Source: Dorea sp. AF36-15AT
GTDB lineage: Bacteria > Bacillota > Clostridia > Lachnospirales > Lachnospiraceae
DNA: 64,000 nt
Reading direction: 5' to 3'
Assembly: GCF_003477705.1 (NCBI RefSeq)
Contig: NZ_QUDV01000008.1
Location: 1 to 64,000 of the forward strand
Shown: positions 1 through 64,000 of the stretch, piece after piece
How positions within the stretch are numbered: the stretch's first letter is position 1
How the letters are laid out: each line of letters starts with the position of its first letter
Translations under genes and position numbers: made by a program
The notes under the pieces: generated by a model
What the model saw: the letters and a program-made list of their open reading frames with translations, nothing else
Told to the model about the DNA's origin: nothing
Database searches by the model: none

Positions 1-2
1 TC

Positions 3-719
3 TGCGGCAGCAATTTTATCAATTGTAGAATTTGTATCATCCTTATCGACGCATCCCTTAGAGCATTGACAGACACCACATCCCTTTTGATCAACTATAC
101 AACGAAATTTATGTTTGAAAAAAGAAGTAAAGAATTAGGAACATATATGCTTCTTGGCATTAAGAAAAAAGAAATTGCCCACTTAGTTGTAATTGAAAAT
201 ATACTGTTGGGAATTTTAGCATTTGTATTAGCTATTCCTATTGGCTTTTTATTCAGCCAGTTTGTGTCGTTAGTAATTGTAAACTTACTGGGTATTCCAA
301 AAACTCTCTTTATTTCTTTGAATTTCGTTTCTATTGGACTATTGATAATTTATTTTTTAACTATTTATGTTTTGGTTTTGCTTAATCTATTAAGAAGAAT
401 AAGTAAAATGACGATACGTGATTTTCTTTATTTTGACAAACAAAATGAAAAGAAAATGTTCCGTGACAGTAAAAAAAGAAATGTCATTTTTGTTTTAAGT
501 ATTATTCTTGGTGCGATTTCTCTTTTTCTCTGGAATTCACGTTGTACTATGGATAATTTTAATAAGCAAGAAACACTTACTTATTTGATGGTAAGCGTAA
601 TCATGTTGATTATCAGCATTTATGGTATATCTACAACTTGTGCAGATATGTTCTTGACTGTTATCTTAAAATTTTGTATAATAGGAATTGAAGTTAAATT
701 AGATGCTAAAAATTTGTAA
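3..719 (+). pseudogene. BceB/FtsX-like ABC permease fragment
   Basis: Reading frame open from the window edge. It resembles the membrane permease of bacitracin-type (BceAB) antimicrobial peptide ABC exporters: a conserved 'KRSKELGTYMLLGIKKKEI' segment, then several hydrophobic helices. Such permeases run to over 600 residues, so only an internal piece is here. The last 20 or so codons are not permease: from about position 660 the DNA is the promoter and leader region known from erm(B) cassettes, so the gene is cut at its 3' end by the cassette junction. The 5' end lies outside the window. Probably non-functional. Family assignment is from sequence resemblance; the exact junction base is an inference. 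Confidence 0.6.
654..682 (+). promoter_or_regulatory. erm(B) promoter
   Basis: TTGACT at 654-659, a 17-base spacer, and TATAAT at 677-682 form a near-consensus sigma-A promoter upstream of the erm(B) leader. It overlaps the degenerate end of the permease fragment. Confidence 0.75.
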
Positions 720-739
720 TTAAGAAGGAGGGATTCGTC

Positions 740-823
740 ATGTTGGTATTCCAAATGCGTAATGTAGATAAAACATCTACTGTTTTGAAACAGACTAAAA
801 ACAGTGATTACGCAGATAAATAA
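740..823 (+). CDS. ermBL: ErmB leader peptide
   Basis: A 27-codon ORF beginning MLVFQMRNVDK and preceded by the ribosome-binding site AAGGAGGG. It matches the known ErmBL regulatory peptide. In the established mechanism, erythromycin-bound ribosomes stall at about codon 10 (Asp) of this peptide, which remodels the downstream mRNA and frees the erm(B) start. The stall-region codons (Arg-Asn-Val-Asp-Lys) are intact, so resistance should be inducible rather than constitutive, unlike cassettes that have lost the leader. Induction is inferred, not shown by sequence alone. Confidence 0.93.
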   Translation: MLVFQMRNVDKTSTVLKQTKNSDYADK

Positions 824-923
824 ATACGTTAGATTAATTCCTACCAGTGACTAATCTTATGACTTTTTAAACAGATAACTAAAATTACAAACAAATCGTT
901 TAACTTCTGTATTTATTTACAGA

Positions 924-948
924 TGTAATCACTTCAGGAGTGATTACA
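924..948 (+). promoter_or_regulatory. erm(B) attenuator hairpin over the start site
   Basis: A perfect 10-bp stem (TGTAATCACT at 924-933 against AGTGATTACA at 939-948) encloses the AGGAG of the erm(B) ribosome-binding site and touches the ATG. This fits sequestration of translation start until the leader ribosome stalls. Confidence 0.8.
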
Positions 949-1685
949 TGAACAAAAATATAAAATATTCTCAAAACTTTTTAACGAGTGAAAAAGTACT
1001 CAACCAAATAATAAAACAATTGAATTTAAAAGAAACCGATACCGTTTACGAAATTGGAACAGGTAAAGGGCATTTAACGACGAAACTGGCTAAAATAAGT
1101 AAACAGGTAACGTCTATTGAATTAGACAGTCATCTATTCAACTTATCGTCAGAAAAATTAAAACTGAATACTCGTGTCACTTTAATTCACCAAGATATTC
1201 TACAGTTTCAATTCCCTAACAAACAGAGGTATAAAATTGTTGGGAATATTCCTTACCATTTAAGCACACAAATTATTAAAAAAGTGGTTTTTGAAAGCCG
1301 TGCGTCTGACATCTATCTGATTGTTGAAGAAGGATTCTACAAGCGTACCTTGGATATTCACCGAACACTAGGGTTGCTCTTGCACACTCAAGTCTCGATT
1401 CAGCAATTGCTTAAGCTGCCAGCGGAATGCTTTCATCCTAAACCAAAAGTAAACAGTGTCTTAATAAAACTTACCCGCCATACCACAGATGTTCCAGATA
1501 AATATTGGAAGCTATATACGTACTTTGTTTCAAAATGGGTCAATCGAGAATATCGTCAACTGTTTACTAAAAATCAGTTTCATCAAGCAATGAAACACGC
1601 CAAAGTAAACAATTTAAGTACCATTACTTATGAGCAAGTATTGTCTATTTTTAATAGTTATCTATTAGTTAACGGGAGGAAATAA
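948..1685 (+). CDS. erm(B): 23S rRNA (adenine-N6) dimethyltransferase Erm(B)
   Basis: Full-length 245-residue Erm(B). It dimethylates A2058 of 23S rRNA with S-adenosylmethionine, blocking binding of macrolides, lincosamides and streptogramin B. The SAM-binding motif EIGTGKG is at residues 35-41 and the catalytic NIPYH (N-I-P-Y type IV motif) at 100-104. The ATG at 948 is confirmed by the leader/attenuator architecture. The gene is AT-rich relative to the conjugative element, in line with acquisition from the enterococcal/streptococcal pool where this allele circulates. Neighbours are resistance-plasmid debris (topoisomerase tail, IS). There is no sign of inactivation. Confidence 0.97.
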
Positions 1686-1689
1686 TTCT

Positions 1690-1821
1690 ATGAGTCGCTT
1701 TTTTAAATTTGGAAAGTTACACGTTACTAAAGGGAATGGAGATAAATTATTAGATATACTACTGACAGCTTCCAAGAAGCTAAAGAGGTCCCTAGCGCCT
1801 ACGGGGAATTTGTATCGATAA
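1690..1821 (+). CDS. Small ORF downstream of erm(B) (43 aa)
   Basis: Begins MSRFFKFGKLHV four bases after the erm(B) stop, with GGGAGG in the end of erm(B) as ribosome-binding site. It is basic and has no recognised domain. It terminates in the loop of a long inverted repeat, and the same frame resumes after the stop as a topoisomerase zinc-domain fragment, so it may be the 5' remnant of a recombined gene rather than a functional peptide. A similar short ORF commonly follows erm(B) on Gram-positive plasmids (general knowledge). Confidence 0.45.
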   Translation: MSRFFKFGKLHVTKGNGDKLLDILLTASKKLKRSLAPTGNLYR

Positions 1822-1853
1822 GGGGTACAAATTCCCACTAAGCGCTCGGGACC
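1787..1853. repeat. 67-bp imperfect inverted repeat
   Basis: The arms GGTCCC..AGCGC..GGGAATTTGTA and TACAAATTCCC..GCGCT..GGGACC are interrupted by short mismatched blocks and separated by an 11-base loop. The repeat sits exactly at the join between the 43-aa ORF and the topoisomerase fragment, suggesting a recombination site or scar rather than a terminator, since no T-run follows. Confidence 0.7.
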
Positions 1854-2115
1854 CCTTGTAGGAAAATGTCCTAAGTGTGGCAACAATATTGTATTAAAAA
1901 AATCGTTTTATGGTTGTTCAAATTATCCTGAATGTAAGTTTACTTTAGCTGAACATTTTAGAAAGAAAAAACTAACCAAAACGAATGTAAAAGAATTACT
2001 GGAGGGAAAAGAAACCCTGGTAAAAGGAATCAAAAACAAAGAGAAAAAGCCCTACAATGCCGTTGTAAAAATTGGGGAAAAGGGATATATTGATTTTATC
2101 TCTTTTTCAAAATAA
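1822..2115 (+). pseudogene. Topoisomerase I C-terminal zinc-domain fragment
   Basis: An open frame without a start codon encodes a zinc-ribbon of the zf-C4 topoisomerase type (CPKCGNN...CSNYPECKF), followed by a basic tail ending in DFISFSK. It resembles the tail of the plasmid topoisomerases found near erm(B) on broad-host-range Gram-positive plasmids. The catalytic parts are missing, so it is a remnant. The frame is continuous with the upstream 43-aa ORF apart from the TAA at 1819. Confidence 0.65.
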
Positions 2116-2119
2116 ACAT

Positions 2120-2143
2120 AAAAGCCCTTTAAAGAGGGCTTTT
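2120..2143. terminator. Terminator hairpin, left copy of IS target duplication
   Basis: AAAAGCCCTTT/AAAGAGGGCTTTT is a self-complementary terminator following the topoisomerase fragment. An identical 24-bp copy lies at 3758-3781 on the other side of the insertion sequence. Confidence 0.85.
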
Positions 2144-3757
2144 CAGACTGTAGACAAAGTCCCGGCATTGCCGGGATTTTCTATTGTATACACCGTTTTT
2201 CTGGTATAATGATCTTATCAGAAAGGCGGTGTTTTTTATGATGACAAAAAATGCAGATAAAAAACGTGAACAGATGATGATGTTTAGCATGGATGACATG
2301 GTGCCACAAAATCATATGCTTCGTTTGATAGATAAAGCAATCAACTGGAACTTTATTTATGATCTGGTAGAAGAAAAATACTGTCTGGATAATGGTCGTC
2401 CCAGTATGGATCCGGTCATGCTGATAAAGATACCTTTTATTCAGTATCTTTATGGAATAAAAAGTATGCGTCAGACCATAAAAGAGATTGAAGTAAACGT
2501 TGCTTACCGCTGGTTTCTTGGACTGGATATGCTGGATCCTGTTCCTCATTTTTCTACATTTGGAAAAAATTACACCCGCCGTTTCAAAGATACAGATCTT
2601 TTTGAGCAGATCTTTTCAAAGATTCTGGAAGACTGCATGAAATACAAACTTGTAAATACAGATCAGATTTTTGTTGATGCAACACATATAAAAGCCTGTG
2701 CAAACAGCAAAAAAATGCGCAAAAGAATTGCACGTGAACAGGCTCTCTGGTATGAGGAAGAGCTAAATAAAGAAATCGAAAAAGATCGTCTGGCGCATGG
2801 AAAAAGGCCACTAAAGAAAAAAGATGATAATCAGCCGCCAACATCAGGAGGTGCTGGAGGTGCTGGAACTGCCCCACTTTCGGAACCAGAAGAAATCCCA
2901 GAAGGTGTGAAAACACAAAAATGCAGTACCAGTGATCCGGAAAGCGGGTGGTTTCGAAAAGGTGAGCATAAACATGTTTTTGCGTATGCGGTAGAAACTG
3001 CCTGTGATAAGCATGGCTGGATTCTTGGTTACACAGTACATCCTGGAAATGAACATGACAGCCGCACTTTTAAAACTTTATACGATAAGTTGAATAAATT
3101 AAACCCGCAAATGATAGTTGCAGATGCAGGGTATAAAACACCGGCAATCGCTCATCGATTGCTGGAAGATGGGATTAAGCCGCTGTTCCCGTATAGCTGT
3201 CCCAAAACAAAAGATGGATTTTTGAAGAAACACGAATTCGCGTATGATGAGTACTATGATTGTTACATATGTCCAGCATCACAAATATTAACTTATAGCA
3301 CGACAAACAGAAACGGATATAAAGAGTATAAAAGTTGTGGCGAAAAGTGTGCCGGATGTCAATATCTTTCACAATGTACTGAAAGCAAAGATCATGTAAA
3401 GCTGGTTACACGTCATGTGTGGGAAGAATATATGGAGGCAGCGGAGGACATCCGGCATACGATCGGGAACAGACAGATCTATCAATTAAGGAAAGAAACC
3501 ATAGAGCGGATTTTTGGCACAGCCAAAGAACAGCATGGATTTCGTTATACACAATATACAGGTAAAGCACGGATGGAAATGAAAGCCGGGCTTACCTTCG
3601 CGTGCATGAATTTGAAGAAGCTGGCAAAAATACTGGAAAAACGAGGCTGGAATACAGCCGGATTTTTGGCTTTTTTAAGAAAAATAAAAAAGGAATTGAT
3701 TATTAGCGAAAAATGGTGCTGGGCATAAGACCCAACACCAAGTTTGTCTACAGTCTG
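2144..3757 (+). mobile_element. IS1182-family insertion sequence (1614 bp)
   Basis: Bounded by perfect 15-bp terminal inverted repeats, CAGACTGTAGACAAA at 2144-2158 and its complement at 3743-3757, and flanked by an identical 24-bp direct repeat that is itself a terminator palindrome. The length, single transposase gene and hairpin-associated target fit the IS1182 group. A strong CCCGGCA/TGCCGGG stem just inside the left end (2161-2175) may shield the transposase from incoming transcription. The element looks intact and so is potentially active. Confidence 0.88.
2238..3728 (+). CDS. IS1182-family DDE transposase
   Basis: Catalyses cut/paste or copy transposition of the surrounding insertion sequence. 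Start chosen at the ATG at 2238 (GAAAGGCGG ribosome-binding site at 2221-2229), giving MMTKNADKKREQ and about 496 residues; an upstream in-frame codon at 2184 lies within the terminal region. N-terminal DUF772-like segment (HMLRLIDKAINW, residues ~25-36), a central DDE core with VDATHIKA and VADAGYKT, a charged linker with an A/G-rich patch, and a C-terminal zinc-type segment (CICPASQ...CGEKCAGC) followed by RIFGTAKEQHGFRYT, which carries the final acidic region typical of the family. The sequence is uninterrupted. Confidence 0.92.
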   Translation: MMTKNADKKREQMMMFSMDDMVPQNHMLRLIDKAINWNFIYDLVEEKYCLDNGRPSMDPVMLIKIPFIQYLYGIKSMRQTIKEIEVNVAYRWFLGLDMLDPVPHFSTFGKNYTRRFKDTDLFEQIFSKILEDCMKYKLVNTDQIFVDATHIKACANSKKMRKRIAREQALWYEEELNKEIEKDRLAHGKRPLKKKDDNQPPTSGGAGGAGTAPLSEPEEIPEGVKTQKCSTSDPESGWFRKGEHKHVFAYAVETACDKHGWILGYTVHPGNEHDSRTFKTLYDKLNKLNPQMIVADAGYKTPAIAHRLLEDGIKPLFPYSCPKTKDGFLKKHEFAYDEYYDCYICPASQILTYSTTNRNGYKEYKSCGEKCAGCQYLSQCTESKDHVKLVTRHVWEEYMEAAEDIRHTIGNRQIYQLRKETIERIFGTAKEQHGFRYTQYTGKARMEMKAGLTFACMNLKKLAKILEKRGWNTAGFLAFLRKIKKELIISEKWCWA

Positions 3758-3781
3758 AAAAGCCCTTTAAAGAGGGCTTTT
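3758..3781. repeat. Right copy of 24-bp IS target duplication
   Basis: Identical to 2120-2143. Both copies retain the terminator stem, so transcription is now terminated on both sides of the insertion sequence. Confidence 0.88.
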
Positions 3782-3788
3782 ATATATT

Positions 3789-3852
3789 AATCACAAATCA
3801 CTTATCACAAATCACAAGTGATTAATCACAAATCACTTGTGATTTGTGATTC
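3789..3852. repeat. ATCACAAATCAC repeat field
   Basis: Tandem and inverted copies of AATCACAAATCAC/GTGATTTGTGATT fill this stretch. The last pair forms a perfect 13-bp inverted repeat with a two-base loop at 3824-3851. It could be a protein-binding array or a plasmid replication remnant. Spacers of constant length are absent, so it is not a CRISPR. Confidence 0.7.
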
Positions 3853-3887
3853 TTAATGATACAATATTACTATGTTTTAGCTTTAAA

Positions 3888-3924
3888 GGCTCGTACAGAC
3901 TATATGTTTTGTGCGGGCTTTTTT
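3888..3924 (+). terminator. Intrinsic terminator/attenuator before the sigma gene
   Basis: GGCTCGTACA pairs (with G-U pairs) with TGTGCGGGC and is followed by TTTTTTC. It lies about 120 bp upstream of the sigma-like gene, so it may attenuate that transcript in the manner of Tn916-family leaders. Confidence 0.6.
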
Positions 3925-4047
3925 CATACCCGAAAAAATTTAAAAAATTTTTCAAAAGAGGTCATTAAATCACACCTAGCTGTCCTTATATGGTGCGGAA
4001 AGAGGGATAAACACTTTTCAAATCATAAAGGAAAGGAGGTGAGATTG

Positions 4048-4467
4048 ATGAAACCGTCTGACTTCCAGAAAACAGTTCAATGTCGTTTTGAAAGTTGTTT
4101 AAAGAAAGTTGTCCGTAGTGTCGTGAAAGATTATTACAAGGAATTAAACCGTCGTAAGAATAAAGAAATATCTTTCAGCGAATTGCCAGATGTCCTTGTT
4201 GATAAAATGGCTGTTTGGGACGACTACGAAACAGATTATACAATCTTTTCAGTATGTGGCATTGATATTCGTGTCCTTGATGATGAATTGGCAGAAGCCT
4301 TGAAGAAACTTCCAGAAAGAAAACGCAATACTCTGTTGATGTATTACTTCTTGGAAATGACAGAAAGTGAAATTGCCAACTTGCAGAAAATCACGCAAAG
4401 CGGTGTATTTAGAAACCGACATCACGCTTTGGAAACTATGAAAAAAATACTCAAGGAGGAACATTAG
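4048..4467 (+). CDS. Tn916-type sigma-70-like regulator (Orf7-like)
   Basis: A 139-residue sigma-70-like protein beginning MKPSDFQKTVQCRFES and preceded by a strong AAAGGAGGTGAG site, which decides the start. The C-terminal half carries a region-4 helix-turn-helix (LPERKRNTLLMYYFLEMTESEIANL..., residues ~88-120). In Tn916-family elements the equivalent gene follows the resistance gene and activates transcription through the transfer genes. Here it is followed three bases later by an HTH_16 gene, as in Tn916, but the rest of the Tn916 excision and regulatory block is missing. Probably an orphan remnant that may still be expressed. Confidence 0.82.
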   Translation: MKPSDFQKTVQCRFESCLKKVVRSVVKDYYKELNRRKNKEISFSELPDVLVDKMAVWDDYETDYTIFSVCGIDIRVLDDELAEALKKLPERKRNTLLMYYFLEMTESEIANLQKITQSGVFRNRHHALETMKKILKEEH

Positions 4468-4470
4468 AAA

Positions 4471-4617
4471 ATGAAACAGTTATTTAAGAAACCGTCTTAT
4501 TACTTGATTTCATCAGCTATGGACGGAAACGAAAAAGCGATTGAAAAATTACTGGCATTTTATGACCCTTACATATCAAAGTGCTGTTTGCGTTCACTTT
4601 ATGATGAATACAACTAA
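4471..4617 (+). pseudogene. HTH_16 (Tn916 Orf8-like) gene, 3' truncated
   Basis: 48 codons beginning MKQLFKKPSYYLISSAMDG, matching the start of the small helix-turn-helix (HTH_16) proteins that partner the Tn916 sigma-like factor. Family members normally continue for another 30-40 residues after 'RLYDEYG'. Here the frame stops at TAA 4615 immediately after LYDEYN, at the point where an unrelated PAP2 gene on the other strand also loses its end. A deletion or recombination junction therefore lies at about 4594-4617. Confidence 0.75.
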
Positions 4618-4833
4618 AGGAATCAGACCCATCCAATCGGTAATCGTATAAATTGTCATATTAACATTTGTTAAACGATGAAACCAGCAATTGAATGTTG
4701 CAAATCCAATATTCGTTGCATTCTGCCCCAGTGGCTGCACGTCTACCATCTGGATCAAAGCTGTCCATATTGCAAACGCTATAATAAATATACCTCCTAA
4801 AAATAAAACTTGTTTTCCATTCTTTTTCATCAT
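4594..4833 (-). pseudogene. PAP2-family phosphatase, N-terminal fragment
   Basis: 79 codons starting MMKKNGKQVLFLGGIFII. The first transmembrane helix, a VDVQPLGQNATNIGFATFN segment and a second partial helix match the N-terminus of small PAP2 (phosphatidic acid phosphatase type 2) membrane proteins. The catalytic PAP2 motifs (KxxxxxxRP, PSGH, SRxxxxxHxxxD) that should follow are absent because the frame is cut at the junction with the Tn916-type HTH_16 fragment. Non-functional remnant. Assignment from N-terminal resemblance only. Confidence 0.6.
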
Positions 4834-5003
4834 TATACGTCCTTTCTATATTGGTTTGTCTTTTCGACGATTTCACCTTATCAAAAAGCGTAAAATGACG
4901 TAAGAATCGCTCTTTCACATGTATGACACGATTCGTATCATCCCCACAAATGCGTGATTTTCTGTATATTTTCCGGAATACCTATTCCTACAAATTTCGA
5001 TTT

Positions 5004-5429
5004 CTATTTTTGTTTCCATAGCATGGTGTATTCTTTTTCACCAGTAGCTTCATCCAAACCTTCACATTGAATAATGAACCCTTCTCTTTGGTAAAAAGAA
5101 ATTGCTCTGGCATTCTTCTGATATACATTTAATTGTAATCTAACTTTTTTATCCTTAATATAATCCAATAAAAGCTTACCGATGCCGCACGACTGCATTT
5201 CATCAGAGACAAAAATACCTTCGATATATTCATCATTTAATCCTACAAATCCTTGAATCATTTTATCATCTTCATACACATAGACTTCGGATTGTAACAT
5301 CATTTCTTTCACTAATTCATAATTACTTTTCCAGTATTGATTGGAAATAAAATAATGTGTTTTCAGATTTGTCTTTAACCATATGTCAGCAACTCTATCG
5401 ATATCTCCGTTCAGTAATTTTCTAATCAT
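5004..5429 (-). CDS. GNAT-family N-acetyltransferase
   Basis: About 142 residues, starting at MIRKLLNGDIDRVADIW (a codon seven residues further upstream lacks a good ribosome-binding site). It has the GNAT fold signature: a beta-strand, then the acetyl-CoA pyrophosphate-binding loop IFVSDEMQSCGIGKLLLDYI (Q/R-x-x-G-x-G/A pattern, residues ~72-90), and the C-terminal NARAISFYQREGF motif. It resembles YjaB/RimI-like acyltransferases acting on small molecules or protein N-termini; the substrate is unknown. It lies alone between a PAP2 fragment and the transfer-origin region and is probably cargo or flanking DNA. Confidence 0.8.
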   Translation of the reverse strand: MIRKLLNGDIDRVADIWLKTNLKTHYFISNQYWKSNYELVKEMMLQSEVYVYEDDKMIQGFVGLNDEYIEGIFVSDEMQSCGIGKLLLDYIKDKKVRLQLNVYQKNARAISFYQREGFIIQCEGLDEATGEKEYTMLWKQK

Positions 5430-5533
5430 AACAAATATTCTCCACAACTACATACTTTATGCTTTTCTCTTTTTTTCATTCTATCACAAGCTCACCATTA
5501 ATCATTAATTTTTTGATATTTTTTCTTTTCCCC

Positions 5534-5572
5534 CACTGTAAAACAGTCTCTGAGCGTTTCGTTATATAGAGG
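5534..5572 (+). repeat. Dispersed ~38-bp repeat, copy A
   Basis: Contains CTGTAAAACAG, then CTCTGAGCGTTTCGTTATA, ending TAGAGG. Three close relatives lie at 17481-17520, 42709-42745 and 43762-43800, each oriented with the downstream genes. This copy precedes the presumed oriT and mobC. Confidence 0.85.
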
Positions 5573-5574
5573 GA

Positions 5575-5805
5575 TAAAAATAAGAGCAAGATCCACCCGT
5601 GTTTAACAGTATTGCCACTTGGCATCCTGTTCTCCTATGGGTTTTATCTTGATGGGGATCTCCCCATACCCTCTTCATAACAGACGTTTCACTTGTCTGT
5701 TGGTTTCACCTAAAGGTGTTCACAGCACTATTTCTAATATCGGAAGGGACAGCCGATATTGAAATACGTGGACTCCCAGTGGGCGGAATAGTAGCAACGG
5801 AAGGA
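5575..5805 (+). other. Candidate oriT region upstream of mobC/relaxase
   Basis: A non-coding stretch directly 5' of mobC holding several inverted repeats: ATGGGGA/TCCCCAT near 5653-5668, AACAGAC/GTCTGTT at about 5679-5701, and AATATCGG/CCGATATT at about 5736-5761. Such hairpins next to mobC are typical of MOBP transfer origins. The nic site itself cannot be assigned from sequence alone. Confidence 0.5.
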
Positions 5806-5810
5806 GGAGT

Positions 5811-6197
5811 ATGAGAACAAAAAACAAAGATAAAGAACTAAATCACAGACATTTTGTTGCAGTACGACTGACAGATGTCGAACTCAATTTGCTGGATCAA
5901 GGAGCTACTTGTTTTTCAATCTCACGATCTGAATATCTGAGAAAACTTCTGCTTGAGAAGCAAATCAATCATCAGATTAAAGTTGTTGCAGACATGAACG
6001 ATCTCAGAAAACTGGTCAGTGAATATGGAAAGATTGGATCGAATCTCAATCAGATTGCCAAGCATTTTAACAGTGGTGGCAGTCAGTCACGTGCTATAGA
6101 AAATGAGATTCATCAGTGCATCACGGACTTATTCCTATTAAGAAAAGAGGTACTGAAACTGGCAGGTGGTATGAATGGCAATCGTAAAACACATTAA
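5811..6197 (+). CDS. mobC: MobC-like relaxosome accessory protein
   Basis: 128 residues. The N-terminal part resembles a ribbon-helix-helix DNA-binding segment (HFVAVRLTDVELNLLDQ, residues ~14-30), and the C-terminal part contains the MobC signature KIGSNLNQIAKHFN (residues ~75-88). MobC proteins bind oriT and help the relaxase open the strands. The start ATG follows GGAAGGAGG. The 3' end overlaps the relaxase gene by 23 bases, so the two are translationally coupled. The adjacent upstream inverted repeats are its probable target. Confidence 0.88.
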   Translation: MRTKNKDKELNHRHFVAVRLTDVELNLLDQGATCFSISRSEYLRKLLLEKQINHQIKVVADMNDLRKLVSEYGKIGSNLNQIAKHFNSGGSQSRAIENEIHQCITDLFLLRKEVLKLAGGMNGNRKTH

Positions 6198-7728
6198 AAG
6201 CAGAAATGCAAATTACTCGGCTGCTATCAATTATCTTCTGTTTGAACATGATGAAAAAACCGGGAAAAAGATTGTAGATGAATCCGGACGAAGCATCCTG
6301 CGAAAAGAGTTTTATATGGATGGACTGAACTGTGATCCGATGTCTTTTGACAAGGAATGCGAACTGACAAATGCTCATTTTCACAAAAATAAGAAACGTG
6401 AAGATATCAAAAGTCACCACTACATTATCAGCTACGATCCAGCCGATGTTACAGAAAATGGACTTACCGGCGAGAGAGCACAAGCAATCAGTTTGGAACT
6501 TGCAAAGCAGATGTTTCTTGGATATCAGGCACTGGTAGTTACTCACACCGATGGCCACAATGAATCCGGAAATATCCATACTCACATCGTCATCAACAGT
6601 GTGAGGAAGACTGCAGTGGAAAGGCAGCCTTATATGGATAAACCACATGAAGAAGTTGCCGGATACAAGCATCGTTCCACGGATAAATTCATGAACACTT
6701 TTAAGAAAACTGTCATGGATCGTTGCCTACAGGAAGGACTTCACCAGATAGATCTTCTTGCTCCGGCTGAAAGAAAAATCACTCAGAAAGAGTATATGGC
6801 ACAGAAACACGGCCAGCAAACAATAGATGAGATCAATCGGAAAATTATCGAAGATGGTCTCAAACCAACATCCACCGTATTCCTTACGCAGAAAGAATAT
6901 TTGCGACAAGCGATTGATGAATGTGCTGTCACTTCCAGTAATTTTGATGAATTCCAATCTAAACTTCTGGAACTATTTCAGATCTCTGTGATTGAGCATC
7001 GTGGCAGATACAGCTATCTTCATCCTGATCGACAGAAGCGGATTTCTGAACGTGCACTTGGAACACGATATGGAAAAGAACACCTGGAACAGACCTTCTT
7101 ACGCAAGGATCCATTGGCCATTCTCTACGTCAGATCTCACCTGTGCCTGGTTGTAAATCTCCAGACAAATGTGAAAGCAATGCAGAGCCCGGCTTATGCT
7201 CATCGGGTAAAACTTTCTAATCTGCAGCAAATGGCAAATACCATTATCTATGTGCAGGAACATGGATTTGATACGCAGTCAGATTTGAAAAACACACTGC
7301 TTGCATCAAAGCAGGAATTGAAAGAAATGCAGACACAGTTTGCTCAGCATCGGTCCAATCTAAGGACTCTCAATGATCAGATCCGCTACACCGGACAGTA
7401 CTATGCAAACAAGGAAGTTTATTCCCAATTTTCAAATGCAAAGTACAAAGGAAAGTACCGGAAAGAACATGCGAAAGAAATTCAGAAATATGAAGAAGCC
7501 AGAGATTGGCTGAGATCCTTTTATCAGGATGGAAAGATGACAAGCCTAAAAACCCTGACTTTACAAAAAGAAAAACTGCAACAGCAGATAGCTTCCGAAG
7601 AAGAAGCAATAAGCAGCTTGAAAGAAAAATTAAAAGATCTGGACACTGCCGATCAGAATGTTGATGCCATTCTTCAGATGCAGATTCCAGAACCAGTGAA
7701 ATCAAAAACCAAAGATCTCGAACGATAA
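6175..7728 (+). CDS. MOBP-type relaxase (MobA/MobL-like)
   Basis: A 517-residue conjugative relaxase that nicks oriT and stays covalently bound to the transferred strand. The N-terminal relaxase domain has candidate catalytic tyrosines (Y14, Y20), the SHHYIISYDP segment, and the metal-binding three-histidine motif HTDGHNESGNIHTHIVIN (His124, 128, 135, 137). The C-terminal half is rich in charged coiled coil (KLQQQIASEEEAISSLKEKL). It is related to, but clearly distinct from, the relaxase of the nested element at 29.1-30.7 kb. It is followed by a nucleotide-metabolism cassette on the same strand, presumably co-transcribed. Confidence 0.92.
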   Translation: MAIVKHIKSRNANYSAAINYLLFEHDEKTGKKIVDESGRSILRKEFYMDGLNCDPMSFDKECELTNAHFHKNKKREDIKSHHYIISYDPADVTENGLTGERAQAISLELAKQMFLGYQALVVTHTDGHNESGNIHTHIVINSVRKTAVERQPYMDKPHEEVAGYKHRSTDKFMNTFKKTVMDRCLQEGLHQIDLLAPAERKITQKEYMAQKHGQQTIDEINRKIIEDGLKPTSTVFLTQKEYLRQAIDECAVTSSNFDEFQSKLLELFQISVIEHRGRYSYLHPDRQKRISERALGTRYGKEHLEQTFLRKDPLAILYVRSHLCLVVNLQTNVKAMQSPAYAHRVKLSNLQQMANTIIYVQEHGFDTQSDLKNTLLASKQELKEMQTQFAQHRSNLRTLNDQIRYTGQYYANKEVYSQFSNAKYKGKYRKEHAKEIQKYEEARDWLRSFYQDGKMTSLKTLTLQKEKLQQQIASEEEAISSLKEKLKDLDTADQNVDAILQMQIPEPVKSKTKDLER

Positions 7729-7757
7729 CTATTACAAAACAAAGGAGGAACTATCAC

Positions 7758-8084
7758 ATGACACAAGAAGAATTTAATGTTGTATTTGAACTTCAGATGA
7801 GAAAGTGTGCCGATATTCTGGCACATAAAAAGAAAGAATATACCGGTGATAATATTGACCGCCTCAGTGCATTCAAGATTGCTGCCGCTTTACAGAACTG
7901 TGATCCAAAAGCAGCACTGGCCGGCATGATGTCGAAACATGTCGTATCCCTTTACGATATGTGTTATTCCACTCTGTTACATTTTGACATGGAACAGTGG
8001 GATGAAAAAATCACAGACTGCATCAATTATCTGATCCTTTTAAAAGCTCTGGTAAAGGAGGAACAGGCCTATGGATCACATTGA
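7758..8084 (+). CDS. Nmad1/MazG-like nucleotide-modification-associated protein
   Basis: A 108-residue, mostly helical protein after an AAAGGAGG site. The pattern KKKEYTGDNIDRLSAFKIAA...GMMSKHVVSLYDM...DEKITDCINYLILLKAL resembles the phage 'nucleotide modification associated domain 1' (DUF1599) and all-alpha NTP-pyrophosphatase folds, with conserved acidic and K-H pairs. It probably acts on nucleotides or modified bases. The gene overlaps thyX by 14 bases and is clustered with dUTPase, supporting a DNA-precursor role. The family is recognised by pattern only; enzymatic activity is unproven. Confidence 0.6.
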   Translation: MTQEEFNVVFELQMRKCADILAHKKKEYTGDNIDRLSAFKIAAALQNCDPKAALAGMMSKHVVSLYDMCYSTLLHFDMEQWDEKITDCINYLILLKALVKEEQAYGSH

Positions 8085-8850
8085 AACAGCTATCTTAAAC
8101 TGCTATGGAATCCGGGAAGCAGAACAAAATATGGTCTTTGCTGCCAGGCTCACACAACACGGTCATACGATTCAGAGCATGGCAGATCTGATGGACCTTT
8201 ACCATCAATCCTACAGTCAGAAGACCGTAGAAAACATTGCGGGGCTTCCACATCCAACCGTACAGAAATTCATGGTCATTACCGTGGCTGTTGTTGGTGC
8301 AAGCAGACGCTTCCTGGCACAGATCACAAGGCATCAGAACGAAGTAAAGTACATGAGTGCATCTCTGCAGTACAGCAATTATTCCGGTCATGCTGCATTT
8401 GCTATTCCATATGGGATCATGAAAGCAGATAAAGAAATCCAGGATATTTACAAAAAAAGCTGTCAGTCAGATCTGGACCACTATACAGAACTCTGTGCCT
8501 TAGGCATTGATCATGATTCAGCCGGATATGCCACACCTCAGGGACTTCGAAACGTACTGATCATCAGTGCAACGCCTTACCAGTGGAAGCATATGATCGG
8601 TCAGAGAACCTGCAGAAGAAATACGGATGAAACAAGGATTGTGATGCTACAGATCTGGCAGAGATTGTACAAATTAAGCCCGATTCTTTTTGCACCGGAT
8701 CTGACCGGTCCATTCTGTCAGAGAGGAAGCTGTATGGAAAAACAGATGTCCTGCCAGAATCCTATTTCAAAACTTTGGATACCGTCAGATATCTTAAAAG
8801 CAGATTATCCATTGCTCATCAGAAGGGAGGTGAGCAGCCATAAAGATTAA
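8071..8850 (+). CDS. thyX: FAD-dependent thymidylate synthase ThyX, divergent motif
   Basis: 259 residues. ThyX makes dTMP from dUMP using FAD, NADPH and methylene-tetrahydrofolate. The protein aligns with ThyX through the core, but the family signature RHR-x7-S appears as RHQNEVKYMSASLQYS (residues ~89-104): the second Arg is Gln, the usual 'RYS' is 'QYS', and one residue is inserted. Similar variants occur in phage-type ThyX proteins, to my knowledge. The C-terminus is extended with a Cys-containing segment (CQRGSCMEKQMSC). Coupled to the preceding gene by overlap; its last codons overlap the dUTPase start. Confidence 0.75.
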   Translation: MDHIETAILNCYGIREAEQNMVFAARLTQHGHTIQSMADLMDLYHQSYSQKTVENIAGLPHPTVQKFMVITVAVVGASRRFLAQITRHQNEVKYMSASLQYSNYSGHAAFAIPYGIMKADKEIQDIYKKSCQSDLDHYTELCALGIDHDSAGYATPQGLRNVLIISATPYQWKHMIGQRTCRRNTDETRIVMLQIWQRLYKLSPILFAPDLTGPFCQRGSCMEKQMSCQNPISKLWIPSDILKADYPLLIRREVSSHKD

Positions 8851-9253
8851 ACTGATTGACTTTGGTCTGAAAGCAGATCATTATCCCTTCCGGCCACATG
8901 AAAATGATGCCGGTGCTGATGTATTCATGCCTTATGATTGCGTATTAAAACCAGGTGAGGTTGCAAGAATTCCACTTGGATTTGGTCTCATCATCCCCGA
9001 TGGATTTGCCGGATATGTCTTTCCACGAAGCAGCATGGCAGCAAAAGGACTGGTATGCGAACTTCCACCGATCGACTCCGGTTACCGTGGTGAGATCCAT
9101 GCCATTATCAGCAACGTAAGCACATCTTCTCAGACCATTCATAAAGACACACGCGTCGGTCAGCTGGTGATTACACCAGTCGTGATCGCAGATTTTGTCC
9201 TGGACCTTGGTAATGAACGAGGAACCGGGGCTTTTGGAAGTACAGGAGAATAA
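8840..9253 (+). CDS. dut: dUTP diphosphatase, probable AUA start
   Basis: Hydrolyses dUTP to dUMP and PPi, supplying ThyX with substrate and keeping uracil out of DNA. All five dUTPase motifs are present: DAGADV (23-28), PRSSMAAKG, the IDSGYRGEIHA loop, RVGQLVI, and the C-terminal GTGAFGSTG. The only in-frame ATG (8927) lies after motif 1 and would delete it. Upstream, the frame opens at 8834 and contains no ATG, GTG or TTG. The best initiator is ATA at 8840, seven bases after GGGAGGTG; ATT at 8846 or CTG at 8852 are alternatives. It sits in an operon with thyX and the next XRE gene. Confidence 0.85.
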   Translation: MKIKLIDFGLKADHYPFRPHENDAGADVFMPYDCVLKPGEVARIPLGFGLIIPDGFAGYVFPRSSMAAKGLVCELPPIDSGYRGEIHAIISNVSTSSQTIHKDTRVGQLVITPVVIADFVLDLGNERGTGAFGSTGE

Positions 9254-9257
9254 TACT

Positions 9258-9536
9258 ATGATTACATTTGGAAGAAAATTAAAACACTTAAGACAGAAAA
9301 ATCATCTCACCCAGAAAGAACTCGGCATGGCTGTTGGATTTCCAGAAAGCTGTGCTGATGTCCGGATTTCTCACTATGAAAGCGATGTCCGAACACCGAA
9401 AGAGGATCTTATGAAACTCTTCGCATCAAAACTCGGTGTTCCGGTTGAACTCTTTACCGTACCGGTACTCTCAGAACCCAGGGAGTATGAGGCAGCGGAG
9501 TATTGGAGGTATGAGTTAGGGGCAGAACTAGATTAA
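9258..9536 (+). CDS. XRE-family helix-turn-helix protein
   Basis: 92 residues from MITFGRKLKHLRQ (ATG 9258, immediately after the dUTPase stop). A classical XRE helix-turn-helix occupies residues ~5-62 (LTQKELGMAVGF...VRISHYESDVRTPKEDLMKLFASKLGV). It ends with a short acidic tail. It probably regulates the preceding mobilization/nucleotide operon or a linked promoter. It is the last gene before a terminator at 9555-9579. Confidence 0.82.
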   Translation: MITFGRKLKHLRQKNHLTQKELGMAVGFPESCADVRISHYESDVRTPKEDLMKLFASKLGVPVELFTVPVLSEPREYEAAEYWRYELGAELD

Positions 9537-9554
9537 GTGTCATAATACTGAAAT

Positions 9555-9579
9555 GAGGCAACGGCTTTTCCGCTGCCTC
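9555..9579 (+). terminator. Terminator of the mobilization/nucleotide operon
   Basis: GAGGCAACGG/CCGCTGCCTC stem with a TTTT loop. A T-rich tract follows a few bases later (ending TTTTTTGG). It separates plus-strand genes from the minus-strand genes beyond. Confidence 0.7.
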
Positions 9580-9667
9580 TCTCTTATCATTTTTTGGGGT
9601 AATAATTGAAAATATCCTGCGTTGAGCAATCCTCTTTTTCTGCGCTTTATCTGCATATCTATATATT

Positions 9668-10096
9668 TCATTTTATTTCTGTTCCATCGATAAAAAGAAC
9701 ATATTTATCTAGATTATGAACAATATCATAATCTTTTCCATATTCAATCGGTCTAAATTCTATCTGCATAATGGATTTTCCATTTTCGATATCTTCTTTC
9801 CAAGAATATACGGTCATATCAAGGCTGGTTGCATATCCATGATCTGTAGAAAATTTTATTGAATGAAATGAATTCTCTTTGTACATTTTTAAAAGCAGTC
9901 TTGCAAATGCTTCTTTATCAGAAATATTTTTTCTGTTAGCAACTACTGTAAGATTTTCATCTCTATTCATAGAAAAACTGCCAACTACATCTGGCTCACC
10001 TTCTTTATACTTTAATAAGCTTTTTCCAATTATCATTCCAACAATAATCGAAAAAACGATAGCAACAAATACAAGTGTTATATTATTTTTCTTCAT
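9668..10096 (-). CDS. Membrane-anchored hypothetical protein
   Basis: 142 residues with one N-terminal transmembrane anchor (residues ~7-27, VFVAIVFSIIVGMIIG) and an extracytoplasmic domain of mixed strands (SFSMNRDENLTVVANR..., SMQIEF-like strand near 118). No lipobox Cys and no recognised family. AT-rich and monocistronic, next to an XRE regulator on the same strand. The function is unknown; candidates are a surface-exposed exclusion or sensing protein of the element, without direct evidence. Confidence 0.6.
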   Translation of the reverse strand: MKKNNITLVFVAIVFSIIVGMIIGKSLLKYKEGEPDVVGSFSMNRDENLTVVANRKNISDKEAFARLLLKMYKENSFHSIKFSTDHGYATSLDMTVYSWKEDIENGKSIMQIEFRPIEYGKDYDIVHNLDKYVLFIDGTEIK

Positions 10097-10211
10097 TTTA
10101 TTAAGTTCCTCAGAATTATATATAAGTCTTTAGAACTACTATATCATATTTTCACGTTAAACCAAATAAAAAAGAAGAGCAATAAGCCCTTCCATCTTCT
10201 TATTCATGTAT

Positions 10212-10526
10212 TTATTCCACCAATGCCCTCACCGCATTGATAATTCTCTGTTGCTTTTCTTTAGGTAGTTTCTCTATCATTTCAGATAATTCATTCGTAA
10301 CGCCAGTAACCGAATGTGTCACAACATCAATCAATAGTGTATCTGCTGAAACATCTAATGCATTTGCAATCGCAATAAAGGTATCAAGTTTTGTTACTTT
10401 CAGTCCTCTCTCTATAACACTTACATGAGTTGGACTTAAGCTTACCAGTGCTGCCAATTCTTCTTGTGTAAGATTCTTAGCTTCCCTTGCAGCTTTTATT
10501 CTCTGACCAACCGCCTTTAAATCCAT
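10212..10526 (-). CDS. XRE-family repressor
   Basis: 104 residues. The N-terminal XRE helix-turn-helix (AAREAKNLTQEELAALVSLSPTHVSVIERG, residues ~13-42) is followed by a region ending in a helical KLPKEKQQRIINAVRALVE tail common to small Firmicute regulators. The start ATG lies eight bases after AAAGGAGG. Just upstream is a TTTAGA/TCTAAA dyad that could be its own operator, and TTTAGAAC occurs again near 10620 and 10126, flanking the neighbouring promoters. Probably an autoregulated repressor. Confidence 0.82.
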   Translation of the reverse strand: MDLKAVGQRIKAAREAKNLTQEELAALVSLSPTHVSVIERGLKVTKLDTFIAIANALDVSADTLLIDVVTHSVTGVTNELSEMIEKLPKEKQQRIINAVRALVE

Positions 10527-10538
10527 TGTGACACCTCC

Positions 10539-10562
10539 TTTAGAACGATAATTCGGTCTAAA
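10539..10562. promoter_or_regulatory. Candidate operator dyad for the XRE repressor
   Basis: TTTAGA at 10539-10544 and TCTAAA at 10557-10562 form a dyad with 12 bases between, overlapping the ribosome-binding region of the repressor gene. Related TTTAGAAC half-sites occur at about 10621 and 10125. Confidence 0.45.
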
Positions 10563-10643
10563 ACTAGTATAACGATTGATCTTTAAAACATACAGAATCT
10601 ACAGATTGTTAACTTGTTCTTTAGAACTATTTTAAATTAAAAA

Positions 10644-10673
10644 GGCCCAAAAGGGCACTTTCCCTTTTGAGCC
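10644..10673 (-). terminator. Intrinsic terminator, minus strand
   Basis: GGCTCAAAAGGG pairs with CCCTTTTGGGCC and is followed on the minus strand by TTTTTAATTT. It ends the long minus-strand operon whose last gene stops at 10751. Confidence 0.8.
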
Positions 10674-10750
10674 TATACACTTTATCAACTAACGTATTTT
10701 GCTTTCATTTTTCCTCATGGTCATGAGGCTTTTTTCTCTTAAATCGCATT

Positions 10751-11041
10751 CTATGAATCCTTTGATTGTTCTTTCTGTTCTTCAATAATTCGTTCGGTTG
10801 CTTTATGAATCCTATCCTTGGAATAGGGTGGTCTTAAATTCAATGATAACCGTCCCTTTCTGATCATATACGTTTCACTGCCATCTTCCGAAGCTCCTTT
10901 CAACCAGCAATCATCCGGACACTTCTCAGCAAAGGATCTCAACCGTTTCTGCAAGCTCTGATTGAAGGTATACACATCATAGAATCCGTCATCTTCATTG
11001 GTCAGAATAATCGTTTCTTTTTCACACTTTAACCTTCGCAT
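10751..11041 (-). CDS. Hypothetical protein of the conjugative element
   Basis: 96 residues beginning MRRLKCEKETIILTNEDDGF after GGGGGTAG. It has a beta-rich N-terminus and a basic, helical C-terminus (RIHKATERIIEEQ). The segments YTFNQSLQKRLRSFAEKCP and CWLKGASEDGSETYMIRKGRLSL are reminiscent of small conserved proteins of Tn1549/CTn-like elements, but I do not recognise a named domain. It is the last gene of the operon that contains the YodL-type, TTRAP-like and ArdC-like genes, four bases after the preceding stop. Confidence 0.6.
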   Translation of the reverse strand: MRRLKCEKETIILTNEDDGFYDVYTFNQSLQKRLRSFAEKCPDDCWLKGASEDGSETYMIRKGRLSLNLRPPYSKDRIHKATERIIEEQKEQSKDS

Positions 11042-11044
11042 ATT

Positions 11045-11929
11045 CTACCCCCGCTTTCTTTCCATTTCCTGATCCAGGTACTTTGGTATCGGCTTTCCGG
11101 ACCGACGAGCAATAGCAATCTGTTTCTGATGCAGTCGTTTAATCACGGATCTTCGTTTCTTAGGTTTGCCATCCTGTTGATTTCTGGGAGTCTGTTTGTT
11201 GCTGCGGGCATTAGAGATCTTTTCTGGATTCTTCTTCTGATTATTTACCAGACCGTCCACCATATCATAATTGGCTTCGGTACCGGATTCTCTGCTTCGT
11301 TCATAAGTGCCGTTCTGGTAGAACTTCTGGTAATGTTCCAGACGGATTTTACCATCTTGTTTTAACTGTTCGACTGAATTTAGCGGTGCCTGCTGTTGAA
11401 TGTAATTATGGATCTTTTGTTTTGTTTTTTCGTCGAATTTCTTACATTCTTCGACAACCATTTTTCCATAGGCATCCAGGATAACACCTTGAGCCTGATC
11501 CCGGTATACTTGATGCTCCATCAGATAAAACTGTTTCCCGTTGATGATGATGGTGTCTGTTGCAATCCAGTTCCCTTTTTTTCCGTCAATTTGATAATTC
11601 TCAGTCTCCATAGTGATCAGTGCGCCCGATGTATTGATACGAATGAATCCGGCCAGATACTGTGGATAGTTCTCATCTACATAGTAGCAGTTGATTTCTC
11701 CATCCCTGTTCAGTACAAGTACGTCACTGACTTCGCATTGCTTTTTCATTCGTTTCCAGATGTCAGCGACTTTTTCTTCTTCCTGCATTTCATGAATCGA
11801 GATTACTCGGTAATTTTCGACAGTAATCGACACATTCTGCTGTCTTGCCTCTTGATATGGCAGATGCCACAGTGCTTTTCCTGCTGTCTGCTGATCTACT
11901 CGGTAGACTGCAAATTGATTAAGCTTCAT
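11045..11929 (-). CDS. YodL-domain accessory protein
   Basis: About 294 residues, from MKLNQFAVYRVDQQ (the second of two close ATGs; it has the better spacing from GGAGG). The N-terminal YodL-like domain (residues ~1-50) is followed by a 'VSDVLVLNRDGEINCYYVDE' block that matches the equivalent part of the larger ArdC-like protein two genes upstream, so the two share a domain pair. The C-terminal ~100 residues are basic and low-complexity (KKRRSVIKRLHQKQIAIARR), suggesting DNA or RNA contact. YodL/DUF4316-type domains are common in conjugative elements but have no established biochemical role. Confidence 0.65.
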   Translation of the reverse strand: MKLNQFAVYRVDQQTAGKALWHLPYQEARQQNVSITVENYRVISIHEMQEEEKVADIWKRMKKQCEVSDVLVLNRDGEINCYYVDENYPQYLAGFIRINTSGALITMETENYQIDGKKGNWIATDTIIINGKQFYLMEHQVYRDQAQGVILDAYGKMVVEECKKFDEKTKQKIHNYIQQQAPLNSVEQLKQDGKIRLEHYQKFYQNGTYERSRESGTEANYDMVDGLVNNQKKNPEKISNARSNKQTPRNQQDGKPKKRRSVIKRLHQKQIAIARRSGKPIPKYLDQEMERKRG

Positions 11930-12179
11930 AGGCATCGTCCTCCAAGTTATTCAGATAATAATTCAGATCCAGAGAATAGTAGTATTTGTCTTCGATCTGC
12001 TGTAATTTTCCAACTGTAGAATTGATGATCTCAATCATTTCATCATTCTCAGGATCACTTTCTTCCTGTTCCAAAACTTCCAAAGCTTCTTTCAGTGTTT
12101 GGATTGTTTCTTCCTTTGTGTGCTGCTGGAAGATAGCAGTAATAGTCAGTTCGTTTTCTTCCAGGTTTACATTTCTCAT
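11919..12179 (-). CDS. Transposon-transfer-assisting (TTRAP-like) small protein
   Basis: 86 residues, acidic and helical: MRNVNLEENELTITAIF...EETIQTLKEALEVL...TVGKLQQIEDKYY. It matches the pattern of the TTRAP family, small proteins conserved in Firmicute conjugative transposons between an ArdC-like gene and YodL-type genes. The role in transfer is inferred from genomic association only. It overlaps the downstream gene by 11 bases and the upstream ArdC-like gene by four, indicating tight translational coupling. Confidence 0.65.
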   Translation of the reverse strand: MRNVNLEENELTITAIFQQHTKEETIQTLKEALEVLEQEESDPENDEMIEIINSTVGKLQQIEDKYYYSLDLNYYLNNLEDDAYEA

Positions 12180-14197
12180 AGGCTCATTTCCCCCCTTTTC
12201 TTTTTCGCTATTGGTTTCATCTGTATATTCAGCTCCTTCTCGTTTTTTTCTTCGCTTATATTTTTTTCGTTATCCACTTTCTTATTGGATTTCGGAGGAT
12301 TTTCCACATTTGGATGTCTTTCTTCCAAGTACTTTTCCACACGACTGATTGCATTTTGCACATAAGAGTTTTCTCTAAATCCAGGAATCGAATTCAAAAA
12401 TTCTTTCTGTATTTTTCCTTCAATCATCAGGCTCTGCATCCCTTCATAATCACTTCCGTCTTTCAAATCAAAGCCAACACATTTCAGTCCATGCATACGT
12501 TCTGATGGGATTTTCTCATAAGCTTCCAAGGCTTCCGGTAATGTCAGGTCATAATGTACTTCACCCATTACAGGAAATTCAGCACATTCAGCCGCATAAA
12601 AGCTGATACATGTAAGATCATTTTCATAATCCACATTTTCTATTTCCGGGACAATATCGAGTATTTTTTCTCTTTGTGCTGCAAACTCTGAAAGTTCTGC
12701 AAATCCAAATCGATCCACGTAATATGCCTGCATATCCCCACCACGGTTTGTAATGATAACATCACTGACCGACATAGAATGTGCTTTATAATCTGCCGGT
12801 GGATTATCGTTGAATACGGCATACAAATCATCCAGCTTTTCATTTTCATGTAATCTGCCAGAATAGACACACTTATAATTTGCTGCATCGATTGTAATGC
12901 CATCTTCTTTGACCATTGCCATATTCATAAATAAATGTTGTTTTCCCGGTGTGTCTTCATCCACATGATAAATCGCATAGCGGTCACCATTACCTCTGAA
13001 CATTTCTTCCTCTAGGGTATAATCAAACTTAAATGGATACAAAGCCCGATCAACTCTTTCCGAAATATCCGTTCCTTCTGCAATCGTATCTTCCAGCCAA
13101 TCTTTGATATCTTCCCATGATTCAAACTGCAAATACCCAGCAATTTCATGTGTCCCATCCGGTGCCAGTACAATATGTCCCGGTTTGCTTTCCCGATAAT
13201 CATAGCGGTATCCGGCTGCTTCCAGTGCATCTACCAGAATGCCGTATTTTTCATGTAATTCTGTTTTTTGTTTTTCTTCAAGAATGATTTCCAGTTCTTC
13301 TGTAAGCTGATCGATCATTTCACCGGCTGTCTTGCGGATCACATCCATAGATGCTTTCATTTCCTTCATTTCCCGGCTGCTGCTCCAACCTGCAATATAA
13401 GGAAAACTGTAATCCGATGTATCCAAACCAAAGGAAGAACACACACAGTAAGCAACGGATTCTGCTTCAACCTCTTTTGTCAGACGGTCTTTTTCTACAC
13501 CCAGGCTTTCCATGATTTCCTTGTCATGCAGTTTAGCATGGGCTGTTTCATGAATAGTAGTCTTTAAGGTCTGACTTTCACTGAGCCCTTTTTTGATCAC
13601 GATTTCCTTGTCTGCATTGTGATAATATCCATTGGCATTGCCATCGATCTCATCGAATCGAATCGGCACTGGGGATATTTTCTGAATAGCCTGCATGAAA
13701 GAATCAAAATCCTGTACAGCTGCAGTCAGTAATTCCGGTGCTAGTGTCTGGATTGGTTCCCCGGATGTCTGAGCAATATCAAAGACGGTAACTGCTTTAA
13801 AATGTGGAACTGTAACTTCCACTTTTTCAGTCTTAGGTTTTCCATCAGTTCCCATGATTGGTCGCTGATTTTCATCCAGAACCTCTTTTTCCTTCATTTT
13901 CTTATATGGTGCCGGTGCAATGATTGTAATTCCTTTTTCCCCTTTCATGACCTGTCTACCCATGGACTGCCAGTTTTTGTAACTGGTAACAAGTGTGGCA
14001 TCCGGTCGTTGCATGGCGATCAGCATTGTATTATTAAAGGAATAATTGTGAAACTTTGCCATGGTTTTAAGAAATTCCTGATAGCGGTTACTTGTAAAAA
14101 GTTCTTCCACACCGGATTCCAGTGACTGCATAATGCTGTCCATATCTTTTCCCTGGACCGGCAGTGGAATAGTAGTAGTTTTTTTTTGTTCTGTCAT
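12176..14197 (-). CDS. ArdC-like antirestriction/zincin protein with YodL domain
   Basis: About 673 residues; start chosen at MTEQKKTTTIPL (ATG 14197), as the earlier codon overlaps the ribosome-binding site. An ArdC-N/DUF1738-like domain (residues ~20-140) resembles proteins that protect incoming single-stranded DNA from restriction. It is followed by a zincin metallopeptidase helix HETAH at ~216-220 with downstream acidic residues, then a YodL-type domain (YAIYHVDEDTPGK...) and a long C-terminal acidic region. This combination is typical of large accessory proteins of Tn1549-like elements. A terminator-like hairpin at 14217-14247 lies immediately upstream, so expression may depend on antitermination or its own promoter. 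Confidence 0.8.
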   Translation of the reverse strand: MTEQKKTTTIPLPVQGKDMDSIMQSLESGVEELFTSNRYQEFLKTMAKFHNYSFNNTMLIAMQRPDATLVTSYKNWQSMGRQVMKGEKGITIIAPAPYKKMKEKEVLDENQRPIMGTDGKPKTEKVEVTVPHFKAVTVFDIAQTSGEPIQTLAPELLTAAVQDFDSFMQAIQKISPVPIRFDEIDGNANGYYHNADKEIVIKKGLSESQTLKTTIHETAHAKLHDKEIMESLGVEKDRLTKEVEAESVAYCVCSSFGLDTSDYSFPYIAGWSSSREMKEMKASMDVIRKTAGEMIDQLTEELEIILEEKQKTELHEKYGILVDALEAAGYRYDYRESKPGHIVLAPDGTHEIAGYLQFESWEDIKDWLEDTIAEGTDISERVDRALYPFKFDYTLEEEMFRGNGDRYAIYHVDEDTPGKQHLFMNMAMVKEDGITIDAANYKCVYSGRLHENEKLDDLYAVFNDNPPADYKAHSMSVSDVIITNRGGDMQAYYVDRFGFAELSEFAAQREKILDIVPEIENVDYENDLTCISFYAAECAEFPVMGEVHYDLTLPEALEAYEKIPSERMHGLKCVGFDLKDGSDYEGMQSLMIEGKIQKEFLNSIPGFRENSYVQNAISRVEKYLEERHPNVENPPKSNKKVDNEKNISEEKNEKELNIQMKPIAKKKRGEMSL

Positions 14198-14216
14198 AAT
14201 ACTCCTTTCCAAAAAC

Positions 14217-14247
14217 GCCCTACGACATTGTGCTTATGCCGCAGGGC
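14217..14247. terminator. Bidirectional hairpin terminator
   Basis: GCCCTACGACAT pairs with ATGCCGCAGGGC (12 bp with G-U pairs). A T-run follows on each strand. Located between the DUF5688-like gene and the ArdC-like gene. Confidence 0.7.
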
Positions 14248-14279
14248 TTTTTATTAGTTGATGAGATGATTATTTTTTA

Positions 14280-15329
14280 TTAGAGTTCCATATCGTGCTT
14301 CTTTGTTTTCGGTTTCTGATCCGGCTGTTCTTTTCCAACTTTCTCTGTTTTTGCAACCTGCGCTTCTTTTTCTTTCTGACGTTCTGTGAACCTGTCTGCC
14401 TTTTCAAAGACGTGATCCTTTGTGTCAAAGTGATATACATCATTGGTAAGGCGTTCTGCTGGTGCTACCTGAGTGGCATTAACTTCTTTTACCATATCTC
14501 TTAACATTTCCGCATCCACTTGACCGTCATCCGGCAAGATCAGCATTTGATGGATGGATGATGGCAAAATGAAGAAATCATTTCCCAGAAGTTCCCCCAT
14601 GTTATCCATGAATTCCGGATAAAAGATCACACCGGCTCCATCAATTCTTTCTGTATTCGTAACAACAAAGAATGTCGGCATCTCGCTTGACTCCTGCAAT
14701 GTTTCTAGCAGCATTTCACGTTCATCTGGTGTCAGCATGAGAATATTTTTCTGATATATTTCATCTATCAGTACACCTATACTTGATACCTCTGGGACCA
14801 TGACACGCGGTGAACTTTTCATAGCGTCTTCATGAATCTGCTCCTGTGTCACTCCATATTCCTTCATCATTTCATTTGTAATCAGCATGGAACTTAATCC
14901 ATCCTGATTCTTGCCTACTGCCACATGATAGGTAATTGCAAGATCTTCCTTTAACTGGTGTGGCACAATTTCGAGGACTTCCTTATTTGCTTCGGCTGAT
15001 GACACACGGATAAACAGCTTGTCCTTCACATCTTCATAGTTTAAAATAGCTTTCAGATCAACCTGTATCGGTGCCTCAATAACTATATCTGCAATCTTTC
15101 TGCATACAGTTTCCATTGTTACGCCAGGCTGTGCTTTATATGCTTCATACAGCCGGTTAAGATTGATCGTCGGGGTAAGCATCTCACCTTCTTTTCTCAC
15201 CATCAGTCCCGTATAGGCACGGTTCAGTTTCTGACACTCCATCGTTGATACCTCTGCATTCTCATAATCCCTTGGTAAAAAGAGTTTGATATTGTCCTTT
15301 ACTTCATTTACAAATTCATTAAAATTCAT
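14280..15329 (-). CDS. DUF5688-family protein
   Basis: 349 residues beginning MNFNEFVNEVKDNIKLFLP. It resembles the DUF5688 proteins widespread in gut Firmicute conjugative elements: an N-terminal segment with LNRAYTGLMVRK, a central SSMLITNEMMKEYGVTQEQI block, and FFVVTNTERIDGAGVIFYP followed by DFFILPSSIHQMLILPDD. The C-terminal ~50 residues are charged and low-complexity. No catalytic residues are assigned to the family. It lies downstream of topB and is presumably co-transcribed. The cellular role is unknown. Confidence 0.75.
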   Translation of the reverse strand: MNFNEFVNEVKDNIKLFLPRDYENAEVSTMECQKLNRAYTGLMVRKEGEMLTPTINLNRLYEAYKAQPGVTMETVCRKIADIVIEAPIQVDLKAILNYEDVKDKLFIRVSSAEANKEVLEIVPHQLKEDLAITYHVAVGKNQDGLSSMLITNEMMKEYGVTQEQIHEDAMKSSPRVMVPEVSSIGVLIDEIYQKNILMLTPDEREMLLETLQESSEMPTFFVVTNTERIDGAGVIFYPEFMDNMGELLGNDFFILPSSIHQMLILPDDGQVDAEMLRDMVKEVNATQVAPAERLTNDVYHFDTKDHVFEKADRFTERQKEKEAQVAKTEKVGKEQPDQKPKTKKHDMEL

Positions 15330-15357
15330 TCTTCGTTTCCTCCTCTAATCTGTTTTC

Positions 15358-17469
15358 TTATTTCTTTTTGCTTTTGTTTTTTGGTTTCTTTTTGGGAAAG
15401 GATAAAGAAAAATTCACCTTTCCGGTTTCATCTGTATCCATATGGAGATCTGCCTCAAAGTACATATTTTTCTTTCTGGAATACAGGTCTTTCACATGCA
15501 CACTTCCGTTTTTTAGAAGTTCTGCAGCCATCTTTTTATCCATGGTTTTTTCCATGCTCTGCAGATAGCGGTTGTCTTTCCAGAGAGCAAAGTGACAATC
15601 ATGGTTGCTGCAATAGAAGTTGGTTTTACTTTCATATACCAGGCTTCCACATACCGGACAGGTTCCAATGCTTTCTCTGGTCTGAAATCTTCTTGTTTCT
15701 TCTTCGGAAATCGCATCGCATCCATTCAGCATCATGGTCAGCATGTTTTTGATCCCAGTCATAAACTGTTCCGGTGCAATCTCTCCATGCTCCATCAAAA
15801 GCAACTGGTTTTCCCATTCTGCAGTCATACTTGCAGATTTCAGGAAGTCTGGCAGGATCTCCACAAGGACTTTTCCATCATCTGTTGGAAGGATCTGTTT
15901 TCCTTTTCGGGTGGCATATTGGGAATAGATCAGTTTCTCGATGATACCGGCTCTTGTTGCCGGAGTTCCTAATCCTTTCTTTTCCGTATCTTCATCGAAT
16001 TCCTTATTTCCAGCTGTTTCCATTGCCGCAAGGAGAGTATCTTCGCTATATGGTTTTGGTGGGGACGTAAAATGTTCTGTCTTTTCTGCAGCTACAGCAT
16101 AGAAAGTCTGTCCCTGGGTTACTTTCGGCATTCTCTCTTTCATTTCCTGATCCGGATCTACGATTGCCATGCGATCCTTATTTTTGAAGCAGTTTTCAAA
16201 GAGTTTCCATCCATCCTGCAGAACAATCTTTCCTTTTGCTTTGAAGATTTCTCCCTGGCATTCCACTTCAATCTCTGTTTCCTGGTAAATGTGATCCTTA
16301 CTCATTGCCATGACCGTATGGACTGCAATTAGAAACAGTATCTTTTCTTCCCAGGATTTCAGTTCATCCAGATGACAGGATGCAAGCTCCATCGTTGGGA
16401 TGATTGCATGGTGATCTGTCACTTTGCTGTTATTCATGACCTTCTTCACATCCGGCTGTTCCGGCTGATCAAACGGACCTGTCAGTTGATATTTCTCATA
16501 AATCTGACGAACCACATTTCTTGCGGTCTGTTCCATATCTTCGGTCAGATACTGGCTGTCCGTTCTTGGATAAGTGATCAGTTTCTTTTCATACAGGCTC
16601 TGGGCGGTATCCAGTGTCTGTTTGGCTGTCATTCCGTAGATACGGTTTGCTTCTCTCTGCAGTGTGGTCAGATCATAAAGCTTTGGTGCTTTTACTTTCT
16701 TTTCCGTTTCTTTTACTGCTGTGACAATAGCTTCACTTCCTTGGCATCTGCTTCTTAACTGTTCCGCCTCATCCGGATCAAAGATCTTTGGCTTTACAGC
16801 CGGAATTCCATCACAATCGAGTTCCACATTGAAATACTTTTCTTTCTGGAAATTGCTGATCTGTCCGGCACGTTCCACCAACATGGCAAGTGTCGGTGTC
16901 TGAACCCTTCCAACGGTCAGCTTTTTGAAGTACTTTGTGGTGTAAGCTCTGGTTGCATTCATTCCTACCAGCCAGTCAGCCTGAGAACGGCATACAGCAG
17001 CTTCGGCCAGATGTCGGTATTCCTCTGCGGATCTCAGATGCTGCATTCCATCAAGGATTGCTGAATCTTCCAGAGAACTGATCCATAATCGTTTCACCGG
17101 CTTTTTACTTCCGGATAAGTCATAGACATGTTTGAAGATTAATTCTCCTTCACGTCCGGCATCACAGGCATTTACGACGTATTCAATTTCCGGACTGTTG
17201 AGCAGTCTTTTTAAGATATAGAACTGATCTTTCTTATCTTCTGAGACTGTAACTTTCCAGTCTTTCGGGATGATCGGGAGATCTTCATATCTCCACTGGC
17301 TAAATTTCTCATCGTAGACATCCGGTGAAACATACTCGACCAGATGTCCGAAGCACCAGCTGACCATACAGTCGGTTCCTCTTAAATATCCGTCTTCTCG
17401 TTCCTGTGCTCCAATCACTTCTGCGATTGCTCTTGATACACTTGGTTTTTCTGCAATTACTAAATACAT
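15358..17469 (-). CDS. topB: DNA topoisomerase III
   Basis: 703 residues. A type IA topoisomerase that passes single strands through a transient break, helping resolve transfer and replication intermediates. The Toprim domain opens with MYLVIAEKPSVSRAIAEVIG and includes NACDAGREGELIF. The active-site region KKLITYPRTDSQYL carries the catalytic Tyr, and GRVQTPTLAML is conserved. Near the end is a zinc-finger-like CPVCGSLVYES...CSNHDCHF, then a lysine-rich tail. The start follows GAAGGAGG, which is the downstream edge of dispersed repeat copy D. TopB is a standard component of Tn1549/CTn-type conjugation modules. Confidence 0.95.
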   Translation of the reverse strand: MYLVIAEKPSVSRAIAEVIGAQEREDGYLRGTDCMVSWCFGHLVEYVSPDVYDEKFSQWRYEDLPIIPKDWKVTVSEDKKDQFYILKRLLNSPEIEYVVNACDAGREGELIFKHVYDLSGSKKPVKRLWISSLEDSAILDGMQHLRSAEEYRHLAEAAVCRSQADWLVGMNATRAYTTKYFKKLTVGRVQTPTLAMLVERAGQISNFQKEKYFNVELDCDGIPAVKPKIFDPDEAEQLRSRCQGSEAIVTAVKETEKKVKAPKLYDLTTLQREANRIYGMTAKQTLDTAQSLYEKKLITYPRTDSQYLTEDMEQTARNVVRQIYEKYQLTGPFDQPEQPDVKKVMNNSKVTDHHAIIPTMELASCHLDELKSWEEKILFLIAVHTVMAMSKDHIYQETEIEVECQGEIFKAKGKIVLQDGWKLFENCFKNKDRMAIVDPDQEMKERMPKVTQGQTFYAVAAEKTEHFTSPPKPYSEDTLLAAMETAGNKEFDEDTEKKGLGTPATRAGIIEKLIYSQYATRKGKQILPTDDGKVLVEILPDFLKSASMTAEWENQLLLMEHGEIAPEQFMTGIKNMLTMMLNGCDAISEEETRRFQTRESIGTCPVCGSLVYESKTNFYCSNHDCHFALWKDNRYLQSMEKTMDKKMAAELLKNGSVHVKDLYSRKKNMYFEADLHMDTDETGKVNFSLSFPKKKPKNKSKKK

Positions 17470-17480
17470 GATGTATTACC

Positions 17481-17520
17481 TCCTTCATATAACGAAACGG
17501 AGAGAGCATATTTTACAGCC
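17481..17520 (-). repeat. Dispersed ~38-bp repeat, copy D
   Basis: On the minus strand: CTGTAAAATATGCTCTCTCC, then GTTTCGTTATATGAAGGAGG. This is the most divergent copy. Its 3' edge provides the ribosome-binding site of topB, so it cannot simply be a conventional promoter with an untranslated leader here. Confidence 0.8.
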
Positions 17521-17541
17521 CCCTCCACTAAAAAAGTTTAT

Positions 17542-18288
17542 TTATTTTTCATTTTCTTCAAAATCTTCGTCTTCAGACTCTTCCTCATCCGAAATTTCTT
17601 CCAGTCCATCTGTTTCCAAACCTTCCGGCTGATCATCCTCATCTTCCTCTTTTTTAGGCTTATAGATCTTGAAGTAGTAGTAAGCTGCCACACCGCCGAG
17701 AGCCAAAATCAGGATTGTTGCCATTGCACCCATATTGGTTTTGGTAGATGCTGTTTTCTCCGGATCAACGGTAGCTTCCTTGTCTACATCCTCATTATTT
17801 GTTTCATCCAACACTACCTTTGATGTATCCGGCTGTGGTGTTACGACAGTAGAAGTGCTGTCTTTATCCAGAAATTCAGACAGATCATTCTCATCAATCT
17901 GGGATAACATATAGACATTCTGGGATGTGGCACTGCGGTCGATCACGATATAGAAAGTGTTATTATTCTTCGTTGTAACCGTAAGAAATTCCTTTGTGGA
18001 ATCATCGGTAATGTCATCCTTGACTTCGCCATTTCCTGGTGTCGTAAAGGCAGTTCCCTTGTCTGTTCCATCTTCCGGCAGCACCTCACTTGTACTTGCC
18101 ACCTCATCCTTTTTGTCATCTTTTTTCTCTTCTTTGTCTGTTGACTGCTCTGTCTGAGTTGTCTCTACTTTGGATGCCTCTGCTGATTCATCCACATAGG
18201 CAAATGCTGTGGTTGATGCTGTAAAAAGCATCATGACTCCCAACAACAGTCCTGCCATTTTCTTATTCATTTTCTTCCATTTCACCAT
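17542..18288 (-). CDS. DUF4366-type cell-surface protein
   Basis: About 248 residues starting MVKWKKMNKKMAGLL (ATG 18288, eight bases after AAGGAGG). N-terminal signal peptide (residues ~8-32, ending AFAYVDE), an acidic Thr/Ser-rich stretch, a central conserved beta-rich block (FLTVTTKNNNTFYIVIDRS...NVYMLSQIDENDL), a transmembrane helix (MATILILALGGVAAYYYF), and a highly acidic cytoplasmic tail. The pattern matches DUF4366 proteins of Tn1549-family conjugation modules, presumed envelope components of the mating channel. It overlaps the DUF4315 gene by 26 bases. No sortase motif. Confidence 0.8.
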   Translation of the reverse strand: MVKWKKMNKKMAGLLLGVMMLFTASTTAFAYVDESAEASKVETTQTEQSTDKEEKKDDKKDEVASTSEVLPEDGTDKGTAFTTPGNGEVKDDITDDSTKEFLTVTTKNNNTFYIVIDRSATSQNVYMLSQIDENDLSEFLDKDSTSTVVTPQPDTSKVVLDETNNEDVDKEATVDPEKTASTKTNMGAMATILILALGGVAAYYYFKIYKPKKEEDEDDQPEGLETDGLEEISDEEESEDEDFEENEK

Positions 18289-18571
18289 TCTGATTTTCCT
18301 CCTTATTTTTTTCTGTGAATACAAAGGAGCCTGAACCTTCTTCGTCAGACTCCCTGCTTACCTGAAATTTAACTGTTCCACTCTGGATACCATCCAAAAG
18401 ATCATATAACTGATCATTATCCATCTTCATACCACGGATGCACCTGATCATCTCATTGTCCTCTTCCTGCTTTAATGCAGCCTGGACACCCCTAAGATAT
18501 TGCTGCAGATCCGCGATCTTTTTCTCTGTCTTGACAATCTCATCCAGATATTTTTTAATCTTTTTATTCAA
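18263..18571 (-). CDS. DUF4315-family protein
   Basis: 102 residues, initiated at a TTG preceded by GGGAGGTGAAAGT. The N-terminal half is a coiled-coil-like helix (KKIKKYLDEIVKTEKKIADL). The middle MIRCIRGMKMDNDQLYDLL and an acidic C-terminus match DUF4315, a small protein found next to DUF4366 and the NlpC/P60 protein in this family of conjugative elements. Predicted cytoplasmic. The role is unknown; the conserved neighbourhood suggests a structural or regulatory part of the transfer machine. Confidence 0.78.
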   Translation of the reverse strand: MNKKIKKYLDEIVKTEKKIADLQQYLRGVQAALKQEEDNEMIRCIRGMKMDNDQLYDLLDGIQSGTVKFQVSRESDEEGSGSFVFTEKNKEENQNGEMEENE

Positions 18572-18597
18572 ACTTTCACCTCCCTTCGTTCACCCCT

Positions 18598-20886
18598 TTA
18601 TGGCAGTCTTCCAAAGCACATGAAATGTTGCTGCCAGTAGGATGTGCTGATATTTGAGTAATGGATCGGATCCCCGCAATGGATCATCATATTGTTACCG
18701 ACATAGATACCCACATGGCTTGCACCGGATGTGTTATACGTTCCCTGGAAGAAAATCAGATCTCCTGGTTTTGCTTCTCCCGGTGATACATAAGTACATA
18801 CGCCTCTTAATCCTTCTGCGGTCAACCGTCCATAGTTCCAGCCATTACCACAATGGTTAATGACATAGGATACGAAACCTGAGCAGTCAAATCCAGATGG
18901 AGAGTAGCCACCCCATACATAAGGTACTCCCAGATATTTTTCTGCTTCTCGGATCATCCGGGCAAATTCTTCATCCTGCAGTGCTTCCGGTGGAATCTCA
19001 TAACTCATTCCATTACCGCCTGATCCACTGGTCACATTGTTTACATCCCACAGATAATTTCTGTTTCCATAGGTCGTATTTAATGCATTATAGATGATCA
19101 GCTGCTCCGCATTCAGATTGGCTCTTGCCACAGCGTCAAAGCTTCCATTTGTCAGTGTCACATATAGAATCTTCTTAGTGCTTGTACTGGTAACCGTTAC
19201 TTCCTGACTGCCATTGTCATCTGCGATATAGGCTTCCCAGGTCTGATGTCCATGAGCAGAAGCGGCAGCATGGTTATCATAGTAAACGTCAAACTGCACA
19301 CCATATCGTGCAAAGGCTCCGGTATCCTCAACTGTGTATTCCACACCATTCATTACTACCTTAGTGCCAATCGGCACAAATGGATTGGAAGCATCTACAG
19401 CAATGGTATGGTTTGCAGTTGGATATGCACCACTAGCAGTTGGACCTCCGGACCATACACCACAACAGATTCGACAGTTACAATATCCGCTGGTCACTAC
19501 CTGTCCTAATGATTCTCCGACTCGAACATTTCTGGTTTCTGTCACCGTTTCTGTTCGACCTTCCGTATTCAGATGATATTGTGCTTCAAAAAGAGCTTGC
19601 AGCTCGTTTTCAACATCTGCGTACGTCCAGTCCCCATATTTTGCGGTAAGATACGAGATAAGATGGTATGGATTATGGCCGATCTCAGCAATGTTGTACT
19701 GATACTCGTCATAATTCGGATGTCTTCGTTCCATCTCATTGATCTGCTGGTTCAAGGCACTTTCCAAAGCAGCATATCTGTTTTCAGCAGCATAGATATC
19801 CTCATCCGAACTTGGATACGTTGTAATACCGATCACAGATCCAGCTCCCTCTATAGAGGCACTGCAGCTCCCCAGGGATACCGCTATGACAAGAAAAAGA
19901 AGCGCAAAAATACCGATGCCTGCGAACATGGCACGATTACGCTTTATGATCTCTTTCAAGGCGATCTTTGCTTTTACCGTCATGTTCTCGACACCGGCAA
20001 TGGTTGTTGCTCCACCCAGACTGCCAGCGGATTTTCCGGCTCTGGCTGCTCGGTAAGCATCCTTATATCGTTTTTTCTGGAAGAAGCGGTTATAGAAATG
20101 TCTCTTTTGTTCGGCTTTCTTTACCGTTTCTGCATTCTTGACTCCTTCCATACTTTCTGCAGAACCAAATTTCAGTTTCTTTTCTACAGTAGCCTCACGA
20201 TAACCTCTGCGATGGGTTTTCACATCCGTCCGTTTGCTGCGGATCTGAGCATGACGCAGACCACGTAACGCATCTTCTGTTTCACGCTCTACAAGTCTGG
20301 CACTTTCCACACCTGCATTTTCATCTGTTTCTTCCTCTTCGGAAGAGACTGCTTTCATGCCAGATATAACAGCTTGTGTAGCAATGTATTTCCCGGCTGT
20401 CCCTCCCGGTTTCATGCCAGCACCTTTCACCATCTGATTTCCTTCATCATCAAAAGATAATCTTCCAGCTTTTGCCTGTTCTTTGGTCATCTGTTTTTGC
20501 AACTGTTTCTTCCGAATGGATTTCTTTTGGCTGTTCAGATTATTATCATCATCCGGGATTTTTTCATAACGATGCAGTTTCTTTCGATATCCGGATACTT
20601 TTTCTTCCGGTGTAACTTCAACTGTATCCTCAACAGCTTCCTGCCGGACAGAAGATTTACGGACTTTCTCCATCTGCAGTCGTTTTCCTTTTCCCGATTT
20701 TGAATCTTCATTCTCAGCCTTTTTCCGTTCCCGTTCAGGAACAAATTCTTCTTTAGTTTCCGGTCGCCCACGGCTCCTGTGACTGATATCTTTTACACTA
20801 CCATCATGGAGATTTTCTTCTGTCAGACCATCTCTGGTCATCTTTGCGACCTTTTTATCTTTGCCTTTAAATTCTTTTCCAGCTAT
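18598..20886 (-). CDS. Conjugation cell-wall hydrolase, 3D + NlpC/P60 (CD1108-like), probable AUA start
   Basis: Remodels peptidoglycan so the mating channel can cross the wall. Order: a long basic N-terminal cytoplasmic region (~300 residues), a transmembrane helix (GIGIFALLFLVIAVSLG), a 3D domain (CNCRICCGVWSGGPTASG...VEDTGAFARYGVQFDVYYD), and a C-terminal NlpC/P60 peptidase with catalytic Cys in FDCSGFVSY and His in SHVGIYVG. The first ATG in frame is at 20841, but it has no ribosome-binding site. Fifteen codons upstream, ATA at 20886 follows AGGAGGTG by seven bases and yields an (M)AGKEFKGKDKKVAK start like that of relatives. The frame is closed just above it. Confidence 0.85.
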   Translation of the reverse strand: MAGKEFKGKDKKVAKMTRDGLTEENLHDGSVKDISHRSRGRPETKEEFVPERERKKAENEDSKSGKGKRLQMEKVRKSSVRQEAVEDTVEVTPEEKVSGYRKKLHRYEKIPDDDNNLNSQKKSIRKKQLQKQMTKEQAKAGRLSFDDEGNQMVKGAGMKPGGTAGKYIATQAVISGMKAVSSEEEETDENAGVESARLVERETEDALRGLRHAQIRSKRTDVKTHRRGYREATVEKKLKFGSAESMEGVKNAETVKKAEQKRHFYNRFFQKKRYKDAYRAARAGKSAGSLGGATTIAGVENMTVKAKIALKEIIKRNRAMFAGIGIFALLFLVIAVSLGSCSASIEGAGSVIGITTYPSSDEDIYAAENRYAALESALNQQINEMERRHPNYDEYQYNIAEIGHNPYHLISYLTAKYGDWTYADVENELQALFEAQYHLNTEGRTETVTETRNVRVGESLGQVVTSGYCNCRICCGVWSGGPTASGAYPTANHTIAVDASNPFVPIGTKVVMNGVEYTVEDTGAFARYGVQFDVYYDNHAAASAHGHQTWEAYIADDNGSQEVTVTSTSTKKILYVTLTNGSFDAVARANLNAEQLIIYNALNTTYGNRNYLWDVNNVTSGSGGNGMSYEIPPEALQDEEFARMIREAEKYLGVPYVWGGYSPSGFDCSGFVSYVINHCGNGWNYGRLTAEGLRGVCTYVSPGEAKPGDLIFFQGTYNTSGASHVGIYVGNNMMIHCGDPIHYSNISTSYWQQHFMCFGRLP

Positions 20887-20892
20887 AGGTCA

Positions 20893-21351
20893 TCACCTCC
20901 TGGCACAACTTTTCTTTCTGTACTCATTCAGTTCCTGGCGTCCTATAATCGGGATACCAGGATAACCATCTGCCTGTGTCCTGATTGCTGGAGAGCTCGC
21001 CTGAATATGAAATACCCAGTTCAATTCACTCGGATCTCTCGGCCAGAAACCATTGATCAGCATAGCCTCCTTGAACTGATTGTTGTGCAGATGGATCTGG
21101 GTACGTTTATACAAAACTTCTTTCAGATCATCACTGGTAAGATGCGGATAGATTTTCTGTGCCGGATAAAAATTCCAGAATACCCAGTCAAGGATAATAT
21201 TCTGTGTTTCCAGCGGAAGTTCATACAGATGATGATCATCATTGACTGTATGAACACGGTATCCTGGCTGCACATTTTCCAGATTTTTCATCTGAATGTA
21301 AGGATTATCCTGGTTCCACTGCCTGATTCGGATCTTATCGATTTCCTTCAT
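20893..21351 (-). CDS. Conserved conjugation-module protein (unknown)
   Basis: About 152 residues from MKEIDKIRIRQWNQDNPYIQ (ATG 21351 after GGAGGCGG). A compact globular protein with Trp-rich segments (ILDWVFWNFYPAQKIYPHL, GFWPRDPSELNWVFH), presumably cytoplasmic. I do not recognise a named family. Its position between virB4 and the NlpC/P60 gene, with overlap into virB4 (17 bases) and a six-base gap to the next start, indicates a co-translated part of the transfer operon. It ends TGA inside the ribosome-binding region of the next gene. Confidence 0.65.
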   Translation of the reverse strand: MKEIDKIRIRQWNQDNPYIQMKNLENVQPGYRVHTVNDDHHLYELPLETQNIILDWVFWNFYPAQKIYPHLTSDDLKEVLYKRTQIHLHNNQFKEAMLINGFWPRDPSELNWVFHIQASSPAIRTQADGYPGIPIIGRQELNEYRKKSCARR

Positions 21352-23776
21352 GTTTTTCCGCCTCCATTTCTTTCTCTCGTTTTTCAACTTCTTCCGGTTT
21401 TGTAGTCATCAAACTGTACAGCTTCAAGGTCTTATCGAACTTGTCCTTAAATGGAATAATTGTTGTTCCATAGAAAAGAAGTCCTTCTCCTTCCCCGGAA
21501 TTCGTCACATAAGACAACTGATATGGGGAAATATTCAGCTGTTTTGCGAGGATCTGTCTGTCACCTGCCGCCTGGTTCAGCATCAGGATAAAATCACTGT
21601 TCTCAAAGATATTTTCAATCTCCCTGCTGGCAAGAAGATCCTTAATGTTCTGAGTGATACCAGTCGGTACACCTCCCCATTTACGGAATCTCTTCCAGAT
21701 TTCTACGGAATAAGCTGCTGTCTGTTCTTCTTTGAGCAGAAGGTGGAACTCATCGATGTAGTACCTGGTGGATTTGATGCCACGGTTGATCGTAACTCTG
21801 TTCCATACCTGATCCTGGACGATGAGCATTCCGATTTTCTTCAGCTGCTTTCCAAGCTCTTTGATATCAAAACAGACAATTCGATTATTCAGTTCCACAT
21901 TGGTTCTATGGTTGAATACTTTCAGTGATCCATTTACATAGATTTCCAGTGCTGTTGCAATTCTCTGGGCCTGTGGTTCTTTCTGCTTTCTGAGGCAGTC
22001 ATACAGGTCACCGAGGACCGGCATGTTTTCCGGTTTTGGATCTGCAAAGTACTTCTGATACACCAGTGGAAGACAACGGTCGATCACTGATTTTTCCTCT
22101 GCTTCAATACCATCCCTGCTTCCCATGATCAGCTCACATAAGGACAGGACAAAATCAGATTTCACACCAAGTGGATTGTCATCATCGGAATAATCCATAT
22201 TGATATCCATCGGATTGATATAATCCTTACTGGTTGGTGAGATGTGTACTACCTGTCCGCCAAGTGCATGGACCAGCGGGTAATACTCGCCCTCCGGATC
22301 TCCGATGATAATGTCATCCTTCGTAACAAAGAACGCATTGGTGATCTCTCTTTTTGCTGCAAAGGATTTACCGGATCCAGGTGTACCAAGGATCAATCCA
22401 TTCGGGTTTTTCAGCTTTTTACGATCCACCATAATCATGTTGTTACTAAGGGCATTCAATCCGTAATATAAGGATTCTCCCGCCATAAATAGTTCCTGTG
22501 TCGTAAATGGAACAAAGATTGCTGTGCTGGTAGTCGTAAGAGCCCGCTTGATCGGGATATGATTTACTCCCAACGGAACACTACTCATAAGTCCTTCTTC
22601 CTGCTGATAATCCAGACGTTTCAGTACACAGTTATATTTCTGGGCGATACCGGCAGTCTGGAAGATGGCATTATCCAGTGCCTGCTTTGTCTTTGCGGTA
22701 TTTAAAAAGAGCGCTGTTACAAGGAACATACGCTCATTTCGTGACTGCAGGTCTTCCAGAAGCCTTTTCGCTTCTCCGCCATACGTGTTCAGATCCGATG
22801 GGATAATATCCATATCATATCCGGCCCGGACTGCTTTTTTCTGTTCTTCGATTTTCATACGATTGATATCCGTCACTTTGCTTTTTACCAGCTTGATTGC
22901 CTTCATCTGATCCACCGACTGCACATGCAGGTTGACGATCAGGTTCTTATCAATATCCAGAAATTCTGCCAGCATCTTATCCGTAAGCTCCGGCGCCAGG
23001 ATCTGCAGATAGGAGACAGCCCCGATGGTATTTCCCATCTGGAATGTATTTCTGTCCCGGAACACAAAACTGGTCGGTGCCACATAATCCTTTGTATTGA
23101 GTCCTGTCCGGATCATGGATCCATAGTCAAACTGGAAATCTGTCATCACATCCGGATTGAATGTCTCATATAGGATCTGCAGACGTTCCACGCCATTCAG
23201 CGGATATGCCGGAACTCCCAGGATCTTAAAGTTATTCAGGATATCCGACTCGATACGTTCCAGCTTTGGTTTTGCCTCCCGGATATTTTCTGCTTCAATG
23301 GCAAATGTGATATATTTTGACTTCACCAGACCGTTGTTTCCTTTTGCCAACTGCTGTTTCAACATCTTTGCATATTCCATGCGAACATCATCAAAAGCAT
23401 CCTCCTGTGGCCGGATCTGGATCACCTGCTCAAACTCCTTCATGCTGCTCTTATGATTGATAAAGCTCAGCTGAAAATGGATACTGGCATCAAAGTAATT
23501 GAGGAAATCACACCAGTTTTCAAAGATTGCATTTTTATCTTCATTCTGAGCCAGCTGGTAGTTGATGTCATAAAAGCGGATACACTTAGAATAAGTTTTT
23601 CCCTGTACCCTGCAGATTCCATCTCTTCCCATTTCCTTATAAGCGATCGACTGCTGGACGGACAGTTTTTTCTGCCTGCGTTTCTCTTCCTGCTTTTCTT
23701 TTTTCTTTTTCTCTTTTCTGTCTACTTTTTTGTATCCGGTATCTGCGACAGTTTTCTTATTTTTCTTTTTTCGCAA
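21335..23776 (-). CDS. virB4: VirB4-like conjugation ATPase (CD1110-like)
   Basis: About 813 residues. The ATPase that energises assembly and operation of the type IV secretion channel at the cytoplasmic membrane. Walker A GTPGSGKS at ~464-471, Walker B-like YYIDEFHLLL, and arginine-rich RKWGGVPTGITQN near the end. Start chosen at TTG 23776, eight bases after AAAGGAGG; two upstream ATGs (23806, 23860) lie within prgI without good sites. The N-terminal ~40 residues are very lysine-rich. It overlaps the upstream PrgI gene by 20 bases. Confidence 0.92.
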   Translation of the reverse strand: MRKKKNKKTVADTGYKKVDRKEKKKKEKQEEKRRQKKLSVQQSIAYKEMGRDGICRVQGKTYSKCIRFYDINYQLAQNEDKNAIFENWCDFLNYFDASIHFQLSFINHKSSMKEFEQVIQIRPQEDAFDDVRMEYAKMLKQQLAKGNNGLVKSKYITFAIEAENIREAKPKLERIESDILNNFKILGVPAYPLNGVERLQILYETFNPDVMTDFQFDYGSMIRTGLNTKDYVAPTSFVFRDRNTFQMGNTIGAVSYLQILAPELTDKMLAEFLDIDKNLIVNLHVQSVDQMKAIKLVKSKVTDINRMKIEEQKKAVRAGYDMDIIPSDLNTYGGEAKRLLEDLQSRNERMFLVTALFLNTAKTKQALDNAIFQTAGIAQKYNCVLKRLDYQQEEGLMSSVPLGVNHIPIKRALTTTSTAIFVPFTTQELFMAGESLYYGLNALSNNMIMVDRKKLKNPNGLILGTPGSGKSFAAKREITNAFFVTKDDIIIGDPEGEYYPLVHALGGQVVHISPTSKDYINPMDINMDYSDDDNPLGVKSDFVLSLCELIMGSRDGIEAEEKSVIDRCLPLVYQKYFADPKPENMPVLGDLYDCLRKQKEPQAQRIATALEIYVNGSLKVFNHRTNVELNNRIVCFDIKELGKQLKKIGMLIVQDQVWNRVTINRGIKSTRYYIDEFHLLLKEEQTAAYSVEIWKRFRKWGGVPTGITQNIKDLLASREIENIFENSDFILMLNQAAGDRQILAKQLNISPYQLSYVTNSGEGEGLLFYGTTIIPFKDKFDKTLKLYSLMTTKPEEVEKREKEMEAEKHEGNR

Positions 23777-24146
23777 CCGTTTTTCCTCCTTTCGATTTTC
23801 CTGCATCCGGAGACTGTCTGATCTGTTCCGGATCTGTCTCATAATAGTTTTCAGTTTCATATTTTCTGACGGGCGGACGAAGAAACTTCACCCGGATCAT
23901 ATGCATCAGAACATCTTCCAGATGCATCCCGTCTTTTTCGTACATGGCAAATAAAAATGGCGGTAACATTAAAAGCACCATGACCGTTGCTGCATTACTG
24001 TTTCCCATCACATTACGCAAGAGAAAATAGCTTGGAATTCCCATTGCAGCACCTATCCCGATACAGATCAGCTGTCTTTTGGTCAGGTTAAATGCTACTT
24101 TATTCTTTACCTTCGTTAAATCTTTCGGTACGCTGACATATGCCAT
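23757..24146 (-). CDS. PrgI-family membrane protein
   Basis: About 129 residues from MAYVSVPKDLTKVKNKVAFN (ATG 24146 after AAGGAG). Two closely spaced transmembrane helices (residues ~27-45 and ~50-70) and a cytoplasmic tail beginning MYEKDGMHLEDVL. This matches PrgI-family (VirB3-like) proteins, which sit immediately upstream of VirB4 in Gram-positive conjugation systems and form part of the inner membrane complex. The gene order and overlap with virB4 support the call. Confidence 0.88.
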   Translation of the reverse strand: MAYVSVPKDLTKVKNKVAFNLTKRQLICIGIGAAMGIPSYFLLRNVMGNSNAATVMVLLMLPPFLFAMYEKDGMHLEDVLMHMIRVKFLRPPVRKYETENYYETDPEQIRQSPDAGKSKGGKTVAKKEK

Positions 24147-24168
24147 GATTTTCACTCCTTCCTGTAAT

Positions 24169-25041
24169 TTAGTGCGCGTTAAATATCGACTTACTTAAGG
24201 ATGCCGTCTTAAAGAGGCTGTAACATAAGATCACCGTGTAAGCCATAACGCCAAATAATGAAGAACTCAGATTATCTGAATACTGGATACCTGCAACAAG
24301 CACTGCATAGATTGCAACGCATACCATCATCAGAAATGCCTGGAAAGCCAGGGCAAAGAGTCCTCTGAAATAATTCGTGCCGATCTGTCCCCATTCTCTG
24401 TTACTCATAGTTGCGAATGGAATCGGCGCAACTGAGGTATATAGGTAAATCTCTATCATACGTCCATACATAATCACTGTGATCAGTACAGACAGGATTC
24501 TCATACAGAAGCCGGCAATAAGGGTTTCTAACGCCAATACAACAAGTTCTCCGATTTCCATACTTTCCAGGGTTGCGGAAAGATCCGTCAATGCTGAAGA
24601 AATATCAATGGCGGTACTTCCTGTGATAACACCGGCCGCAGAATTAACTACGTGCTGGCCCACATCGAATACCGCCATTGTGATCGTAAATGTGTTACTC
24701 ACCAGATATACAGCGATCCACATTTTTACGAAGTACTTGAAAAACATCCAGGTATCAATATCATGCATGTTGTTGCGCTCGGTCAGCATAGAAATCAATT
24801 CATAACAGAGTACGAGTGTGATAATAATACCTGCGATCGGCATGATCACAGAATCCGATAGGTTCCGGATCATACTGAATATGCTGCCGTTCCACCCTTG
24901 CGGGGTCTGTCCAACCTGGGTGGCGATCTCACCGGTCTTTTGATTGACATCAGTAAACATCGTATCTAGATTGGAAGTGATCATCCCGGTTAAGAGTTCC
25001 CTCATCCATTCCTCAATCGCATCAAAAATCTGACTGAACAT
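24169..25041 (-). CDS. VirB6/TrbL-like channel membrane protein (CD1112-like)
   Basis: 290 residues with about six transmembrane helices (e.g. IMPIAGIIITLVLCYELISM, MWIAVYLVSNTFTITMAVF, LVVLALETLIAGFCMRILSVLI) and an N-terminal amphipathic region. This is the typical multi-pass conjugation protein encoded between Maff2 and PrgI in Tn1549-like elements, thought to form the membrane conduit for DNA. The start follows AAAGGAG. It is downstream of the maff2 gene now interrupted by the nested element, so its transcription may be altered. Confidence 0.82.
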   Translation of the reverse strand: MFSQIFDAIEEWMRELLTGMITSNLDTMFTDVNQKTGEIATQVGQTPQGWNGSIFSMIRNLSDSVIMPIAGIIITLVLCYELISMLTERNNMHDIDTWMFFKYFVKMWIAVYLVSNTFTITMAVFDVGQHVVNSAAGVITGSTAIDISSALTDLSATLESMEIGELVVLALETLIAGFCMRILSVLITVIMYGRMIEIYLYTSVAPIPFATMSNREWGQIGTNYFRGLFALAFQAFLMMVCVAIYAVLVAGIQYSDNLSSSLFGVMAYTVILCYSLFKTASLSKSIFNAH

Positions 25042-25060
25042 GGATCTCTACTCCTTTCTC

Positions 25061-25156
25061 TTAACCAAATAATCCACTCAGAAGCGGGATCAGCTGTGTT
25101 CCGATCAGGATAACACCACCACCGCTCATCAGCTGCTTAATTCCCTGGGATTTTGC
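25061..25156 (-). pseudogene. maff2 3' part (interrupted gene)
   Basis: On the minus strand this encodes GIKQLMSGGGVILIGTQLIP and then LLSGLFG-stop, the C-terminal membrane helix of a Maff2-family protein. The N-terminal part is at 33906-34046; a serine-recombinase element separates them. It has no start codon of its own. Confidence 0.88.
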
Positions 25157-25243
25157 TTATGTGTGATAAAGAAGTAATAGAAGTGTAAAAAATTTTGCCT
25201 TTCCTATCCGATACTCAGCTCTGGTATCGGATAGGGCAGGCGG

Positions 25244-26881
<1,638 letters not shown>

Positions 26882-26985
26882 CTATTCCGTATTTCGATTA
26901 TACCACATGGGGCGGCTGTCTGTATAGCGGCTTCTGCTTCTTTACCGCCCGGTAAAATGACGATTTTTCTGTGCGGCTTGTAGCG

Positions 26986-27177
26986 TTAGGGCGAAAGCTG
27001 GGCTTTGTGTCCTGCGGCGGCTTCCGCCTCCAGCACTTTCATCATCTTATCGGCTGCGGTGTCGGTGGTATCTTTTTTGAAAAATCCGGAAACGACAAGG
27101 ACGGTGTTGCCCATGCGGATCTCTGTCACGCAGTCCGGGCGGCGTTCCGGGGTGGTGTTCTGCTTGTTCTCTGCCAT
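26986..27177 (-). CDS. Transposon-encoded TnpW-like protein
   Basis: About 63 residues from MAENKQNTTPERRPDC (ATG after GAAAGGAG). The core TEIRMGNTVLVVSGFFKKDT followed by TAADKMMKVLEAE matches the TnpW family of Tn4451-like and related elements. The function is unknown. It lies between the serine recombinase and the DnaC-like gene, a conserved position. Confidence 0.8.
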   Translation of the reverse strand: MAENKQNTTPERRPDCVTEIRMGNTVLVVSGFFKKDTTDTAADKMMKVLEAEAAAGHKAQLSP

Positions 27178-27189
27178 AGGCAACTCCTT

Positions 27190-28029
27190 TCATTTCATCA
27201 ATTCTTTTAGTCTGTTCAGCTTGGCTTGCGCCGTTTCACGGCGGAAGTTCTCTCCCGTAAAGAGGATAGGGGCGCACATTTCCAAAAGGCGGTCATAAAT
27301 CCGGGCATGGGCGGTGTCCAGCGGATTTTGCAGGCTGTCCAATGTCAGATTGGTGGTAACGATTAAGGGCTTGCGGCTGCGGTAGCGGCTGTCAATCACA
27401 TTGTAGACCTGTTCTAAACCGTACTCTGTGCCGCGCTCCATTCCAAAATCATCAATGATAAGCAGAGGAAAACGGCAAAGACGCCCGATATACTCGTTGC
27501 GCCCCTCAAAGCTGGCGGTCAGGTCATTCAAAATCGCAGAGAAGTTCGTCATGCGGACAGCGACTTCCTGCTCCATGAGGGCATTAGCGATACACCCGGC
27601 AAAATAGCTTTTTCCTGTGCCGACCTTGCCCCATAGCAGATAGCCGATATTTTCCTCGCGCATGGTTTCCCAATGCTCCACATAGAAGTGTGCAATCTCT
27701 ATTTGCGGGCATTTCCCGTTGTCGTTGGCGAAAGTCCATTCCTGCATGGTAGGATTGGTAAATCCCCGGCGCTTCAAGTCCTCCACGGTGTCAAGGTGCT
27801 TTCTGCGCTGTTCGGCGGCTTCACGCTCCAAACGCTGGGCTTTCTGGCAGTCACATTCTGCCGGGTGGCGGTCACGCCCAAACAGGGCGGCTTGCTTTTC
27901 CGGGAAGTAGGCTTCTTTCGGAGTGTAACACTTGCCGCAGTAAAGCAGTCCGTCCTCGCCCGTGTAGTCCTCCGGCTGTGGGGTAACAGCCGCCATATTC
28001 AAAACTCGTTCTGTAAACAGATTACTCAT
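27190..28029 (-). CDS. DnaC/IstB-like ATP-binding helicase loader
   Basis: About 279 residues from MSNLFTERVLNMAAV. A zinc-binding-like N-terminal part (LYCGKCYTPKEAYF...ECDCQKAQR) precedes a AAA+ domain with Walker A GKVGTGKSYFAG and Walker B LLIIDDFGMERG, and a sensor-1-like LIVTTNLTL. This is the DnaC/phage helicase-loader type. It overlaps the upstream replisome-organizer gene by four bases, so together they probably load the replicative helicase on the excised circular element or at its origin. Confidence 0.88.
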   Translation of the reverse strand: MSNLFTERVLNMAAVTPQPEDYTGEDGLLYCGKCYTPKEAYFPEKQAALFGRDRHPAECDCQKAQRLEREAAEQRRKHLDTVEDLKRRGFTNPTMQEWTFANDNGKCPQIEIAHFYVEHWETMREENIGYLLWGKVGTGKSYFAGCIANALMEQEVAVRMTNFSAILNDLTASFEGRNEYIGRLCRFPLLIIDDFGMERGTEYGLEQVYNVIDSRYRSRKPLIVTTNLTLDSLQNPLDTAHARIYDRLLEMCAPILFTGENFRRETAQAKLNRLKELMK

Positions 28030-28766
28030 AAGCTCTCGCCCTCCTTGCAGGTGTATTCGGGTATGCCCTGTTTCGGGGCAGCCTTTGCGGTATCGTCTGC
28101 CGCCCATCTGCGGATAGTGGCGGCGTGGTTTTTATATTTCTTGCCCGTGGACGCGATATAGCCGGAAAGCCGCTCAATGTAGTACGCCCATTTTTCGGGC
28201 AGCTCCGCTTGCAGTTCGGAAAGCTCCGTATCAGTCAGAAATACATTCTCATATCTGCCATAGCTGCGGGCGATGGCTTGTCCCTTTAACTCTCCCTCTT
28301 TTTCTAACTCTATATCTATCTCTTTCTTTATCTCTATCTCTGGTGGACGAATGTCGGACAAATGTCCGCCATTTGTCCGCGGCGGCAAAAGTGCCTTATT
28401 TTCAAGCCTTGCGGCGCGTTTCCGTTCCGCTTCGGTAGAGGATTGACCGATCATCAGCTCGATGTCGGTCATATAAAGCAGCCCGCAGTCAAGCTGCTCC
28501 ACAAGCCCTAACTGCTGGAAGATGGCTAATGCCCGTTCCACCGTCCCGATTTGGTGACGGGTCAGCGTGGCTATCATCTGGGCGGTATAGGGGATATGCT
28601 CGTCAAGCTGCAATCTGCCGCCATTTTTCAGCGATTTTAAGTACAGCTTCAAGAGGATATTGGAATACAAAATCCCGTCTTTCATGTCCTCCAACAGCAC
28701 AATGGAATCGCTGTCGAAGAAGTTTTCTTTCAGTTTGAGGTAGTAATATTTGCGGTTATCTGCCAT
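28026..28766 (-). CDS. Phage-type replisome organizer (replication initiator)
   Basis: About 246 residues from MADNRKYYYLKLKENFFDSD. The N-terminal winged-helix domain (KYYYLKLKENFFDSDSIVLL...GILYSNILLKLYLKSLKNGG) is the phage replisome organizer N-terminal domain. The middle is variable, and the C-terminal NHAATIRRWAADD resembles the tail of DnaD-like initiators. Paired with the DnaC-like gene it suggests autonomous replication of the excised mobilizable element. An earlier in-frame start would extend into the neighbouring Cys-rich gene and is less likely. Confidence 0.82.
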   Translation of the reverse strand: MADNRKYYYLKLKENFFDSDSIVLLEDMKDGILYSNILLKLYLKSLKNGGRLQLDEHIPYTAQMIATLTRHQIGTVERALAIFQQLGLVEQLDCGLLYMTDIELMIGQSSTEAERKRAARLENKALLPPRTNGGHLSDIRPPEIEIKKEIDIELEKEGELKGQAIARSYGRYENVFLTDTELSELQAELPEKWAYYIERLSGYIASTGKKYKNHAATIRRWAADDTAKAAPKQGIPEYTCKEGESL

Positions 28767-28950
28767 TGGCGGTGTCCTCCCTGTGTTTCCATCTCTTAGA
28801 GAAATACCGGGGGCAGAGGACGATAATCGCCCGGAAGCTCTGCTTGCAGCCGTGTGTGCAGCCCCGGCAAAGGTCATTGTAGGTAATACGGTTTCGGTGG
28901 TTGAGGAAAAAGCTCCATTCCAACCGCCGCTTTTTGCTCATGCGTGGCAT
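28756..28950 (-). CDS. Small Cys-rich protein of the nested element
   Basis: 64 residues from MPRMSKKRRLEWSFFLN (ATG after AAAGGAG). The motif CRGCTHGCKQSFRAIIVLCP provides four cysteines in a C-x2-C-x3-C pattern plus a later Cys, suggesting metal binding. It may belong to the Cys-rich small proteins that accompany such mobilizable elements, but I cannot name the family with confidence. It overlaps the start of the replisome organizer gene by 11 bases. Confidence 0.62.
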   Translation of the reverse strand: MPRMSKKRRLEWSFFLNHRNRITYNDLCRGCTHGCKQSFRAIIVLCPRYFSKRWKHREDTANGR

Positions 28951-29124
28951 TTCTCGCTCCTTTCTGCCGTTTCCGCTGGTATAAGCGGATAGGTCGGTAA
29001 AAATGTAGTTTCTCGGTGTCATTTTCGGGGATTTCCTGCGCTGTGCGCCCCGTTTCAAAGGTGGGCAGTATTGCGGATAGGGTGCAGGGCATATCCCCGT
29101 TTTGGTATCGTTTCGGGGCGGTTT

Positions 29125-30744
29125 TTAACGCTCATGTTCGTGCTTTTTCTCTCTGTCTTTCTCGCCTTGCAGGATTTGAGAAAGATTGCTTTTCACGGTA
29201 TGCAGCTCCTTGACACGGGCTTTTTTCTCCCGGTATTCGTTGTAATGGGCGTTCTTTTCGGCGGTAAGCTGCTCGATTTCCGCTTGCAGGGCTTTATGGC
29301 TTGGCAGCTTGGAAACGCCATGCGCCCGAAAATAACGGGTGGCTGCGTCCGCTATGATAAAATCGCTTTCGTGCCGTTCCCGGTAGGCGCTGCGGGCTTT
29401 TTCCGTTTTCTGCGCTTTCAGACCGTCACGGGCAGGCTTGGTCTTGGCATAGGCAAGCACCTGTGTCTGAAGTTCCTTTTTCTCCCGGATAGCAGCGTCC
29501 AGGGCTTTCAGCTTGGCGGTGCTGTCCTGTAAATCCGCATTGGCGGATACAAGGGCTGCGTCCAGCTCCTCCGGCGAATAGCCGTACTGCCCGTAGGCGG
29601 CAACGGTAGCCGCCATTTGTTTCAGATTGTGGACTGCCGCCCAGCGGTCATAGCCCGCGCCCTTTCCCTCCGCTCGCTTCGCTGCCCGGTCAACCATGCG
29701 CTGAATACCGTCCTTTTCCGGGGTGGTTTGGACAGCTTTTTTGCCCTGCAAACGCTCCCTTATGTTGCGGGGGTATTCGGGTACGGTTGCGGTCTGCTCG
29801 GCGGCTCTGTGGGCGTTCTGTTCCAAAAGGGCAAGAACGGCAGCGCGGTCAAAATCATCTCCCAGCTTGCGGGCGGTAATGGGCTTTGTCCTGTCCGGCG
29901 TGAGGTAGGATAGCCGCCATCGGCTCTCCTTGACAGTCACGCCCTGTTGCAAGAGAACGGCGGCGAACTCGCCATAGCTTGCGGCAGAGGACAGCGCGGT
30001 GCGTATGGCCTGCCGCAATTTTTCCTTGTCTGTTTCAAACTTCGTGGGCTTGGCTGGCTGCTCCTCGGCTGGCAAGGCGGCAGCTTCCTTGTCCAGCTTT
30101 ACCTGCCCTTTCCGCTGCGCCCAATACTCACGCTCGGTAATGCGGCTTTTGCTGCCATGCAAAAGGTCGATTTGATAGAGATTTTCCCGGTGGCACAGCT
30201 CCATGACTTCGGCTTTGAAGTATTCCATCGCCGCGTCTGTGCAGCGGTGTTTGCACCCGGCGCGGGTGTCTGCCGGTCTGTCCATATAGGGCAAGAATGG
30301 AACTTCGGCTATCCGCAGAGAATTGATAACGATATGCACATGGATATTGCCGCTGTGGTTGTGTCCGTCCGGGTGGGTGCAGACAATGGCTTGGTGTCCA
30401 GGAAACTGCTTCCGGCAAAATTCCTCGCCCAACGCCTGCGCCCGGTCTACGGTCAAACCGTTGTCCACCGCGTCCCGTGGGTCAAAGCTGATAATGTAGT
30501 GGTGGCTTTTTACATCTTCCCGCTTCTGGTTCTTCCCATAGCGGAGATTGGAGCGCATACAGGCAACGGCAAAATCCTCGTCGCCGCAGTTCAGCGTGGC
30601 TATTCGATAGTCCTCCCTGAGCATGAGCCGCCCGTTTTCATCAAGGGTGGGCTTCATGGTAAACTCGTCATGTTCAAAGGTGAGGTACTGCTCGGCTGCG
30701 CCATAGTCCGCATTTTTAGAGCTGATATGTTTGAATGTTGCCAA
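29125..30744 (-). CDS. MobA/MobL-type relaxase of the nested element
   Basis: About 539 residues, taken from TTG 30744 ((M)ATFKHISSKNADYG); a GTG three codons earlier is possible. The relaxase domain has KSHHYIISFDPRD and the histidine triad in CTHPDGHNHSGNIHVHIVIN. A long helical C-terminal region follows. It is a paralogue-like relative of the host-element relaxase at 6.2-7.7 kb, sharing the SHHYIIS and HVHIVIN blocks with otherwise strong divergence. It overlaps the upstream mobC by about 30 bases. Confidence 0.9.
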   Translation of the reverse strand: MATFKHISSKNADYGAAEQYLTFEHDEFTMKPTLDENGRLMLREDYRIATLNCGDEDFAVACMRSNLRYGKNQKREDVKSHHYIISFDPRDAVDNGLTVDRAQALGEEFCRKQFPGHQAIVCTHPDGHNHSGNIHVHIVINSLRIAEVPFLPYMDRPADTRAGCKHRCTDAAMEYFKAEVMELCHRENLYQIDLLHGSKSRITEREYWAQRKGQVKLDKEAAALPAEEQPAKPTKFETDKEKLRQAIRTALSSAASYGEFAAVLLQQGVTVKESRWRLSYLTPDRTKPITARKLGDDFDRAAVLALLEQNAHRAAEQTATVPEYPRNIRERLQGKKAVQTTPEKDGIQRMVDRAAKRAEGKGAGYDRWAAVHNLKQMAATVAAYGQYGYSPEELDAALVSANADLQDSTAKLKALDAAIREKKELQTQVLAYAKTKPARDGLKAQKTEKARSAYRERHESDFIIADAATRYFRAHGVSKLPSHKALQAEIEQLTAEKNAHYNEYREKKARVKELHTVKSNLSQILQGEKDREKKHEHER

Positions 30745-31114
30745 CAGCGTCACCTACCTTTCGCAGGACTTCAAACTTCAAGGCAGCAAGGTCAGAAATG
30801 GCGGCGCGGACTTCAACGGACAGGGCGTTGTATGGTGTGCCGTACTCGTTGAGGGCGCGGGCAATCTGATTGAGGTTGCCACCGATTTTTCCATATTCGG
30901 CGGTCAGCCTGCCAACGGCGGACAACAGTTCATCATTGACCGGGGAAACGGTAACGATGGGGCGAATGGTCGCCCGTGTAATGGCTTGCCGGATAAATTC
31001 GGCTTGGCTCATGTCATAGTGTTTCAGCCGCTCGGTAAAGTCGGCGTATTCTTCCTCGGTCATGCGGGTTTTGACCACATGGCAGCGGTGGGGCGTGTTG
31101 TATTTTTTCTTCAA
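30716..31114 (-). CDS. mobC: MobC-like accessory protein of the nested element
   Basis: About 132 residues, beginning at TTG 31114 with GAAAGGAGGTC upstream. Ribbon-helix-helix-like N-terminus (CHVVKTRMTEEEYADFTERL) and the C-terminal MobC motif KIGGNLNQIARALNE, equivalent to KIGSNLNQIAKHFN in the host element's MobC. It assists the adjacent relaxase at oriT. The long non-coding region just upstream (31115-31460) is the probable oriT. Confidence 0.87.
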   Translation of the reverse strand: MKKKYNTPHRCHVVKTRMTEEEYADFTERLKHYDMSQAEFIRQAITRATIRPIVTVSPVNDELLSAVGRLTAEYGKIGGNLNQIARALNEYGTPYNALSVEVRAAISDLAALKFEVLRKVGDAVGNIQTYQL

Positions 31115-31460
31115 GCGTTGACCTCCTTTCTCGCCCGACAGGGCGCATGAGCAGGGTTTGGGGAAGGCACTCCCCAACAAGATTTACCAAAGGGGGCAAA
31201 ACCGCAGATATGCGGATTTTGGCACCGTGGTAGAATCTTGCTCTAAAAAACTACCGCTTTCCTCGGCGGCTCTGGTTTGCGGATATACTGGCTTGCTCCA
31301 CCAATATAGCGATTGCGGCGGCGTGTTCTGCCCGCTGTTCACCACTACAACGGTGAAAAGGGGTCGTTTTGGCAAACGCAGCGGAAATTTTTTTGTTTTT
31401 CCTGTCTGCTCCCTACAACAATCCGGCGGTGTGGTTTGCCAAAGATTTTTGAAAATGGGC
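31115..31460. other. Candidate oriT/regulatory region of the nested element
   Basis: About 345 bp without a convincing gene. Contains a CAAAACCGCA/TGCGGATTTTG hairpin with a GATA loop at 31195-31219 and a GGGGA..TCCCC motif near 31154. The position directly upstream of mobC suggests the transfer origin. The nic site is not determinable by inspection. Confidence 0.45.
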
Positions 31461-31469
31461 GCAAAAAAA

Positions 31470-31496
31470 GCAGTAAACCTTTTCAAGATTTACTGC
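31470..31496 (-). terminator. Intrinsic terminator, minus strand
   Basis: On the minus strand GCAGTAAA pairs with TTTACTGC and is followed by seven T residues. It terminates the acetyltransferase-like gene at 31555. Confidence 0.85.
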
Positions 31497-31554
31497 TTAT
31501 CTGCCGCTGTGATGGGCGGCGGTATTAAATTGTCAGCCGTTTTTCAAATGGAAT

Positions 31555-31980
31555 TTATCTGCAATCGCTTTCTTTCCGCTTTCCAATTCCTTTTCTGTAA
31601 TCTTCCATAATCCTAACGCAATGATCTGCTATCTTTTGCATTCCGAGTTCTTCAAAAAAGGCAATTTGTATTTTCATCAGTTCTTCACAAACAGTCAACT
31701 TCTGCTCATCCATATTGCTAATAGCAAGCCATGGGAACGCTTTATATTTCTTAGTGTCCCCAATGAGAAAATTGTACCCTATCAACTCATTTTCACGGAA
31801 AACGAAATAGAATTGTGGGCCTGAACCTGGAACTGACTTTTCCATAATTTGCTGCATTGTTCTCACGCCGCCGTATGCCGGAAAAAAACCTATTCGCTCA
31901 AGAGCATTTAATATGTCAATCCTTTTATCTGTGGGTATGTCTCTATAATTGATAATCTGTTCCATTTGCTCTACCCTCAT
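31555..31980 (-). CDS. GNAT-like hypothetical protein
   Basis: 141 residues beginning MRVEQMEQIINYRDIPTDKR. It may have a degenerate GNAT fold: a 'FYFVFRENELIGYNFLIGD' strand pair, then 'LAISNMDEQKLTVCEELMKI', then a C-terminal FFEELGMQKIADHCV helix resembling the F-x-x-x-G-F end of acetyltransferases. The acetyl-CoA loop (Q/R-x-x-G-x-G) is not evident, so catalysis is doubtful. AT-rich relative to the surrounding element, suggesting separate acquisition as cargo. Confidence 0.5.
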   Translation of the reverse strand: MRVEQMEQIINYRDIPTDKRIDILNALERIGFFPAYGGVRTMQQIMEKSVPGSGPQFYFVFRENELIGYNFLIGDTKKYKAFPWLAISNMDEQKLTVCEELMKIQIAFFEELGMQKIADHCVRIMEDYRKGIGKRKESDCR

Positions 31981-32022
31981 TGAAGTTTAATTTGTCAGGC
32001 TCTAATTATACAACTTTTCTGT

Positions 32023-32220
32023 TTAGCGGTCAAAGCGGAACTTCAACAGGCTTTCTATCAGTTGCCTGACGATATGCTCCTGCATATCCGTGTTAATCTG
32101 TCCGTCCATTTTCGCACAAGAGCGGACATATCCCGCATAATGGGATAGGACGGCGGCAACAGCTTCCGGGTCGCCCTCGCTTGCCTTAACGATTGTCTCA
32201 TAGGGAAGTAGCTGGCTCAT
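32023..32220 (-). CDS. HTH_16-type small regulator
   Basis: 65 residues, MSQLLPYETIVKASEGDPEA..., ending RQLIESLLKFRFDR. It matches the helix-turn-helix domain (HTH_16) proteins that pair with sigma-70-like factors in Tn916-type and related elements (compare the fragment at 4471-4617). Its start overlaps the end of the sigma gene by 23 bases, indicating coupled synthesis. Confidence 0.82.
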   Translation of the reverse strand: MSQLLPYETIVKASEGDPEAVAAVLSHYAGYVRSCAKMDGQINTDMQEHIVRQLIESLLKFRFDR

Positions 32221-32656
32221 AGGACAAACCCTCCAACTCTGCCCGTAGCCGCCGTAAAATCATCTGAATACGCCGCCCGGTTGTGTTGCCAGCCCGTCCA
32301 TATCTCCGTCCAATCTCCCTATGCGTCAATCGTTGGAAGTAGTACAAGAAAATGATTTCCTGTTCCATCTGTGATAGTGCGGACAGGGCTGCGGCAAGCT
32401 CTGGACTTTCCAAAAGCACCATCTGACCACAGACGAAAAGCGGATAGCTGGTCATGCCGGATTGCTCCGCAAAGTATTTATCTGTGGTACTGAATGGATA
32501 GTGTTTTTCTTCTATCAGATATTCAAGCGAGATTTCCCGCTTGCGGCGGCTCCGTATGCTCCGGGCTGCGTCTATGGCAGCGTGGCGAATAACAGTCTTG
32601 CAAAAGGCATCGTGTGTATGCCGGATATGTTCTTGATACTTTTCGTGTTCGGTCAT
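32198..32656 (-). CDS. Sigma-70-like regulator of the nested element
   Basis: 152 residues. Region-4-like helix-turn-helix near the end (LSQMEQEIIFLYYFQRLTHREIGRRYGR, residues ~90-118) with an upstream region resembling sigma region 2 remnants. Partner of the HTH_16 protein. In related elements this pair controls expression of mobilization and excision genes. It is one of three sigma-like factors in the window, each of a different lineage. Confidence 0.8.
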   Translation of the reverse strand: MTEHEKYQEHIRHTHDAFCKTVIRHAAIDAARSIRSRRKREISLEYLIEEKHYPFSTTDKYFAEQSGMTSYPLFVCGQMVLLESPELAAALSALSQMEQEIIFLYYFQRLTHREIGRRYGRAGNTTGRRIQMILRRLRAELEGLSYEPATSL

Positions 32657-32818
32657 GGAAAATCCCCCTTTCTGAATAATGGCAGAGGGCGGCAGCGTCT
32701 TGTGCTGTCGCCCTCTTGATTACCGAACAGCAAAGACGGGCGGGGCTGTCAACGGCGGCACATTTCCGCCGTTCATCTTGACCGTTGACAGGCTCGGCTG
32801 GATTTGCTATTTATTTCC

Positions 32819-33406
32819 TCACCATTCCTGTGTCTTGGCTTCCTTCCGGATTTTCATTATCTGTATTTGATATATACTGCCAGGAATTACAGAAACCAAC
32901 GCAAAAATACCAAAGATTATAGACTGCTTTGTAACTGCGAATAGTGCAAACATGAGCAGTAGAAATAGCCACGGATTGCGTAAGTTGCGATAATATTTTT
33001 CTTTATCGTCATAAGAGGTATGGAGTTCAAAAGGCTTTCCATCATTTGCTTTTTCCACAATCAAGATTTCTCGATTAAAAGTTGTTGTGTTTGTCGCAAT
33101 ACGACCGCCCCTTTCTGCCCATGGGCGCCAGCGAACTTTTCCAACAGAATAGTTTAGATTGATATTTTTAAAAAACACCTTATATCCCATATCCTCCAAA
33201 AAATTAGCATAATCTATTGAACTCTCTTTTGATTTTTCTCCGATAAACTCTACACAATAGGTCACTTCATCGGGCTTACATTTTTCAAATTCGTATAACA
33301 GTTTTCCTGTCCGAACAAGTCGATAACCCTTTTCAGACATTTTGTTTAGCCATTTTTCCTGCGTATTTAGCAATCCGCCAAAAAAGCGATAACATTTTTT
33401 ACTCAT
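32819..33406 (-). CDS. DUF2812 membrane protein
   Basis: 195 residues. The N-terminal ~140 residues form the DUF2812 domain (KCYRFFGGLLNTQEKWLNKM...VTYCVEFIGEKSKESSIDYA). Two transmembrane helices (PWLFLLLMFALFAVT, SIIFGIFALVSVIPGSI) are at the C-terminal end. DUF2812 proteins are regularly encoded beside PadR repressors in Firmicutes, where they are thought to respond to membrane-active stress. It overlaps the padR gene by four bases, so the two form an operon. Confidence 0.82.
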   Translation of the reverse strand: MSKKCYRFFGGLLNTQEKWLNKMSEKGYRLVRTGKLLYEFEKCKPDEVTYCVEFIGEKSKESSIDYANFLEDMGYKVFFKNINLNYSVGKVRWRPWAERGGRIATNTTTFNREILIVEKANDGKPFELHTSYDDKEKYYRNLRNPWLFLLLMFALFAVTKQSIIFGIFALVSVIPGSIYQIQIMKIRKEAKTQEW

Positions 33407-33726
33407 ACTGCACCTCCAATAATTTCACTTGCAATGCTTACAAGTTCATTTAGTCTTGCAAGCTCTTTTTCTGCAATTTCTTTTCCCTGTGCTGTAATAT
33501 GGTATTCTTTTTTTCTTCCCTCACTATCTCCATAAGGTTCAATCCACTTCTTGTCCTGCAAAGAGTTTAATGCTCCATATAAAGTGCCTGCGCCTAACGA
33601 AAGCCGCCCGCCCGTTTTTTCTTCAACAAACTGCATAACGGCGTATCCGTGTTTTGGTGTATAAAGAGAGAGTAAAATATAAAAGGTCACTTCTGTAAGT
33701 GCGCCACTTTTTGCATTGTCTCTCAT
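33403..33726 (-). CDS. PadR-family transcriptional repressor
   Basis: 107 residues with a PadR winged helix (TFYILLSLYTPKHGYAVMQF...LSLGAGTLYGALNSLQDKKWIE) and a short C-terminal dimerisation helix. PadR repressors are released by small-molecule or envelope stress signals and commonly control neighbouring membrane proteins. A strong inverted repeat (33741-33778) sits over its promoter region, so it likely represses its own operon with DUF2812. The resistance or stress role is inferred from family context. Confidence 0.88.
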   Translation of the reverse strand: MRDNAKSGALTEVTFYILLSLYTPKHGYAVMQFVEEKTGGRLSLGAGTLYGALNSLQDKKWIEPYGDSEGRKKEYHITAQGKEIAEKELARLNELVSIASEIIGGAV

Positions 33727-33740
33727 AGTCCAGCCTCCTT

Positions 33741-33778
33741 ATTACGGTTACTGTAATAAATATATCACTAACCGTAAT
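33741..33778. promoter_or_regulatory. PadR operator dyad
   Basis: ATTACGGTTA at 33741-33750 and TAACCGTAAT at 33769-33778: a perfect 10-bp inverted repeat with an 18-base gap containing TATATTTATTACA on the minus strand, immediately upstream of the padR ribosome-binding site. Confidence 0.7.
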
Positions 33779-33905
33779 ATAAGTCAAGCAGATTCAAGGA
33801 ATTTATTTAAGGGGCATGAAAATGGAGCAGCAACATTTTCGTGTTACTGCTCCACTTGATACAGAATAGTAGGGTACGCTGTTCTCAATTTGTGTTGTTG
33901 CTTCT

Positions 33906-34046
33906 TTACCGTATATGAGCATTTGCACCCGGGTTGTCGTTTCCATAACCTTCCATCAGGTTGATTACGCCCCAGACACCAAGACCGGCACCGATTGCAA
34001 CGACCAGTGTCTGAAGGATATTGATTGCACTGCTAAAAAAAGCCAT
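33906..34046 (-). pseudogene. maff2 5' part (interrupted gene)
   Basis: ATG 34046 encodes MAFFSSAINILQTLVVAIGA and on to EGYGNDNPGA, the N-terminus of Maff2-family small membrane proteins of conjugative elements. After NPGA the frame enters the nested element (NAHIR-stop at 33906). The remaining C-terminus is at 25061-25156. The truncated peptide keeps one transmembrane helix; function is doubtful until the element excises. Confidence 0.88.
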
Positions 34047-34173
34047 AATCAAATGTATGAACAAACGCTTTTCTTATGGTCTGTAAGCGTTTGGCTCTAC
34101 TCCTTTCCCTTTTATTCAGACCTTTTTGTATCCTTATCAGTAGTAGCAGGGTGCTCGAATTCTTTCTTTCATA

Positions 34174-35997
34174 TCAGTCCTCACCTTCCTCAGCTTCAAT
34201 CGCTGATACGTCTTCTTGTGTTACAGTTACTTCATACATTTCAAATTCTGTATCTTCGGACATCACCAGTCGGTGTGCCAGATACTTTTCGACATCAAAC
34301 GCATTATTCTTATTAAAATCGGCAAGCTCTTTGTACCGTTTATGCTTTGTGATGTCATATTTGTTGCTTAAAAACGGCCGGACTCCACGAAGCTGTAAGA
34401 TACATTTTTCTCCATCCATGACCGCCAGCTCATCTCTACTCATCAGTTCTTTTCCAGTCTTTTGATAATTCAGCCCATAGGACCGGTTGCTGCCTCTGGT
34501 GTCTGATGTGTTGTAAAGATCTATGGTTTCCTTTCCCAGGGTTTCTGATATTTCTTTCAGTGTGGAACTTTCCTTTCCACCCAGGAAAAGAACGGTGTCA
34601 CAGTTACCCGTGATCGTCTCAGCCGCATCCTTATAGATTGTTTTCAGCTGAGATTGTGACTGCAGAATGATAGAAGCGGAGATTTCCCTGCTTCGGATCG
34701 TAGCAATCAATTTGTCGAATTTTGGGATCTGTCCGATATTGCTGAACTCATCAAGAAGCAGTCGTACATGATAGGGAAGCCTGCCTCCATGCTCATCATC
34801 CGCTTTATCACAAAGCAGGTTAAAGAGCTGGGTGTACATGATTGCTACCACAAAGTTGAATGTGTCATCTGTATCACTGATGATGACAAACATAGCTGTT
34901 CTCTGATCACCGATCATATCCAGTTCCATCTCGTCATAGGACATGATTTCTCTTAGTTCCTGAATATCAAATGGTGCAAGTCTGGCACCACAGGAAATCA
35001 AAATCGATTTTGCAGTTTTGCCGGCAGCAAGCTTGTACTTGCGATATTGCCTTACTGCAAAGTGTTCTGGATTTTCTGCTTCCAGCTCTTCAAACAATTC
35101 ATCCACTGCATTTTTAAATTCTTCATCATCCTCCCTGGTCTCACTGGCATTGATAAATTCCAACAGAGTAGAAAAGTTCTGTTCTTCCTCTGGTGCCTCA
35201 TACCAGATGTATCCGATCAGTGCAGAATACAAGAGACGTTCCGCTTTGACCCAGAAATCTTCATTGGATTTTTCGCCCTCACCCTTGGTATTCGCGATAA
35301 TGGTATTGACCAGCTTCAAGATGTCTTTTTCACTCCGGATATAATGGAACGGATTGTAATGCATGGACTTTTTAAAGTTGATCGTATTTAATACCTTGAT
35401 CCGGTATCCTCCATTTACTAGCATCTTCCCGCATTCAACGATGATCGTACCCTTTGGATCAGTGACCACATAGGATACGTGGTCCGTCATCTGCATAAGG
35501 TTGGGCTTCACATAGAATCTTGTCTTACCAGATCCGGAACCACCGATGACAATCACATTCTTATTTCGGGCATACTTTGGTGCTTTTGGTCTGCTGTTCA
35601 TGGTCAGACGTTCCGTTTCTGTGAGGATGACATTGTTTTCAAAGACCGGATCCATGAAGGGTTCGATATCTTTTCTATTTCCCCATCTGGCCGATCCATA
35701 CTCCACACCTTGTCGGAACTTCTTTGCATTTTTTGAACGATAGTAGACCACCAGTTTTAATGCACCTGCAACCAGAACACCTACTGCAAGGTCCTGCAAA
35801 GCGACACTTGGCAGCCAGCTTAAAAATGCCAGTCGGAAATTGACTAACATCACGCCAAGTCTCTGGACCATGCTTTCTCCCAGGCAATGCCGGTACAGCC
35901 AGGATCCTTTATCTGCTACATAGAAAATAAAGAAATATGGGAGATTTAAGACCACCAGCCGTTTGACCTGGATCTTCTGTAATTTTTCCCTAATCAT
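34174..35997 (-). CDS. virD4: VirD4-like coupling protein (CD1115-like)
   Basis: 607 residues. The type IV coupling protein that brings the relaxase-DNA complex to the channel. N-terminal transmembrane region (two helices within residues ~15-85), Walker A GGSGSGKT at 152-159, an all-alpha domain (NEDFWVKAERLLYSALIGYIW...), Walker B LLLDEFSNIG, and an acidic C-terminus. It overlaps PcfB by four bases and lies upstream of the interrupted maff2 in the transfer operon. Confidence 0.93.
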   Translation of the reverse strand: MIREKLQKIQVKRLVVLNLPYFFIFYVADKGSWLYRHCLGESMVQRLGVMLVNFRLAFLSWLPSVALQDLAVGVLVAGALKLVVYYRSKNAKKFRQGVEYGSARWGNRKDIEPFMDPVFENNVILTETERLTMNSRPKAPKYARNKNVIVIGGSGSGKTRFYVKPNLMQMTDHVSYVVTDPKGTIIVECGKMLVNGGYRIKVLNTINFKKSMHYNPFHYIRSEKDILKLVNTIIANTKGEGEKSNEDFWVKAERLLYSALIGYIWYEAPEEEQNFSTLLEFINASETREDDEEFKNAVDELFEELEAENPEHFAVRQYRKYKLAAGKTAKSILISCGARLAPFDIQELREIMSYDEMELDMIGDQRTAMFVIISDTDDTFNFVVAIMYTQLFNLLCDKADDEHGGRLPYHVRLLLDEFSNIGQIPKFDKLIATIRSREISASIILQSQSQLKTIYKDAAETITGNCDTVLFLGGKESSTLKEISETLGKETIDLYNTSDTRGSNRSYGLNYQKTGKELMSRDELAVMDGEKCILQLRGVRPFLSNKYDITKHKRYKELADFNKNNAFDVEKYLAHRLVMSEDTEFEMYEVTVTQEDVSAIEAEEGED

Positions 35998-36557
35998 CGT
36001 TCCTGACCTCTGGATTTTTGTCTCTGCTTCACACGCTGGCGGTGCTTTGCTTTTCTTTCTACAGATTTCTGCAGTTTCTTTCTGACAGATGGTTTCTTCA
36101 CCTGTTTCTTTTTCAGTTCTACTCCGGCATATTCCCGGAAAGCCGCTGTCATCACATCCACGTCTTTTGCCTTAAAGAAGACCAGATATTTCGGTGGATC
36201 AGCACCAACTTCTTTCTTCAAGCTGTAATCAATGCCGTATTTTCTTGCCACACGGTCAAAGGATTTGATATTTTCATCTGTGATCTTTAAGTTGGAAAGC
36301 TGTACTCCCTGTGCATTCAGCTGCTTGATGGTCTGCTTTCCATGCGGCTTTTTCTTTTCAATCTTTTTTCGGGCTTTTTCCCTTCCTTTCTCCTGAGCCC
36401 GTCCGGTCTTTTCTGCCATTTTCACCTGCGTTGCTTTCTGTTTCCTGCGGTTGTCCATTTCCAGGAACTTCCGAAGGGCTGCTTTTAGCACACTGGCAGT
36501 GATCTTGACTCCCTGGATGCTCAGGCTGATCACTTTCTGATTTACTTCTTCCTGCAA
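35994..36557 (-). CDS. pcfB: PcfB-family (DUF3801) protein
   Basis: 187 residues. An N-terminal conserved block (KVISLSIQGVKITASVLKAA), basic coiled-coil linkers, and the central DUF3801 fold (GVQLSNLKITDENIKSFDRV...YLVFFKAKDVDVMTAAF). PcfB is a cytosolic adaptor that binds the coupling protein and relaxase in pCF10-type conjugation. The immediate four-base overlap with virD4 supports this. Confidence 0.88.
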   Translation of the reverse strand: MQEEVNQKVISLSIQGVKITASVLKAALRKFLEMDNRRKQKATQVKMAEKTGRAQEKGREKARKKIEKKKPHGKQTIKQLNAQGVQLSNLKITDENIKSFDRVARKYGIDYSLKKEVGADPPKYLVFFKAKDVDVMTAAFREYAGVELKKKQVKKPSVRKKLQKSVERKAKHRQRVKQRQKSRGQER

Positions 36558-36836
36558 TTACCCACGTCCTTTCTTTCCTTTCATCTCAGAATAAAGACGG
36601 GCAATACAATATCCGATGCATGGAACATGTTTTCCATACGGACAGCCACCACATGGTGTTGTTTTTACTGCTTTTTTCTTTTCCGGAAGCAGATAGTGGC
36701 ACTGTTTCAAGCTACAGCCTTTCTTTTTGCCTCCCCACCAGTAACAGTACTTGCAGGACCATGGCTTTTCTTCGCTGTACTTTCTTCCCTCAATAGCTGC
36801 ATTTGGTTCTATGATCAGATCTTTATTAGTCTTCAT
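36558..36836 (-). CDS. Cys-rich small protein of the transfer operon
   Basis: 92 residues with about ten cysteines in CxxC-like clusters (CKYCYWWGGKKKGC, TTPCGGCPYGKHVPCIGYC), suggesting a zinc- or Fe-S-binding module. I do not recognise a named family. It ends one base before the PcfB gene and overlaps the small membrane-protein gene upstream by 11 bases, so it belongs to the same operon. Possible roles include nucleic-acid binding; there is no direct evidence. Confidence 0.7.
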   Translation of the reverse strand: MKTNKDLIIEPNAAIEGRKYSEEKPWSCKYCYWWGGKKKGCSLKQCHYLLPEKKKAVKTTPCGGCPYGKHVPCIGYCIARLYSEMKGKKGRG

Positions 36837-36969
36837 TCTGTTCTTCCTCTTTTCTCATGATTTCTGTCAGTTTTTTCTCTGCCTGACTTCCGGCAGCAAT
36901 GAGACAATACAAAACTGTAAATATTGCCGCTGCTCCCAGAAGAGCAACAAAAATAATGATATTTCTCAT
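36826..36969 (-). CDS. 47-residue single-pass membrane protein
   Basis: Starts MRNIIIFVALLGAAAIFTVL after GATGGGAG, has one transmembrane helix (residues ~4-26) and a charged tail (EKKLTEIMRKEEEQNED). Its 3' end overlaps the Cys-rich gene by 11 bases. Small one-helix proteins of this kind are frequent in conjugation operons. Function unknown. Confidence 0.65.
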   Translation of the reverse strand: MRNIIIFVALLGAAAIFTVLYCLIAAGSQAEKKLTEIMRKEEEQNED

Positions 36970-37037
36970 GGTTTCTCCCATCTAAAAAAGCGTCCACAGA
37001 TTCCTTTCGGTTTCCATGAACGCTCATTCTTATTTAA

Positions 37038-40000
37038 TTAGTGTTTCTTTTTTCTCATAAATGCAAGGGCTCCTGTACCAGTCGCACCAATGCCGAGAAG
37101 CATAAACCACAGCCACAGATTGGTGTTATCCCCAGTCTTTGGTGAATCACTGACAGGTTTTCCACCTTCCGGTGTCTTTTCTGCCGGTTTTTCCTCATCC
37201 ACCATGGTTACATGCTGTACTACACTGGTATCCTTTACTTTGAATTCCACATCTTTTGCAACCAGATAGCCATCCGGTGCTGTTTCTTCACGGAGAGTGT
37301 ATTTTCCGATCGGAAGCATTTCGATGTAATGTGCTTTCTCTGTACTGGTCCAGCTTTCCACAACTTTTCCATCCTGATCAAGGATTGTGAGTTTCGCTCC
37401 CGGAAGTTCTTTTCCGGCGATATCCTGTTTGGAGATTTTCACCTTCGTTACATCATCCTTCATCTCAACTTTCTGCACATCGGCAGTATCTTTGATCGTG
37501 AACTTCACGCTTTCAGCTGTCACGTAACCATCAGCAGGTTTTGTTTCAACCAGTGTGTATTCTTTTCCGACAGTCAGCTCACGGATCACATGTGCTTCTT
37601 TACCGGAAGTCCATTCATCCACGATATTTCCATCAGCATCTACCACTTTCAGCTTACATCCTGGAAGTTCTTTTCCGGTTGTCAGACTGGATTTGGTAAA
37701 TTCTACAATGGTTGGCTGATTCTCAAAGGTAAAATCATAGGTTACAGTCGGCTGATCCTCACCTGCATACTCAAACGTAAATTCCTTTACTTCATCGTTG
37801 GTTACGAATCCGTCCGGTGCATAGAGCTCTTTTACATAGTAAGTTGCTCCTATTGGAAGATCTGCAACAAATGTGATCTTTCCTTCTTCATCCGTAGATT
37901 TCAGTTCAATGATCTCATCGGCTTCAATCAGGACTTTACCTGTTGTCTCAGACTTAATGTCTTCTTTGGCAAATAATCCAAAGATAGCGCCTTCCAATGT
38001 ACGGTCAGAATCTTTTTCTTTCTTAAGTACAGTGACTTCTACTCTCTGGCGGTTGTTCTGCCAGTCTTTGTCATAGACTACAACTGGTGTATTCTGATCC
38101 ACGTAAGTCAGATCTACATGACGGATCTCACCATCCAGTACATGACCGTAAGCAGTTCCTGTTTCTTTCACATAGTATTTACCAAGTGGAAGATTTTCCA
38201 GTTTTGCAATACCGGTTTCATCTGTCTTGATCGTTGCGATCAGTTCATCCTTTTTATAGTAATCGTCACTGACGCCATCGGCAGCCTTAATGTCTTCCTC
38301 AGCATAGACTTCAAACGTAACATCTGTCAGCTTTCCGGTTACATAGTTGAAAATGTGTTCCACCACACCTTTGACCTTATCGGCCAGTGTAACAGAATCC
38401 AGGAATTCTCCCTTTTTGTTGATGATGAGTTCACCAACCGGTACCTCGTCCTTCATTTCCACTTTCTGAACTTCTCCGGTATCTTTGACTGTGAATGTCA
38501 CATTATTGGCTACCAGATAACCATGCGGTGCAAACTCTTCATGTAGGGTATAAGTCTCACCCACTTTCAGATATTTGATCACATGCGGTGCATCTTTGGA
38601 AGATGTCCAGCTATCTACTACATTTCCATCTTTATCCGTTACTTTCAGATAAGCTCCATCCAGTTCTACACCGGTTGTTGCATCTGATTTTGTGATCTCA
38701 ACAGTTGTCGGCTGGTTCTTCACTGCAGATTTCAGTTTCACTGTCTGTACTTCCTGACCCTGATAAGAAGCATCAAATCTCAATACTTCCTCAGATAATA
38801 CAAATCCGTCCGGTGCTTTCAGTTCTTTTACATAATAGCTTCCAAGTGGTAGATCCAGCGTACAAGCTGCCTGACCTTTTTCATCAGAAGTCATTTCCTG
38901 TAAAAGAGTATCTGCTTTGACGATCACGTTTCCATCTTTTGTCTGGATGTCTTTTGCGTTATAAATACCGAATACTGCTCCGGCTACTGTATTGCCTGTC
39001 TCGACATCCTGTTTTTCGACAGTAATCGATACTTTCTGTCGTTCATCTGTGACAGAGATTTCTTTCTCGATCACTGCAGTATCCTGATCCGCATAAGCAA
39101 ATTCGACATTTTCCGACACAGTATTTAACACATAAGTGTCCGGTGCATTCTTCTCTTTGACATAGTATCTACCAAGCGGAAGATTCTTTACGGTTGCATA
39201 ACCATCTGCATTGGTTGTGACGGTTGCTACCAGTGCATCCTTTGCAAAATACAGAGTTCTCTGTCCATCTGCATCTACCTGATGATCGGCAGTATAGATA
39301 TCCTCTGCCGCATAGACTTCAAATTCTGCACCTGCAAGGCCAGCCATTTCATACTGGAAATCCTTCTCAAATCCCTTTAACACTTCACCCTGTTTATAGA
39401 TCTTTAACTGACCTTTGACCGGGGCATTGGTATATTCCACATCAATGACTGCATCTCCTGTGACAGGATCTGTCAGATAAGCAGTATCTGTATCAACAGC
39501 GACTGTCACATAGTTTTTGGATATTGTGTACCCATCGGGTGCCGTCACTTCCTCAATCCGGTAGTTGCCAGGTTTCAGATTCTTTGGCAGTACCAGGTAT
39601 CCTTCCTCATTTGTGAAATAGGATTTGTGTACCGTTGGCTTCGGATAGGATGTTGTCTGTTCCACATATTTTTGGTTATCCAGGTCGTATACCTTGAACT
39701 CAGTATTGGCCAGGAGTACCGATTTCTGTGTTTCTGCATCCTTTTTGATGATCTTTAATTTTGCTTTGAATTCTTTATCCAACAGCACTCGCCATGTCTG
39801 CGGTGTATCCGGATGATTCTCTGTGATCTTCACTACAAAATCATCAACCGATGCATAGTTGTGTTTGCTTGTGGTTTCTCTTACCACATAAGTTCCATAT
39901 GGAAGCGGAATCGATCTTGCATATCCTTTTTCATCGGTAAACATTTCTGTCTGACCATCTGCAGTCAGTACAACTGGTCTGGCTGAGTCAAAATCATAAC

Positions 40001-42299
40001 TTCCATCTGCTTTTACTTTCAGATCACTAACAAGCCATGCTGAAAAACCGACTCCCTGCAGAAGATCTGCATCGGTCTTTCCATTGTTTGCGGCTTTAAT
40101 GATCTGGAACGGCTGCTTAATGACTGTTTCTTTACATACAGAAGTTCTTTCTACTGTCGGAACAGTAGCACCTTCGTAAGTACAGTCCACCTCATGTTCT
40201 GTCGGATCCAGTACGTATCCCACCGGAGCACTAAGCTCTTTCAGATAATACTTTCCAAGATAGAGATCTGATACAGAAGCTTCGCCATTCTTATCCGTTG
40301 TCAGGGATGTGATCAGGCTGTCTTTCTTATGGATTGTTCCGGTTCTTCCATCCGGATGAACAATATCTTCCCTTGCATAAAGACCATATACTGCACCTTC
40401 CAGCGTTGCATCACCCTGTGCTGCATTCCCTGTCTCAGCATCCTGTTTTGCAATGTTGAGCTTTGCATTTACACGTTTGTCTGTTACATTTTTGGTCGTT
40501 GTCTTTCCGATAGCAAGAGTCACATTATAAGACTTTGTATCGATCTGATATCCTGTTGGAACAGAGATTTCTTTCAGATAAACAACTTCCTGTGTCTTTT
40601 CCATTGTGAGCTGTGAAGCACCATTCTGATCTGTTGCAGGCATCTCTGCAATCAGCTTTGTACATGCAGCATCGGAATAGATCCCGTACACTGCACCAGC
40701 CAGTGCATTTCCTGTATCCTGGTCTTTCTTTACAATGGATACCTTGCATTCTTTTGTCCAGGTTACTTTAAAATCCACATATTTCTCATTTCCGACACCT
40801 TCACCGAAAACAAGAGCCAGGTCCTGTGTTCCGGATCCTGTTACAATCTTGTAAGCAGAGTATTCTTTATCAATGCTTCCCTTCATCCGAGAAGAAAATG
40901 TAACACTGACGCTCTCTGCCTGATCAAGTGGTGCTGTCAGATAAAACTGTGTACCTCCACTGATTTCTACACTTGCTCCTGCAGCACTGGTTTTACCGGT
41001 TGTCACATTTACAAGCTTTACACCGCTTGGCAACTTAAATGTGATTGTCTGCAGTTTATCTGCTTTGAATGTGATCACGCTTGTTCGCTGGCTGTTTCCT
41101 TCCACATAAGCCTTTACATTAGATTCGGAAAAGCTCATATCTACAGACGGAATGTCCGGCATATTTACACAATAATTGTAAAGTTCCATTGCCAGGTTCT
41201 TTCCTGTTGCATTGGTTCCGGATGCCCAGTCACTGGATCCATTTGCATAAGCTGCTGCAAGATGGGTAATGATGAATCTCTTTCCTGCCGGAAAATCCGG
41301 ATGTTTCTCATCGAAGAAACCATTCTCATCACTTGCTTTTGTTCCGTAATAGCAGACCTTTGCAAGTGTCTTTCCATCGGCAAGTTTCTGGATCGTATAA
41401 GTTCCATTTCCCGGTCCTTTTTTCGATGGTTCAACACAGTATGCTGTCGCATTGATGCTTCCCCATTTCACATAATATGGACAAGTCAGATAAGAACCTA
41501 ATCCATAGTCTGCATAATAGTACCAGGAACCAGCTGTAACAGTGACTGATTTTGTTCCTGTCTCACCAGAAGCAAGCATCATTGGCATATCGAAAGTAAT
41601 ACTTTCGCCTGCTTCAAGATCTGCAAGAGCAACATCCTGGTCAACAGCTTCCTGCATAACCTCTGAGAGTGTAATCCCTGTTTCCGGATCAACGGTCTCC
41701 TGATCCTCCGTTTCTTCGATCTCTGCATCAAATTCTTTTTCTGTCAGTTCTGTTTTGCTCTCCGTGTCAGCCGCATCAGTTTCCTCTGTAGACGAGTCAG
41801 CCTCAGAATCCTCTGTTTCTGTCTTATCGGAAGAACCAGTATCCTGATCAGAAGAACTTTCTGACTGCGAATCTTTCTGTTGATCCGCTTCTTTTACCAC
41901 GATCTTTCGATTGATCTGGTAGGTTGGGTGATTCGTTGTCTGTGGTTCTACATAATAGACTGCCTTATAGGAATTGGCATAATCGGTAGAAAAATCATTC
42001 CCGTCCGTATCTTTTGCTTCCTGAAATGTAACTTTTACTTTGCTGTCATCCTGGATCGTAAGACCGGTATAATCATTCTTTACATCGAAATTGTCTCCAA
42101 CCTTGATCTCATAATCCTTTGCAGTTACCACTTCATTTTCATCCAGCTGATCCTTGATCTCTTCATAATGCGGAATCTTTTTTACAGATCCAGCATCATC
42201 AGAAGCATAGGCAACAGCGGGAGAGAGTACCGTCGATAGAACCGTTACTGCAGTCAGTAAACCGGACATCACCCTGCGTGCTTTCTTTTTCACGTTCAT
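37038..42299 (-). CDS. Giant sortase-anchored isopeptide-domain adhesin
   Basis: 1753 residues. Signal peptide (MNVKKKARRVMSGLLTAVTV..., to about residue 32), an acidic Ser/Thr/Asp-rich linker (~140-195), a probable thioester domain (TAYCVEPSKKGPG near residue 290), then about eleven SpaA/CnaB-type isopeptide domains with the K-x-D...E-x-x-AP-x-GY pattern (e.g. 'SAPVGYVLDPTEHEVDCTY'). It ends SPKTGD, a hydrophobic helix and RKKKH, a non-canonical LPxTG-class sorting signal. No sortase is encoded here. It probably promotes attachment or cell-cell contact during mating. Neighbouring domains 7, 10 and 11 are more similar to one another, suggesting internal duplication. Confidence 0.9.
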   Translation of the reverse strand: MNVKKKARRVMSGLLTAVTVLSTVLSPAVAYASDDAGSVKKIPHYEEIKDQLDENEVVTAKDYEIKVGDNFDVKNDYTGLTIQDDSKVKVTFQEAKDTDGNDFSTDYANSYKAVYYVEPQTTNHPTYQINRKIVVKEADQQKDSQSESSSDQDTGSSDKTETEDSEADSSTEETDAADTESKTELTEKEFDAEIEETEDQETVDPETGITLSEVMQEAVDQDVALADLEAGESITFDMPMMLASGETGTKSVTVTAGSWYYYADYGLGSYLTCPYYVKWGSINATAYCVEPSKKGPGNGTYTIQKLADGKTLAKVCYYGTKASDENGFFDEKHPDFPAGKRFIITHLAAAYANGSSDWASGTNATGKNLAMELYNYCVNMPDIPSVDMSFSESNVKAYVEGNSQRTSVITFKADKLQTITFKLPSGVKLVNVTTGKTSAAGASVEISGGTQFYLTAPLDQAESVSVTFSSRMKGSIDKEYSAYKIVTGSGTQDLALVFGEGVGNEKYVDFKVTWTKECKVSIVKKDQDTGNALAGAVYGIYSDAACTKLIAEMPATDQNGASQLTMEKTQEVVYLKEISVPTGYQIDTKSYNVTLAIGKTTTKNVTDKRVNAKLNIAKQDAETGNAAQGDATLEGAVYGLYAREDIVHPDGRTGTIHKKDSLITSLTTDKNGEASVSDLYLGKYYLKELSAPVGYVLDPTEHEVDCTYEGATVPTVERTSVCKETVIKQPFQIIKAANNGKTDADLLQGVGFSAWLVSDLKVKADGSYDFDSARPVVLTADGQTEMFTDEKGYARSIPLPYGTYVVRETTSKHNYASVDDFVVKITENHPDTPQTWRVLLDKEFKAKLKIIKKDAETQKSVLLANTEFKVYDLDNQKYVEQTTSYPKPTVHKSYFTNEEGYLVLPKNLKPGNYRIEEVTAPDGYTISKNYVTVAVDTDTAYLTDPVTGDAVIDVEYTNAPVKGQLKIYKQGEVLKGFEKDFQYEMAGLAGAEFEVYAAEDIYTADHQVDADGQRTLYFAKDALVATVTTNADGYATVKNLPLGRYYVKEKNAPDTYVLNTVSENVEFAYADQDTAVIEKEISVTDERQKVSITVEKQDVETGNTVAGAVFGIYNAKDIQTKDGNVIVKADTLLQEMTSDEKGQAACTLDLPLGSYYVKELKAPDGFVLSEEVLRFDASYQGQEVQTVKLKSAVKNQPTTVEITKSDATTGVELDGAYLKVTDKDGNVVDSWTSSKDAPHVIKYLKVGETYTLHEEFAPHGYLVANNVTFTVKDTGEVQKVEMKDEVPVGELIINKKGEFLDSVTLADKVKGVVEHIFNYVTGKLTDVTFEVYAEEDIKAADGVSDDYYKKDELIATIKTDETGIAKLENLPLGKYYVKETGTAYGHVLDGEIRHVDLTYVDQNTPVVVYDKDWQNNRQRVEVTVLKKEKDSDRTLEGAIFGLFAKEDIKSETTGKVLIEADEIIELKSTDEEGKITFVADLPIGATYYVKELYAPDGFVTNDEVKEFTFEYAGEDQPTVTYDFTFENQPTIVEFTKSSLTTGKELPGCKLKVVDADGNIVDEWTSGKEAHVIRELTVGKEYTLVETKPADGYVTAESVKFTIKDTADVQKVEMKDDVTKVKISKQDIAGKELPGAKLTILDQDGKVVESWTSTEKAHYIEMLPIGKYTLREETAPDGYLVAKDVEFKVKDTSVVQHVTMVDEEKPAEKTPEGGKPVSDSPKTGDNTNLWLWFMLLGIGATGTGALAFMRKKKH

Positions 42300-42448
42300 T
42301 CTCTTAAATCCTTCCTTTCTGATTCTTTTGTGTATGGTTATCTGTTAGTTTCTGCATATTATCTTTTATACGAAGATAATCACCTCCTTTCTTGAAATTT
42401 GCGCTATTTGGGACAGTCAGCACAAGCTGAGATAACAGCACAAATATA

Positions 42449-42479
42449 TGGCGGTACCTGTTTGTCACAAATACCGCCA
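42449..42479. promoter_or_regulatory. Hairpin in adhesin upstream region
   Basis: TGGCGGTA/TACCGCCA stem with a 15-base loop, in the approximately 460-bp non-coding stretch between the adhesin and the sigma-like gene. No T-run follows, so it may be a leader structure or binding site. The rest of 42300-42761 holds repeat copy B and otherwise nothing I recognise. Confidence 0.55.
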
Positions 42480-42708
42480 CATGATTTCTACTGTCATCCT
42501 CTTTTTAGATTCAGACATTTTATTTTGATTTAAGATTTAAGCGTTTTCCTGTTTTCTTTCCCAGATCCGTTCCTATATCAGTTTCCATCTCTGATACGTT
42601 TTCTTCTGGCAGACACGCAGCTTTTCGCTCTATGCATGTTCAAACCAAATATCACTCCGGGCAGGCTATTCATTTTTCAAGGTACATAAAGGTGTTCTAT
42701 GCAAACCC

Positions 42709-42745
42709 TTCATATAACGAAACGCTCAGAGCCTGTTTTACAGTG
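42709..42745 (-). repeat. Dispersed ~38-bp repeat, copy B
   Basis: Minus strand: CTGTAAAACAGGCTCTGAGC then GTTTCGTTATATGAAGG. Lies just after the sigma-like gene and upstream of the adhesin, oriented towards the adhesin. Confidence 0.85.
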
Positions 42746-42761
42746 GTCTAATTCAATTTTT

Positions 42762-43382
42762 TTAAAATTCTTCGTTTTCAGCCTTTTTTTTCATCGTTTT
42801 TAATGCCCTGTTCAGGAGGTCATTTACACTCTGCTGTTTGATTCCCAGATAATCTGCGACATCCTGCTGGCGCATTTCTTCGAAATAAATCAGATTGAGT
42901 ACCGTCTTTTGCCTCTCTGTCAATTCCTTGATCAGCGCATTCAGAATTTCTCTGTCGATAACATCGTCAACAAAATCTTTTGAAGATCCTCTCATAATCT
43001 CCGCATCATCTGTAACATCGCTGTTAGAAAATACACCATGATTGGTGCTGATTTTGCTCTGGCTGTATGCCATACGGTCTTCAGCCTCCATCAGCAGACG
43101 GATATACCAGTTTTCATTATCAAAGAACTCTTTATTGAATTCCTTGTTATCGCCAGTTACACTCACATATTCATAGTCATCACAACTATGAAGCGGAAAT
43201 ACGGTTGATTGATTTCCCGCTGTATAAAGCACATATCCGTGATCATAAACAGAGATCGTTGTATCTGCATTGATCATTTCTTTTACTACAACTTTGTGTT
43301 CTTTCAAGGATTTCATGCTTGGGATTCTTTTCTCCATATCAGCAACCTTCACGATCTTCTTCAGTTCTTTTAATGTCAACAT
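42762..43382 (-). CDS. Element-encoded sigma-like/HTH factor
   Basis: About 206 residues from MLTLKELKKIVKVADMEKRI. The N-terminal part is unusual (an approximately 90-residue mixed region, YDHGYVLYTAGNQSTVFPLH). The C-terminal ~60 residues form a sigma region-4 helix-turn-helix (LTERQKTVLNLIYFEEMRQQ, DVADYLGIKQQSVNDLLNRA). It could be a promoter-specificity factor or a response regulator-like activator for the transfer operon. It lies between two copies of the dispersed repeat (B and C), making those its candidate targets. Confidence 0.72.
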   Translation of the reverse strand: MLTLKELKKIVKVADMEKRIPSMKSLKEHKVVVKEMINADTTISVYDHGYVLYTAGNQSTVFPLHSCDDYEYVSVTGDNKEFNKEFFDNENWYIRLLMEAEDRMAYSQSKISTNHGVFSNSDVTDDAEIMRGSSKDFVDDVIDREILNALIKELTERQKTVLNLIYFEEMRQQDVADYLGIKQQSVNDLLNRALKTMKKKAENEEF

Positions 43383-43556
43383 AATGACCACCTTTCTGCC
43401 TTTCGGCTCCGGGTGGTTCTTTCCATCTTTTATGAAATTTCTGCACAGACATAAAGAACTGCAGCACAAGAGGTCACGAACTCACCCGTTTTTTTTGAAC
43501 GGGAGTCCGCGACTCCTTGATAACGCATAATCTGCTTACATAATTAGTATGTTAGA

Positions 43557-43691
43557 TTACTGCTCATTTTGGGATTTGCACTGAATGCACTCTGATTTAT
43601 TCTCTGTTTGCTGTTTGCGGAACATGGAATAATCGCCCATAGCATCGTAAGGACAACGCCTTACAAATTCCTGGTATTCGATTTCAGTCAT
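43557..43691 (-). CDS. 44-residue protein
   Basis: MTEIEYQEFVRRCPYDAMGD..., ending KSECIQCKSQNEQ, preceded by AAAGGAGGAAGCAAAG, which gives a strong start. It has a CPYDAM motif and a C-terminal CIQC, suggesting a small metal- or redox-active peptide. It lies downstream of repeat copy C and upstream of the sigma-like gene on the same strand, hence likely the first gene of that transcript. Confidence 0.6.
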   Translation of the reverse strand: MTEIEYQEFVRRCPYDAMGDYSMFRKQQTENKSECIQCKSQNEQ

Positions 43692-43761
43692 CTTTGCTTC
43701 CTCCTTTGTGTCATATTATCAAAATCTCTATTTACAATTATTTTTGCAAAAAAGAATTCAA

Positions 43762-43800
43762 CCTCTATATAACGAAACGCTGAGAGCCTGTTTTACAGTG
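43762..43800 (-). repeat. Dispersed ~38-bp repeat, copy C
   Basis: Minus strand: CTGTAAAACAGGCTCTCAGC then GTTTCGTTATATAGAGG. About 70 bp upstream of the 44-residue gene and sigma-like gene. Confidence 0.85.
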
Positions 43801-43846
43801 GTGTACGACAAAAAAATTTAAAAATTTTTCGAAATACGTCAAAAAA

Positions 43847-43931
43847 GCCCGACAAAACAAATACTTCAACAATCTCCAAAACCAGAAAATACTTCTGATC
43901 TTGCAGTGTATCCGTAAATGTTTTGCCGGGC
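43847..43931 (-). terminator. Long-loop inverted repeat, possible terminator
   Basis: GCCCGACAAAAC at 43847-43858 and GTTTTGCCGGGC at 43920-43931. On the minus strand the inner arm is followed by TTTTTTGACG. The loop is about 60 bases, so it could be a terminator or a small structured RNA. It lies between the minus-strand zinc-ribbon gene and repeat copy C. Confidence 0.5.
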
Positions 43932-44042
43932 TCTTAGTGATTCCAGTCAGGTTCAGCTCCTTGACAAACTCTTGCTGTCTGGTGCGTTCTTGATGGTTCC
44001 TGCCAAATCCAACGCTTACTACAGACAGCTCATTCTATTCTG

Positions 44043-44270
44043 TTATGATCCCTGATTCATCATCTTTCGGGAATACGTCCGCATCCTGGACTTTAATTGT
44101 TCATCTCGGATGTGGATCGGACGAACCGACACCATATCATCCTTTACAAATATCTCCAATGTACTGCGACATTTTTTGCACTCCACTTCTGAATCGCTTT
44201 GTGCGCTCTTTTCAATAAATGCTCCACATACAGAGCAGTGTACATGCCATTTAATAGCACCTGATCCCAT
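44043..44270 (-). CDS. Zinc-ribbon small protein
   Basis: 75 residues: MGSGAIKWHVHCSVCGAFIE, and later ECKKCRSTLEIFV. The two CxxC pairs form a zinc ribbon, and the C-terminal half is basic (DEQLKSRMRTYSRKMMNQ). Probably nucleic-acid binding. The ribosome-binding site AAAGGAGG precedes ATG 44270. About 234 bp separate it from the YolD operon upstream, where I see no convincing gene. Unnamed family. Confidence 0.65.
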   Translation of the reverse strand: MGSGAIKWHVHCSVCGAFIEKSAQSDSEVECKKCRSTLEIFVKDDMVSVRPIHIRDEQLKSRMRTYSRKMMNQGS

Positions 44271-44504
44271 ATAGGCTTCCTCCTTTAAGCAATAAGATAT
44301 TTCTCCATTTATTACTCAACGGACCAAAGGGAAATCAAATCCGCCTTATGAGCATCATGCCATCCATTCCGTAAGTGCCAAAGCTACACGAACAGCACGA
44401 TTTCTATTCTGATCAGATCTGCTTTGTCGATCTGTGCATCCTTTTTTATCCTTTCACCAGCTACCACTCACTCTTTCCGGTATAAAAAATTCCGCTGTGA
44501 TTCA

Positions 44505-44921
44505 TTAACATGATATTTCAATAGTTTCAAATACATCACCAGTCAGATCACAGATGTCCTGGATCTGAATCTCGGTATCATCAATCCGTAAGTGGACTGA
44601 TGGATCAAAAAATTCTACGGTTCCAGATAATGTATGGTACTGACCAATTAATGGATCCTTCCATGACTTTTGAAAATAAGTTGCCTGTATCTTCATTCCA
44701 TATGCCAGGATCCTTAATTTCATATCCAGCTCATTTTTCTTTTCCTCAGATAAATCTCTTTTTGGTTCGTAAATGATTTCCTGTTGCCGGATCGTTTCAT
44801 CCAGTCCACGAAGTGCCGCAAATGGAGCAAACTGTTTTGCCCTGCGTCCTACGTCCATGGGATGTCTCCTGGAAACCGGTCTTGGTAAATATAAATACGG
44901 TTGATATGCACTTGCCAGCAC
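44505..44921 (-). CDS. YolD-like protein, partner of the Y-family polymerase
   Basis: About 138 residues, initiated at GTG 44921, eight bases after AGGAGG (an earlier GTG overlaps that site). It contains the YolD-like core: DVGRRAKQFAPFAALRGLDE followed by basic and helical segments, and a beta-rich C-terminus (YHTLSGTVEFFDPSVHLRID). YolD-family genes accompany UvrX/UmuC-like polymerases in Firmicutes and their mobile elements. It is encoded in the same operon, its reading frame starting beside the dinB stop codon. Confidence 0.8.
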   Translation of the reverse strand: MLASAYQPYLYLPRPVSRRHPMDVGRRAKQFAPFAALRGLDETIRQQEIIYEPKRDLSEEKKNELDMKLRILAYGMKIQATYFQKSWKDPLIGQYHTLSGTVEFFDPSVHLRIDDTEIQIQDICDLTGDVFETIEISC

Positions 44922-44935
44922 TATTCGCACCTCCT

Positions 44936-46225
44936 CTAAGCACGGTGTCCTCCAACCTGTTCATTGCGTTCTCTATAGGTGGAACACTCCAGCAGATTGG
45001 ATCCACGCATGATCGCATTCTTTCCATAACGCTGCTTTACATTCAATACTGCTTCCTGTAAATGCCGTTCTTTATCGGTCTGTTTGGGATCATCAAACAG
45101 GCTGTACTGCACATAACTTTCAGGAGCAACCCTGTTCGCACACACCTCGATTCTTCGGATTCCGGTATATCTATCCGCAATCCTGAGATATAAATCTTCC
45201 ACTGCATCCATGATCTTTTTGGAACTGTTACTTCCTTTTTCGAGTTTTATGGTTCCTTTAGATGCCTCATGCTCATACCTGTGGTCGTATGCAATCCATA
45301 AGGTGATAGAACTTGTCACCAGTCCCTTTTCAAACAAATCCAGGACCAAGTTGTCTGTCATTTCCCTTACGATCACGAGTGCTTCATCAAAAGAATAATT
45401 TCGCATCAGCACCTGACCATTTGAAAGGCTGTGTTCCTCCGAATGATAGTTCTTGATGTCACTCATCCGGCATGTTTCATAGCCCCATGCATGATCGATC
45501 AACAGCTCTGCATCAATCCCAAACATCTTATACAGCCAGTCTTCGGATCTTAAAGAAGCCATTGCGATATCGCCCATCGTATGGATTCCATAACCGGCCA
45601 GTTTTTTTTCAGTCCGGGATCCAATCCTCCAGAAGTCACTTAATGGTTTATGATCCCATAGCTTCTCTCTGTAAGAGAATTCATCCAGGATTCCGATATG
45701 GTCATCCACATGCTTTGCTACGATATCCATTGCGATCTTAGCAAGATACAGATTGGTTCCCACACCTGCAGTTGCAGTGATGCCAGTTTCCTCCATGACT
45801 GCCTGCATAAGCTTTACCGCCATTTCTTTTGCAGTGAGATGATAAAGCTGCAGATAGTTTGTCACATCAATAAAACACTCATCGACACTGTACACATGGA
45901 TATCTTCTTTTGAGACGTACCGCAGATAGATTCCATAGATCTTTGCGGAATAATCCATATACAGCTGCATCCTTGGCATGGCTGTGATGTACTTTACACA
46001 ATCCGGTATCTCATGGATCCGGCACCGGTTCTTGATGCCAAGAGACTTCATAGCCGGAGTGATTGCCAGGCAGATTGTTGACTTTGATCTGGTCGGATCT
46101 GCAACCACCAGGTTTGTTTTAAATGGATTCAGCCCACGTTCTACGCATTCTACAGAAGCATAAAAGGACTTCAGATCAATACAGATAATAGAAGTCTGAT
46201 CCTGACTCACATTGCCACCTCCCAT
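44936..46225 (-). CDS. dinB: Y-family DNA polymerase (DinB/UmuC-like)
   Basis: About 429 residues from MGGGNVSQDQTSIICIDLKS (ATG after GAGGAAAG; upstream in-frame starts exist but are weaker). Catalytic acidic residues are in IDLKSFYASVE and YSVDECFIDVT. A steric-gate-type Phe-Tyr follows, then a helix-hairpin-helix (LAGYGIHTMGDIAMASLR) and the little-finger domain. It performs error-prone lesion bypass. It lies under a divergent promoter with operator dyads also controlling the XRE/ImmA genes, so it is likely induced by DNA damage through ImmA cleavage of the repressor (inference from ICEBs1-type systems). Confidence 0.92.
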   Translation of the reverse strand: MGGGNVSQDQTSIICIDLKSFYASVECVERGLNPFKTNLVVADPTRSKSTICLAITPAMKSLGIKNRCRIHEIPDCVKYITAMPRMQLYMDYSAKIYGIYLRYVSKEDIHVYSVDECFIDVTNYLQLYHLTAKEMAVKLMQAVMEETGITATAGVGTNLYLAKIAMDIVAKHVDDHIGILDEFSYREKLWDHKPLSDFWRIGSRTEKKLAGYGIHTMGDIAMASLRSEDWLYKMFGIDAELLIDHAWGYETCRMSDIKNYHSEEHSLSNGQVLMRNYSFDEALVIVREMTDNLVLDLFEKGLVTSSITLWIAYDHRYEHEASKGTIKLEKGSNSSKKIMDAVEDLYLRIADRYTGIRRIEVCANRVAPESYVQYSLFDDPKQTDKERHLQEAVLNVKQRYGKNAIMRGSNLLECSTYRERNEQVGGHRA

Positions 46226-46327
46226 ACGTCTTTCCTCTTTTTGTAACATGTATCCCATTTTGACTATCAATGATTGTCTATCCTTCCTGTTTTCATTGAA
46301 TTACAGGAAATTCATTTCACATATCCA

Positions 46328-46356
46328 TTGACAAAAGAGGAAATATTGTGTATCTT
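46328..46356 (+). promoter_or_regulatory. Promoter of the XRE/ImmA operon
   Basis: TTGACA at 46328-46333, 17-base spacer, TATCTT at 46351-46356, directed towards the XRE gene. Operator site 2 begins four bases after the -10. Confidence 0.72.
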
Positions 46357-46389
46357 ATAGGAAAGATGTTTCCCTTATCTGTGATTCAC

Positions 46390-46418
46390 ATTATAGGAGA
46401 GATATTTCCCTTTGTCAA
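46390..46418 (-). promoter_or_regulatory. Promoter of the dinB-yolD operon
   Basis: On the minus strand TTGACA (46418-46413), 17-base spacer, TATAAT (46395-46390): full consensus. The spacer is occupied by operator site 3, a classical repression geometry. Confidence 0.8.
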
Positions 46419-46511
46419 GATTAATTTTTAATTTTCAGGAGACACATTTCCCGTTTTGCCTTGAGGCGGCTAATGAAACTTATAAGACAAGGCTTAGAAA
46501 GAGGTATGTTT

Positions 46512-46931
46512 ATGACATTCGGTGAAAAAGTAAGATCATTAAGAAAAGAAAAAAAGATGAGTCAGCAGGAACTGGCCAGTATGGTTGATGTTTCATATAG
46601 GACCATTCGATCCTGGGAAGTAGAAGGACGTTTTCCAAAACAAAATGTTCTGTATCAGAAACTGGCAGATGCATTACAGTGTGACGTTTCTTATCTCATG
46701 AGTGAGGATGAAGCTTTTATCACAGAAGCATCCGAACAGTTTGGTAACCGTGGTGCCAAACAGGCTCAGCAGATCCTGGAACAGGCTGCAGCTATGTTTG
46801 CTGGTGGATCACTGACAGACGAAGATAAAATAGCTTTTATGGATGAGATCCAGAGCCTTTATCTGGATTCCAAAAGACGTGCAAAGAAATTTACACCGAA
46901 AAAATATCTGAAAAACCAAGAGGAAAAATAA
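46512..46931 (+). CDS. XRE-family repressor of the damage-response switch
   Basis: 139 residues from MTFGEKVRSLRKEKKMSQQE. Helix-turn-helix residues ~12-50 (MSQQELASMVDVSYRTIRSW). The C-terminal half is helical and alanine/glutamine-rich (AKQAQQILEQAAAMFAGG), like ImmR-type repressors cleaved by ImmA. It is encoded immediately before an ImmA protease gene and opposite the polymerase operon. Start chosen after the AGAGG site rather than at upstream in-frame ATGs (46461, 46506). Autoregulation through the operator array is likely. Confidence 0.85.
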   Translation: MTFGEKVRSLRKEKKMSQQELASMVDVSYRTIRSWEVEGRFPKQNVLYQKLADALQCDVSYLMSEDEAFITEASEQFGNRGAKQAQQILEQAAAMFAGGSLTDEDKIAFMDEIQSLYLDSKRRAKKFTPKKYLKNQEEK

Positions 46932-47023
46932 TAGAAGGCGGGATTATTGTACACCTAATCTGTTACCTTATAGTTACAAGGATATTTCTGCCCTTTTTAT
47001 TTTTTACTTTTGAGGTGATTTAT

Positions 47024-47539
47024 TTGAGAAACACTTACATATATACAGAAACAAAGAAATTAATCAAGAAATATGGCACCAGGGATCCCTTTGAGATCAT
47101 GGATCAGATGAACATTGTTGTCGGGGAAACTTCCAGATATAAGACACTGAAAGGATATTGTTTTATGAGCTGCAAGACGATCTATGTCATGATCAGCAGT
47201 TTCCTTTCAGAAGAAGAAAAGATGATCGTTGCCGCCCATGAATTAGGGCATATCATCCTGCATCGTTCCCAGCTGAAAATGGCTCCGATGCAAGATGATA
47301 CACTCTACAATATGACGGATAATACAGAATACCAGGCCAATCTGTTTGCTGCCGATCTTCTGATTGATGATGAGGAGATCGAAGATATGGTTCAGAACGA
47401 AGACCTGGATTATTTCGGACTCTGCAGTTCTCTGAATGCAACTCCGGAACTCATGAGCTTTAAACTATACAGCCTGACAAAACGAGGCCAGGCTTATCAT
47501 ATGCCGATGGAGATTCAGAGTAATTTCCTGGCAAAATAA
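47024..47539 (+). CDS. ImmA/IrrE-family metallopeptidase
   Basis: About 171 residues from TTG 47024 (GAGGTG upstream; GTG 47015 is an alternative). The zinc-binding motif HELGH (residues ~72-76) is followed by a Glu downstream in EYQANLFAADLL, as in ImmA/IrrE. ImmA proteins cleave paired XRE repressors during the DNA-damage response, as in ICEBs1. Paired with the upstream XRE gene and the divergent polymerase operon, it is the probable trigger of the switch. The substrate is inferred. Confidence 0.9.
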   Translation: MRNTYIYTETKKLIKKYGTRDPFEIMDQMNIVVGETSRYKTLKGYCFMSCKTIYVMISSFLSEEEKMIVAAHELGHIILHRSQLKMAPMQDDTLYNMTDNTEYQANLFAADLLIDDEEIEDMVQNEDLDYFGLCSSLNATPELMSFKLYSLTKRGQAYHMPMEIQSNFLAK

Positions 47540-47604
47540 TAAAGGATAAGCGCATTCTACAATAAGAAAACTATAGATTTATCTCACTGAAAGGAGGAAC
47601 ATTT

Positions 47605-48255
47605 ATGTCAAGACATCATATTGAAAAAGTAACTTGTCCTTCCTGCCATCATGAGGGGGATTTTGAGCTCTGGGACAGTATTAATACTGCACTGGATCCT
47701 GAAATGAAAGAGAAGGTACTTAATAAATCTATTTTCCTTTATACTTGCCCGAGCTGTGGAGAGACCTTTCGTTTAAACTATCCTACACTCTATCACCAGA
47801 TGGAAGATCTTATCATGATTTATCTGGTTTCTGAATCAGAAGTAGAAAAGACATATGAAATGTTTTATGGTGAAAATGCTTTGTTTGATTTTCGTACTGA
47901 AAAATATTTATCCCGAATCGTAACGTCACCAAATCAGCTCGTTGAAAAGATACAGATTTTTGATGCAGGTAAAGATGACAGGATAATGGAACTTGTTAAA
48001 TTACTTGTGACAGATTCTCTTCACGAGAATAATCCTGATAAAGAATTTGATGAACTGCGCTTTGCTGTCGACGACGACGGAACAAATATTCTTGTAATCA
48101 TTAATAAGGGTGAGATCACTGGTGCAGTTGACATTGACAATATGTATGAATTTGCTTCTTCACACTGCACTGATTTCAAAGATCTCCGCGATGATGAGGA
48201 TATTGTTATCAATAGGGAGTGGATCCTTAACAAACTTACCGAAGAACAAAATTAA
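47605..48255 (+). CDS. CpXC-domain protein
   Basis: 216 residues starting MSRHHIEKVTCPSCHHEGDF after AAAGGAGG. Two CPxC pairs (CPSCHHEG and CPSCGETFRLN) form the zinc-binding CpXC domain in residues ~1-60. The rest is an acidic, helical/strand region without recognised domains. CpXC proteins are widespread and uncharacterised. It follows the ImmA gene and is the last plus-strand gene before a strong terminator, so it may belong to the damage-response operon. Confidence 0.82.
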   Translation: MSRHHIEKVTCPSCHHEGDFELWDSINTALDPEMKEKVLNKSIFLYTCPSCGETFRLNYPTLYHQMEDLIMIYLVSESEVEKTYEMFYGENALFDFRTEKYLSRIVTSPNQLVEKIQIFDAGKDDRIMELVKLLVTDSLHENNPDKEFDELRFAVDDDGTNILVIINKGEITGAVDIDNMYEFASSHCTDFKDLRDDEDIVINREWILNKLTEEQN

Positions 48256-48292
48256 TAATATATTTGGTGGCTACACCCCCAAGCCCCTGTAG

Positions 48293-48345
48293 AATAAATA
48301 ACGCCAGTACTGGATATCAAAAATCCCGCACCGGCGTTATTTATT
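48293..48345. terminator. Bidirectional terminator
   Basis: AATAAATAACGCC pairs with GGCGTTATTTATT (13 bp), followed by an A/T-rich tract on both sides. It separates the plus-strand switch operon from the minus-strand type VII cargo. Confidence 0.88.
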
Positions 48346-48377
48346 AAAATATTTTGTTTTTTAATCTTCAACACTCT

Positions 48378-48569
48378 CTACTGAAACTTCTTTTTTTTCC
48401 TACTTTTACCAGAAATCATCTTGTGTCCTGTATAAATAGCCATAATCATGCAAAGCAAAGAACTTGCTGCAAAGTACTTATGGCCTTCTTTTGATCCCCT
48501 ATAACCTGTATAAAAAGTTCCAAGCATTGTAATCAGTGCACCGATAGACCAATATTTATGTGCTTTCAT
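48378..48569 (-). CDS. Small two-helix membrane protein (DUF6219-like)
   Basis: 63 residues: MKAHKYWSIGALITMLGTFY..., then SLLCMIMAIYTGHKMISGK and a basic tail. Two transmembrane helices separated by a GxxGxK-type loop. It fits the pattern of DUF6219 proteins encoded in gut Firmicute mobile elements, as best I can recall. It is the last gene of the minus-strand cargo cluster. Function unknown. Confidence 0.6.
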   Translation of the reverse strand: MKAHKYWSIGALITMLGTFYTGYRGSKEGHKYFAASSLLCMIMAIYTGHKMISGKSRKKKKFQ

Positions 48570-48596
48570 TCAGATACCTCCTGCCGTTTTTCTTAA

Positions 48597-48959
48597 TCAT
48601 ATACCTTTTAAAAGATATATACAAACTGTTAAGGAAACAATCGGAGTTGGTGTAAACGAAAAAGCAGCCTTGAGATTTTTCGTTTGCACCACCTTCGATT
48701 CTTTCCTTAACGATTTTCTCAATCTTATGTTATCTAAAATGCTCTTTTGCTCATCAATCAAGAGTATTATCTTCTCATTTTCTCCCGCATATTCCCGCAT
48801 ATGTTCTAGTCCTACCAGTGCAGCGTAAATCTGTTCATCTTCCTCCTCTTCTTCTTTCCAAATCCTCTGTTCTTGAAACTTTAATTCCTCTTTATTTTTC
48901 TCCATCTTCTTCAAATGTGCCCGAAGTTCTTCCTCAGACATGCAATTAACCTCATTCAC
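48597..48959 (-). CDS. Coiled-coil protein of the type VII cargo cluster
   Basis: 120 residues. The first two-thirds are an acidic coiled coil (LRAHLKKMEKNKEELKFQEQ...), the end is a hydrophobic C-terminal helix (TPIVSLTVCIYLL). It is faintly similar to DUF3958-type accessory proteins that accompany LXG effectors, but the match is weak. It follows the membrane (probable immunity) gene by 35 bases. Confidence 0.45.
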   Translation of the reverse strand: MNEVNCMSEEELRAHLKKMEKNKEELKFQEQRIWKEEEEEDEQIYAALVGLEHMREYAGENEKIILLIDEQKSILDNIRLRKSLRKESKVVQTKNLKAAFSFTPTPIVSLTVCIYLLKGI

Positions 48960-48993
48960 ATAATACCTCCTTTATTTTTGTTGCAACAATTTA

Positions 48994-49674
48994 TTAAGCT
49001 TCCTTATTTTCTGTATTCTTTTTTAAAGCAATCCATAAAACTATAAAAAAAGCCACATACACAACCATCCCCATCATAGTCGATTCCCTAGCATACTTTG
49101 TTGACAAATTTAATATACCCTGCTCTTTCCCAATTTCTTTTACCACATCCAAACCAGAAAATTTTTCCATCCAATGTTTGAGTTGCCATAAATAATAGAC
49201 AATTACAGCAAAATATATACCTATAATTCCGCCTAATCCCAAAGTATAATTTTTCATAGATTTATTCCATAAAATTTCTTTCTTCGCTACATAAATATAT
49301 AAAGCAAAGATAATGATACTCCCTAAAATAAGGATTCCCATTTCCATCATAAAGGCTGTAATAATCAAATTACTTGCAGACTTTGCAAATTGTTCTATAA
49401 TAGCATCTACACCCATTTTTAAACATGCTACCGCTAAACCAAACATTACTCCAACAAATCCAATTTTTAAATAATTTTCATTTTTTCTGTTTTCTATTTT
49501 AATAGCTACATACAGCGCAGCACTATAAAATGTCCACAAAATAAATGCTGCTATAAACAATTGATCAAAATATCCCCATGCCATATATGGAACTCCAACT
49601 AATATCTTAGAAGCACCTCCGAAAATAAGCGTTGCAATTATTACAATCAAAATATCTTTATTCTTCTCCATCAT
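48994..49674 (-). CDS. Polytopic membrane protein, probable immunity protein
   Basis: 226 residues with about six transmembrane helices (e.g. ILIVIIATLIFGGASKILVG, FIAAFILWTFYSAALYVAI, MMGMVVYVAFFIVLWIAL). It starts four bases inside the end of the effector-like gene, the usual arrangement for toxin and immunity pairs. I infer that it protects the producer from the 526-residue effector, implying a membrane-directed toxin. It is not similar to a named immunity family I can recognise. Confidence 0.55.
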   Translation of the reverse strand: MMEKNKDILIVIIATLIFGGASKILVGVPYMAWGYFDQLFIAAFILWTFYSAALYVAIKIENRKNENYLKIGFVGVMFGLAVACLKMGVDAIIEQFAKSASNLIITAFMMEMGILILGSIIIFALYIYVAKKEILWNKSMKNYTLGLGGIIGIYFAVIVYYLWQLKHWMEKFSGLDVVKEIGKEQGILNLSTKYARESTMMGMVVYVAFFIVLWIALKKNTENKEA

Positions 49675-51251
49675 TCATTTTCCCCTTTCAATAATTCTTC
49701 TAATAATTTCTGACTATCCTCGTCCGCAAAAGATGGTGTAGATAATTTATCACTAAAATCTAAAATTTGTGTTCGGCCAAACTCCATAAACCCATCAACA
49801 GATTCAATATATGCTTTATCACCAGAATAGGTTAACGGTGTATACATTAATTTTCCATCCGTTGAATATGATAAATAACCCGAAATATTTGTATCTTTAT
49901 GTCTTTCATCCAAAGTGCCCGTTATCGTATAAGTTCCGTCTGGATTTGGAACATCTTTTCCCGAAGCTATTTTATATATTCCTGCTGCATAATCTGATGC
50001 CCATATTTTTCCAATGCCAGGTTCTGAGTCTCTATATGTATCCATTGGAATATTATAATTCCAGTTCTGAAAAGTTGCTCTATCTTCTGAATTTCCAACA
50101 CAAATAGTGCCTCTATTTCCACCTTCTGAAGACTGGAAAATAACTGTCACTTCGCTTTTGGATAATGAAGAAAGTGTAAATTGCGTTAACCCTAATAACG
50201 CACTCAAACCTGCTGCTGCCTTTACATTTGGATCTGTTGAAGATAATTCTCCTGATAATACCTTATGTCCAGATGTTGTATATATATCTTCTTTAGGTAT
50301 TTCTTCCAAACTAAATCCTAAAATTCCCTCTAATGCATCAAACTCCATTGCTGAGATTTCTTTTTTCCCATCCAACTTCCAAATAGGTTGAAAAGATATT
50401 TCATTATCTGGAACATAAATAGGATATATCTCTCCTTTATAAAACAACGCTTTTTTATCTTTTGAAAGAAATACTAATTCTGTTCCTTCTGTACGTTTTA
50501 TACACGCAATATCCATTGTCGTTAAAACAATTCCTTTTTGTTTCAAATACTCAGTTTCTGATTCGCTTAATTTTAATTCCTCTTTAGCTTTCAACCACGA
50601 TTCCAGCTTTAAGCATTCCACCTCCATAATTTTTTTCCAATCGAAACCTGTTCTGGGTATGTATGTTCCACTTTGAAATCGTCCGCTCATACTATTAAGT
50701 GCAGTTGTGATAGCTTCACGCAGACTACTTGTCGTTGAAAACAATATACTTGTACTACCTTCAATTTCATCATATTTATCTGATTTGCTTTTCCATTCAT
50801 CATACAACTTCTGACTAGATTCAGCCAATCGTTTATAGTCATTTACCTTCCAACTATAATATAAATCTATGATAGAATTAGAAGTCTCTTTTTTCATTTC
50901 ATACTCATCTGCTTTTTCCAAATAAAACTCCTTGTTATCAAGTGCTTTTTTCATTTGGCTTTGAATATTCGCCCCATCAAGAACTTCATCTCCTACCAAA
51001 TCTTTTAGTGTTGAAAATTCTGCAATATCATACGCATTCGCCGACTTTATTGCATCAATTACAGTTATATAATCGGCCAACTGTTGCTTTAAATTCTCAA
51101 AAGAAACGCTTTTAATTTCATTATCTGTAGAAAATGCAGTTACACTCTTAGAAACAATATCCAGAGTCTCATTATCATTTTCGAGCTTATGGATTGCCTG
51201 ATCACATTGGCTTTTTATATCATTCGGGTTTAAATAATCACTTTCTTTCAT
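49671..51251 (-). CDS. LXG-like type VII secretion effector (predicted toxin)
   Basis: 526 residues. The N-terminal ~200 residues are helical and charged (DIKSQCDQAIHKLENDNETL..., YKRLAESSQKLYDEWKSKSD), as in LXG-type effectors. A middle region contains a hydrophobic AAAGLSALLGLTQFTLSSLS stretch, and the C-terminal ~150 residues form a beta-rich domain (YTITGTLDERHKDTNISGYL). No signal peptide. It lies directly after a TIGR04197-like small secreted protein and before a membrane immunity candidate. The C-terminal toxin activity is unknown and does not match a toxin family I recognise. Confidence 0.6.
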   Translation of the reverse strand: MKESDYLNPNDIKSQCDQAIHKLENDNETLDIVSKSVTAFSTDNEIKSVSFENLKQQLADYITVIDAIKSANAYDIAEFSTLKDLVGDEVLDGANIQSQMKKALDNKEFYLEKADEYEMKKETSNSIIDLYYSWKVNDYKRLAESSQKLYDEWKSKSDKYDEIEGSTSILFSTTSSLREAITTALNSMSGRFQSGTYIPRTGFDWKKIMEVECLKLESWLKAKEELKLSESETEYLKQKGIVLTTMDIACIKRTEGTELVFLSKDKKALFYKGEIYPIYVPDNEISFQPIWKLDGKKEISAMEFDALEGILGFSLEEIPKEDIYTTSGHKVLSGELSSTDPNVKAAAGLSALLGLTQFTLSSLSKSEVTVIFQSSEGGNRGTICVGNSEDRATFQNWNYNIPMDTYRDSEPGIGKIWASDYAAGIYKIASGKDVPNPDGTYTITGTLDERHKDTNISGYLSYSTDGKLMYTPLTYSGDKAYIESVDGFMEFGRTQILDFSDKLSTPSFADEDSQKLLEELLKGENE

Positions 51252-51263
51252 AAACTTTCCTCC

Positions 51264-51575
51264 CTAGTCATCGGCGGCTTTAATCACTGGATATCTAGTT
51301 CCATGTTGTGCAAGTTTCCCCATCATCTCATCAAACTGCGAAAAACTAAGATTCAGACTTCTTATATTGTGAACATCACCATCTAAGGTCTGCCCTAATA
51401 ATTCAATTCCTTGCTGTGCATATCCGTATGCCTCTTTACTTTTACTGTTCGCTGAAATTGTTGTCTTAGAATCCTGTGGAACTAACGGAACATGACGAAA
51501 ATAACTTTTAGCCGTTTCAATTTGAGTTGCAACTTCGTTTACATGCCCATTATTTACTTTTATTCCTTTTGACAT
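51264..51575 (-). CDS. TIGR04197/WXG100-like type VII secretion partner
   Basis: About 103 residues from MSKGIKVNNGHVNEVATQIE (ATG after AAAGGAGATGG). A small helical protein without a signal peptide, with KEAYGYAQQGIELLGQTLD and SFSQFDEMMGKLAQH. The size and pattern match the TIGR04197 family of small type VII partners encoded just upstream of LXG effectors, which act as targeting partners. The gap to the effector gene is 12 bases. Confidence 0.72.
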   Translation of the reverse strand: MSKGIKVNNGHVNEVATQIETAKSYFRHVPLVPQDSKTTISANSKSKEAYGYAQQGIELLGQTLDGDVHNIRSLNLSFSQFDEMMGKLAQHGTRYPVIKAADD

Positions 51576-52221
51576 CGTCACCATCTCCTTTACTAAATTT
51601 ATAAACATGCACTCTTATATTTAATACTACTTTATTTACCATAACATTCAGCATAAAAACTTTATTATTATTTTCATAAATAATATTTCCATTTAAACCT
51701 AATGTTTTTATATAATTTCCTACTTCTATATTTGTGACACTTGTGTCAAGTTTTATATTATTTTCTTGATTATTCTGTATATCTGCTATCACCTTAATTA
51801 TAGTAGCATAAGTCGAATTTATTGCCTTCTCAATCCCAGATAGTAGTAAAGATGAAGCCACTTTTTCTTGTAGTACTTCTGCATCAGTTTTCTTTTCTCC
51901 AGCTATCTCTAAAATAGTTTTTTTACCTAAATTGTGTTCTATAAAATAAGAATTTCTCCACGATAGTATTTCAAATCTTTGATTTCTTTTAGCATTCTGG
52001 TTACTTTCAATTACAACACCTAACGGGTTGTAATAATTAATAAAATCTGTATGTGTTAACTTAACAATATACTTTTTGCATTCTTCCTCCCAAGAAATAG
52101 TAACATATTTTCCATGCATCATTGTTCCCAGATCTTTCATTCTACAAATATAGGAGATAATAGCAGAAATCGTACAATGATTCTTTAGATTTTCTTGTTC
52201 CTGATTCATATAATCTAACAT
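51550..52221 (-). CDS. Chimeric cargo protein with duplicated segment
   Basis: Up to 223 residues. The first ~130 (e.g. TISWEEECKKYIVKLTHTDF) have no recognised domain. The next ~75 (NSTYATIIKVIADIQNNQEN...) are nearly identical to the start of the protein at 53044-53583. The last 15 codons (KFSKGDGDDVKRNKSK) simply read through the ribosome-binding site and start of the TIGR04197-like gene, so the natural C-terminus has been lost. Probably a recombined immunity-type orphan. Confidence 0.55.
   Translation of the reverse strand: MLDYMNQEQENLKNHCTISAIISYICRMKDLGTMMHGKYVTISWEEECKKYIVKLTHTDFINYYNPLGVVIESNQNAKRNQRFEILSWRNSYFIEHNLGKKTILEIAGEKKTDAEVLQEKVASSLLLSGIEKAINSTYATIIKVIADIQNNQENNIKLDTSVTNIEVGNYIKTLGLNGNIIYENNNKVFMLNVMVNKVVLNIRVHVYKFSKGDGDDVKRNKSK
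51603..51830. repeat. ~220-bp direct duplication, copy 1
   Basis: Nearly identical to 53358-53573 (scattered substitutions only), in the same orientation, and in both cases inside a coding frame. The identity ends at the edge of the TIGR04197 ribosome-binding region here. Confidence 0.85.
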
Positions 52222-52286
52222 TCTACTTTGAGCAATAACCGCTGTTATTTCTGAATATCTTTTTAGAAAGTCCTATAAAAAAGGAC

Positions 52287-52388
52287 TTAATTTAGCATCT
52301 CCATTGAACCATCTACAGCTTCTTCAAATATAGCAACACTAAATAAAACTGCCAAAAGTACAGATGATACAATTCCATAGATATTCAA
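52287..52388 (-). pseudogene. Possible membrane-peptide remnant (33 codons)
   Basis: An open frame from TTG 52388 reads LNIYGIVSSVLLAVLFSVAI then FEEAVDGSMEMLN-stop, a single hydrophobic helix. No ribosome-binding site or standard start. An upstream stop interrupts the frame, so it looks like the decayed end of a cargo gene in the gap 52222-52423. Confidence 0.3.
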
Positions 52389-52423
52389 TTTTTCATATCT
52401 ATTTCATGATCCTACTTTCTTCT

Positions 52424-53041
52424 TTATTCTGCCTCATTAATTGGTTTTTTCATAATATCATCATTGATTTGATATGATGGATCGTCTGCTTTTTTCATTA
52501 TTTCTTTTAGCTTTTCGTACGAAAATGACTTGACATCCTGATTTGGAAAGTCATTCCCCTCCCTAACATAATTGAGCACAATCTCTGATAGGCGTGTCCA
52601 ATACCGTTCTATCTGATGTTCGCCTTCAAAGTCCATACCAGTATCTGTAATAACTCTTTTACGATACCATTCAATGTAATCATGCACTTTATTATTTTTA
52701 TTTAGGACATATAAATTCCCTTCCTCATCAAACTCACTTGATAAATACTTTTTTACATCCTCTAATGTGACCTTTTCTTTACAACGGTCAGACATATTAT
52801 AAACATGTAACGCAACAAACAACTCCTTTTCATCAATATGTTCATATGAACTATATTCATATAAATGAAGCGGACCATCCTTGCGAATTAATGCATCATT
52901 TTGTCTTCTATAAGCTATACAAATCTCCCATTCTCTTTCTTCCGCTTCCTTCTTTTGAAATTGCAGATATCGCAGATATAAAATAGAGCCTATTGCTATA
53001 AAGCAACATATTAACACACCAACTTTCACTATTTTTTTCAT
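52424..53041 (-). CDS. Membrane-anchored TipC-like immunity candidate
   Basis: About 205 residues from MKKIVKVGVLICCFIAIGSI (ATG after GGAGG). N-terminal transmembrane anchor/signal, then an extracytoplasmic globular domain (ALHVYNMSDRCKEKVTLEDV...WYRKRVITDTGMDFEGEHQI...). The C-terminal half is paralogous to the downstream-of-signal part of the protein at 53044-53583 (shared W(Y/F)..., D..S(Y/W)...I.D.IM pattern). The exported architecture recalls TipC, immunity to a type VII effector, but the similarity is only architectural. Confidence 0.5.
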   Translation of the reverse strand: MKKIVKVGVLICCFIAIGSILYLRYLQFQKKEAEEREWEICIAYRRQNDALIRKDGPLHLYEYSSYEHIDEKELFVALHVYNMSDRCKEKVTLEDVKKYLSSEFDEEGNLYVLNKNNKVHDYIEWYRKRVITDTGMDFEGEHQIERYWTRLSEIVLNYVREGNDFPNQDVKSFSYEKLKEIMKKADDPSYQINDDIMKKPINEAE

Positions 53042-53043
53042 AA

Positions 53044-53583
53044 TCAATCCTCCATTATCGAATCCTTAATAACATACCACGAATTTTCTTTTTTCTTTAT
53101 CAATTCCCTTAACTGTTCTTCCGAAAGTGATTCCAGATTTGTAAGCTTTATTTCAGGGTGTTCATTCGCATAGTTTTGCATAATACTCCTTAAATCTCCC
53201 AAATACTCCTCTACTTTTGATTTTCCAGCCATTCCAACATCATCCGGCGATTTAAACCACTTTGTATACTCATCTAAAACTTTAACTTCATTACTATTCT
53301 TTTCGTCAAGACCAGCAACTAATTGTTCAATTGTTATATCAGCATTTGTTTTATTATAAACATGTACTCTTATATTTAATTCTACTTTATTTATCATAAC
53401 ATTCTGCATAAAAACTTTATTATTATTTTCATAAATAATATTTCCATTTAAACCTAATGCTTTTATATAATTTCCTACTTCTATATTTGTGATACTTGTG
53501 TCAAGTTTTATATTATTTTCTTGATTATTTTGTATATCAGCTACCATCTCAATTACGGTAGCATAAGTGGAATTGAACATCAA
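53044..53583 (-). pseudogene. Truncated paralogue of the TipC-like protein
   Basis: 179 codons; TTG/ATG at the start without a ribosome-binding site. The first ~75 residues (FNSTYATVIEMVADIQNNQE...) are the duplicated segment shared with 51550-52221; the rest is paralogous to the C-terminal domain of the preceding protein. The signal/anchor expected for such a protein is missing, so it is probably a 5'-truncated remnant. The stop overlaps the next gene's ribosome-binding area. Confidence 0.5.
53358..53573. repeat. ~220-bp direct duplication, copy 2
   Basis: Partner of 51603-51830. The order on the minus strand is duplicated segment plus C-terminus, then a paralogue, then N-terminus plus duplicated segment, as left by a tandem duplication whose outer parts were later lost. 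Confidence 0.85.
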
Positions 53584-53610
53584 ATCGTTTTCTTTATTCT
53601 ATCACAGCTT

Positions 53611-54012
53611 CTATTGATCCGCCATCAATCTTTCAAACCAAGTGTCCATAGCAAGGATGAACTGACTTGCTCCTGCCCATTCTTCTAGCATCTCATCCAA
53701 GGTCTTGTGTTTTACATATTTCTGCACATACACCCAGGTGGCTATACCACTGGCCTCAGAAATAATTCCTGTTATGATCTTACGCATGATGTCCTCAAAT
53801 TCTGCGATTTCCTCTTTTGGAACGATGTCATAGAGATTAGGAATCTGAAAATCTTCTTTCCCACAGTTCTCATGTACATTAATCAGCTCTGCTTTCACCC
53901 TCTTTCTGGATTCCTCGGGTAATTTCAAATATTGCCAGATCATTGAGACCACTTCGGAAGGTGTGTCTTTTTTGATCGGTGGTAACTGAATAAAATCATT
54001 CTTTTCGCTCAT
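53611..54012 (-). CDS. Helical cytoplasmic protein near the replication module
   Basis: About 133 residues from MSEKNDFIQLPPIKKDTPSE (ATG 54012 after GAGGAGG). Predominantly helical: VVSMIWQYLKLPEESRKRV, EEIAEFEDIMRKIITGIIS, TLDEMLEEWAGASQFILAMD. No membrane helix. Unrecognised family; position at the border between the type VII cargo and the RepA operon leaves its role open. Confidence 0.62.
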   Translation of the reverse strand: MSEKNDFIQLPPIKKDTPSEVVSMIWQYLKLPEESRKRVKAELINVHENCGKEDFQIPNLYDIVPKEEIAEFEDIMRKIITGIISEASGIATWVYVQKYVKHKTLDEMLEEWAGASQFILAMDTWFERLMADQ

Positions 54013-54025
54013 TTTCATATCCTCC

Positions 54026-54322
54026 TCAAGATAAAATAAAATCAATAATAGATTCTCTTGTCATGTCCAATACAGTATCTACGAAGACTCCTGCAAAAAG
54101 GATCAGATACAGAATTACACTCAGCGAAAACAGAAATGCAACCTGTACCCAGTCATGGTAACAGTATGCAGTCGCTATAATCAACAAAGTGAATATAAAC
54201 CCAAGGATCCCTCTGACAACCGCATAAGTCTGTACTGTCATCTTTACTGCCAGTCCGATCACAAAAAGGATCAGCCATACCGGCAGTAATAATATTTTCC
54301 CAGCAAGTTTTAAAATAAACAT
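54026..54322 (-). CDS. Small three-helix membrane protein
   Basis: About 98 residues from MFILKLAGKILLLPVWLILF (ATG after AGGAGG; the GTG inside that site is not the start). About three transmembrane helices. Located 10 bases after the RepA gene stop, so co-transcribed with it. A similar small membrane gene often follows repA in Firmicute conjugative elements. Function unknown. Confidence 0.65.
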   Translation of the reverse strand: MFILKLAGKILLLPVWLILFVIGLAVKMTVQTYAVVRGILGFIFTLLIIATAYCYHDWVQVAFLFSLSVILYLILFAGVFVDTVLDMTRESIIDFILS

Positions 54323-54331
54323 GTGCACCTC

Positions 54332-55330
54332 CTATCTTACCAGTCCTGGCATATCATGGTTCACCTCTGCCTGATAATACCCGTTCATCGTAGACGATGC
54401 ATTAAACAGGGCTGCTAATAAATATTTCTTGATGTTCTTCACTTTGGTGGTGTTACCACGCATACAGTGTAAGACATACTCGATATGTGAATAGGTCAGC
54501 ATCAGAAATTTTTTCTTCACCAGTGATGCCGGATACCAGTTGCTGGCAATCAAGATCTTGTCATTTTTACACATCACAGTTTCTACGATCAGGTTCACGA
54601 TTTCATCTACCTGTCGCATATCGTCATGATGGGTTACTTCCAGTGATTCATAATCAATGGTCTCTTTGACAAGGTTTTCATAAGCCTGATAATCCTCAGA
54701 GCGGTTATCGCTATCAAATCTTTTCTCATCCACAGATATGATAGGATTAGATTTATTATCATTCATTTCAGTATCACTAAGATTAGTATTATTAGGGTTT
54801 GAAATGTAAACTTCTTGAAGTTTGTTTTCGGGACTTCTAGAAGTTTGATTTTGGGACTTCATGAAGTTTAAATTGTAAACTTCTACAGGCTCTTCAATTT
54901 CCACAGAAGTTTGTTTTTTAAACTTCTCTAATTCCTCTCCAAATTTTTTCTCATCTGTTTTCTCAGGCATAAAGGTTTTTACGTAGATAACATTCACCTT
55001 TCCAAATCCCTGCCTGCGTTTCTCAATCAGACCAATTCCTGTTTCGTCATCCAGCTCTCTCATGGATTTGATGGCTTTATTTCTGCCACAGTTCAGTAAT
55101 TCCATGATATCTTCGATGGAAAAGTAGATATATGCTCTGTTTTTGTCGTCAAACCACTGATTTTTGATGGAAAGAGACATTCGATCCAACATCAGTCCAT
55201 ATAAAATTTTAGCATCGCTTGATAAATCTTTAAAATAGCTGTCTGTAAATAATGCTTTTGGTATGCGGTAGAAGCTGAACTGATCAGCTTCGGTACCGTA
55301 AAAATAATTAAATGTCATTTTTTTCTCCAT
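54332..55330 (-). CDS. repA: RepA N-terminal-domain replication initiator
   Basis: 332 residues. The N-terminal RepA_N domain (FYRIPKALFTDSYFKDLSSD...LLNCGRNKAIKSMRELDDET) is the winged-helix DNA-binding type of Firmicute theta plasmids and many ICEs. A C-terminal helical domain (VNLIVETVMCKNDKI...YVLHCMRGNTTKVKNIKKYL) is separated by a low-complexity linker. It probably initiates replication of the excised circular element. The start ATG follows AAAGGAGG. The ParB/ParA genes follow upstream in the same orientation. Confidence 0.9.
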   Translation of the reverse strand: MEKKMTFNYFYGTEADQFSFYRIPKALFTDSYFKDLSSDAKILYGLMLDRMSLSIKNQWFDDKNRAYIYFSIEDIMELLNCGRNKAIKSMRELDDETGIGLIEKRRQGFGKVNVIYVKTFMPEKTDEKKFGEELEKFKKQTSVEIEEPVEVYNLNFMKSQNQTSRSPENKLQEVYISNPNNTNLSDTEMNDNKSNPIISVDEKRFDSDNRSEDYQAYENLVKETIDYESLEVTHHDDMRQVDEIVNLIVETVMCKNDKILIASNWYPASLVKKKFLMLTYSHIEYVLHCMRGNTTKVKNIKKYLLAALFNASSTMNGYYQAEVNHDMPGLVR

Positions 55331-55408
55331 AATTTCCTCCTTTCGTTTTCTGCTAAGAAGTCCTCTTTTTAAACTTCTTTGACTTTGTTTTCTTAGCTTT
55401 TTCTATCC

Positions 55409-56320
55409 TTAACAGGACTGTTCCTGCATCCATTTTTCTAATAATGATTCAATTACCTGTTCCATATCTTTGGCTGTATAATCATCCGGAAAATACTTTG
55501 TCAGTTTCTTTTCTGAGAAAGTAAGAGACCGGGATACTTTCTTTGCCATTACACAATTATTGAAAATCGATAACATCTGGATCTGATTGATTGGTCCATC
55601 ATTCAGCTGATTTCTAAGTGCTGCAATCTGTTTTGGTTTGATAAATCCTGTGTCGCAGATATATTCGTAAATCCATCCCTGTACTTCCTTATCGATGTAG
55701 GAGATATCAACAGCGACCGTGAATTGAAGCTTTTTGTTATCTACCAGATCAAGAAGTTCCGGAATAAGCTCTGTCAGTCGGATATAACGCTGAATCTGTT
55801 TAGAGCTTTCGCCTACTTGATCTGCAAGAATATTTCTTGATATTACTGGTTTCAACTTCTGGTCAATTTGACCAGAAGTTATATCTGTCCGACTTCCCTG
55901 TCTTTTCATTGCATCAAGTTTCATCTTATACGCAAAAGCTTTCTCACTCGGTAACAGCTCCTCTCGTTGAATGTTAGCGTCCACCATAGCCACAATGGCA
56001 TCATCATCGGATAATTCCCTTACGATTGCCGGAATTGTTGTAAGACCTGCCAGCTGTGCTGCATGCATTCTTCTGTGACCGGATACCATTTCGTAATCTT
56101 CGTTTTCATCCATACGGAGAAGTACCGGTGTCAGCACTCCATTGATCTTTACGCTCTCTACCAGATCCTGCATCTTTTCATCGTCCAACACCTTGAACGG
56201 ATGATTCTTAAACGGATGGATCTTACTGATCTCTATCTCCATTGCAGATTCTTCATTTACTACTCCGAGCAGTTCATCAATACTTGCCAGCTTAATCTTT
56301 TCACCACTTCTATTTTTCAT
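55409..56320 (-). CDS. parB: ParB-like partition protein (first copy)
   Basis: 303 residues. ParB/Spo0J N-terminal nuclease/CTP-binding-type domain with MVSGHRRMHAAQLAG and AMVDANIQREELLPSEKAFA, a central HTH (SSKQIQRYIRLTELIPELLD), and a C-terminal dimerisation region. It overlaps ParA by 11 bases. It binds centromere-like sites and helps segregate the circular form. A second, different ParB lies upstream of ParA. Confidence 0.88.
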   Translation of the reverse strand: MKNRSGEKIKLASIDELLGVVNEESAMEIEISKIHPFKNHPFKVLDDEKMQDLVESVKINGVLTPVLLRMDENEDYEMVSGHRRMHAAQLAGLTTIPAIVRELSDDDAIVAMVDANIQREELLPSEKAFAYKMKLDAMKRQGSRTDITSGQIDQKLKPVISRNILADQVGESSKQIQRYIRLTELIPELLDLVDNKKLQFTVAVDISYIDKEVQGWIYEYICDTGFIKPKQIAALRNQLNDGPINQIQMLSIFNNCVMAKKVSRSLTFSEKKLTKYFPDDYTAKDMEQVIESLLEKWMQEQSC

Positions 56321-57095
56321 TCTTCAAAACCTCCTGTGTTAAATTCATATATGCCTCAGCAACTTTTCCTTTTGGACAATGCATGTAGATACTTTTTCCC
56401 TCTGCACTGGTCTCAGCAGCTTTTACGGACATCGGAATCACATTTTCAAATACCTCAATCTGGCTTCCATAGGTTGTATGTACTCTTGATGCAATGTCCC
56501 TTGCGTAATTGGTTCTGAAATCTACCATAGTCAGGAGAATGCCCTCAATCGCCAGTTTCCGATTCAATCTTTTCTTTACTGTAAGAATGGTCTTAATCAG
56601 CTGTTGAAGTCCTTTAACAGGCAGATATGCGGCCTGTACAGGTATCAGCACGGAATCGGAAGAAACCAGTGCATTGATCGTCATCATACCAAGGCTTGGC
56701 ATACAGTCGATCAGGATATAATCGTATCGGGATCTTATCGCATCGATATATTCTTTCATGATCATTTCTCTGCTCATAACATTTCCCATCGTTACTTCCA
56801 GTGCGGAAAGTTCAATGTTTGCTGGAAGCAGATCTACATTTTCCTGATGATGTAAGATACCATCTTCTAGATTAATTTCTTCTTCATTGATAACATCCAT
56901 CATGATCGTTGCCAGTGTAATTCGAAGATCATCCGGTTCTTCATATCCAAGACTTGCTGTTAAACTTCCCTGTGGATCCGCGTCGATCAGCAACACTTTC
57001 TTTCCTTCTCTTGCCAGTCCAATACCTACATTTACGGTTGTGGTGGTCTTGCCGACTCCACCTTTCTGGTTTACTACGGATATAACTTTACACAT
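56310..57095 (-). CDS. parA: ParA-type ATPase
   Basis: About 261 residues from MCKVISVVNQKGGVGKTTTT (ATG after AAAGGAGG). Deviant Walker A KGGVGKT at 11-17, LLIDADPQGSLTASLG, and DYILIDCMPSLG. ParA drives segregation of the excised element by oscillating on the nucleoid and interacting with ParB. No N-terminal HTH, so autoregulation probably involves ParB. It lies between two parB genes. Confidence 0.92.
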   Translation of the reverse strand: MCKVISVVNQKGGVGKTTTTVNVGIGLAREGKKVLLIDADPQGSLTASLGYEEPDDLRITLATIMMDVINEEEINLEDGILHHQENVDLLPANIELSALEVTMGNVMSREMIMKEYIDAIRSRYDYILIDCMPSLGMMTINALVSSDSVLIPVQAAYLPVKGLQQLIKTILTVKKRLNRKLAIEGILLTMVDFRTNYARDIASRVHTTYGSQIEVFENVIPMSVKAAETSAEGKSIYMHCPKGKVAEAYMNLTQEVLKNEK

Positions 57096-57109
57096 GATTT
57101 CTTCCTCCT

Positions 57110-57979
57110 TTAACTTTCCCATGATTCTTTTTTCCATAATTTTAGCAGTGCCAGTATTTCCCGTTTCATCATTGCCGGTGTATAAGAATTTGGAAAATAC
57201 TTGTGTAGTTGCTCATTGGTAAATGCTACTCTGGTGATCTCACCTTTTTTAACTTCACTCATGATTTCTTCCATCTTTTCTAACGATAACTGTTTTTCTT
57301 TACTCAGCTGCTTTATCCGCTGAGCCTGTGAGAGTGACGGAATCGCCTGTGCATAATCCATTGCTTTAAGCAGTTCTCTTTGTTCATTTTCTTTCAATGC
57401 AGCAATCTCTACTGCCGGACAAAAAGAAATAATCTCATCATCCAGTTTCTGCAACATTTCCGGTATAAGCTTTGTCAGTGATATATAACGCTGCACTTGT
57501 TTTGGGCTATCACCACAATCCTCACTGATAATATCTATCGATCGTTTTCTTGGTGTTTTGTGGTCAACTTGGCTCTTTTTTCGACCACTTTTTCTTTTTA
57601 GTACGTCATTCTTCAGTTTGTAAGCAAAAGCTTTTTCGCTGTAGCTGATCCGTTCTCTGTGAAGATTAGAATCCACCATACTTAAAATGGAATCATCTTC
57701 ACTTAATACCCGGATAATCACCGGTACTTTACGGTATCCCAGTTTCTCCGCAGCATGTTTTCTTCTGTGGCCGGATATGATCTCATAGTAGCCATCCGGT
57801 ACTGGTCTGACGATCAGCGGATTTAAAATGCCATACTTCTCAATGCTTTCCTGCAGAAGAAACATTTCCTTATCATCTTTTACTTGAAAGGGATGTTCCT
57901 TAAAAGGACGAAGACGCTCAATCTCAATTTCTATGATTCTTTCTTCTTTTTCTCCTGATTGTCTGTTTGGCTCAGTCAT
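57110..57979 (-). CDS. parB: ParB-like partition protein (second copy)
   Basis: About 289 residues from MTEPNRQSGEKEERIIEIEI (ATG after GGAAAGGAG). EIISGHRRKHAAEKLGYR and SMVDSNLHRERISYSEKAFA define the ParB N-terminal domain; SPKQVQRYISLTKLIPEMLQ the HTH. It shares about a third of its residues by eye with the other ParB, including the C-terminal FT..(Q/K)L.KYFP..YT. It is transcribed first in the cluster, just downstream of the iteron-like field. Confidence 0.88.
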   Translation of the reverse strand: MTEPNRQSGEKEERIIEIEIERLRPFKEHPFQVKDDKEMFLLQESIEKYGILNPLIVRPVPDGYYEIISGHRRKHAAEKLGYRKVPVIIRVLSEDDSILSMVDSNLHRERISYSEKAFAYKLKNDVLKRKSGRKKSQVDHKTPRKRSIDIISEDCGDSPKQVQRYISLTKLIPEMLQKLDDEIISFCPAVEIAALKENEQRELLKAMDYAQAIPSLSQAQRIKQLSKEKQLSLEKMEEIMSEVKKGEITRVAFTNEQLHKYFPNSYTPAMMKREILALLKLWKKESWES

Positions 57980-58027
57980 CTTGACTCCTTTCCTCCAGGA
58001 TTCAGGAACTAAAAAATGCCTGCCTGG

Positions 58028-58396
58028 AACTTTTATAGATAGTAAAGTTCCAAACAGACATTGCTGTTTGACCATTAGCTGTAGCTAATAGAATTGAATA
58101 CTGTTTCAGCTAATTTATGTTTGCAGGTTTGGGAGAGATTGTTTCTTTTCCCGCCTTTTCTCTGATTTACATCCCCGAATAAGGGGTGACAACGGAGCGG
58201 AACCCAAATGTTAGCTGGACTTCCTAAAACCCATGTTTGCAAACCGGCAATTTTGATTAGCTGTCAGCTAACAAAAATCGGATTGCGTTAGCTGGAAATT
58301 GATCATTTTGAATGGAATTTCGTGTCACGAACGTGATTTGAAAATAACAAAAGCGTTCGTTGTCAGCTAATCCAGCTAACATTTTCGAACGCTTTG
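58028..58396. repeat. TTAGCTG iteron field, candidate origin/centromere
   Basis: At least eight copies of TTAGCTG or its complement CAGCTAA between about 58075 and 58380, some in back-to-back pairs (TTAGCTGTCAGCTAA at about 58257). Also TGGAACTTT/AAAGTTCCA near 58025-58050, TCACGAACGTGA near 58325, and AAAGCGTTCG/CGAACGCTTT arms at about 58350 and 58386. The position upstream of parB-parA-parB suggests a partition site or replication origin. Confidence 0.65.
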
Positions 58397-58401
58397 AAGC
58401 C

Positions 58402-58443
58402 CGTCGCCAAGAGGATTTGAACCTCCGACCCCTCGCTTAGGAG
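58402..58443 (-). tRNA. 3' fragment of a tRNA-Arg(CCT) gene
   Basis: On the minus strand: anticodon loop CTCCTAA (anticodon CCT), 3' anticodon stem GCGAG, variable GGGTC, T arm GGAGG-TTCAAAT-CCTCT, and acceptor TGGCGAC plus discriminator G. The 5' half of the gene (which should carry GTCGCCA) is absent to the right. This is the pattern left at the end of an element that integrates into a tRNA 3' end; it is not a functional tRNA gene. Confidence 0.65.
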
Positions 58444-58703
58444 TTCTCCCTGCAATTCGGTAGCACTTGGTATCCTCTGATACCAGATGACCGCTTGACG
58501 CTGTAACTACGGGCATTCTACGAATTAAGCAGATGCTTCCTTCTGTCCTAACCGGTACTCCATATCCACTTGTGGAACGGTATCTGTTAGCAGAATGTTA
58601 GCAACTTAAAGTTCGTAAAATCGTCTAGTCATTCCAACGCTCTCGTTGGAGAATTGGATACTCGAATGAATCAACACTAGACACTAAGGAGTCAATATCA
58701 AAA

Positions 58704-58732
58704 GGCTCTGCGAGCTGACAACCCGCAGAGCC
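58704..58732 (-). terminator. Terminator of the Rpn-type gene
   Basis: GGCTCTGCG/CGCAGAGCC perfect 9-bp stem, followed by TTTTGATATT on the minus strand. Between the tRNA fragment and this stem (58444-58703) I see no gene, only short inverted repeats such as CCAACG/CGTTGG and TCTAGT/ACTAGA that could belong to an attachment region. Confidence 0.85.
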
Positions 58733-58762
58733 ATAAAACCGTGAACCTATTTATGCGGCTAA

Positions 58763-59566
58763 CTATCTTGCCGCTGTTGTGCTTGCGAGCCAGCTCTTTA
58801 CGGTTTCAATATTTACTTTTATAACCTCGGCAATATCCTCAACGCTCATTTTCTTTTCAGCGAGGGAGTAAGCCACATTCTTCTTCGTTTCAAGTTCTCT
58901 TTCATCGCAAAGCTGCTCCATTTCCTTGCACATATGCTCCACCCCTTTCTCGGTCTCTTTCAGTTCGTGCACGCGGTCGGCCAAGGCTCCCGCCTGCATC
59001 TCCTTCACTTCCTTCACACGGAAGTCGTGCATCAGTCTTCCAAGCTCGCCGCCATCGTCCTTGCTGGAATCCACGTAGATGAAGTGCTCCTCGTCCCCGA
59101 ACTCCTTGCCGTTCTCGCGGATTATCCGGTCGATATGGGCTATCGGGAGTCCGCATCCAAGCGCGTCCTTCAAGGTGACAAATATCACGTAGGTCTCCGG
59201 GAGCTTATCGAAGTTCTTTCCCGTATCCAGCACATTTGAGTCCATCATCCCAAGATGGTATCTGGCACGTTTCGGGTGCGCTCCCTCATCATCCTGCTGT
59301 ATCTCGACGTTGAAGACGCGTCCGCTTCCATCCTTTGCCACGCAGTCCAACACGACGCCCCTGCCGTGCATGTTTCTGAAATCCATCTGCGTCTCATTGT
59401 CGATGACGGTCAGTTCTTTGTCTTCCAGAATAATTCTAAGGACATACTCGCAGGCATTCTTATCTTTGAATACGTTCCGCGCGAGAATATCGCTCATCAC
59501 GGTCAGGTTCTTAATCGTTTCCTTGTATCTCTCCTTATGCAAAAGCATCGTTTCTTCCTGATTCAT
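58763..59566 (-). CDS. Rpn/PD-(D/E)XK recombination-promoting nuclease
   Basis: About 267 residues from MNQEETMLLHKERYKETIKN (ATG after AGGAGGTGG). The N-terminal PD-(D/E)XK-like nuclease segment (RGVVLDCVAKDGSGRVFNVEIQ with D...E-x-Q) is followed by ETYVIFVTLKDALGCGLPI and a C-terminal helix-turn-helix-like MSVEDIAEVIKVNIETVKSW. The pattern matches the Rpn family of putative transposases found in many gut bacteria. The catalytic D-E-Q triad appears present. It belongs to the region beyond the tRNA fragment. Confidence 0.82.
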   Translation of the reverse strand: MNQEETMLLHKERYKETIKNLTVMSDILARNVFKDKNACEYVLRIILEDKELTVIDNETQMDFRNMHGRGVVLDCVAKDGSGRVFNVEIQQDDEGAHPKRARYHLGMMDSNVLDTGKNFDKLPETYVIFVTLKDALGCGLPIAHIDRIIRENGKEFGDEEHFIYVDSSKDDGGELGRLMHDFRVKEVKEMQAGALADRVHELKETEKGVEHMCKEMEQLCDERELETKKNVAYSLAEKKMSVEDIAEVIKVNIETVKSWLASTTAAR

Positions 59567-59639
59567 CGGTGTTAACCACCTCCTGTTCGACTCACAAGAA
59601 GGTATCAACCATCTTGCTATATATATATTTTACAAGAAA

Positions 59640-60168
59640 GCCGGTAAACATTCAAGACTTGTATTTTCCCCGCCGAAAGGACAAAATCCTGCGGCTTGCG
59701 CGGAGTGGCCGGGGTTTGGGGCAGCGCCCCATTTCAGCAATCTCCGTGCATATAATGAGCGGTCGCGGTGCCCGACGGGAAAGCCCCTCGCTTTTCCTGC
59801 GTCCGGCGCATCGCGGCAGCGAAGGCGAATGCACGGGAGTCGGAGCCGGTCAACTTTTCCGTTCCAAATGTTTCCGTCAATCCGCCTGCGGATTTATGAA
59901 AGATTTGTGGGCGGGATGGTTGAGGGGCGAATCCCTCTACCGGACGAGAAAAGGGTCAACGTTCGCAAATAGGCGCAAATGGGTTCATTTGATGCTAAAT
60001 GGTGTCTTTTTCTATCATCGGCATCCGTGCATTTGGCAGCTTCTACCTGCATGTTCGTGTATAGGGCAGAGGGATAGAAAAATAGCCTGTGTTATAATCT
60101 GTCCCCAAGGAGACGGCATTCTTGCCGCTTCAAAAAGCAGGAAATCGGAAAAGAAAGGATGATGCCAC
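59640..60168. other. Intergenic region before the second conjugation operon
   Basis: About 530 bp, GC-rich at the left (59690-59830), with no gene I can support. A TATAAT at 60093-60098 with a poor -35 and the AAAGGATGATGCC ribosome-binding region at about 60155 suggest the promoter of the operon that starts at 60169. Confidence 0.5.
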
Positions 60169-61650
60169 ATGGCTCAGGATTTCGGCGATGACATGGGAAA
60201 CGCCCTCCTAAACTTCGTCACAAGGCAGACGGAGAACTACTTGCGGTTCGGACGTGGCAGGGAACGTGCTTTTGACTGGTGGCAGCGCCATTATAAGAAG
60301 GAGGGGAACACTCCCGAAGCCGCAAAAGCAATGGCTGAGAAGCAATCCTCTCGTGAGCAGGTGGTCGTGCCCTTTGGTACTTCCGAGGAAGCCGCCTACT
60401 ATGCGCAGGTATGCCGCGAGAATGGTACCTATGCCGCCGCCTACACGGACAAACAGGGAAACGGATTCCTTGCCTTTGCCAAGGAGGATGCTAAGACCGT
60501 CGCAGGGTATGCCCCGCAATTTAAGGACGTAATGGCGCGTCTCGATGAGCAGCGTATCACCGACGCGCTGAATCACGCGGAACCCCTAAATAAGAAGACC
60601 ATGGATTCCCTCACGGAGTTGACAGGCTATCCCGACCTTCCGGCGGAAGACGTAACGGTCATTCCGGTCACCATCCGTTACAAGGATGCGCCAGACAAGA
60701 CTTACGATGTGCTCTTTAGCGAGCAGGATACCGAAAACCTCAATATCGACGATTCAATTTGCTTCTCCGGATACTCCCACAAGGAGCTTACCGAGATGGT
60801 TGGTCGTGAGACCCATGAGGATTTCGATGTGATTGCTGTCAGTGCCCCCTACAAGGTTCACGCGACGCAGGTGAAAACGGATGCCCCGGAAAAGGCTTAT
60901 GGCGTGCCGGGAAAGGATGCACCTGCCCGCAGCGATAGGGTTGCCACTCTTCGCGCCGAGGACACCGCCATTCATACCCAGAACATCCGAAACGCTGCCC
61001 AAAAGGCAAGGGAAGACTGCACGGACTTTTCCGACTTCGAGCGCAAGATGAACGCGCAGGGCTTCGGCGTGACCGAAACCAGCAAGGGCGAGGTCATGGC
61101 CTACGAGCCTGCAAGCCTGAATAAGGACGGTTCGGTACCGGCGTATGAGCGCGGTCGCGACTGGCCGGTCTCTGCGGAGACGTTAAAGAACCGGTACGAC
61201 CTCGATGTGACCCACAACTGGTTCGAGCAGAATACCCCGAAGGACGCTGGCACCCTCCCGGATGGAGACCTTGCCATGCAGAATGCGCGTCTGGCGCAGG
61301 AGCAGATGCGTGACGAACAACAGATGCTAGAGCCGGTTGCATCCGACGGTTCCATGGATAACGACGGGCGCACGCCCGACCCGAACTCCGGCATTGAGAG
61401 CCACGATGGCGCAGATACCGATTCCCGCACCGCCGTCATGGATGCGGAGCAGACCGGAAGCGAGATTCGCCCCTCCGATATTCGCAAGGAGCAGCAATAT
61501 GATTCCGAGTCCTATTCCCTCACGGGGGAAGCACGCGATATGACCGCTGCCAAGAACCAGATGGATACGGAGACGAAGGCGCAGGAAACCACGCGGGAGC
61601 ATGGTTCGAGCCTGCCCGTTATACCCATTAACGGCGAAGACGTATTGTAA
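60169..61650 (+). CDS. PcfB/DUF3801-like protein of a second conjugative element
   Basis: 493 residues. The N-terminal ~60 residues are helical. Residues ~65-125 (VVVPFGTSEEAAYYAQVCRE..., NGFLAFAKEDAKTVAGYAP) align by pattern with the DUF3801 fold of PcfB, including F...V.R..G and FAK.D. The remainder contains conserved blocks (HTQNIRNAAQKAREDCTDFS) and a long, acidic, low-complexity C-terminal half. It lies immediately upstream of a T4CP operon, as PcfB does, but is much longer than typical PcfB. Assignment is moderate. Codon usage is markedly GC-rich versus the DNA left of 58.4 kb. Confidence 0.5.
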   Translation: MAQDFGDDMGNALLNFVTRQTENYLRFGRGRERAFDWWQRHYKKEGNTPEAAKAMAEKQSSREQVVVPFGTSEEAAYYAQVCRENGTYAAAYTDKQGNGFLAFAKEDAKTVAGYAPQFKDVMARLDEQRITDALNHAEPLNKKTMDSLTELTGYPDLPAEDVTVIPVTIRYKDAPDKTYDVLFSEQDTENLNIDDSICFSGYSHKELTEMVGRETHEDFDVIAVSAPYKVHATQVKTDAPEKAYGVPGKDAPARSDRVATLRAEDTAIHTQNIRNAAQKAREDCTDFSDFERKMNAQGFGVTETSKGEVMAYEPASLNKDGSVPAYERGRDWPVSAETLKNRYDLDVTHNWFEQNTPKDAGTLPDGDLAMQNARLAQEQMRDEQQMLEPVASDGSMDNDGRTPDPNSGIESHDGADTDSRTAVMDAEQTGSEIRPSDIRKEQQYDSESYSLTGEARDMTAAKNQMDTETKAQETTREHGSSLPVIPINGEDVL

Positions 61651-61661
61651 GGAGATAGACC

Positions 61662-62198
61662 ATGACACTCAAAGACAAATTGCCGGACAGGCTGAAATGC
61701 TCCCCGCTTCTTACCATGGAGTCGGACAGCGATATCGAGACCATCGCGGAATCCATCGTGAACCTTTCCGATTCAGATGGGGACTTCTTTAAGAAGACGG
61801 AAAAACTCCTTCTGATGGCCTGCCTTGGATATTTAAGGGACTGGTGCGAGCCTTCCCAGCGTACCATCGGGAACCTCATCTCCCTTCTTGATGCCGCCCT
61901 GCCAAAGGACAACGAGACCCATACCACCCTCGACAACCTTTTCTATGAAATGAAGTCCGGGTGCAAGCGCGTGAAATCGGAAGATGGCATCACAACCCTC
62001 TGGGAGCCTTCCGCCCTTTCCCGTTGCGACGGTCTCACTCCGCGCGATTCCAACGGTATTGATGTGTCCGAGGATTTTTCGCTCACCTGCTATGAAGGAT
62101 TCCGCCACGCGGCCACGCGGGAGACGCGCACGAGTATTGTGACCACGCTCCTGCTTGTGCTGGAAGAAGTGGAAAAGGAGGATGCATATGGCAAATAG
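61662..62198 (+). CDS. Free-standing T4CP all-alpha-domain protein
   Basis: 178 residues from MTLKDKLPDRLKCSPLLTM. The segment DGDFFKKTEKLLLMACLGYL, then RDWCEPSQRTIGNLISLLDA, matches residue by residue the all-alpha-domain region of the downstream T4CP (GDPFWENAEKMLYTALIALL, RDWFPAKDYNMSSLLTLLSL). The later DVSEDFSLTCYEGFRHAATR likewise matches ADEDFALMNYKNFKVAAGK. It lacks the Walker motifs and membrane helices. It overlaps the T4CP start by 11 bases. Probably a substrate-recognition partner or decoy domain for the coupling protein; the function is inference. Confidence 0.7.
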   Translation: MTLKDKLPDRLKCSPLLTMESDSDIETIAESIVNLSDSDGDFFKKTEKLLLMACLGYLRDWCEPSQRTIGNLISLLDAALPKDNETHTTLDNLFYEMKSGCKRVKSEDGITTLWEPSALSRCDGLTPRDSNGIDVSEDFSLTCYEGFRHAATRETRTSIVTTLLLVLEEVEKEDAYGK

Positions 62199-64000
62199 CG
62201 CGAACCCGGAAATCAATAAGAAGATTGCCACCTCGGCGCTCGGCACCCTCGTCATCGCCACGGTCTTCTTCTATCTCGGTGACCGTTATGCCGAAACCCT
62301 CGTCACCTATCCGGGGCAGATTTTCGACCATCTGGGCGATGCCATGCTCACCATGTGGGAGACCATAAGGGTCTCGCCCTTCACCCTCGATATGACCAGT
62401 AACTCCCTGCTGTTTGGCGGGGCTTGCTTTCTCATTATCTGGATGATTTGGCTTCGCTACGTGGCGTTCATCGGAAACTATCGTTCCGGCGAAGAATCCG
62501 GTTCCGCCCGCTGGGGCACTGTGAAGGAAGGAAAGAAGTTCAAGGACTTGCAGACCGAAGACAACAATCTTCTCTTCACCAAGAACTTCGGCCTTGCCCT
62601 GCACCGTCCCAAGTTCGACCCGGAATATGACCGCAACCTAAACGTCCTCGTGGTCGGCGGCTCTGGCTCCGGTAAGACCCTTAACTACGTGACCCCGAAC
62701 ATCTGCCAGCTCAACACCAGCTACTTTGTCACCGACCCAAAAGGCACCCTTCTTAAGGATGCCGGATACCTGTTCACGGACAACGGCTATAAGCTCAAGA
62801 GCTTCAATACCATCAACCTTGATGAGTCCATGCACTACAACCCGTTAAAGTACGTGAAGACGGATACCGATATCCTCTCCTTCGTGAACTGCTTCATTAT
62901 GAACACGAACCCCGAGGGGAAATCGAGCGGTGACCCGTTCTGGGAGAACGCCGAAAAGATGCTCTACACGGCGCTCATCGCCTTGTTGCGCGATTGGTTC
63001 CCGGCAAAGGACTACAACATGTCCTCGCTTCTCACGCTCCTCTCCCTTGCGGAAGCACGAGAGAACGATGAGAACTTCAAGTCCGCTCTTGACCTCATGT
63101 TCCTCCAAATCGAGGAGGGCAAGAAGTACAAGCAAAACGACGGCTCTTCTCCTGACGCTGCGGGAAATGCCGGTCTCTCAAGGAGCTTTGGCACCAAACA
63201 GGCAGATAACGGCTGGTCTTGGGTGCCCAGTAAGTTCAAGCGCAACTCCGACGGCGTGAAGCCCGCCGACTGCGGGGGACTTTCCGCCGACGAGGACTTC
63301 GCCCTGATGAACTACAAGAACTTCAAGGTGGCCGCAGGCAAGACCTTAAAATCCATCCTCATTTCCTGCAACGTGCGCCTTGCGCCCATCGCGACGGATG
63401 GCGTGCGCGAGCTTTTGACCTATGACGAGATGGAGATTGACACCCTTGGTGACCCGGATGCGAAGGTGGCGATTTTCGGCATCCTCTCCGATACCGACAA
63501 GACCCTCAGTTTCCTGTTCGCCATCCTCATGTGGCAGACCATCGACCAACTGTGCCGAAAAGCACTTTCGGATTATGGCGGGAAACTCCCGACCCCGGTG
63601 CATTTCATCTTCGACGAGTTCGCCAACATCGGCACCATCCCGCAGATTGAGGAGACCATCGCGGTCACACGTTCCCGTAACATCGGCATCACCATCATCC
63701 TGCAATCCATGAGCCAGCTGGAAAGCAAGTACGATAAGAAGGCGCAGACCATCATCGACTGCTGCGACTCGACGCTCTTCCTCGGTGGCAAGTCTAACTC
63801 CACCAACAAGGAGATTGCGGAGATGATTGGCAAGCAGACCATCCATCAGATGACTTATAACGAGTCCACGGGACAATCCTCAAGCGCCAGTAAGAACTTG
63901 CAGATTCAGGGTCGTGACCTTATCGACGCAGCAGAAATCGGCAAGATGAGCCGCCTAAAGGCAATCCTGCTCATCGCCGGTACCAACCCGCTCATGGATG
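62188..64000 (+). CDS. virD4: VirD4-like coupling protein of the second element (partial)
   Basis: Starts at ATG 62188 (AAAAGGAGGATGC upstream) and runs off the window after 604 codons without a stop. N-terminal transmembrane helices (residues ~15-30 and ~75-95), Walker A GGSGSGKT at 157-164, an all-alpha domain (~260-330), Walker B VHFIFDEFANIG, and ITIILQSMSQLESKY. It is homologous to the VirD4 at 34.2-36.0 kb but clearly a separate lineage in a GC-rich background. Confidence 0.93.
   Translation, partial: MANSANPEINKKIATSALGTLVIATVFFYLGDRYAETLVTYPGQIFDHLGDAMLTMWETIRVSPFTLDMTSNSLLFGGACFLIIWMIWLRYVAFIGNYRSGEESGSARWGTVKEGKKFKDLQTEDNNLLFTKNFGLALHRPKFDPEYDRNLNVLVVGGSGSGKTLNYVTPNICQLNTSYFVTDPKGTLLKDAGYLFTDNGYKLKSFNTINLDESMHYNPLKYVKTDTDILSFVNCFIMNTNPEGKSSGDPFWENAEKMLYTALIALLRDWFPAKDYNMSSLLTLLSLAEARENDENFKSALDLMFLQIEEGKKYKQNDGSSPDAAGNAGLSRSFGTKQADNGWSWVPSKFKRNSDGVKPADCGGLSADEDFALMNYKNFKVAAGKTLKSILISCNVRLAPIATDGVRELLTYDEMEIDTLGDPDAKVAIFGILSDTDKTLSFLFAILMWQTIDQLCRKALSDYGGKLPTPVHFIFDEFANIGTIPQIEETIAVTRSRNIGITIILQSMSQLESKYDKKAQTIIDCCDSTLFLGGKSNSTNKEIAEMIGKQTIHQMTYNESTGQSSSASKNLQIQGRDLIDAAEIGKMSRLKAILLIAGTNPLMD

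Follow-up and report, generated by a model that had tools for sequence, protein, structure and literature searches.

Translation initiation at AUA or another weak codon that follows an extended Shine-Dalgarno (SD) sequence is already known from infC, ccpN and sigR. The infC gene, which encodes IF3, has a noncanonical start codon in several bacteria, AUU in Escherichia coli and AUA in Staphylococcus aureus, and is autoregulatory. To our knowledge, few conserved AUA starts have been recognised in bacteria. The same is stated in a study of S. aureus (PMC13009471). In its reporters, AUA and AUU starts with an extended SD yield approximately 10% of AUG output, and ccpN reaches as much as 30% when the medium is rich; the AUA start of ccpN is, according to the same study, conserved with Bacillus subtilis. 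In Streptomyces, PMC5472188 describes a GTC start in sigR, preceded by AGGAGGTG and repressed by IF3, whose replacement by a canonical start leads to overproduction. In the literature searched, which covered few subscription journals, we found no relevant paper on AUA or other noncanonical starts in conjugative elements.

Here, we describe probable starts of this kind on a mobile element, where they are doubled and, in one gene family, recurrent. As in infC, a weak AU[U/A] codon follows a good SD, although infC is chromosomal and autoregulatory, whereas the two genes considered here are mobile-element genes, neither of them encoding IF3. Six of the seven host infC contexts that we read (of 12) contain GGAGGTG, 7 nt and then ATT, with an ATG four codons on; the infC of genome G001 lacks any canonical start from the stop to where the conserved N-terminus begins, and an ATA after GGAGG is the apparent start. 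The S. aureus ccpN and citZ genes resemble our loci in combining AUA with extended pairing between the SD and anti-SD, but are host metabolic genes whose starts were shown by ribosome profiling, while ours are mobile genes supported by comparison only (PMC13009471). The very extensive ribosome-binding site of sigR is likewise found here, and sigR is partly coupled to its neighbouring gene; it differs in that its start is GTC and not ATA, that it is a regulator gene, and that its start was tested by mutation (PMC5472188).

Both genes lie in a window of 64,000 nucleotides from Dorea sp. AF36-15AT, within a span (approximately 4985-58443, with gaps, its ends approximated by blastn) that is common to a conjugative element in Holdemanella and/or Eubacterium ER2. 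The gene families present, a MobA/VirD2-type relaxase, topoisomerase III, VirB4 of the CD1110 family, VirD4 of the CD1115 family and an NlpC/P60 protein of the CD1108 family, identify the element as conjugative and of the CD1107-CD1115 type. In long matching pieces, DNA identity is 91-97% with the elements of Holdemanella biformis DSM 3989 and of Eubacterium sp. ER2, and 68-80% with one in Blautia parvula.

The first gene encodes a dUTPase (8840-9253, plus strand, 137 codons plus stop), with a match to PF00692 (E 7.3e-22; 78 bits against a cut-off of 22) that covers residues 18-138 and is complete through motif 1; its score against TIGR00576 is below the cut-off (84.6 vs 102.55). The proposed start codon is an ATA (8840-8842), separated by 7 nt (8833-8839) from an extended SD, GGGAGGTG (8825-8832), which has the strongest anti-SD pairing (-22.1 kcal/mol) of 33 start sites in the element. 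The frame reads TGA (8831-8833), GCA GCC ATA (8840) AAG ATT AAA, with no ATG, GTG or TTG between the in-frame stop and an ATG at 8927-8929, codon 31, whose SD is weak (-5.8 kcal/mol vs -22.1 at the ATA). Its 5’ end overlaps the last 11 bases of a gene of the thymidylate synthase complementing protein family, similar to thyX (8071-8850, plus strand; PF02511, E 8.5e-32), which scores under the TIGR02170 cut-off.

The second gene encodes a CD1108-family transfer hydrolase with an NlpC/P60 domain (18598-20886, minus strand, 762 codons plus stop; NF045974, E 1.3e-54, 184.9 bits against a curated cut-off of 100; PF00877, E 4.2e-26). A hydrophobic stretch, read by eye at about residues 320-340, lies N-terminal to the catalytic part. 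The hydrolase agrees with the NF045974 family in its NlpC/P60 domain and in its position near VirB4 CD1110, but differs in its start, the subclade of the window having ATA in place of ATG, GTG or TTG. Its proposed ATA start (20884-20886, minus strand) again follows an extended SD, AGGAGGTG (20901-20894; -17.7 kcal/mol, third of the 33 sites), after a 7-nt spacer (20893-20887). The frame reads TGA CCT ATA GCT GGA AAA, and contains no ATG, GTG or TTG until an ATG at codon 16 (20839-20841), which has a weak SD (-4.5 kcal/mol vs -17.7) and is where the predicted proteins of close relatives start. Upstream lies an ORF of 164 codons (20893-21387, minus strand), for which no Pfam or NCBIfam family was matched, and which has its TGA inside the SD region of the hydrolase; it ends with tandem TGA TGA codons (20890-20895) in frame with the hydrolase.

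The initial annotation had described both genes as lacking a usable ATG, GTG or TTG at their conserved N-terminus and as carrying ATA exactly seven bases 3’ of GGAGGTG, and our reading of the sequence agrees in each respect. It had further proposed that a later ATG would delete motif 1 (DAGADV) of the dUTPase, which holds, as the next ATG at 8927 lies past that motif, and that 15 upstream codons restore an (M)AGKEFKGKDKK start to the hydrolase, as is indeed the case in the restored frame, which begins (M)AGKEFKGKDKKVAKM.

We identified the hydrolase ATA in all eight copies of the element that were found, each with an identical AGGAGGTGATGACCT leader. These were the window and loci from an uncultured Lachnospiraceae (L044, apparently the same contig as in G001), Blautia glucerasea (L045), Blautia luti (L046), Eubacterium ER2 (L049), Holdemanella biformis (L051) and genomes G376 (L145) and G504 (L146). 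The dUTPase ATA was similarly present in seven of seven copies, from the window, B. luti (L121), Holdemanella (L122), B. glucerasea (L123), ER2 (L124), G376 (L187) and G504 (L188); this count comprises the hydrolase-ATA copies with a dUTPase match, G001 having given no such match. The ATA is thus found outside the window in seven further assemblies for the hydrolase and six for the dUTPase, two of them single-contig genomes. In one set, three of six hydrolase loci (L147-L149) had no start motif visible. The conservation of ATA stops at this type of element, beyond which canonical codons are found.

For the dUTPase, a relative in G088 with 93% DNA identity has ATG, as does a group at 73-74% identity (L125-L127). 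The frame was visible in 38 of 41 loci, the other three being unmatched, and the 38 comprised 8 rows (6 distinct elements) with ATA, 2 with GTG and 28 with ATG, some rows repeating a genome. All 21 of the 22 IMG/VR dUTPase loci that could be read had ATG, one being unmatched by the motif. Among the best 38 protein relatives listed, 36 had M at codon 1 (MKIK or MKVK) and 2 began MIDFG. These two (P0029 and P0031, 89% identity) are predicted from the fifth residue, MIDFGLEADHH, which suggests another dUTPase lineage that may be without a canonical start at codon 1.

For the hydrolase, we found no relative in IMG/VR in searches by protein, by alignment and by DNA pattern. Elsewhere 77 loci were found, and to 60 of these we assigned a start codon manually; in the remainder, the motifs were not present in any frame (L082, L087, L089, L093, L097 and L102), or the loci had an N-terminus that was incomplete, different or unclear (L059, L070, L072, L083, L107 and L116-L120), or were ambiguous (L053). 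Distant hydrolases (L019-L043), several of which end before the start, were kept outside the tally. The 60 loci and the window together had 8 ATA, 9 TTG, 13 GTG and 31 ATG starts, and in every one of the 60 labelled loci, those with ATA included, a conserved Met is preceded at a distance of exactly 15 codons by a codon of the assigned type; the labels were set by hand, the distance itself not being imposed. The nearest relatives for which DNA was available (72-73%) have TTG. Predicted proteins with closer similarity begin at codon 16, including P0124 (747 aa, 99% identity, predicted as MTRDGLTEEN, in a cluster of 18,760 member sequences), P0126 (89%), P0128-P0131 (84%), P0133 (80%), and P0134 and P0136 (79%), while P0137 (78%) begins MAGKEYTGKDKKVSKM. 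From these protein predictions, the 79-89% group probably likewise lacks a canonical start. Automatic annotation thus tends to clip the N-termini of these proteins, and with the proposed start the predicted proteins of the main hydrolase cluster would lack 15 residues.

On a tree of 61 hydrolase rows, built by a quick method with the start region excluded and containing several long branches, ATA and canonical starts are separated by three changes: in the clade of the window, in L071 (Blautia sp. An81, whose start region is shared by L018 from G089), and in L115, a single Lachnospiraceae MAG on a long branch. The leader of L115, GGAGGTG AAGCGAC ATA, has the same geometry as that of the window, and that of L071 reads GGGGGTG ACGGAGA ATA, with a second ATA three codons later. 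The dUTPase ATA is confined to one clade. As the copies carry ATA, whereas in relatives further removed the corresponding codon is ATG, GTG or TTG in the hydrolase and mostly ATG in the dUTPase, a canonical start was most likely replaced, and the ancestral start was probably canonical at both sites. The initial annotation had judged independent loss of ATG in two genes unlikely by chance; the two changes did occur separately, but each goes far back and has been passed on through a whole clade of elements, and neither arose recently in the window. Its wider suggestion of AUA initiation is favoured by the comparison of homologous elements, and by the weak SDs of the downstream ATG codons.

The window ORFs with a minimum length of 110 codons and less than 40% overlap with longer ORFs (n = 63) were scanned for an AT[ACT] start with an SD energy of -13 or below. 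Canonical starts had to be absent up to and including that codon, and any within the 45 codons that follow had to have an SD energy above -7. This fixed rule selected exactly the dUTPase and the hydrolase, and none of 342 ORFs in 400 kb of the chromosome of the single-contig genome G376; the chance that both picks fall in the window set is 0.024. When applied to the surroundings of the element in G376 (60 kb) and G504 (80 kb), it again selected these two genes (2/56 and 2/73). With a threshold of -9, the scan selected 3 of 63 window ORFs, the extra one lying opposite other genes, and 1 of 342 chromosomal ORFs. The sensitivity of the rule is limited, as infC lies in the 400 kb of G376 and goes unflagged. 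The two sites exceed what is expected by chance. A third candidate (18357-17542, minus strand) had seemed startless and was rejected, as an ATG at 18288 fits after AAGGAGG. Near position 1097964 of G376:C1 (plus strand), we noted a 323-codon ORF, ITKRKVINSKKAVMIGCGFVGSASV, dehydrogenase-like by eye, which carries AAGGAGATGAGATT-ATT-ACGAAG but has no SD-preceded canonical start in the vicinity, a possible AUU start in a host gene.

SD strength was related to the start codon. Within the element, the AUA sites of the dUTPase (-22.1) and the hydrolase (-17.7) rank first and third of 33 (chance 0.006); the start sites were picked by hand, and these ranks were the same in a 30-site and a 33-site choice. 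The second strongest SD (-21.4) belongs to a TTG start at 18571 (minus strand), which agrees with the pairing of weak codons and strong SDs. Among the hydrolase loci, median SD energies were -17.7 for ATA, -14.8 for TTG, -12.6 for GTG and -11.2 for ATG, and 13 distinct non-ATG leaders had stronger SDs than the 23 with ATG (Mann-Whitney p 5e-6; choosing the second ATA of L071 raises this to 1e-4). For ATA alone, comparison of the three leaders with the 23 ATG leaders gave p 0.004 or 0.19, depending on whether L071 is read at its first ATA, upstream (SD energy -15.1), or at its second, which has the conserved spacing (-7.2); relatedness is ignored in all of these values. As a class, weak start codons therefore have stronger SDs, while for ATA alone the lineages are too few to be sure. 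Compensation is not strict, as SD energy is equal (-14.7) in L124, a dUTPase copy with ATA, and in its ATG relative L001. RNA folding around both AUA sites was unremarkable (z -0.93 for a hairpin at the dUTPase SD, -0.86 for the hydrolase).

From these features, we consider it highly probable that two genes of this conjugative element are translated from AUA with an extended SD; output would then be low and dose-limiting, and presumably sensitive to IF3. The near-perfect SD (A/GGGAGGTG, 7 nt 5’ of the codon) would anchor the 30S subunit, and the initiator fMet-tRNA would pair with AUA although the third base forms an A-C mismatch. Mismatched complexes are destabilised by IF3, so output would be a fraction of the AUG level and would rise when IF3 is short, a sensitivity that we propose by analogy with sigR and ccpN (PMC5472188, PMC13009471). 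The hydrolase, as a membrane-anchored wall cutter that opens a path for the transfer apparatus, might be dangerous in excess, and its dose would be kept low; the dUTPase, overlapping thyX, may be held low likewise, and a benefit of low dose is presumed for both. Both starts lie no more than 10 nt from the stop of the upstream gene, so that coupling to upstream translation is possible.

The foremost alternative is that AUA is used at both sites, but through drift and without a regulatory role, a strong SD having made the loss of the canonical codon tolerable. The three changes to ATA in one family, the frequent TTG and GTG starts and the inverse relation between SD and codon strength are suggestive of tuning, against this explanation; yet a strong SD could have come first and permitted the start codon to change, and such permissiveness would yield the same inverse relation. 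In addition, upkeep of ATA over a few percent of divergence is weak evidence of selection, and the SD is weaker in one copy of the dUTPase and, on one reading, in L071. We therefore regard drift as a real possibility, albeit one to which we give somewhat less than even weight.

Translation might instead begin at the following ATG, which is codon 16 in the hydrolase and codon 31 in the dUTPase, with the upstream codons untranslated, as in predicted proteins such as P0124; for the hydrolase, the loss would be confined to 15 cytoplasmic residues. The skipped codons, however, are constrained. Among the eight ATA copies of the hydrolase, the variable codons between positions 2 and 16 comprised 2 synonymous and 0 replacement changes, and for codons 2-30 of the dUTPase in seven ATA copies they comprised 3 synonymous and 1 replacement; in total 5 of 6 variable codons between the ATA and the next ATG were synonymous, against a neutral expectation of 0.18-0.28 (p 0.002-0.006). 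Hydrolase codons 61-150 were left out, as a length difference in L046 probably upsets the figures. The numbers are small, but this bias indicates that the stretch is translated without a canonical start. As the downstream SDs are weak at both genes, as the dUTPase would be deprived of motif 1, and as relatives with a canonical start keep the full N-terminus, initiation at the next ATG is in our judgement unlikely.

Less likely still is that ribosomes arrive by readthrough or frameshifting out of the preceding gene, or reinitiate with no genuine start codon. The hydrolase is in frame with the upstream ORF and the dUTPase overlaps thyX by 11 nt, but two tandem stops separate the hydrolase from that ORF, inspection by eye revealed no recognised slippery site, and in relatives this codon is an ordinary ATG, GTG or TTG. 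Reinitiation coupled to upstream translation at the AUA itself would be compatible with initiation at AUA as proposed above and is no alternative to it.

Loss of the start is a common first lesion of pseudogenes, and the missing ATG could accordingly mark both genes as decaying. The frames are open in the copies read, changes in the dUTPase after codon 30 are mostly synonymous (32 vs 7 replacement variable codons in the seven ATA copies), and the strong SD is retained in most copies, making decay very improbable. Finally, base-calling or assembly errors, for which one G/A difference per site would suffice, can be dismissed for practical purposes: the same ATA occurs in independent assemblies, with recorded coverages of 162 and 250 for the hydrolase contigs of two isolates and with two single-contig genomes among them, and as bases differ among the copies elsewhere in both genes, and in the dUTPase leader too, these are not one sequence deposited repeatedly. 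The ATA at both sites is not a sequencing error.

Two AUA starts in one element, one of them recurrent, provide natural replicates for asking whether weak codons act as dose limiters, and bear on whether IF3 couples horizontal transfer to host physiology. More tentatively, in conjugative elements of gut Firmicutes a wall-cutting enzyme may repeatedly, and a dUTPase in one clade, have come under an IF3-gated AUA, such that the initiation-factor balance and growth state of the host would set donor-wall opening and transfer frequency, with start codon and SD forming a tuned pair that is missed by gene callers.

We additionally identified other mobile features in the window. An 8.8-kb insert at 25156-33922 is absent from the same site in Eubacterium ER2; it encodes its own serine recombinase (25244-26851) and a protein (29125-30753) that resembles the relaxase of the element (32% identity to the Blautia parvula copy), and is probably a nested mobile element. 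An rRNA adenine dimethylase (948-1682, plus strand; PF00398, which we take to be the family of the Erm macrolide-resistance proteins) adjoins a DDE transposase (2184-3728, plus strand), and this pair lies outside the stretch common to the related elements.
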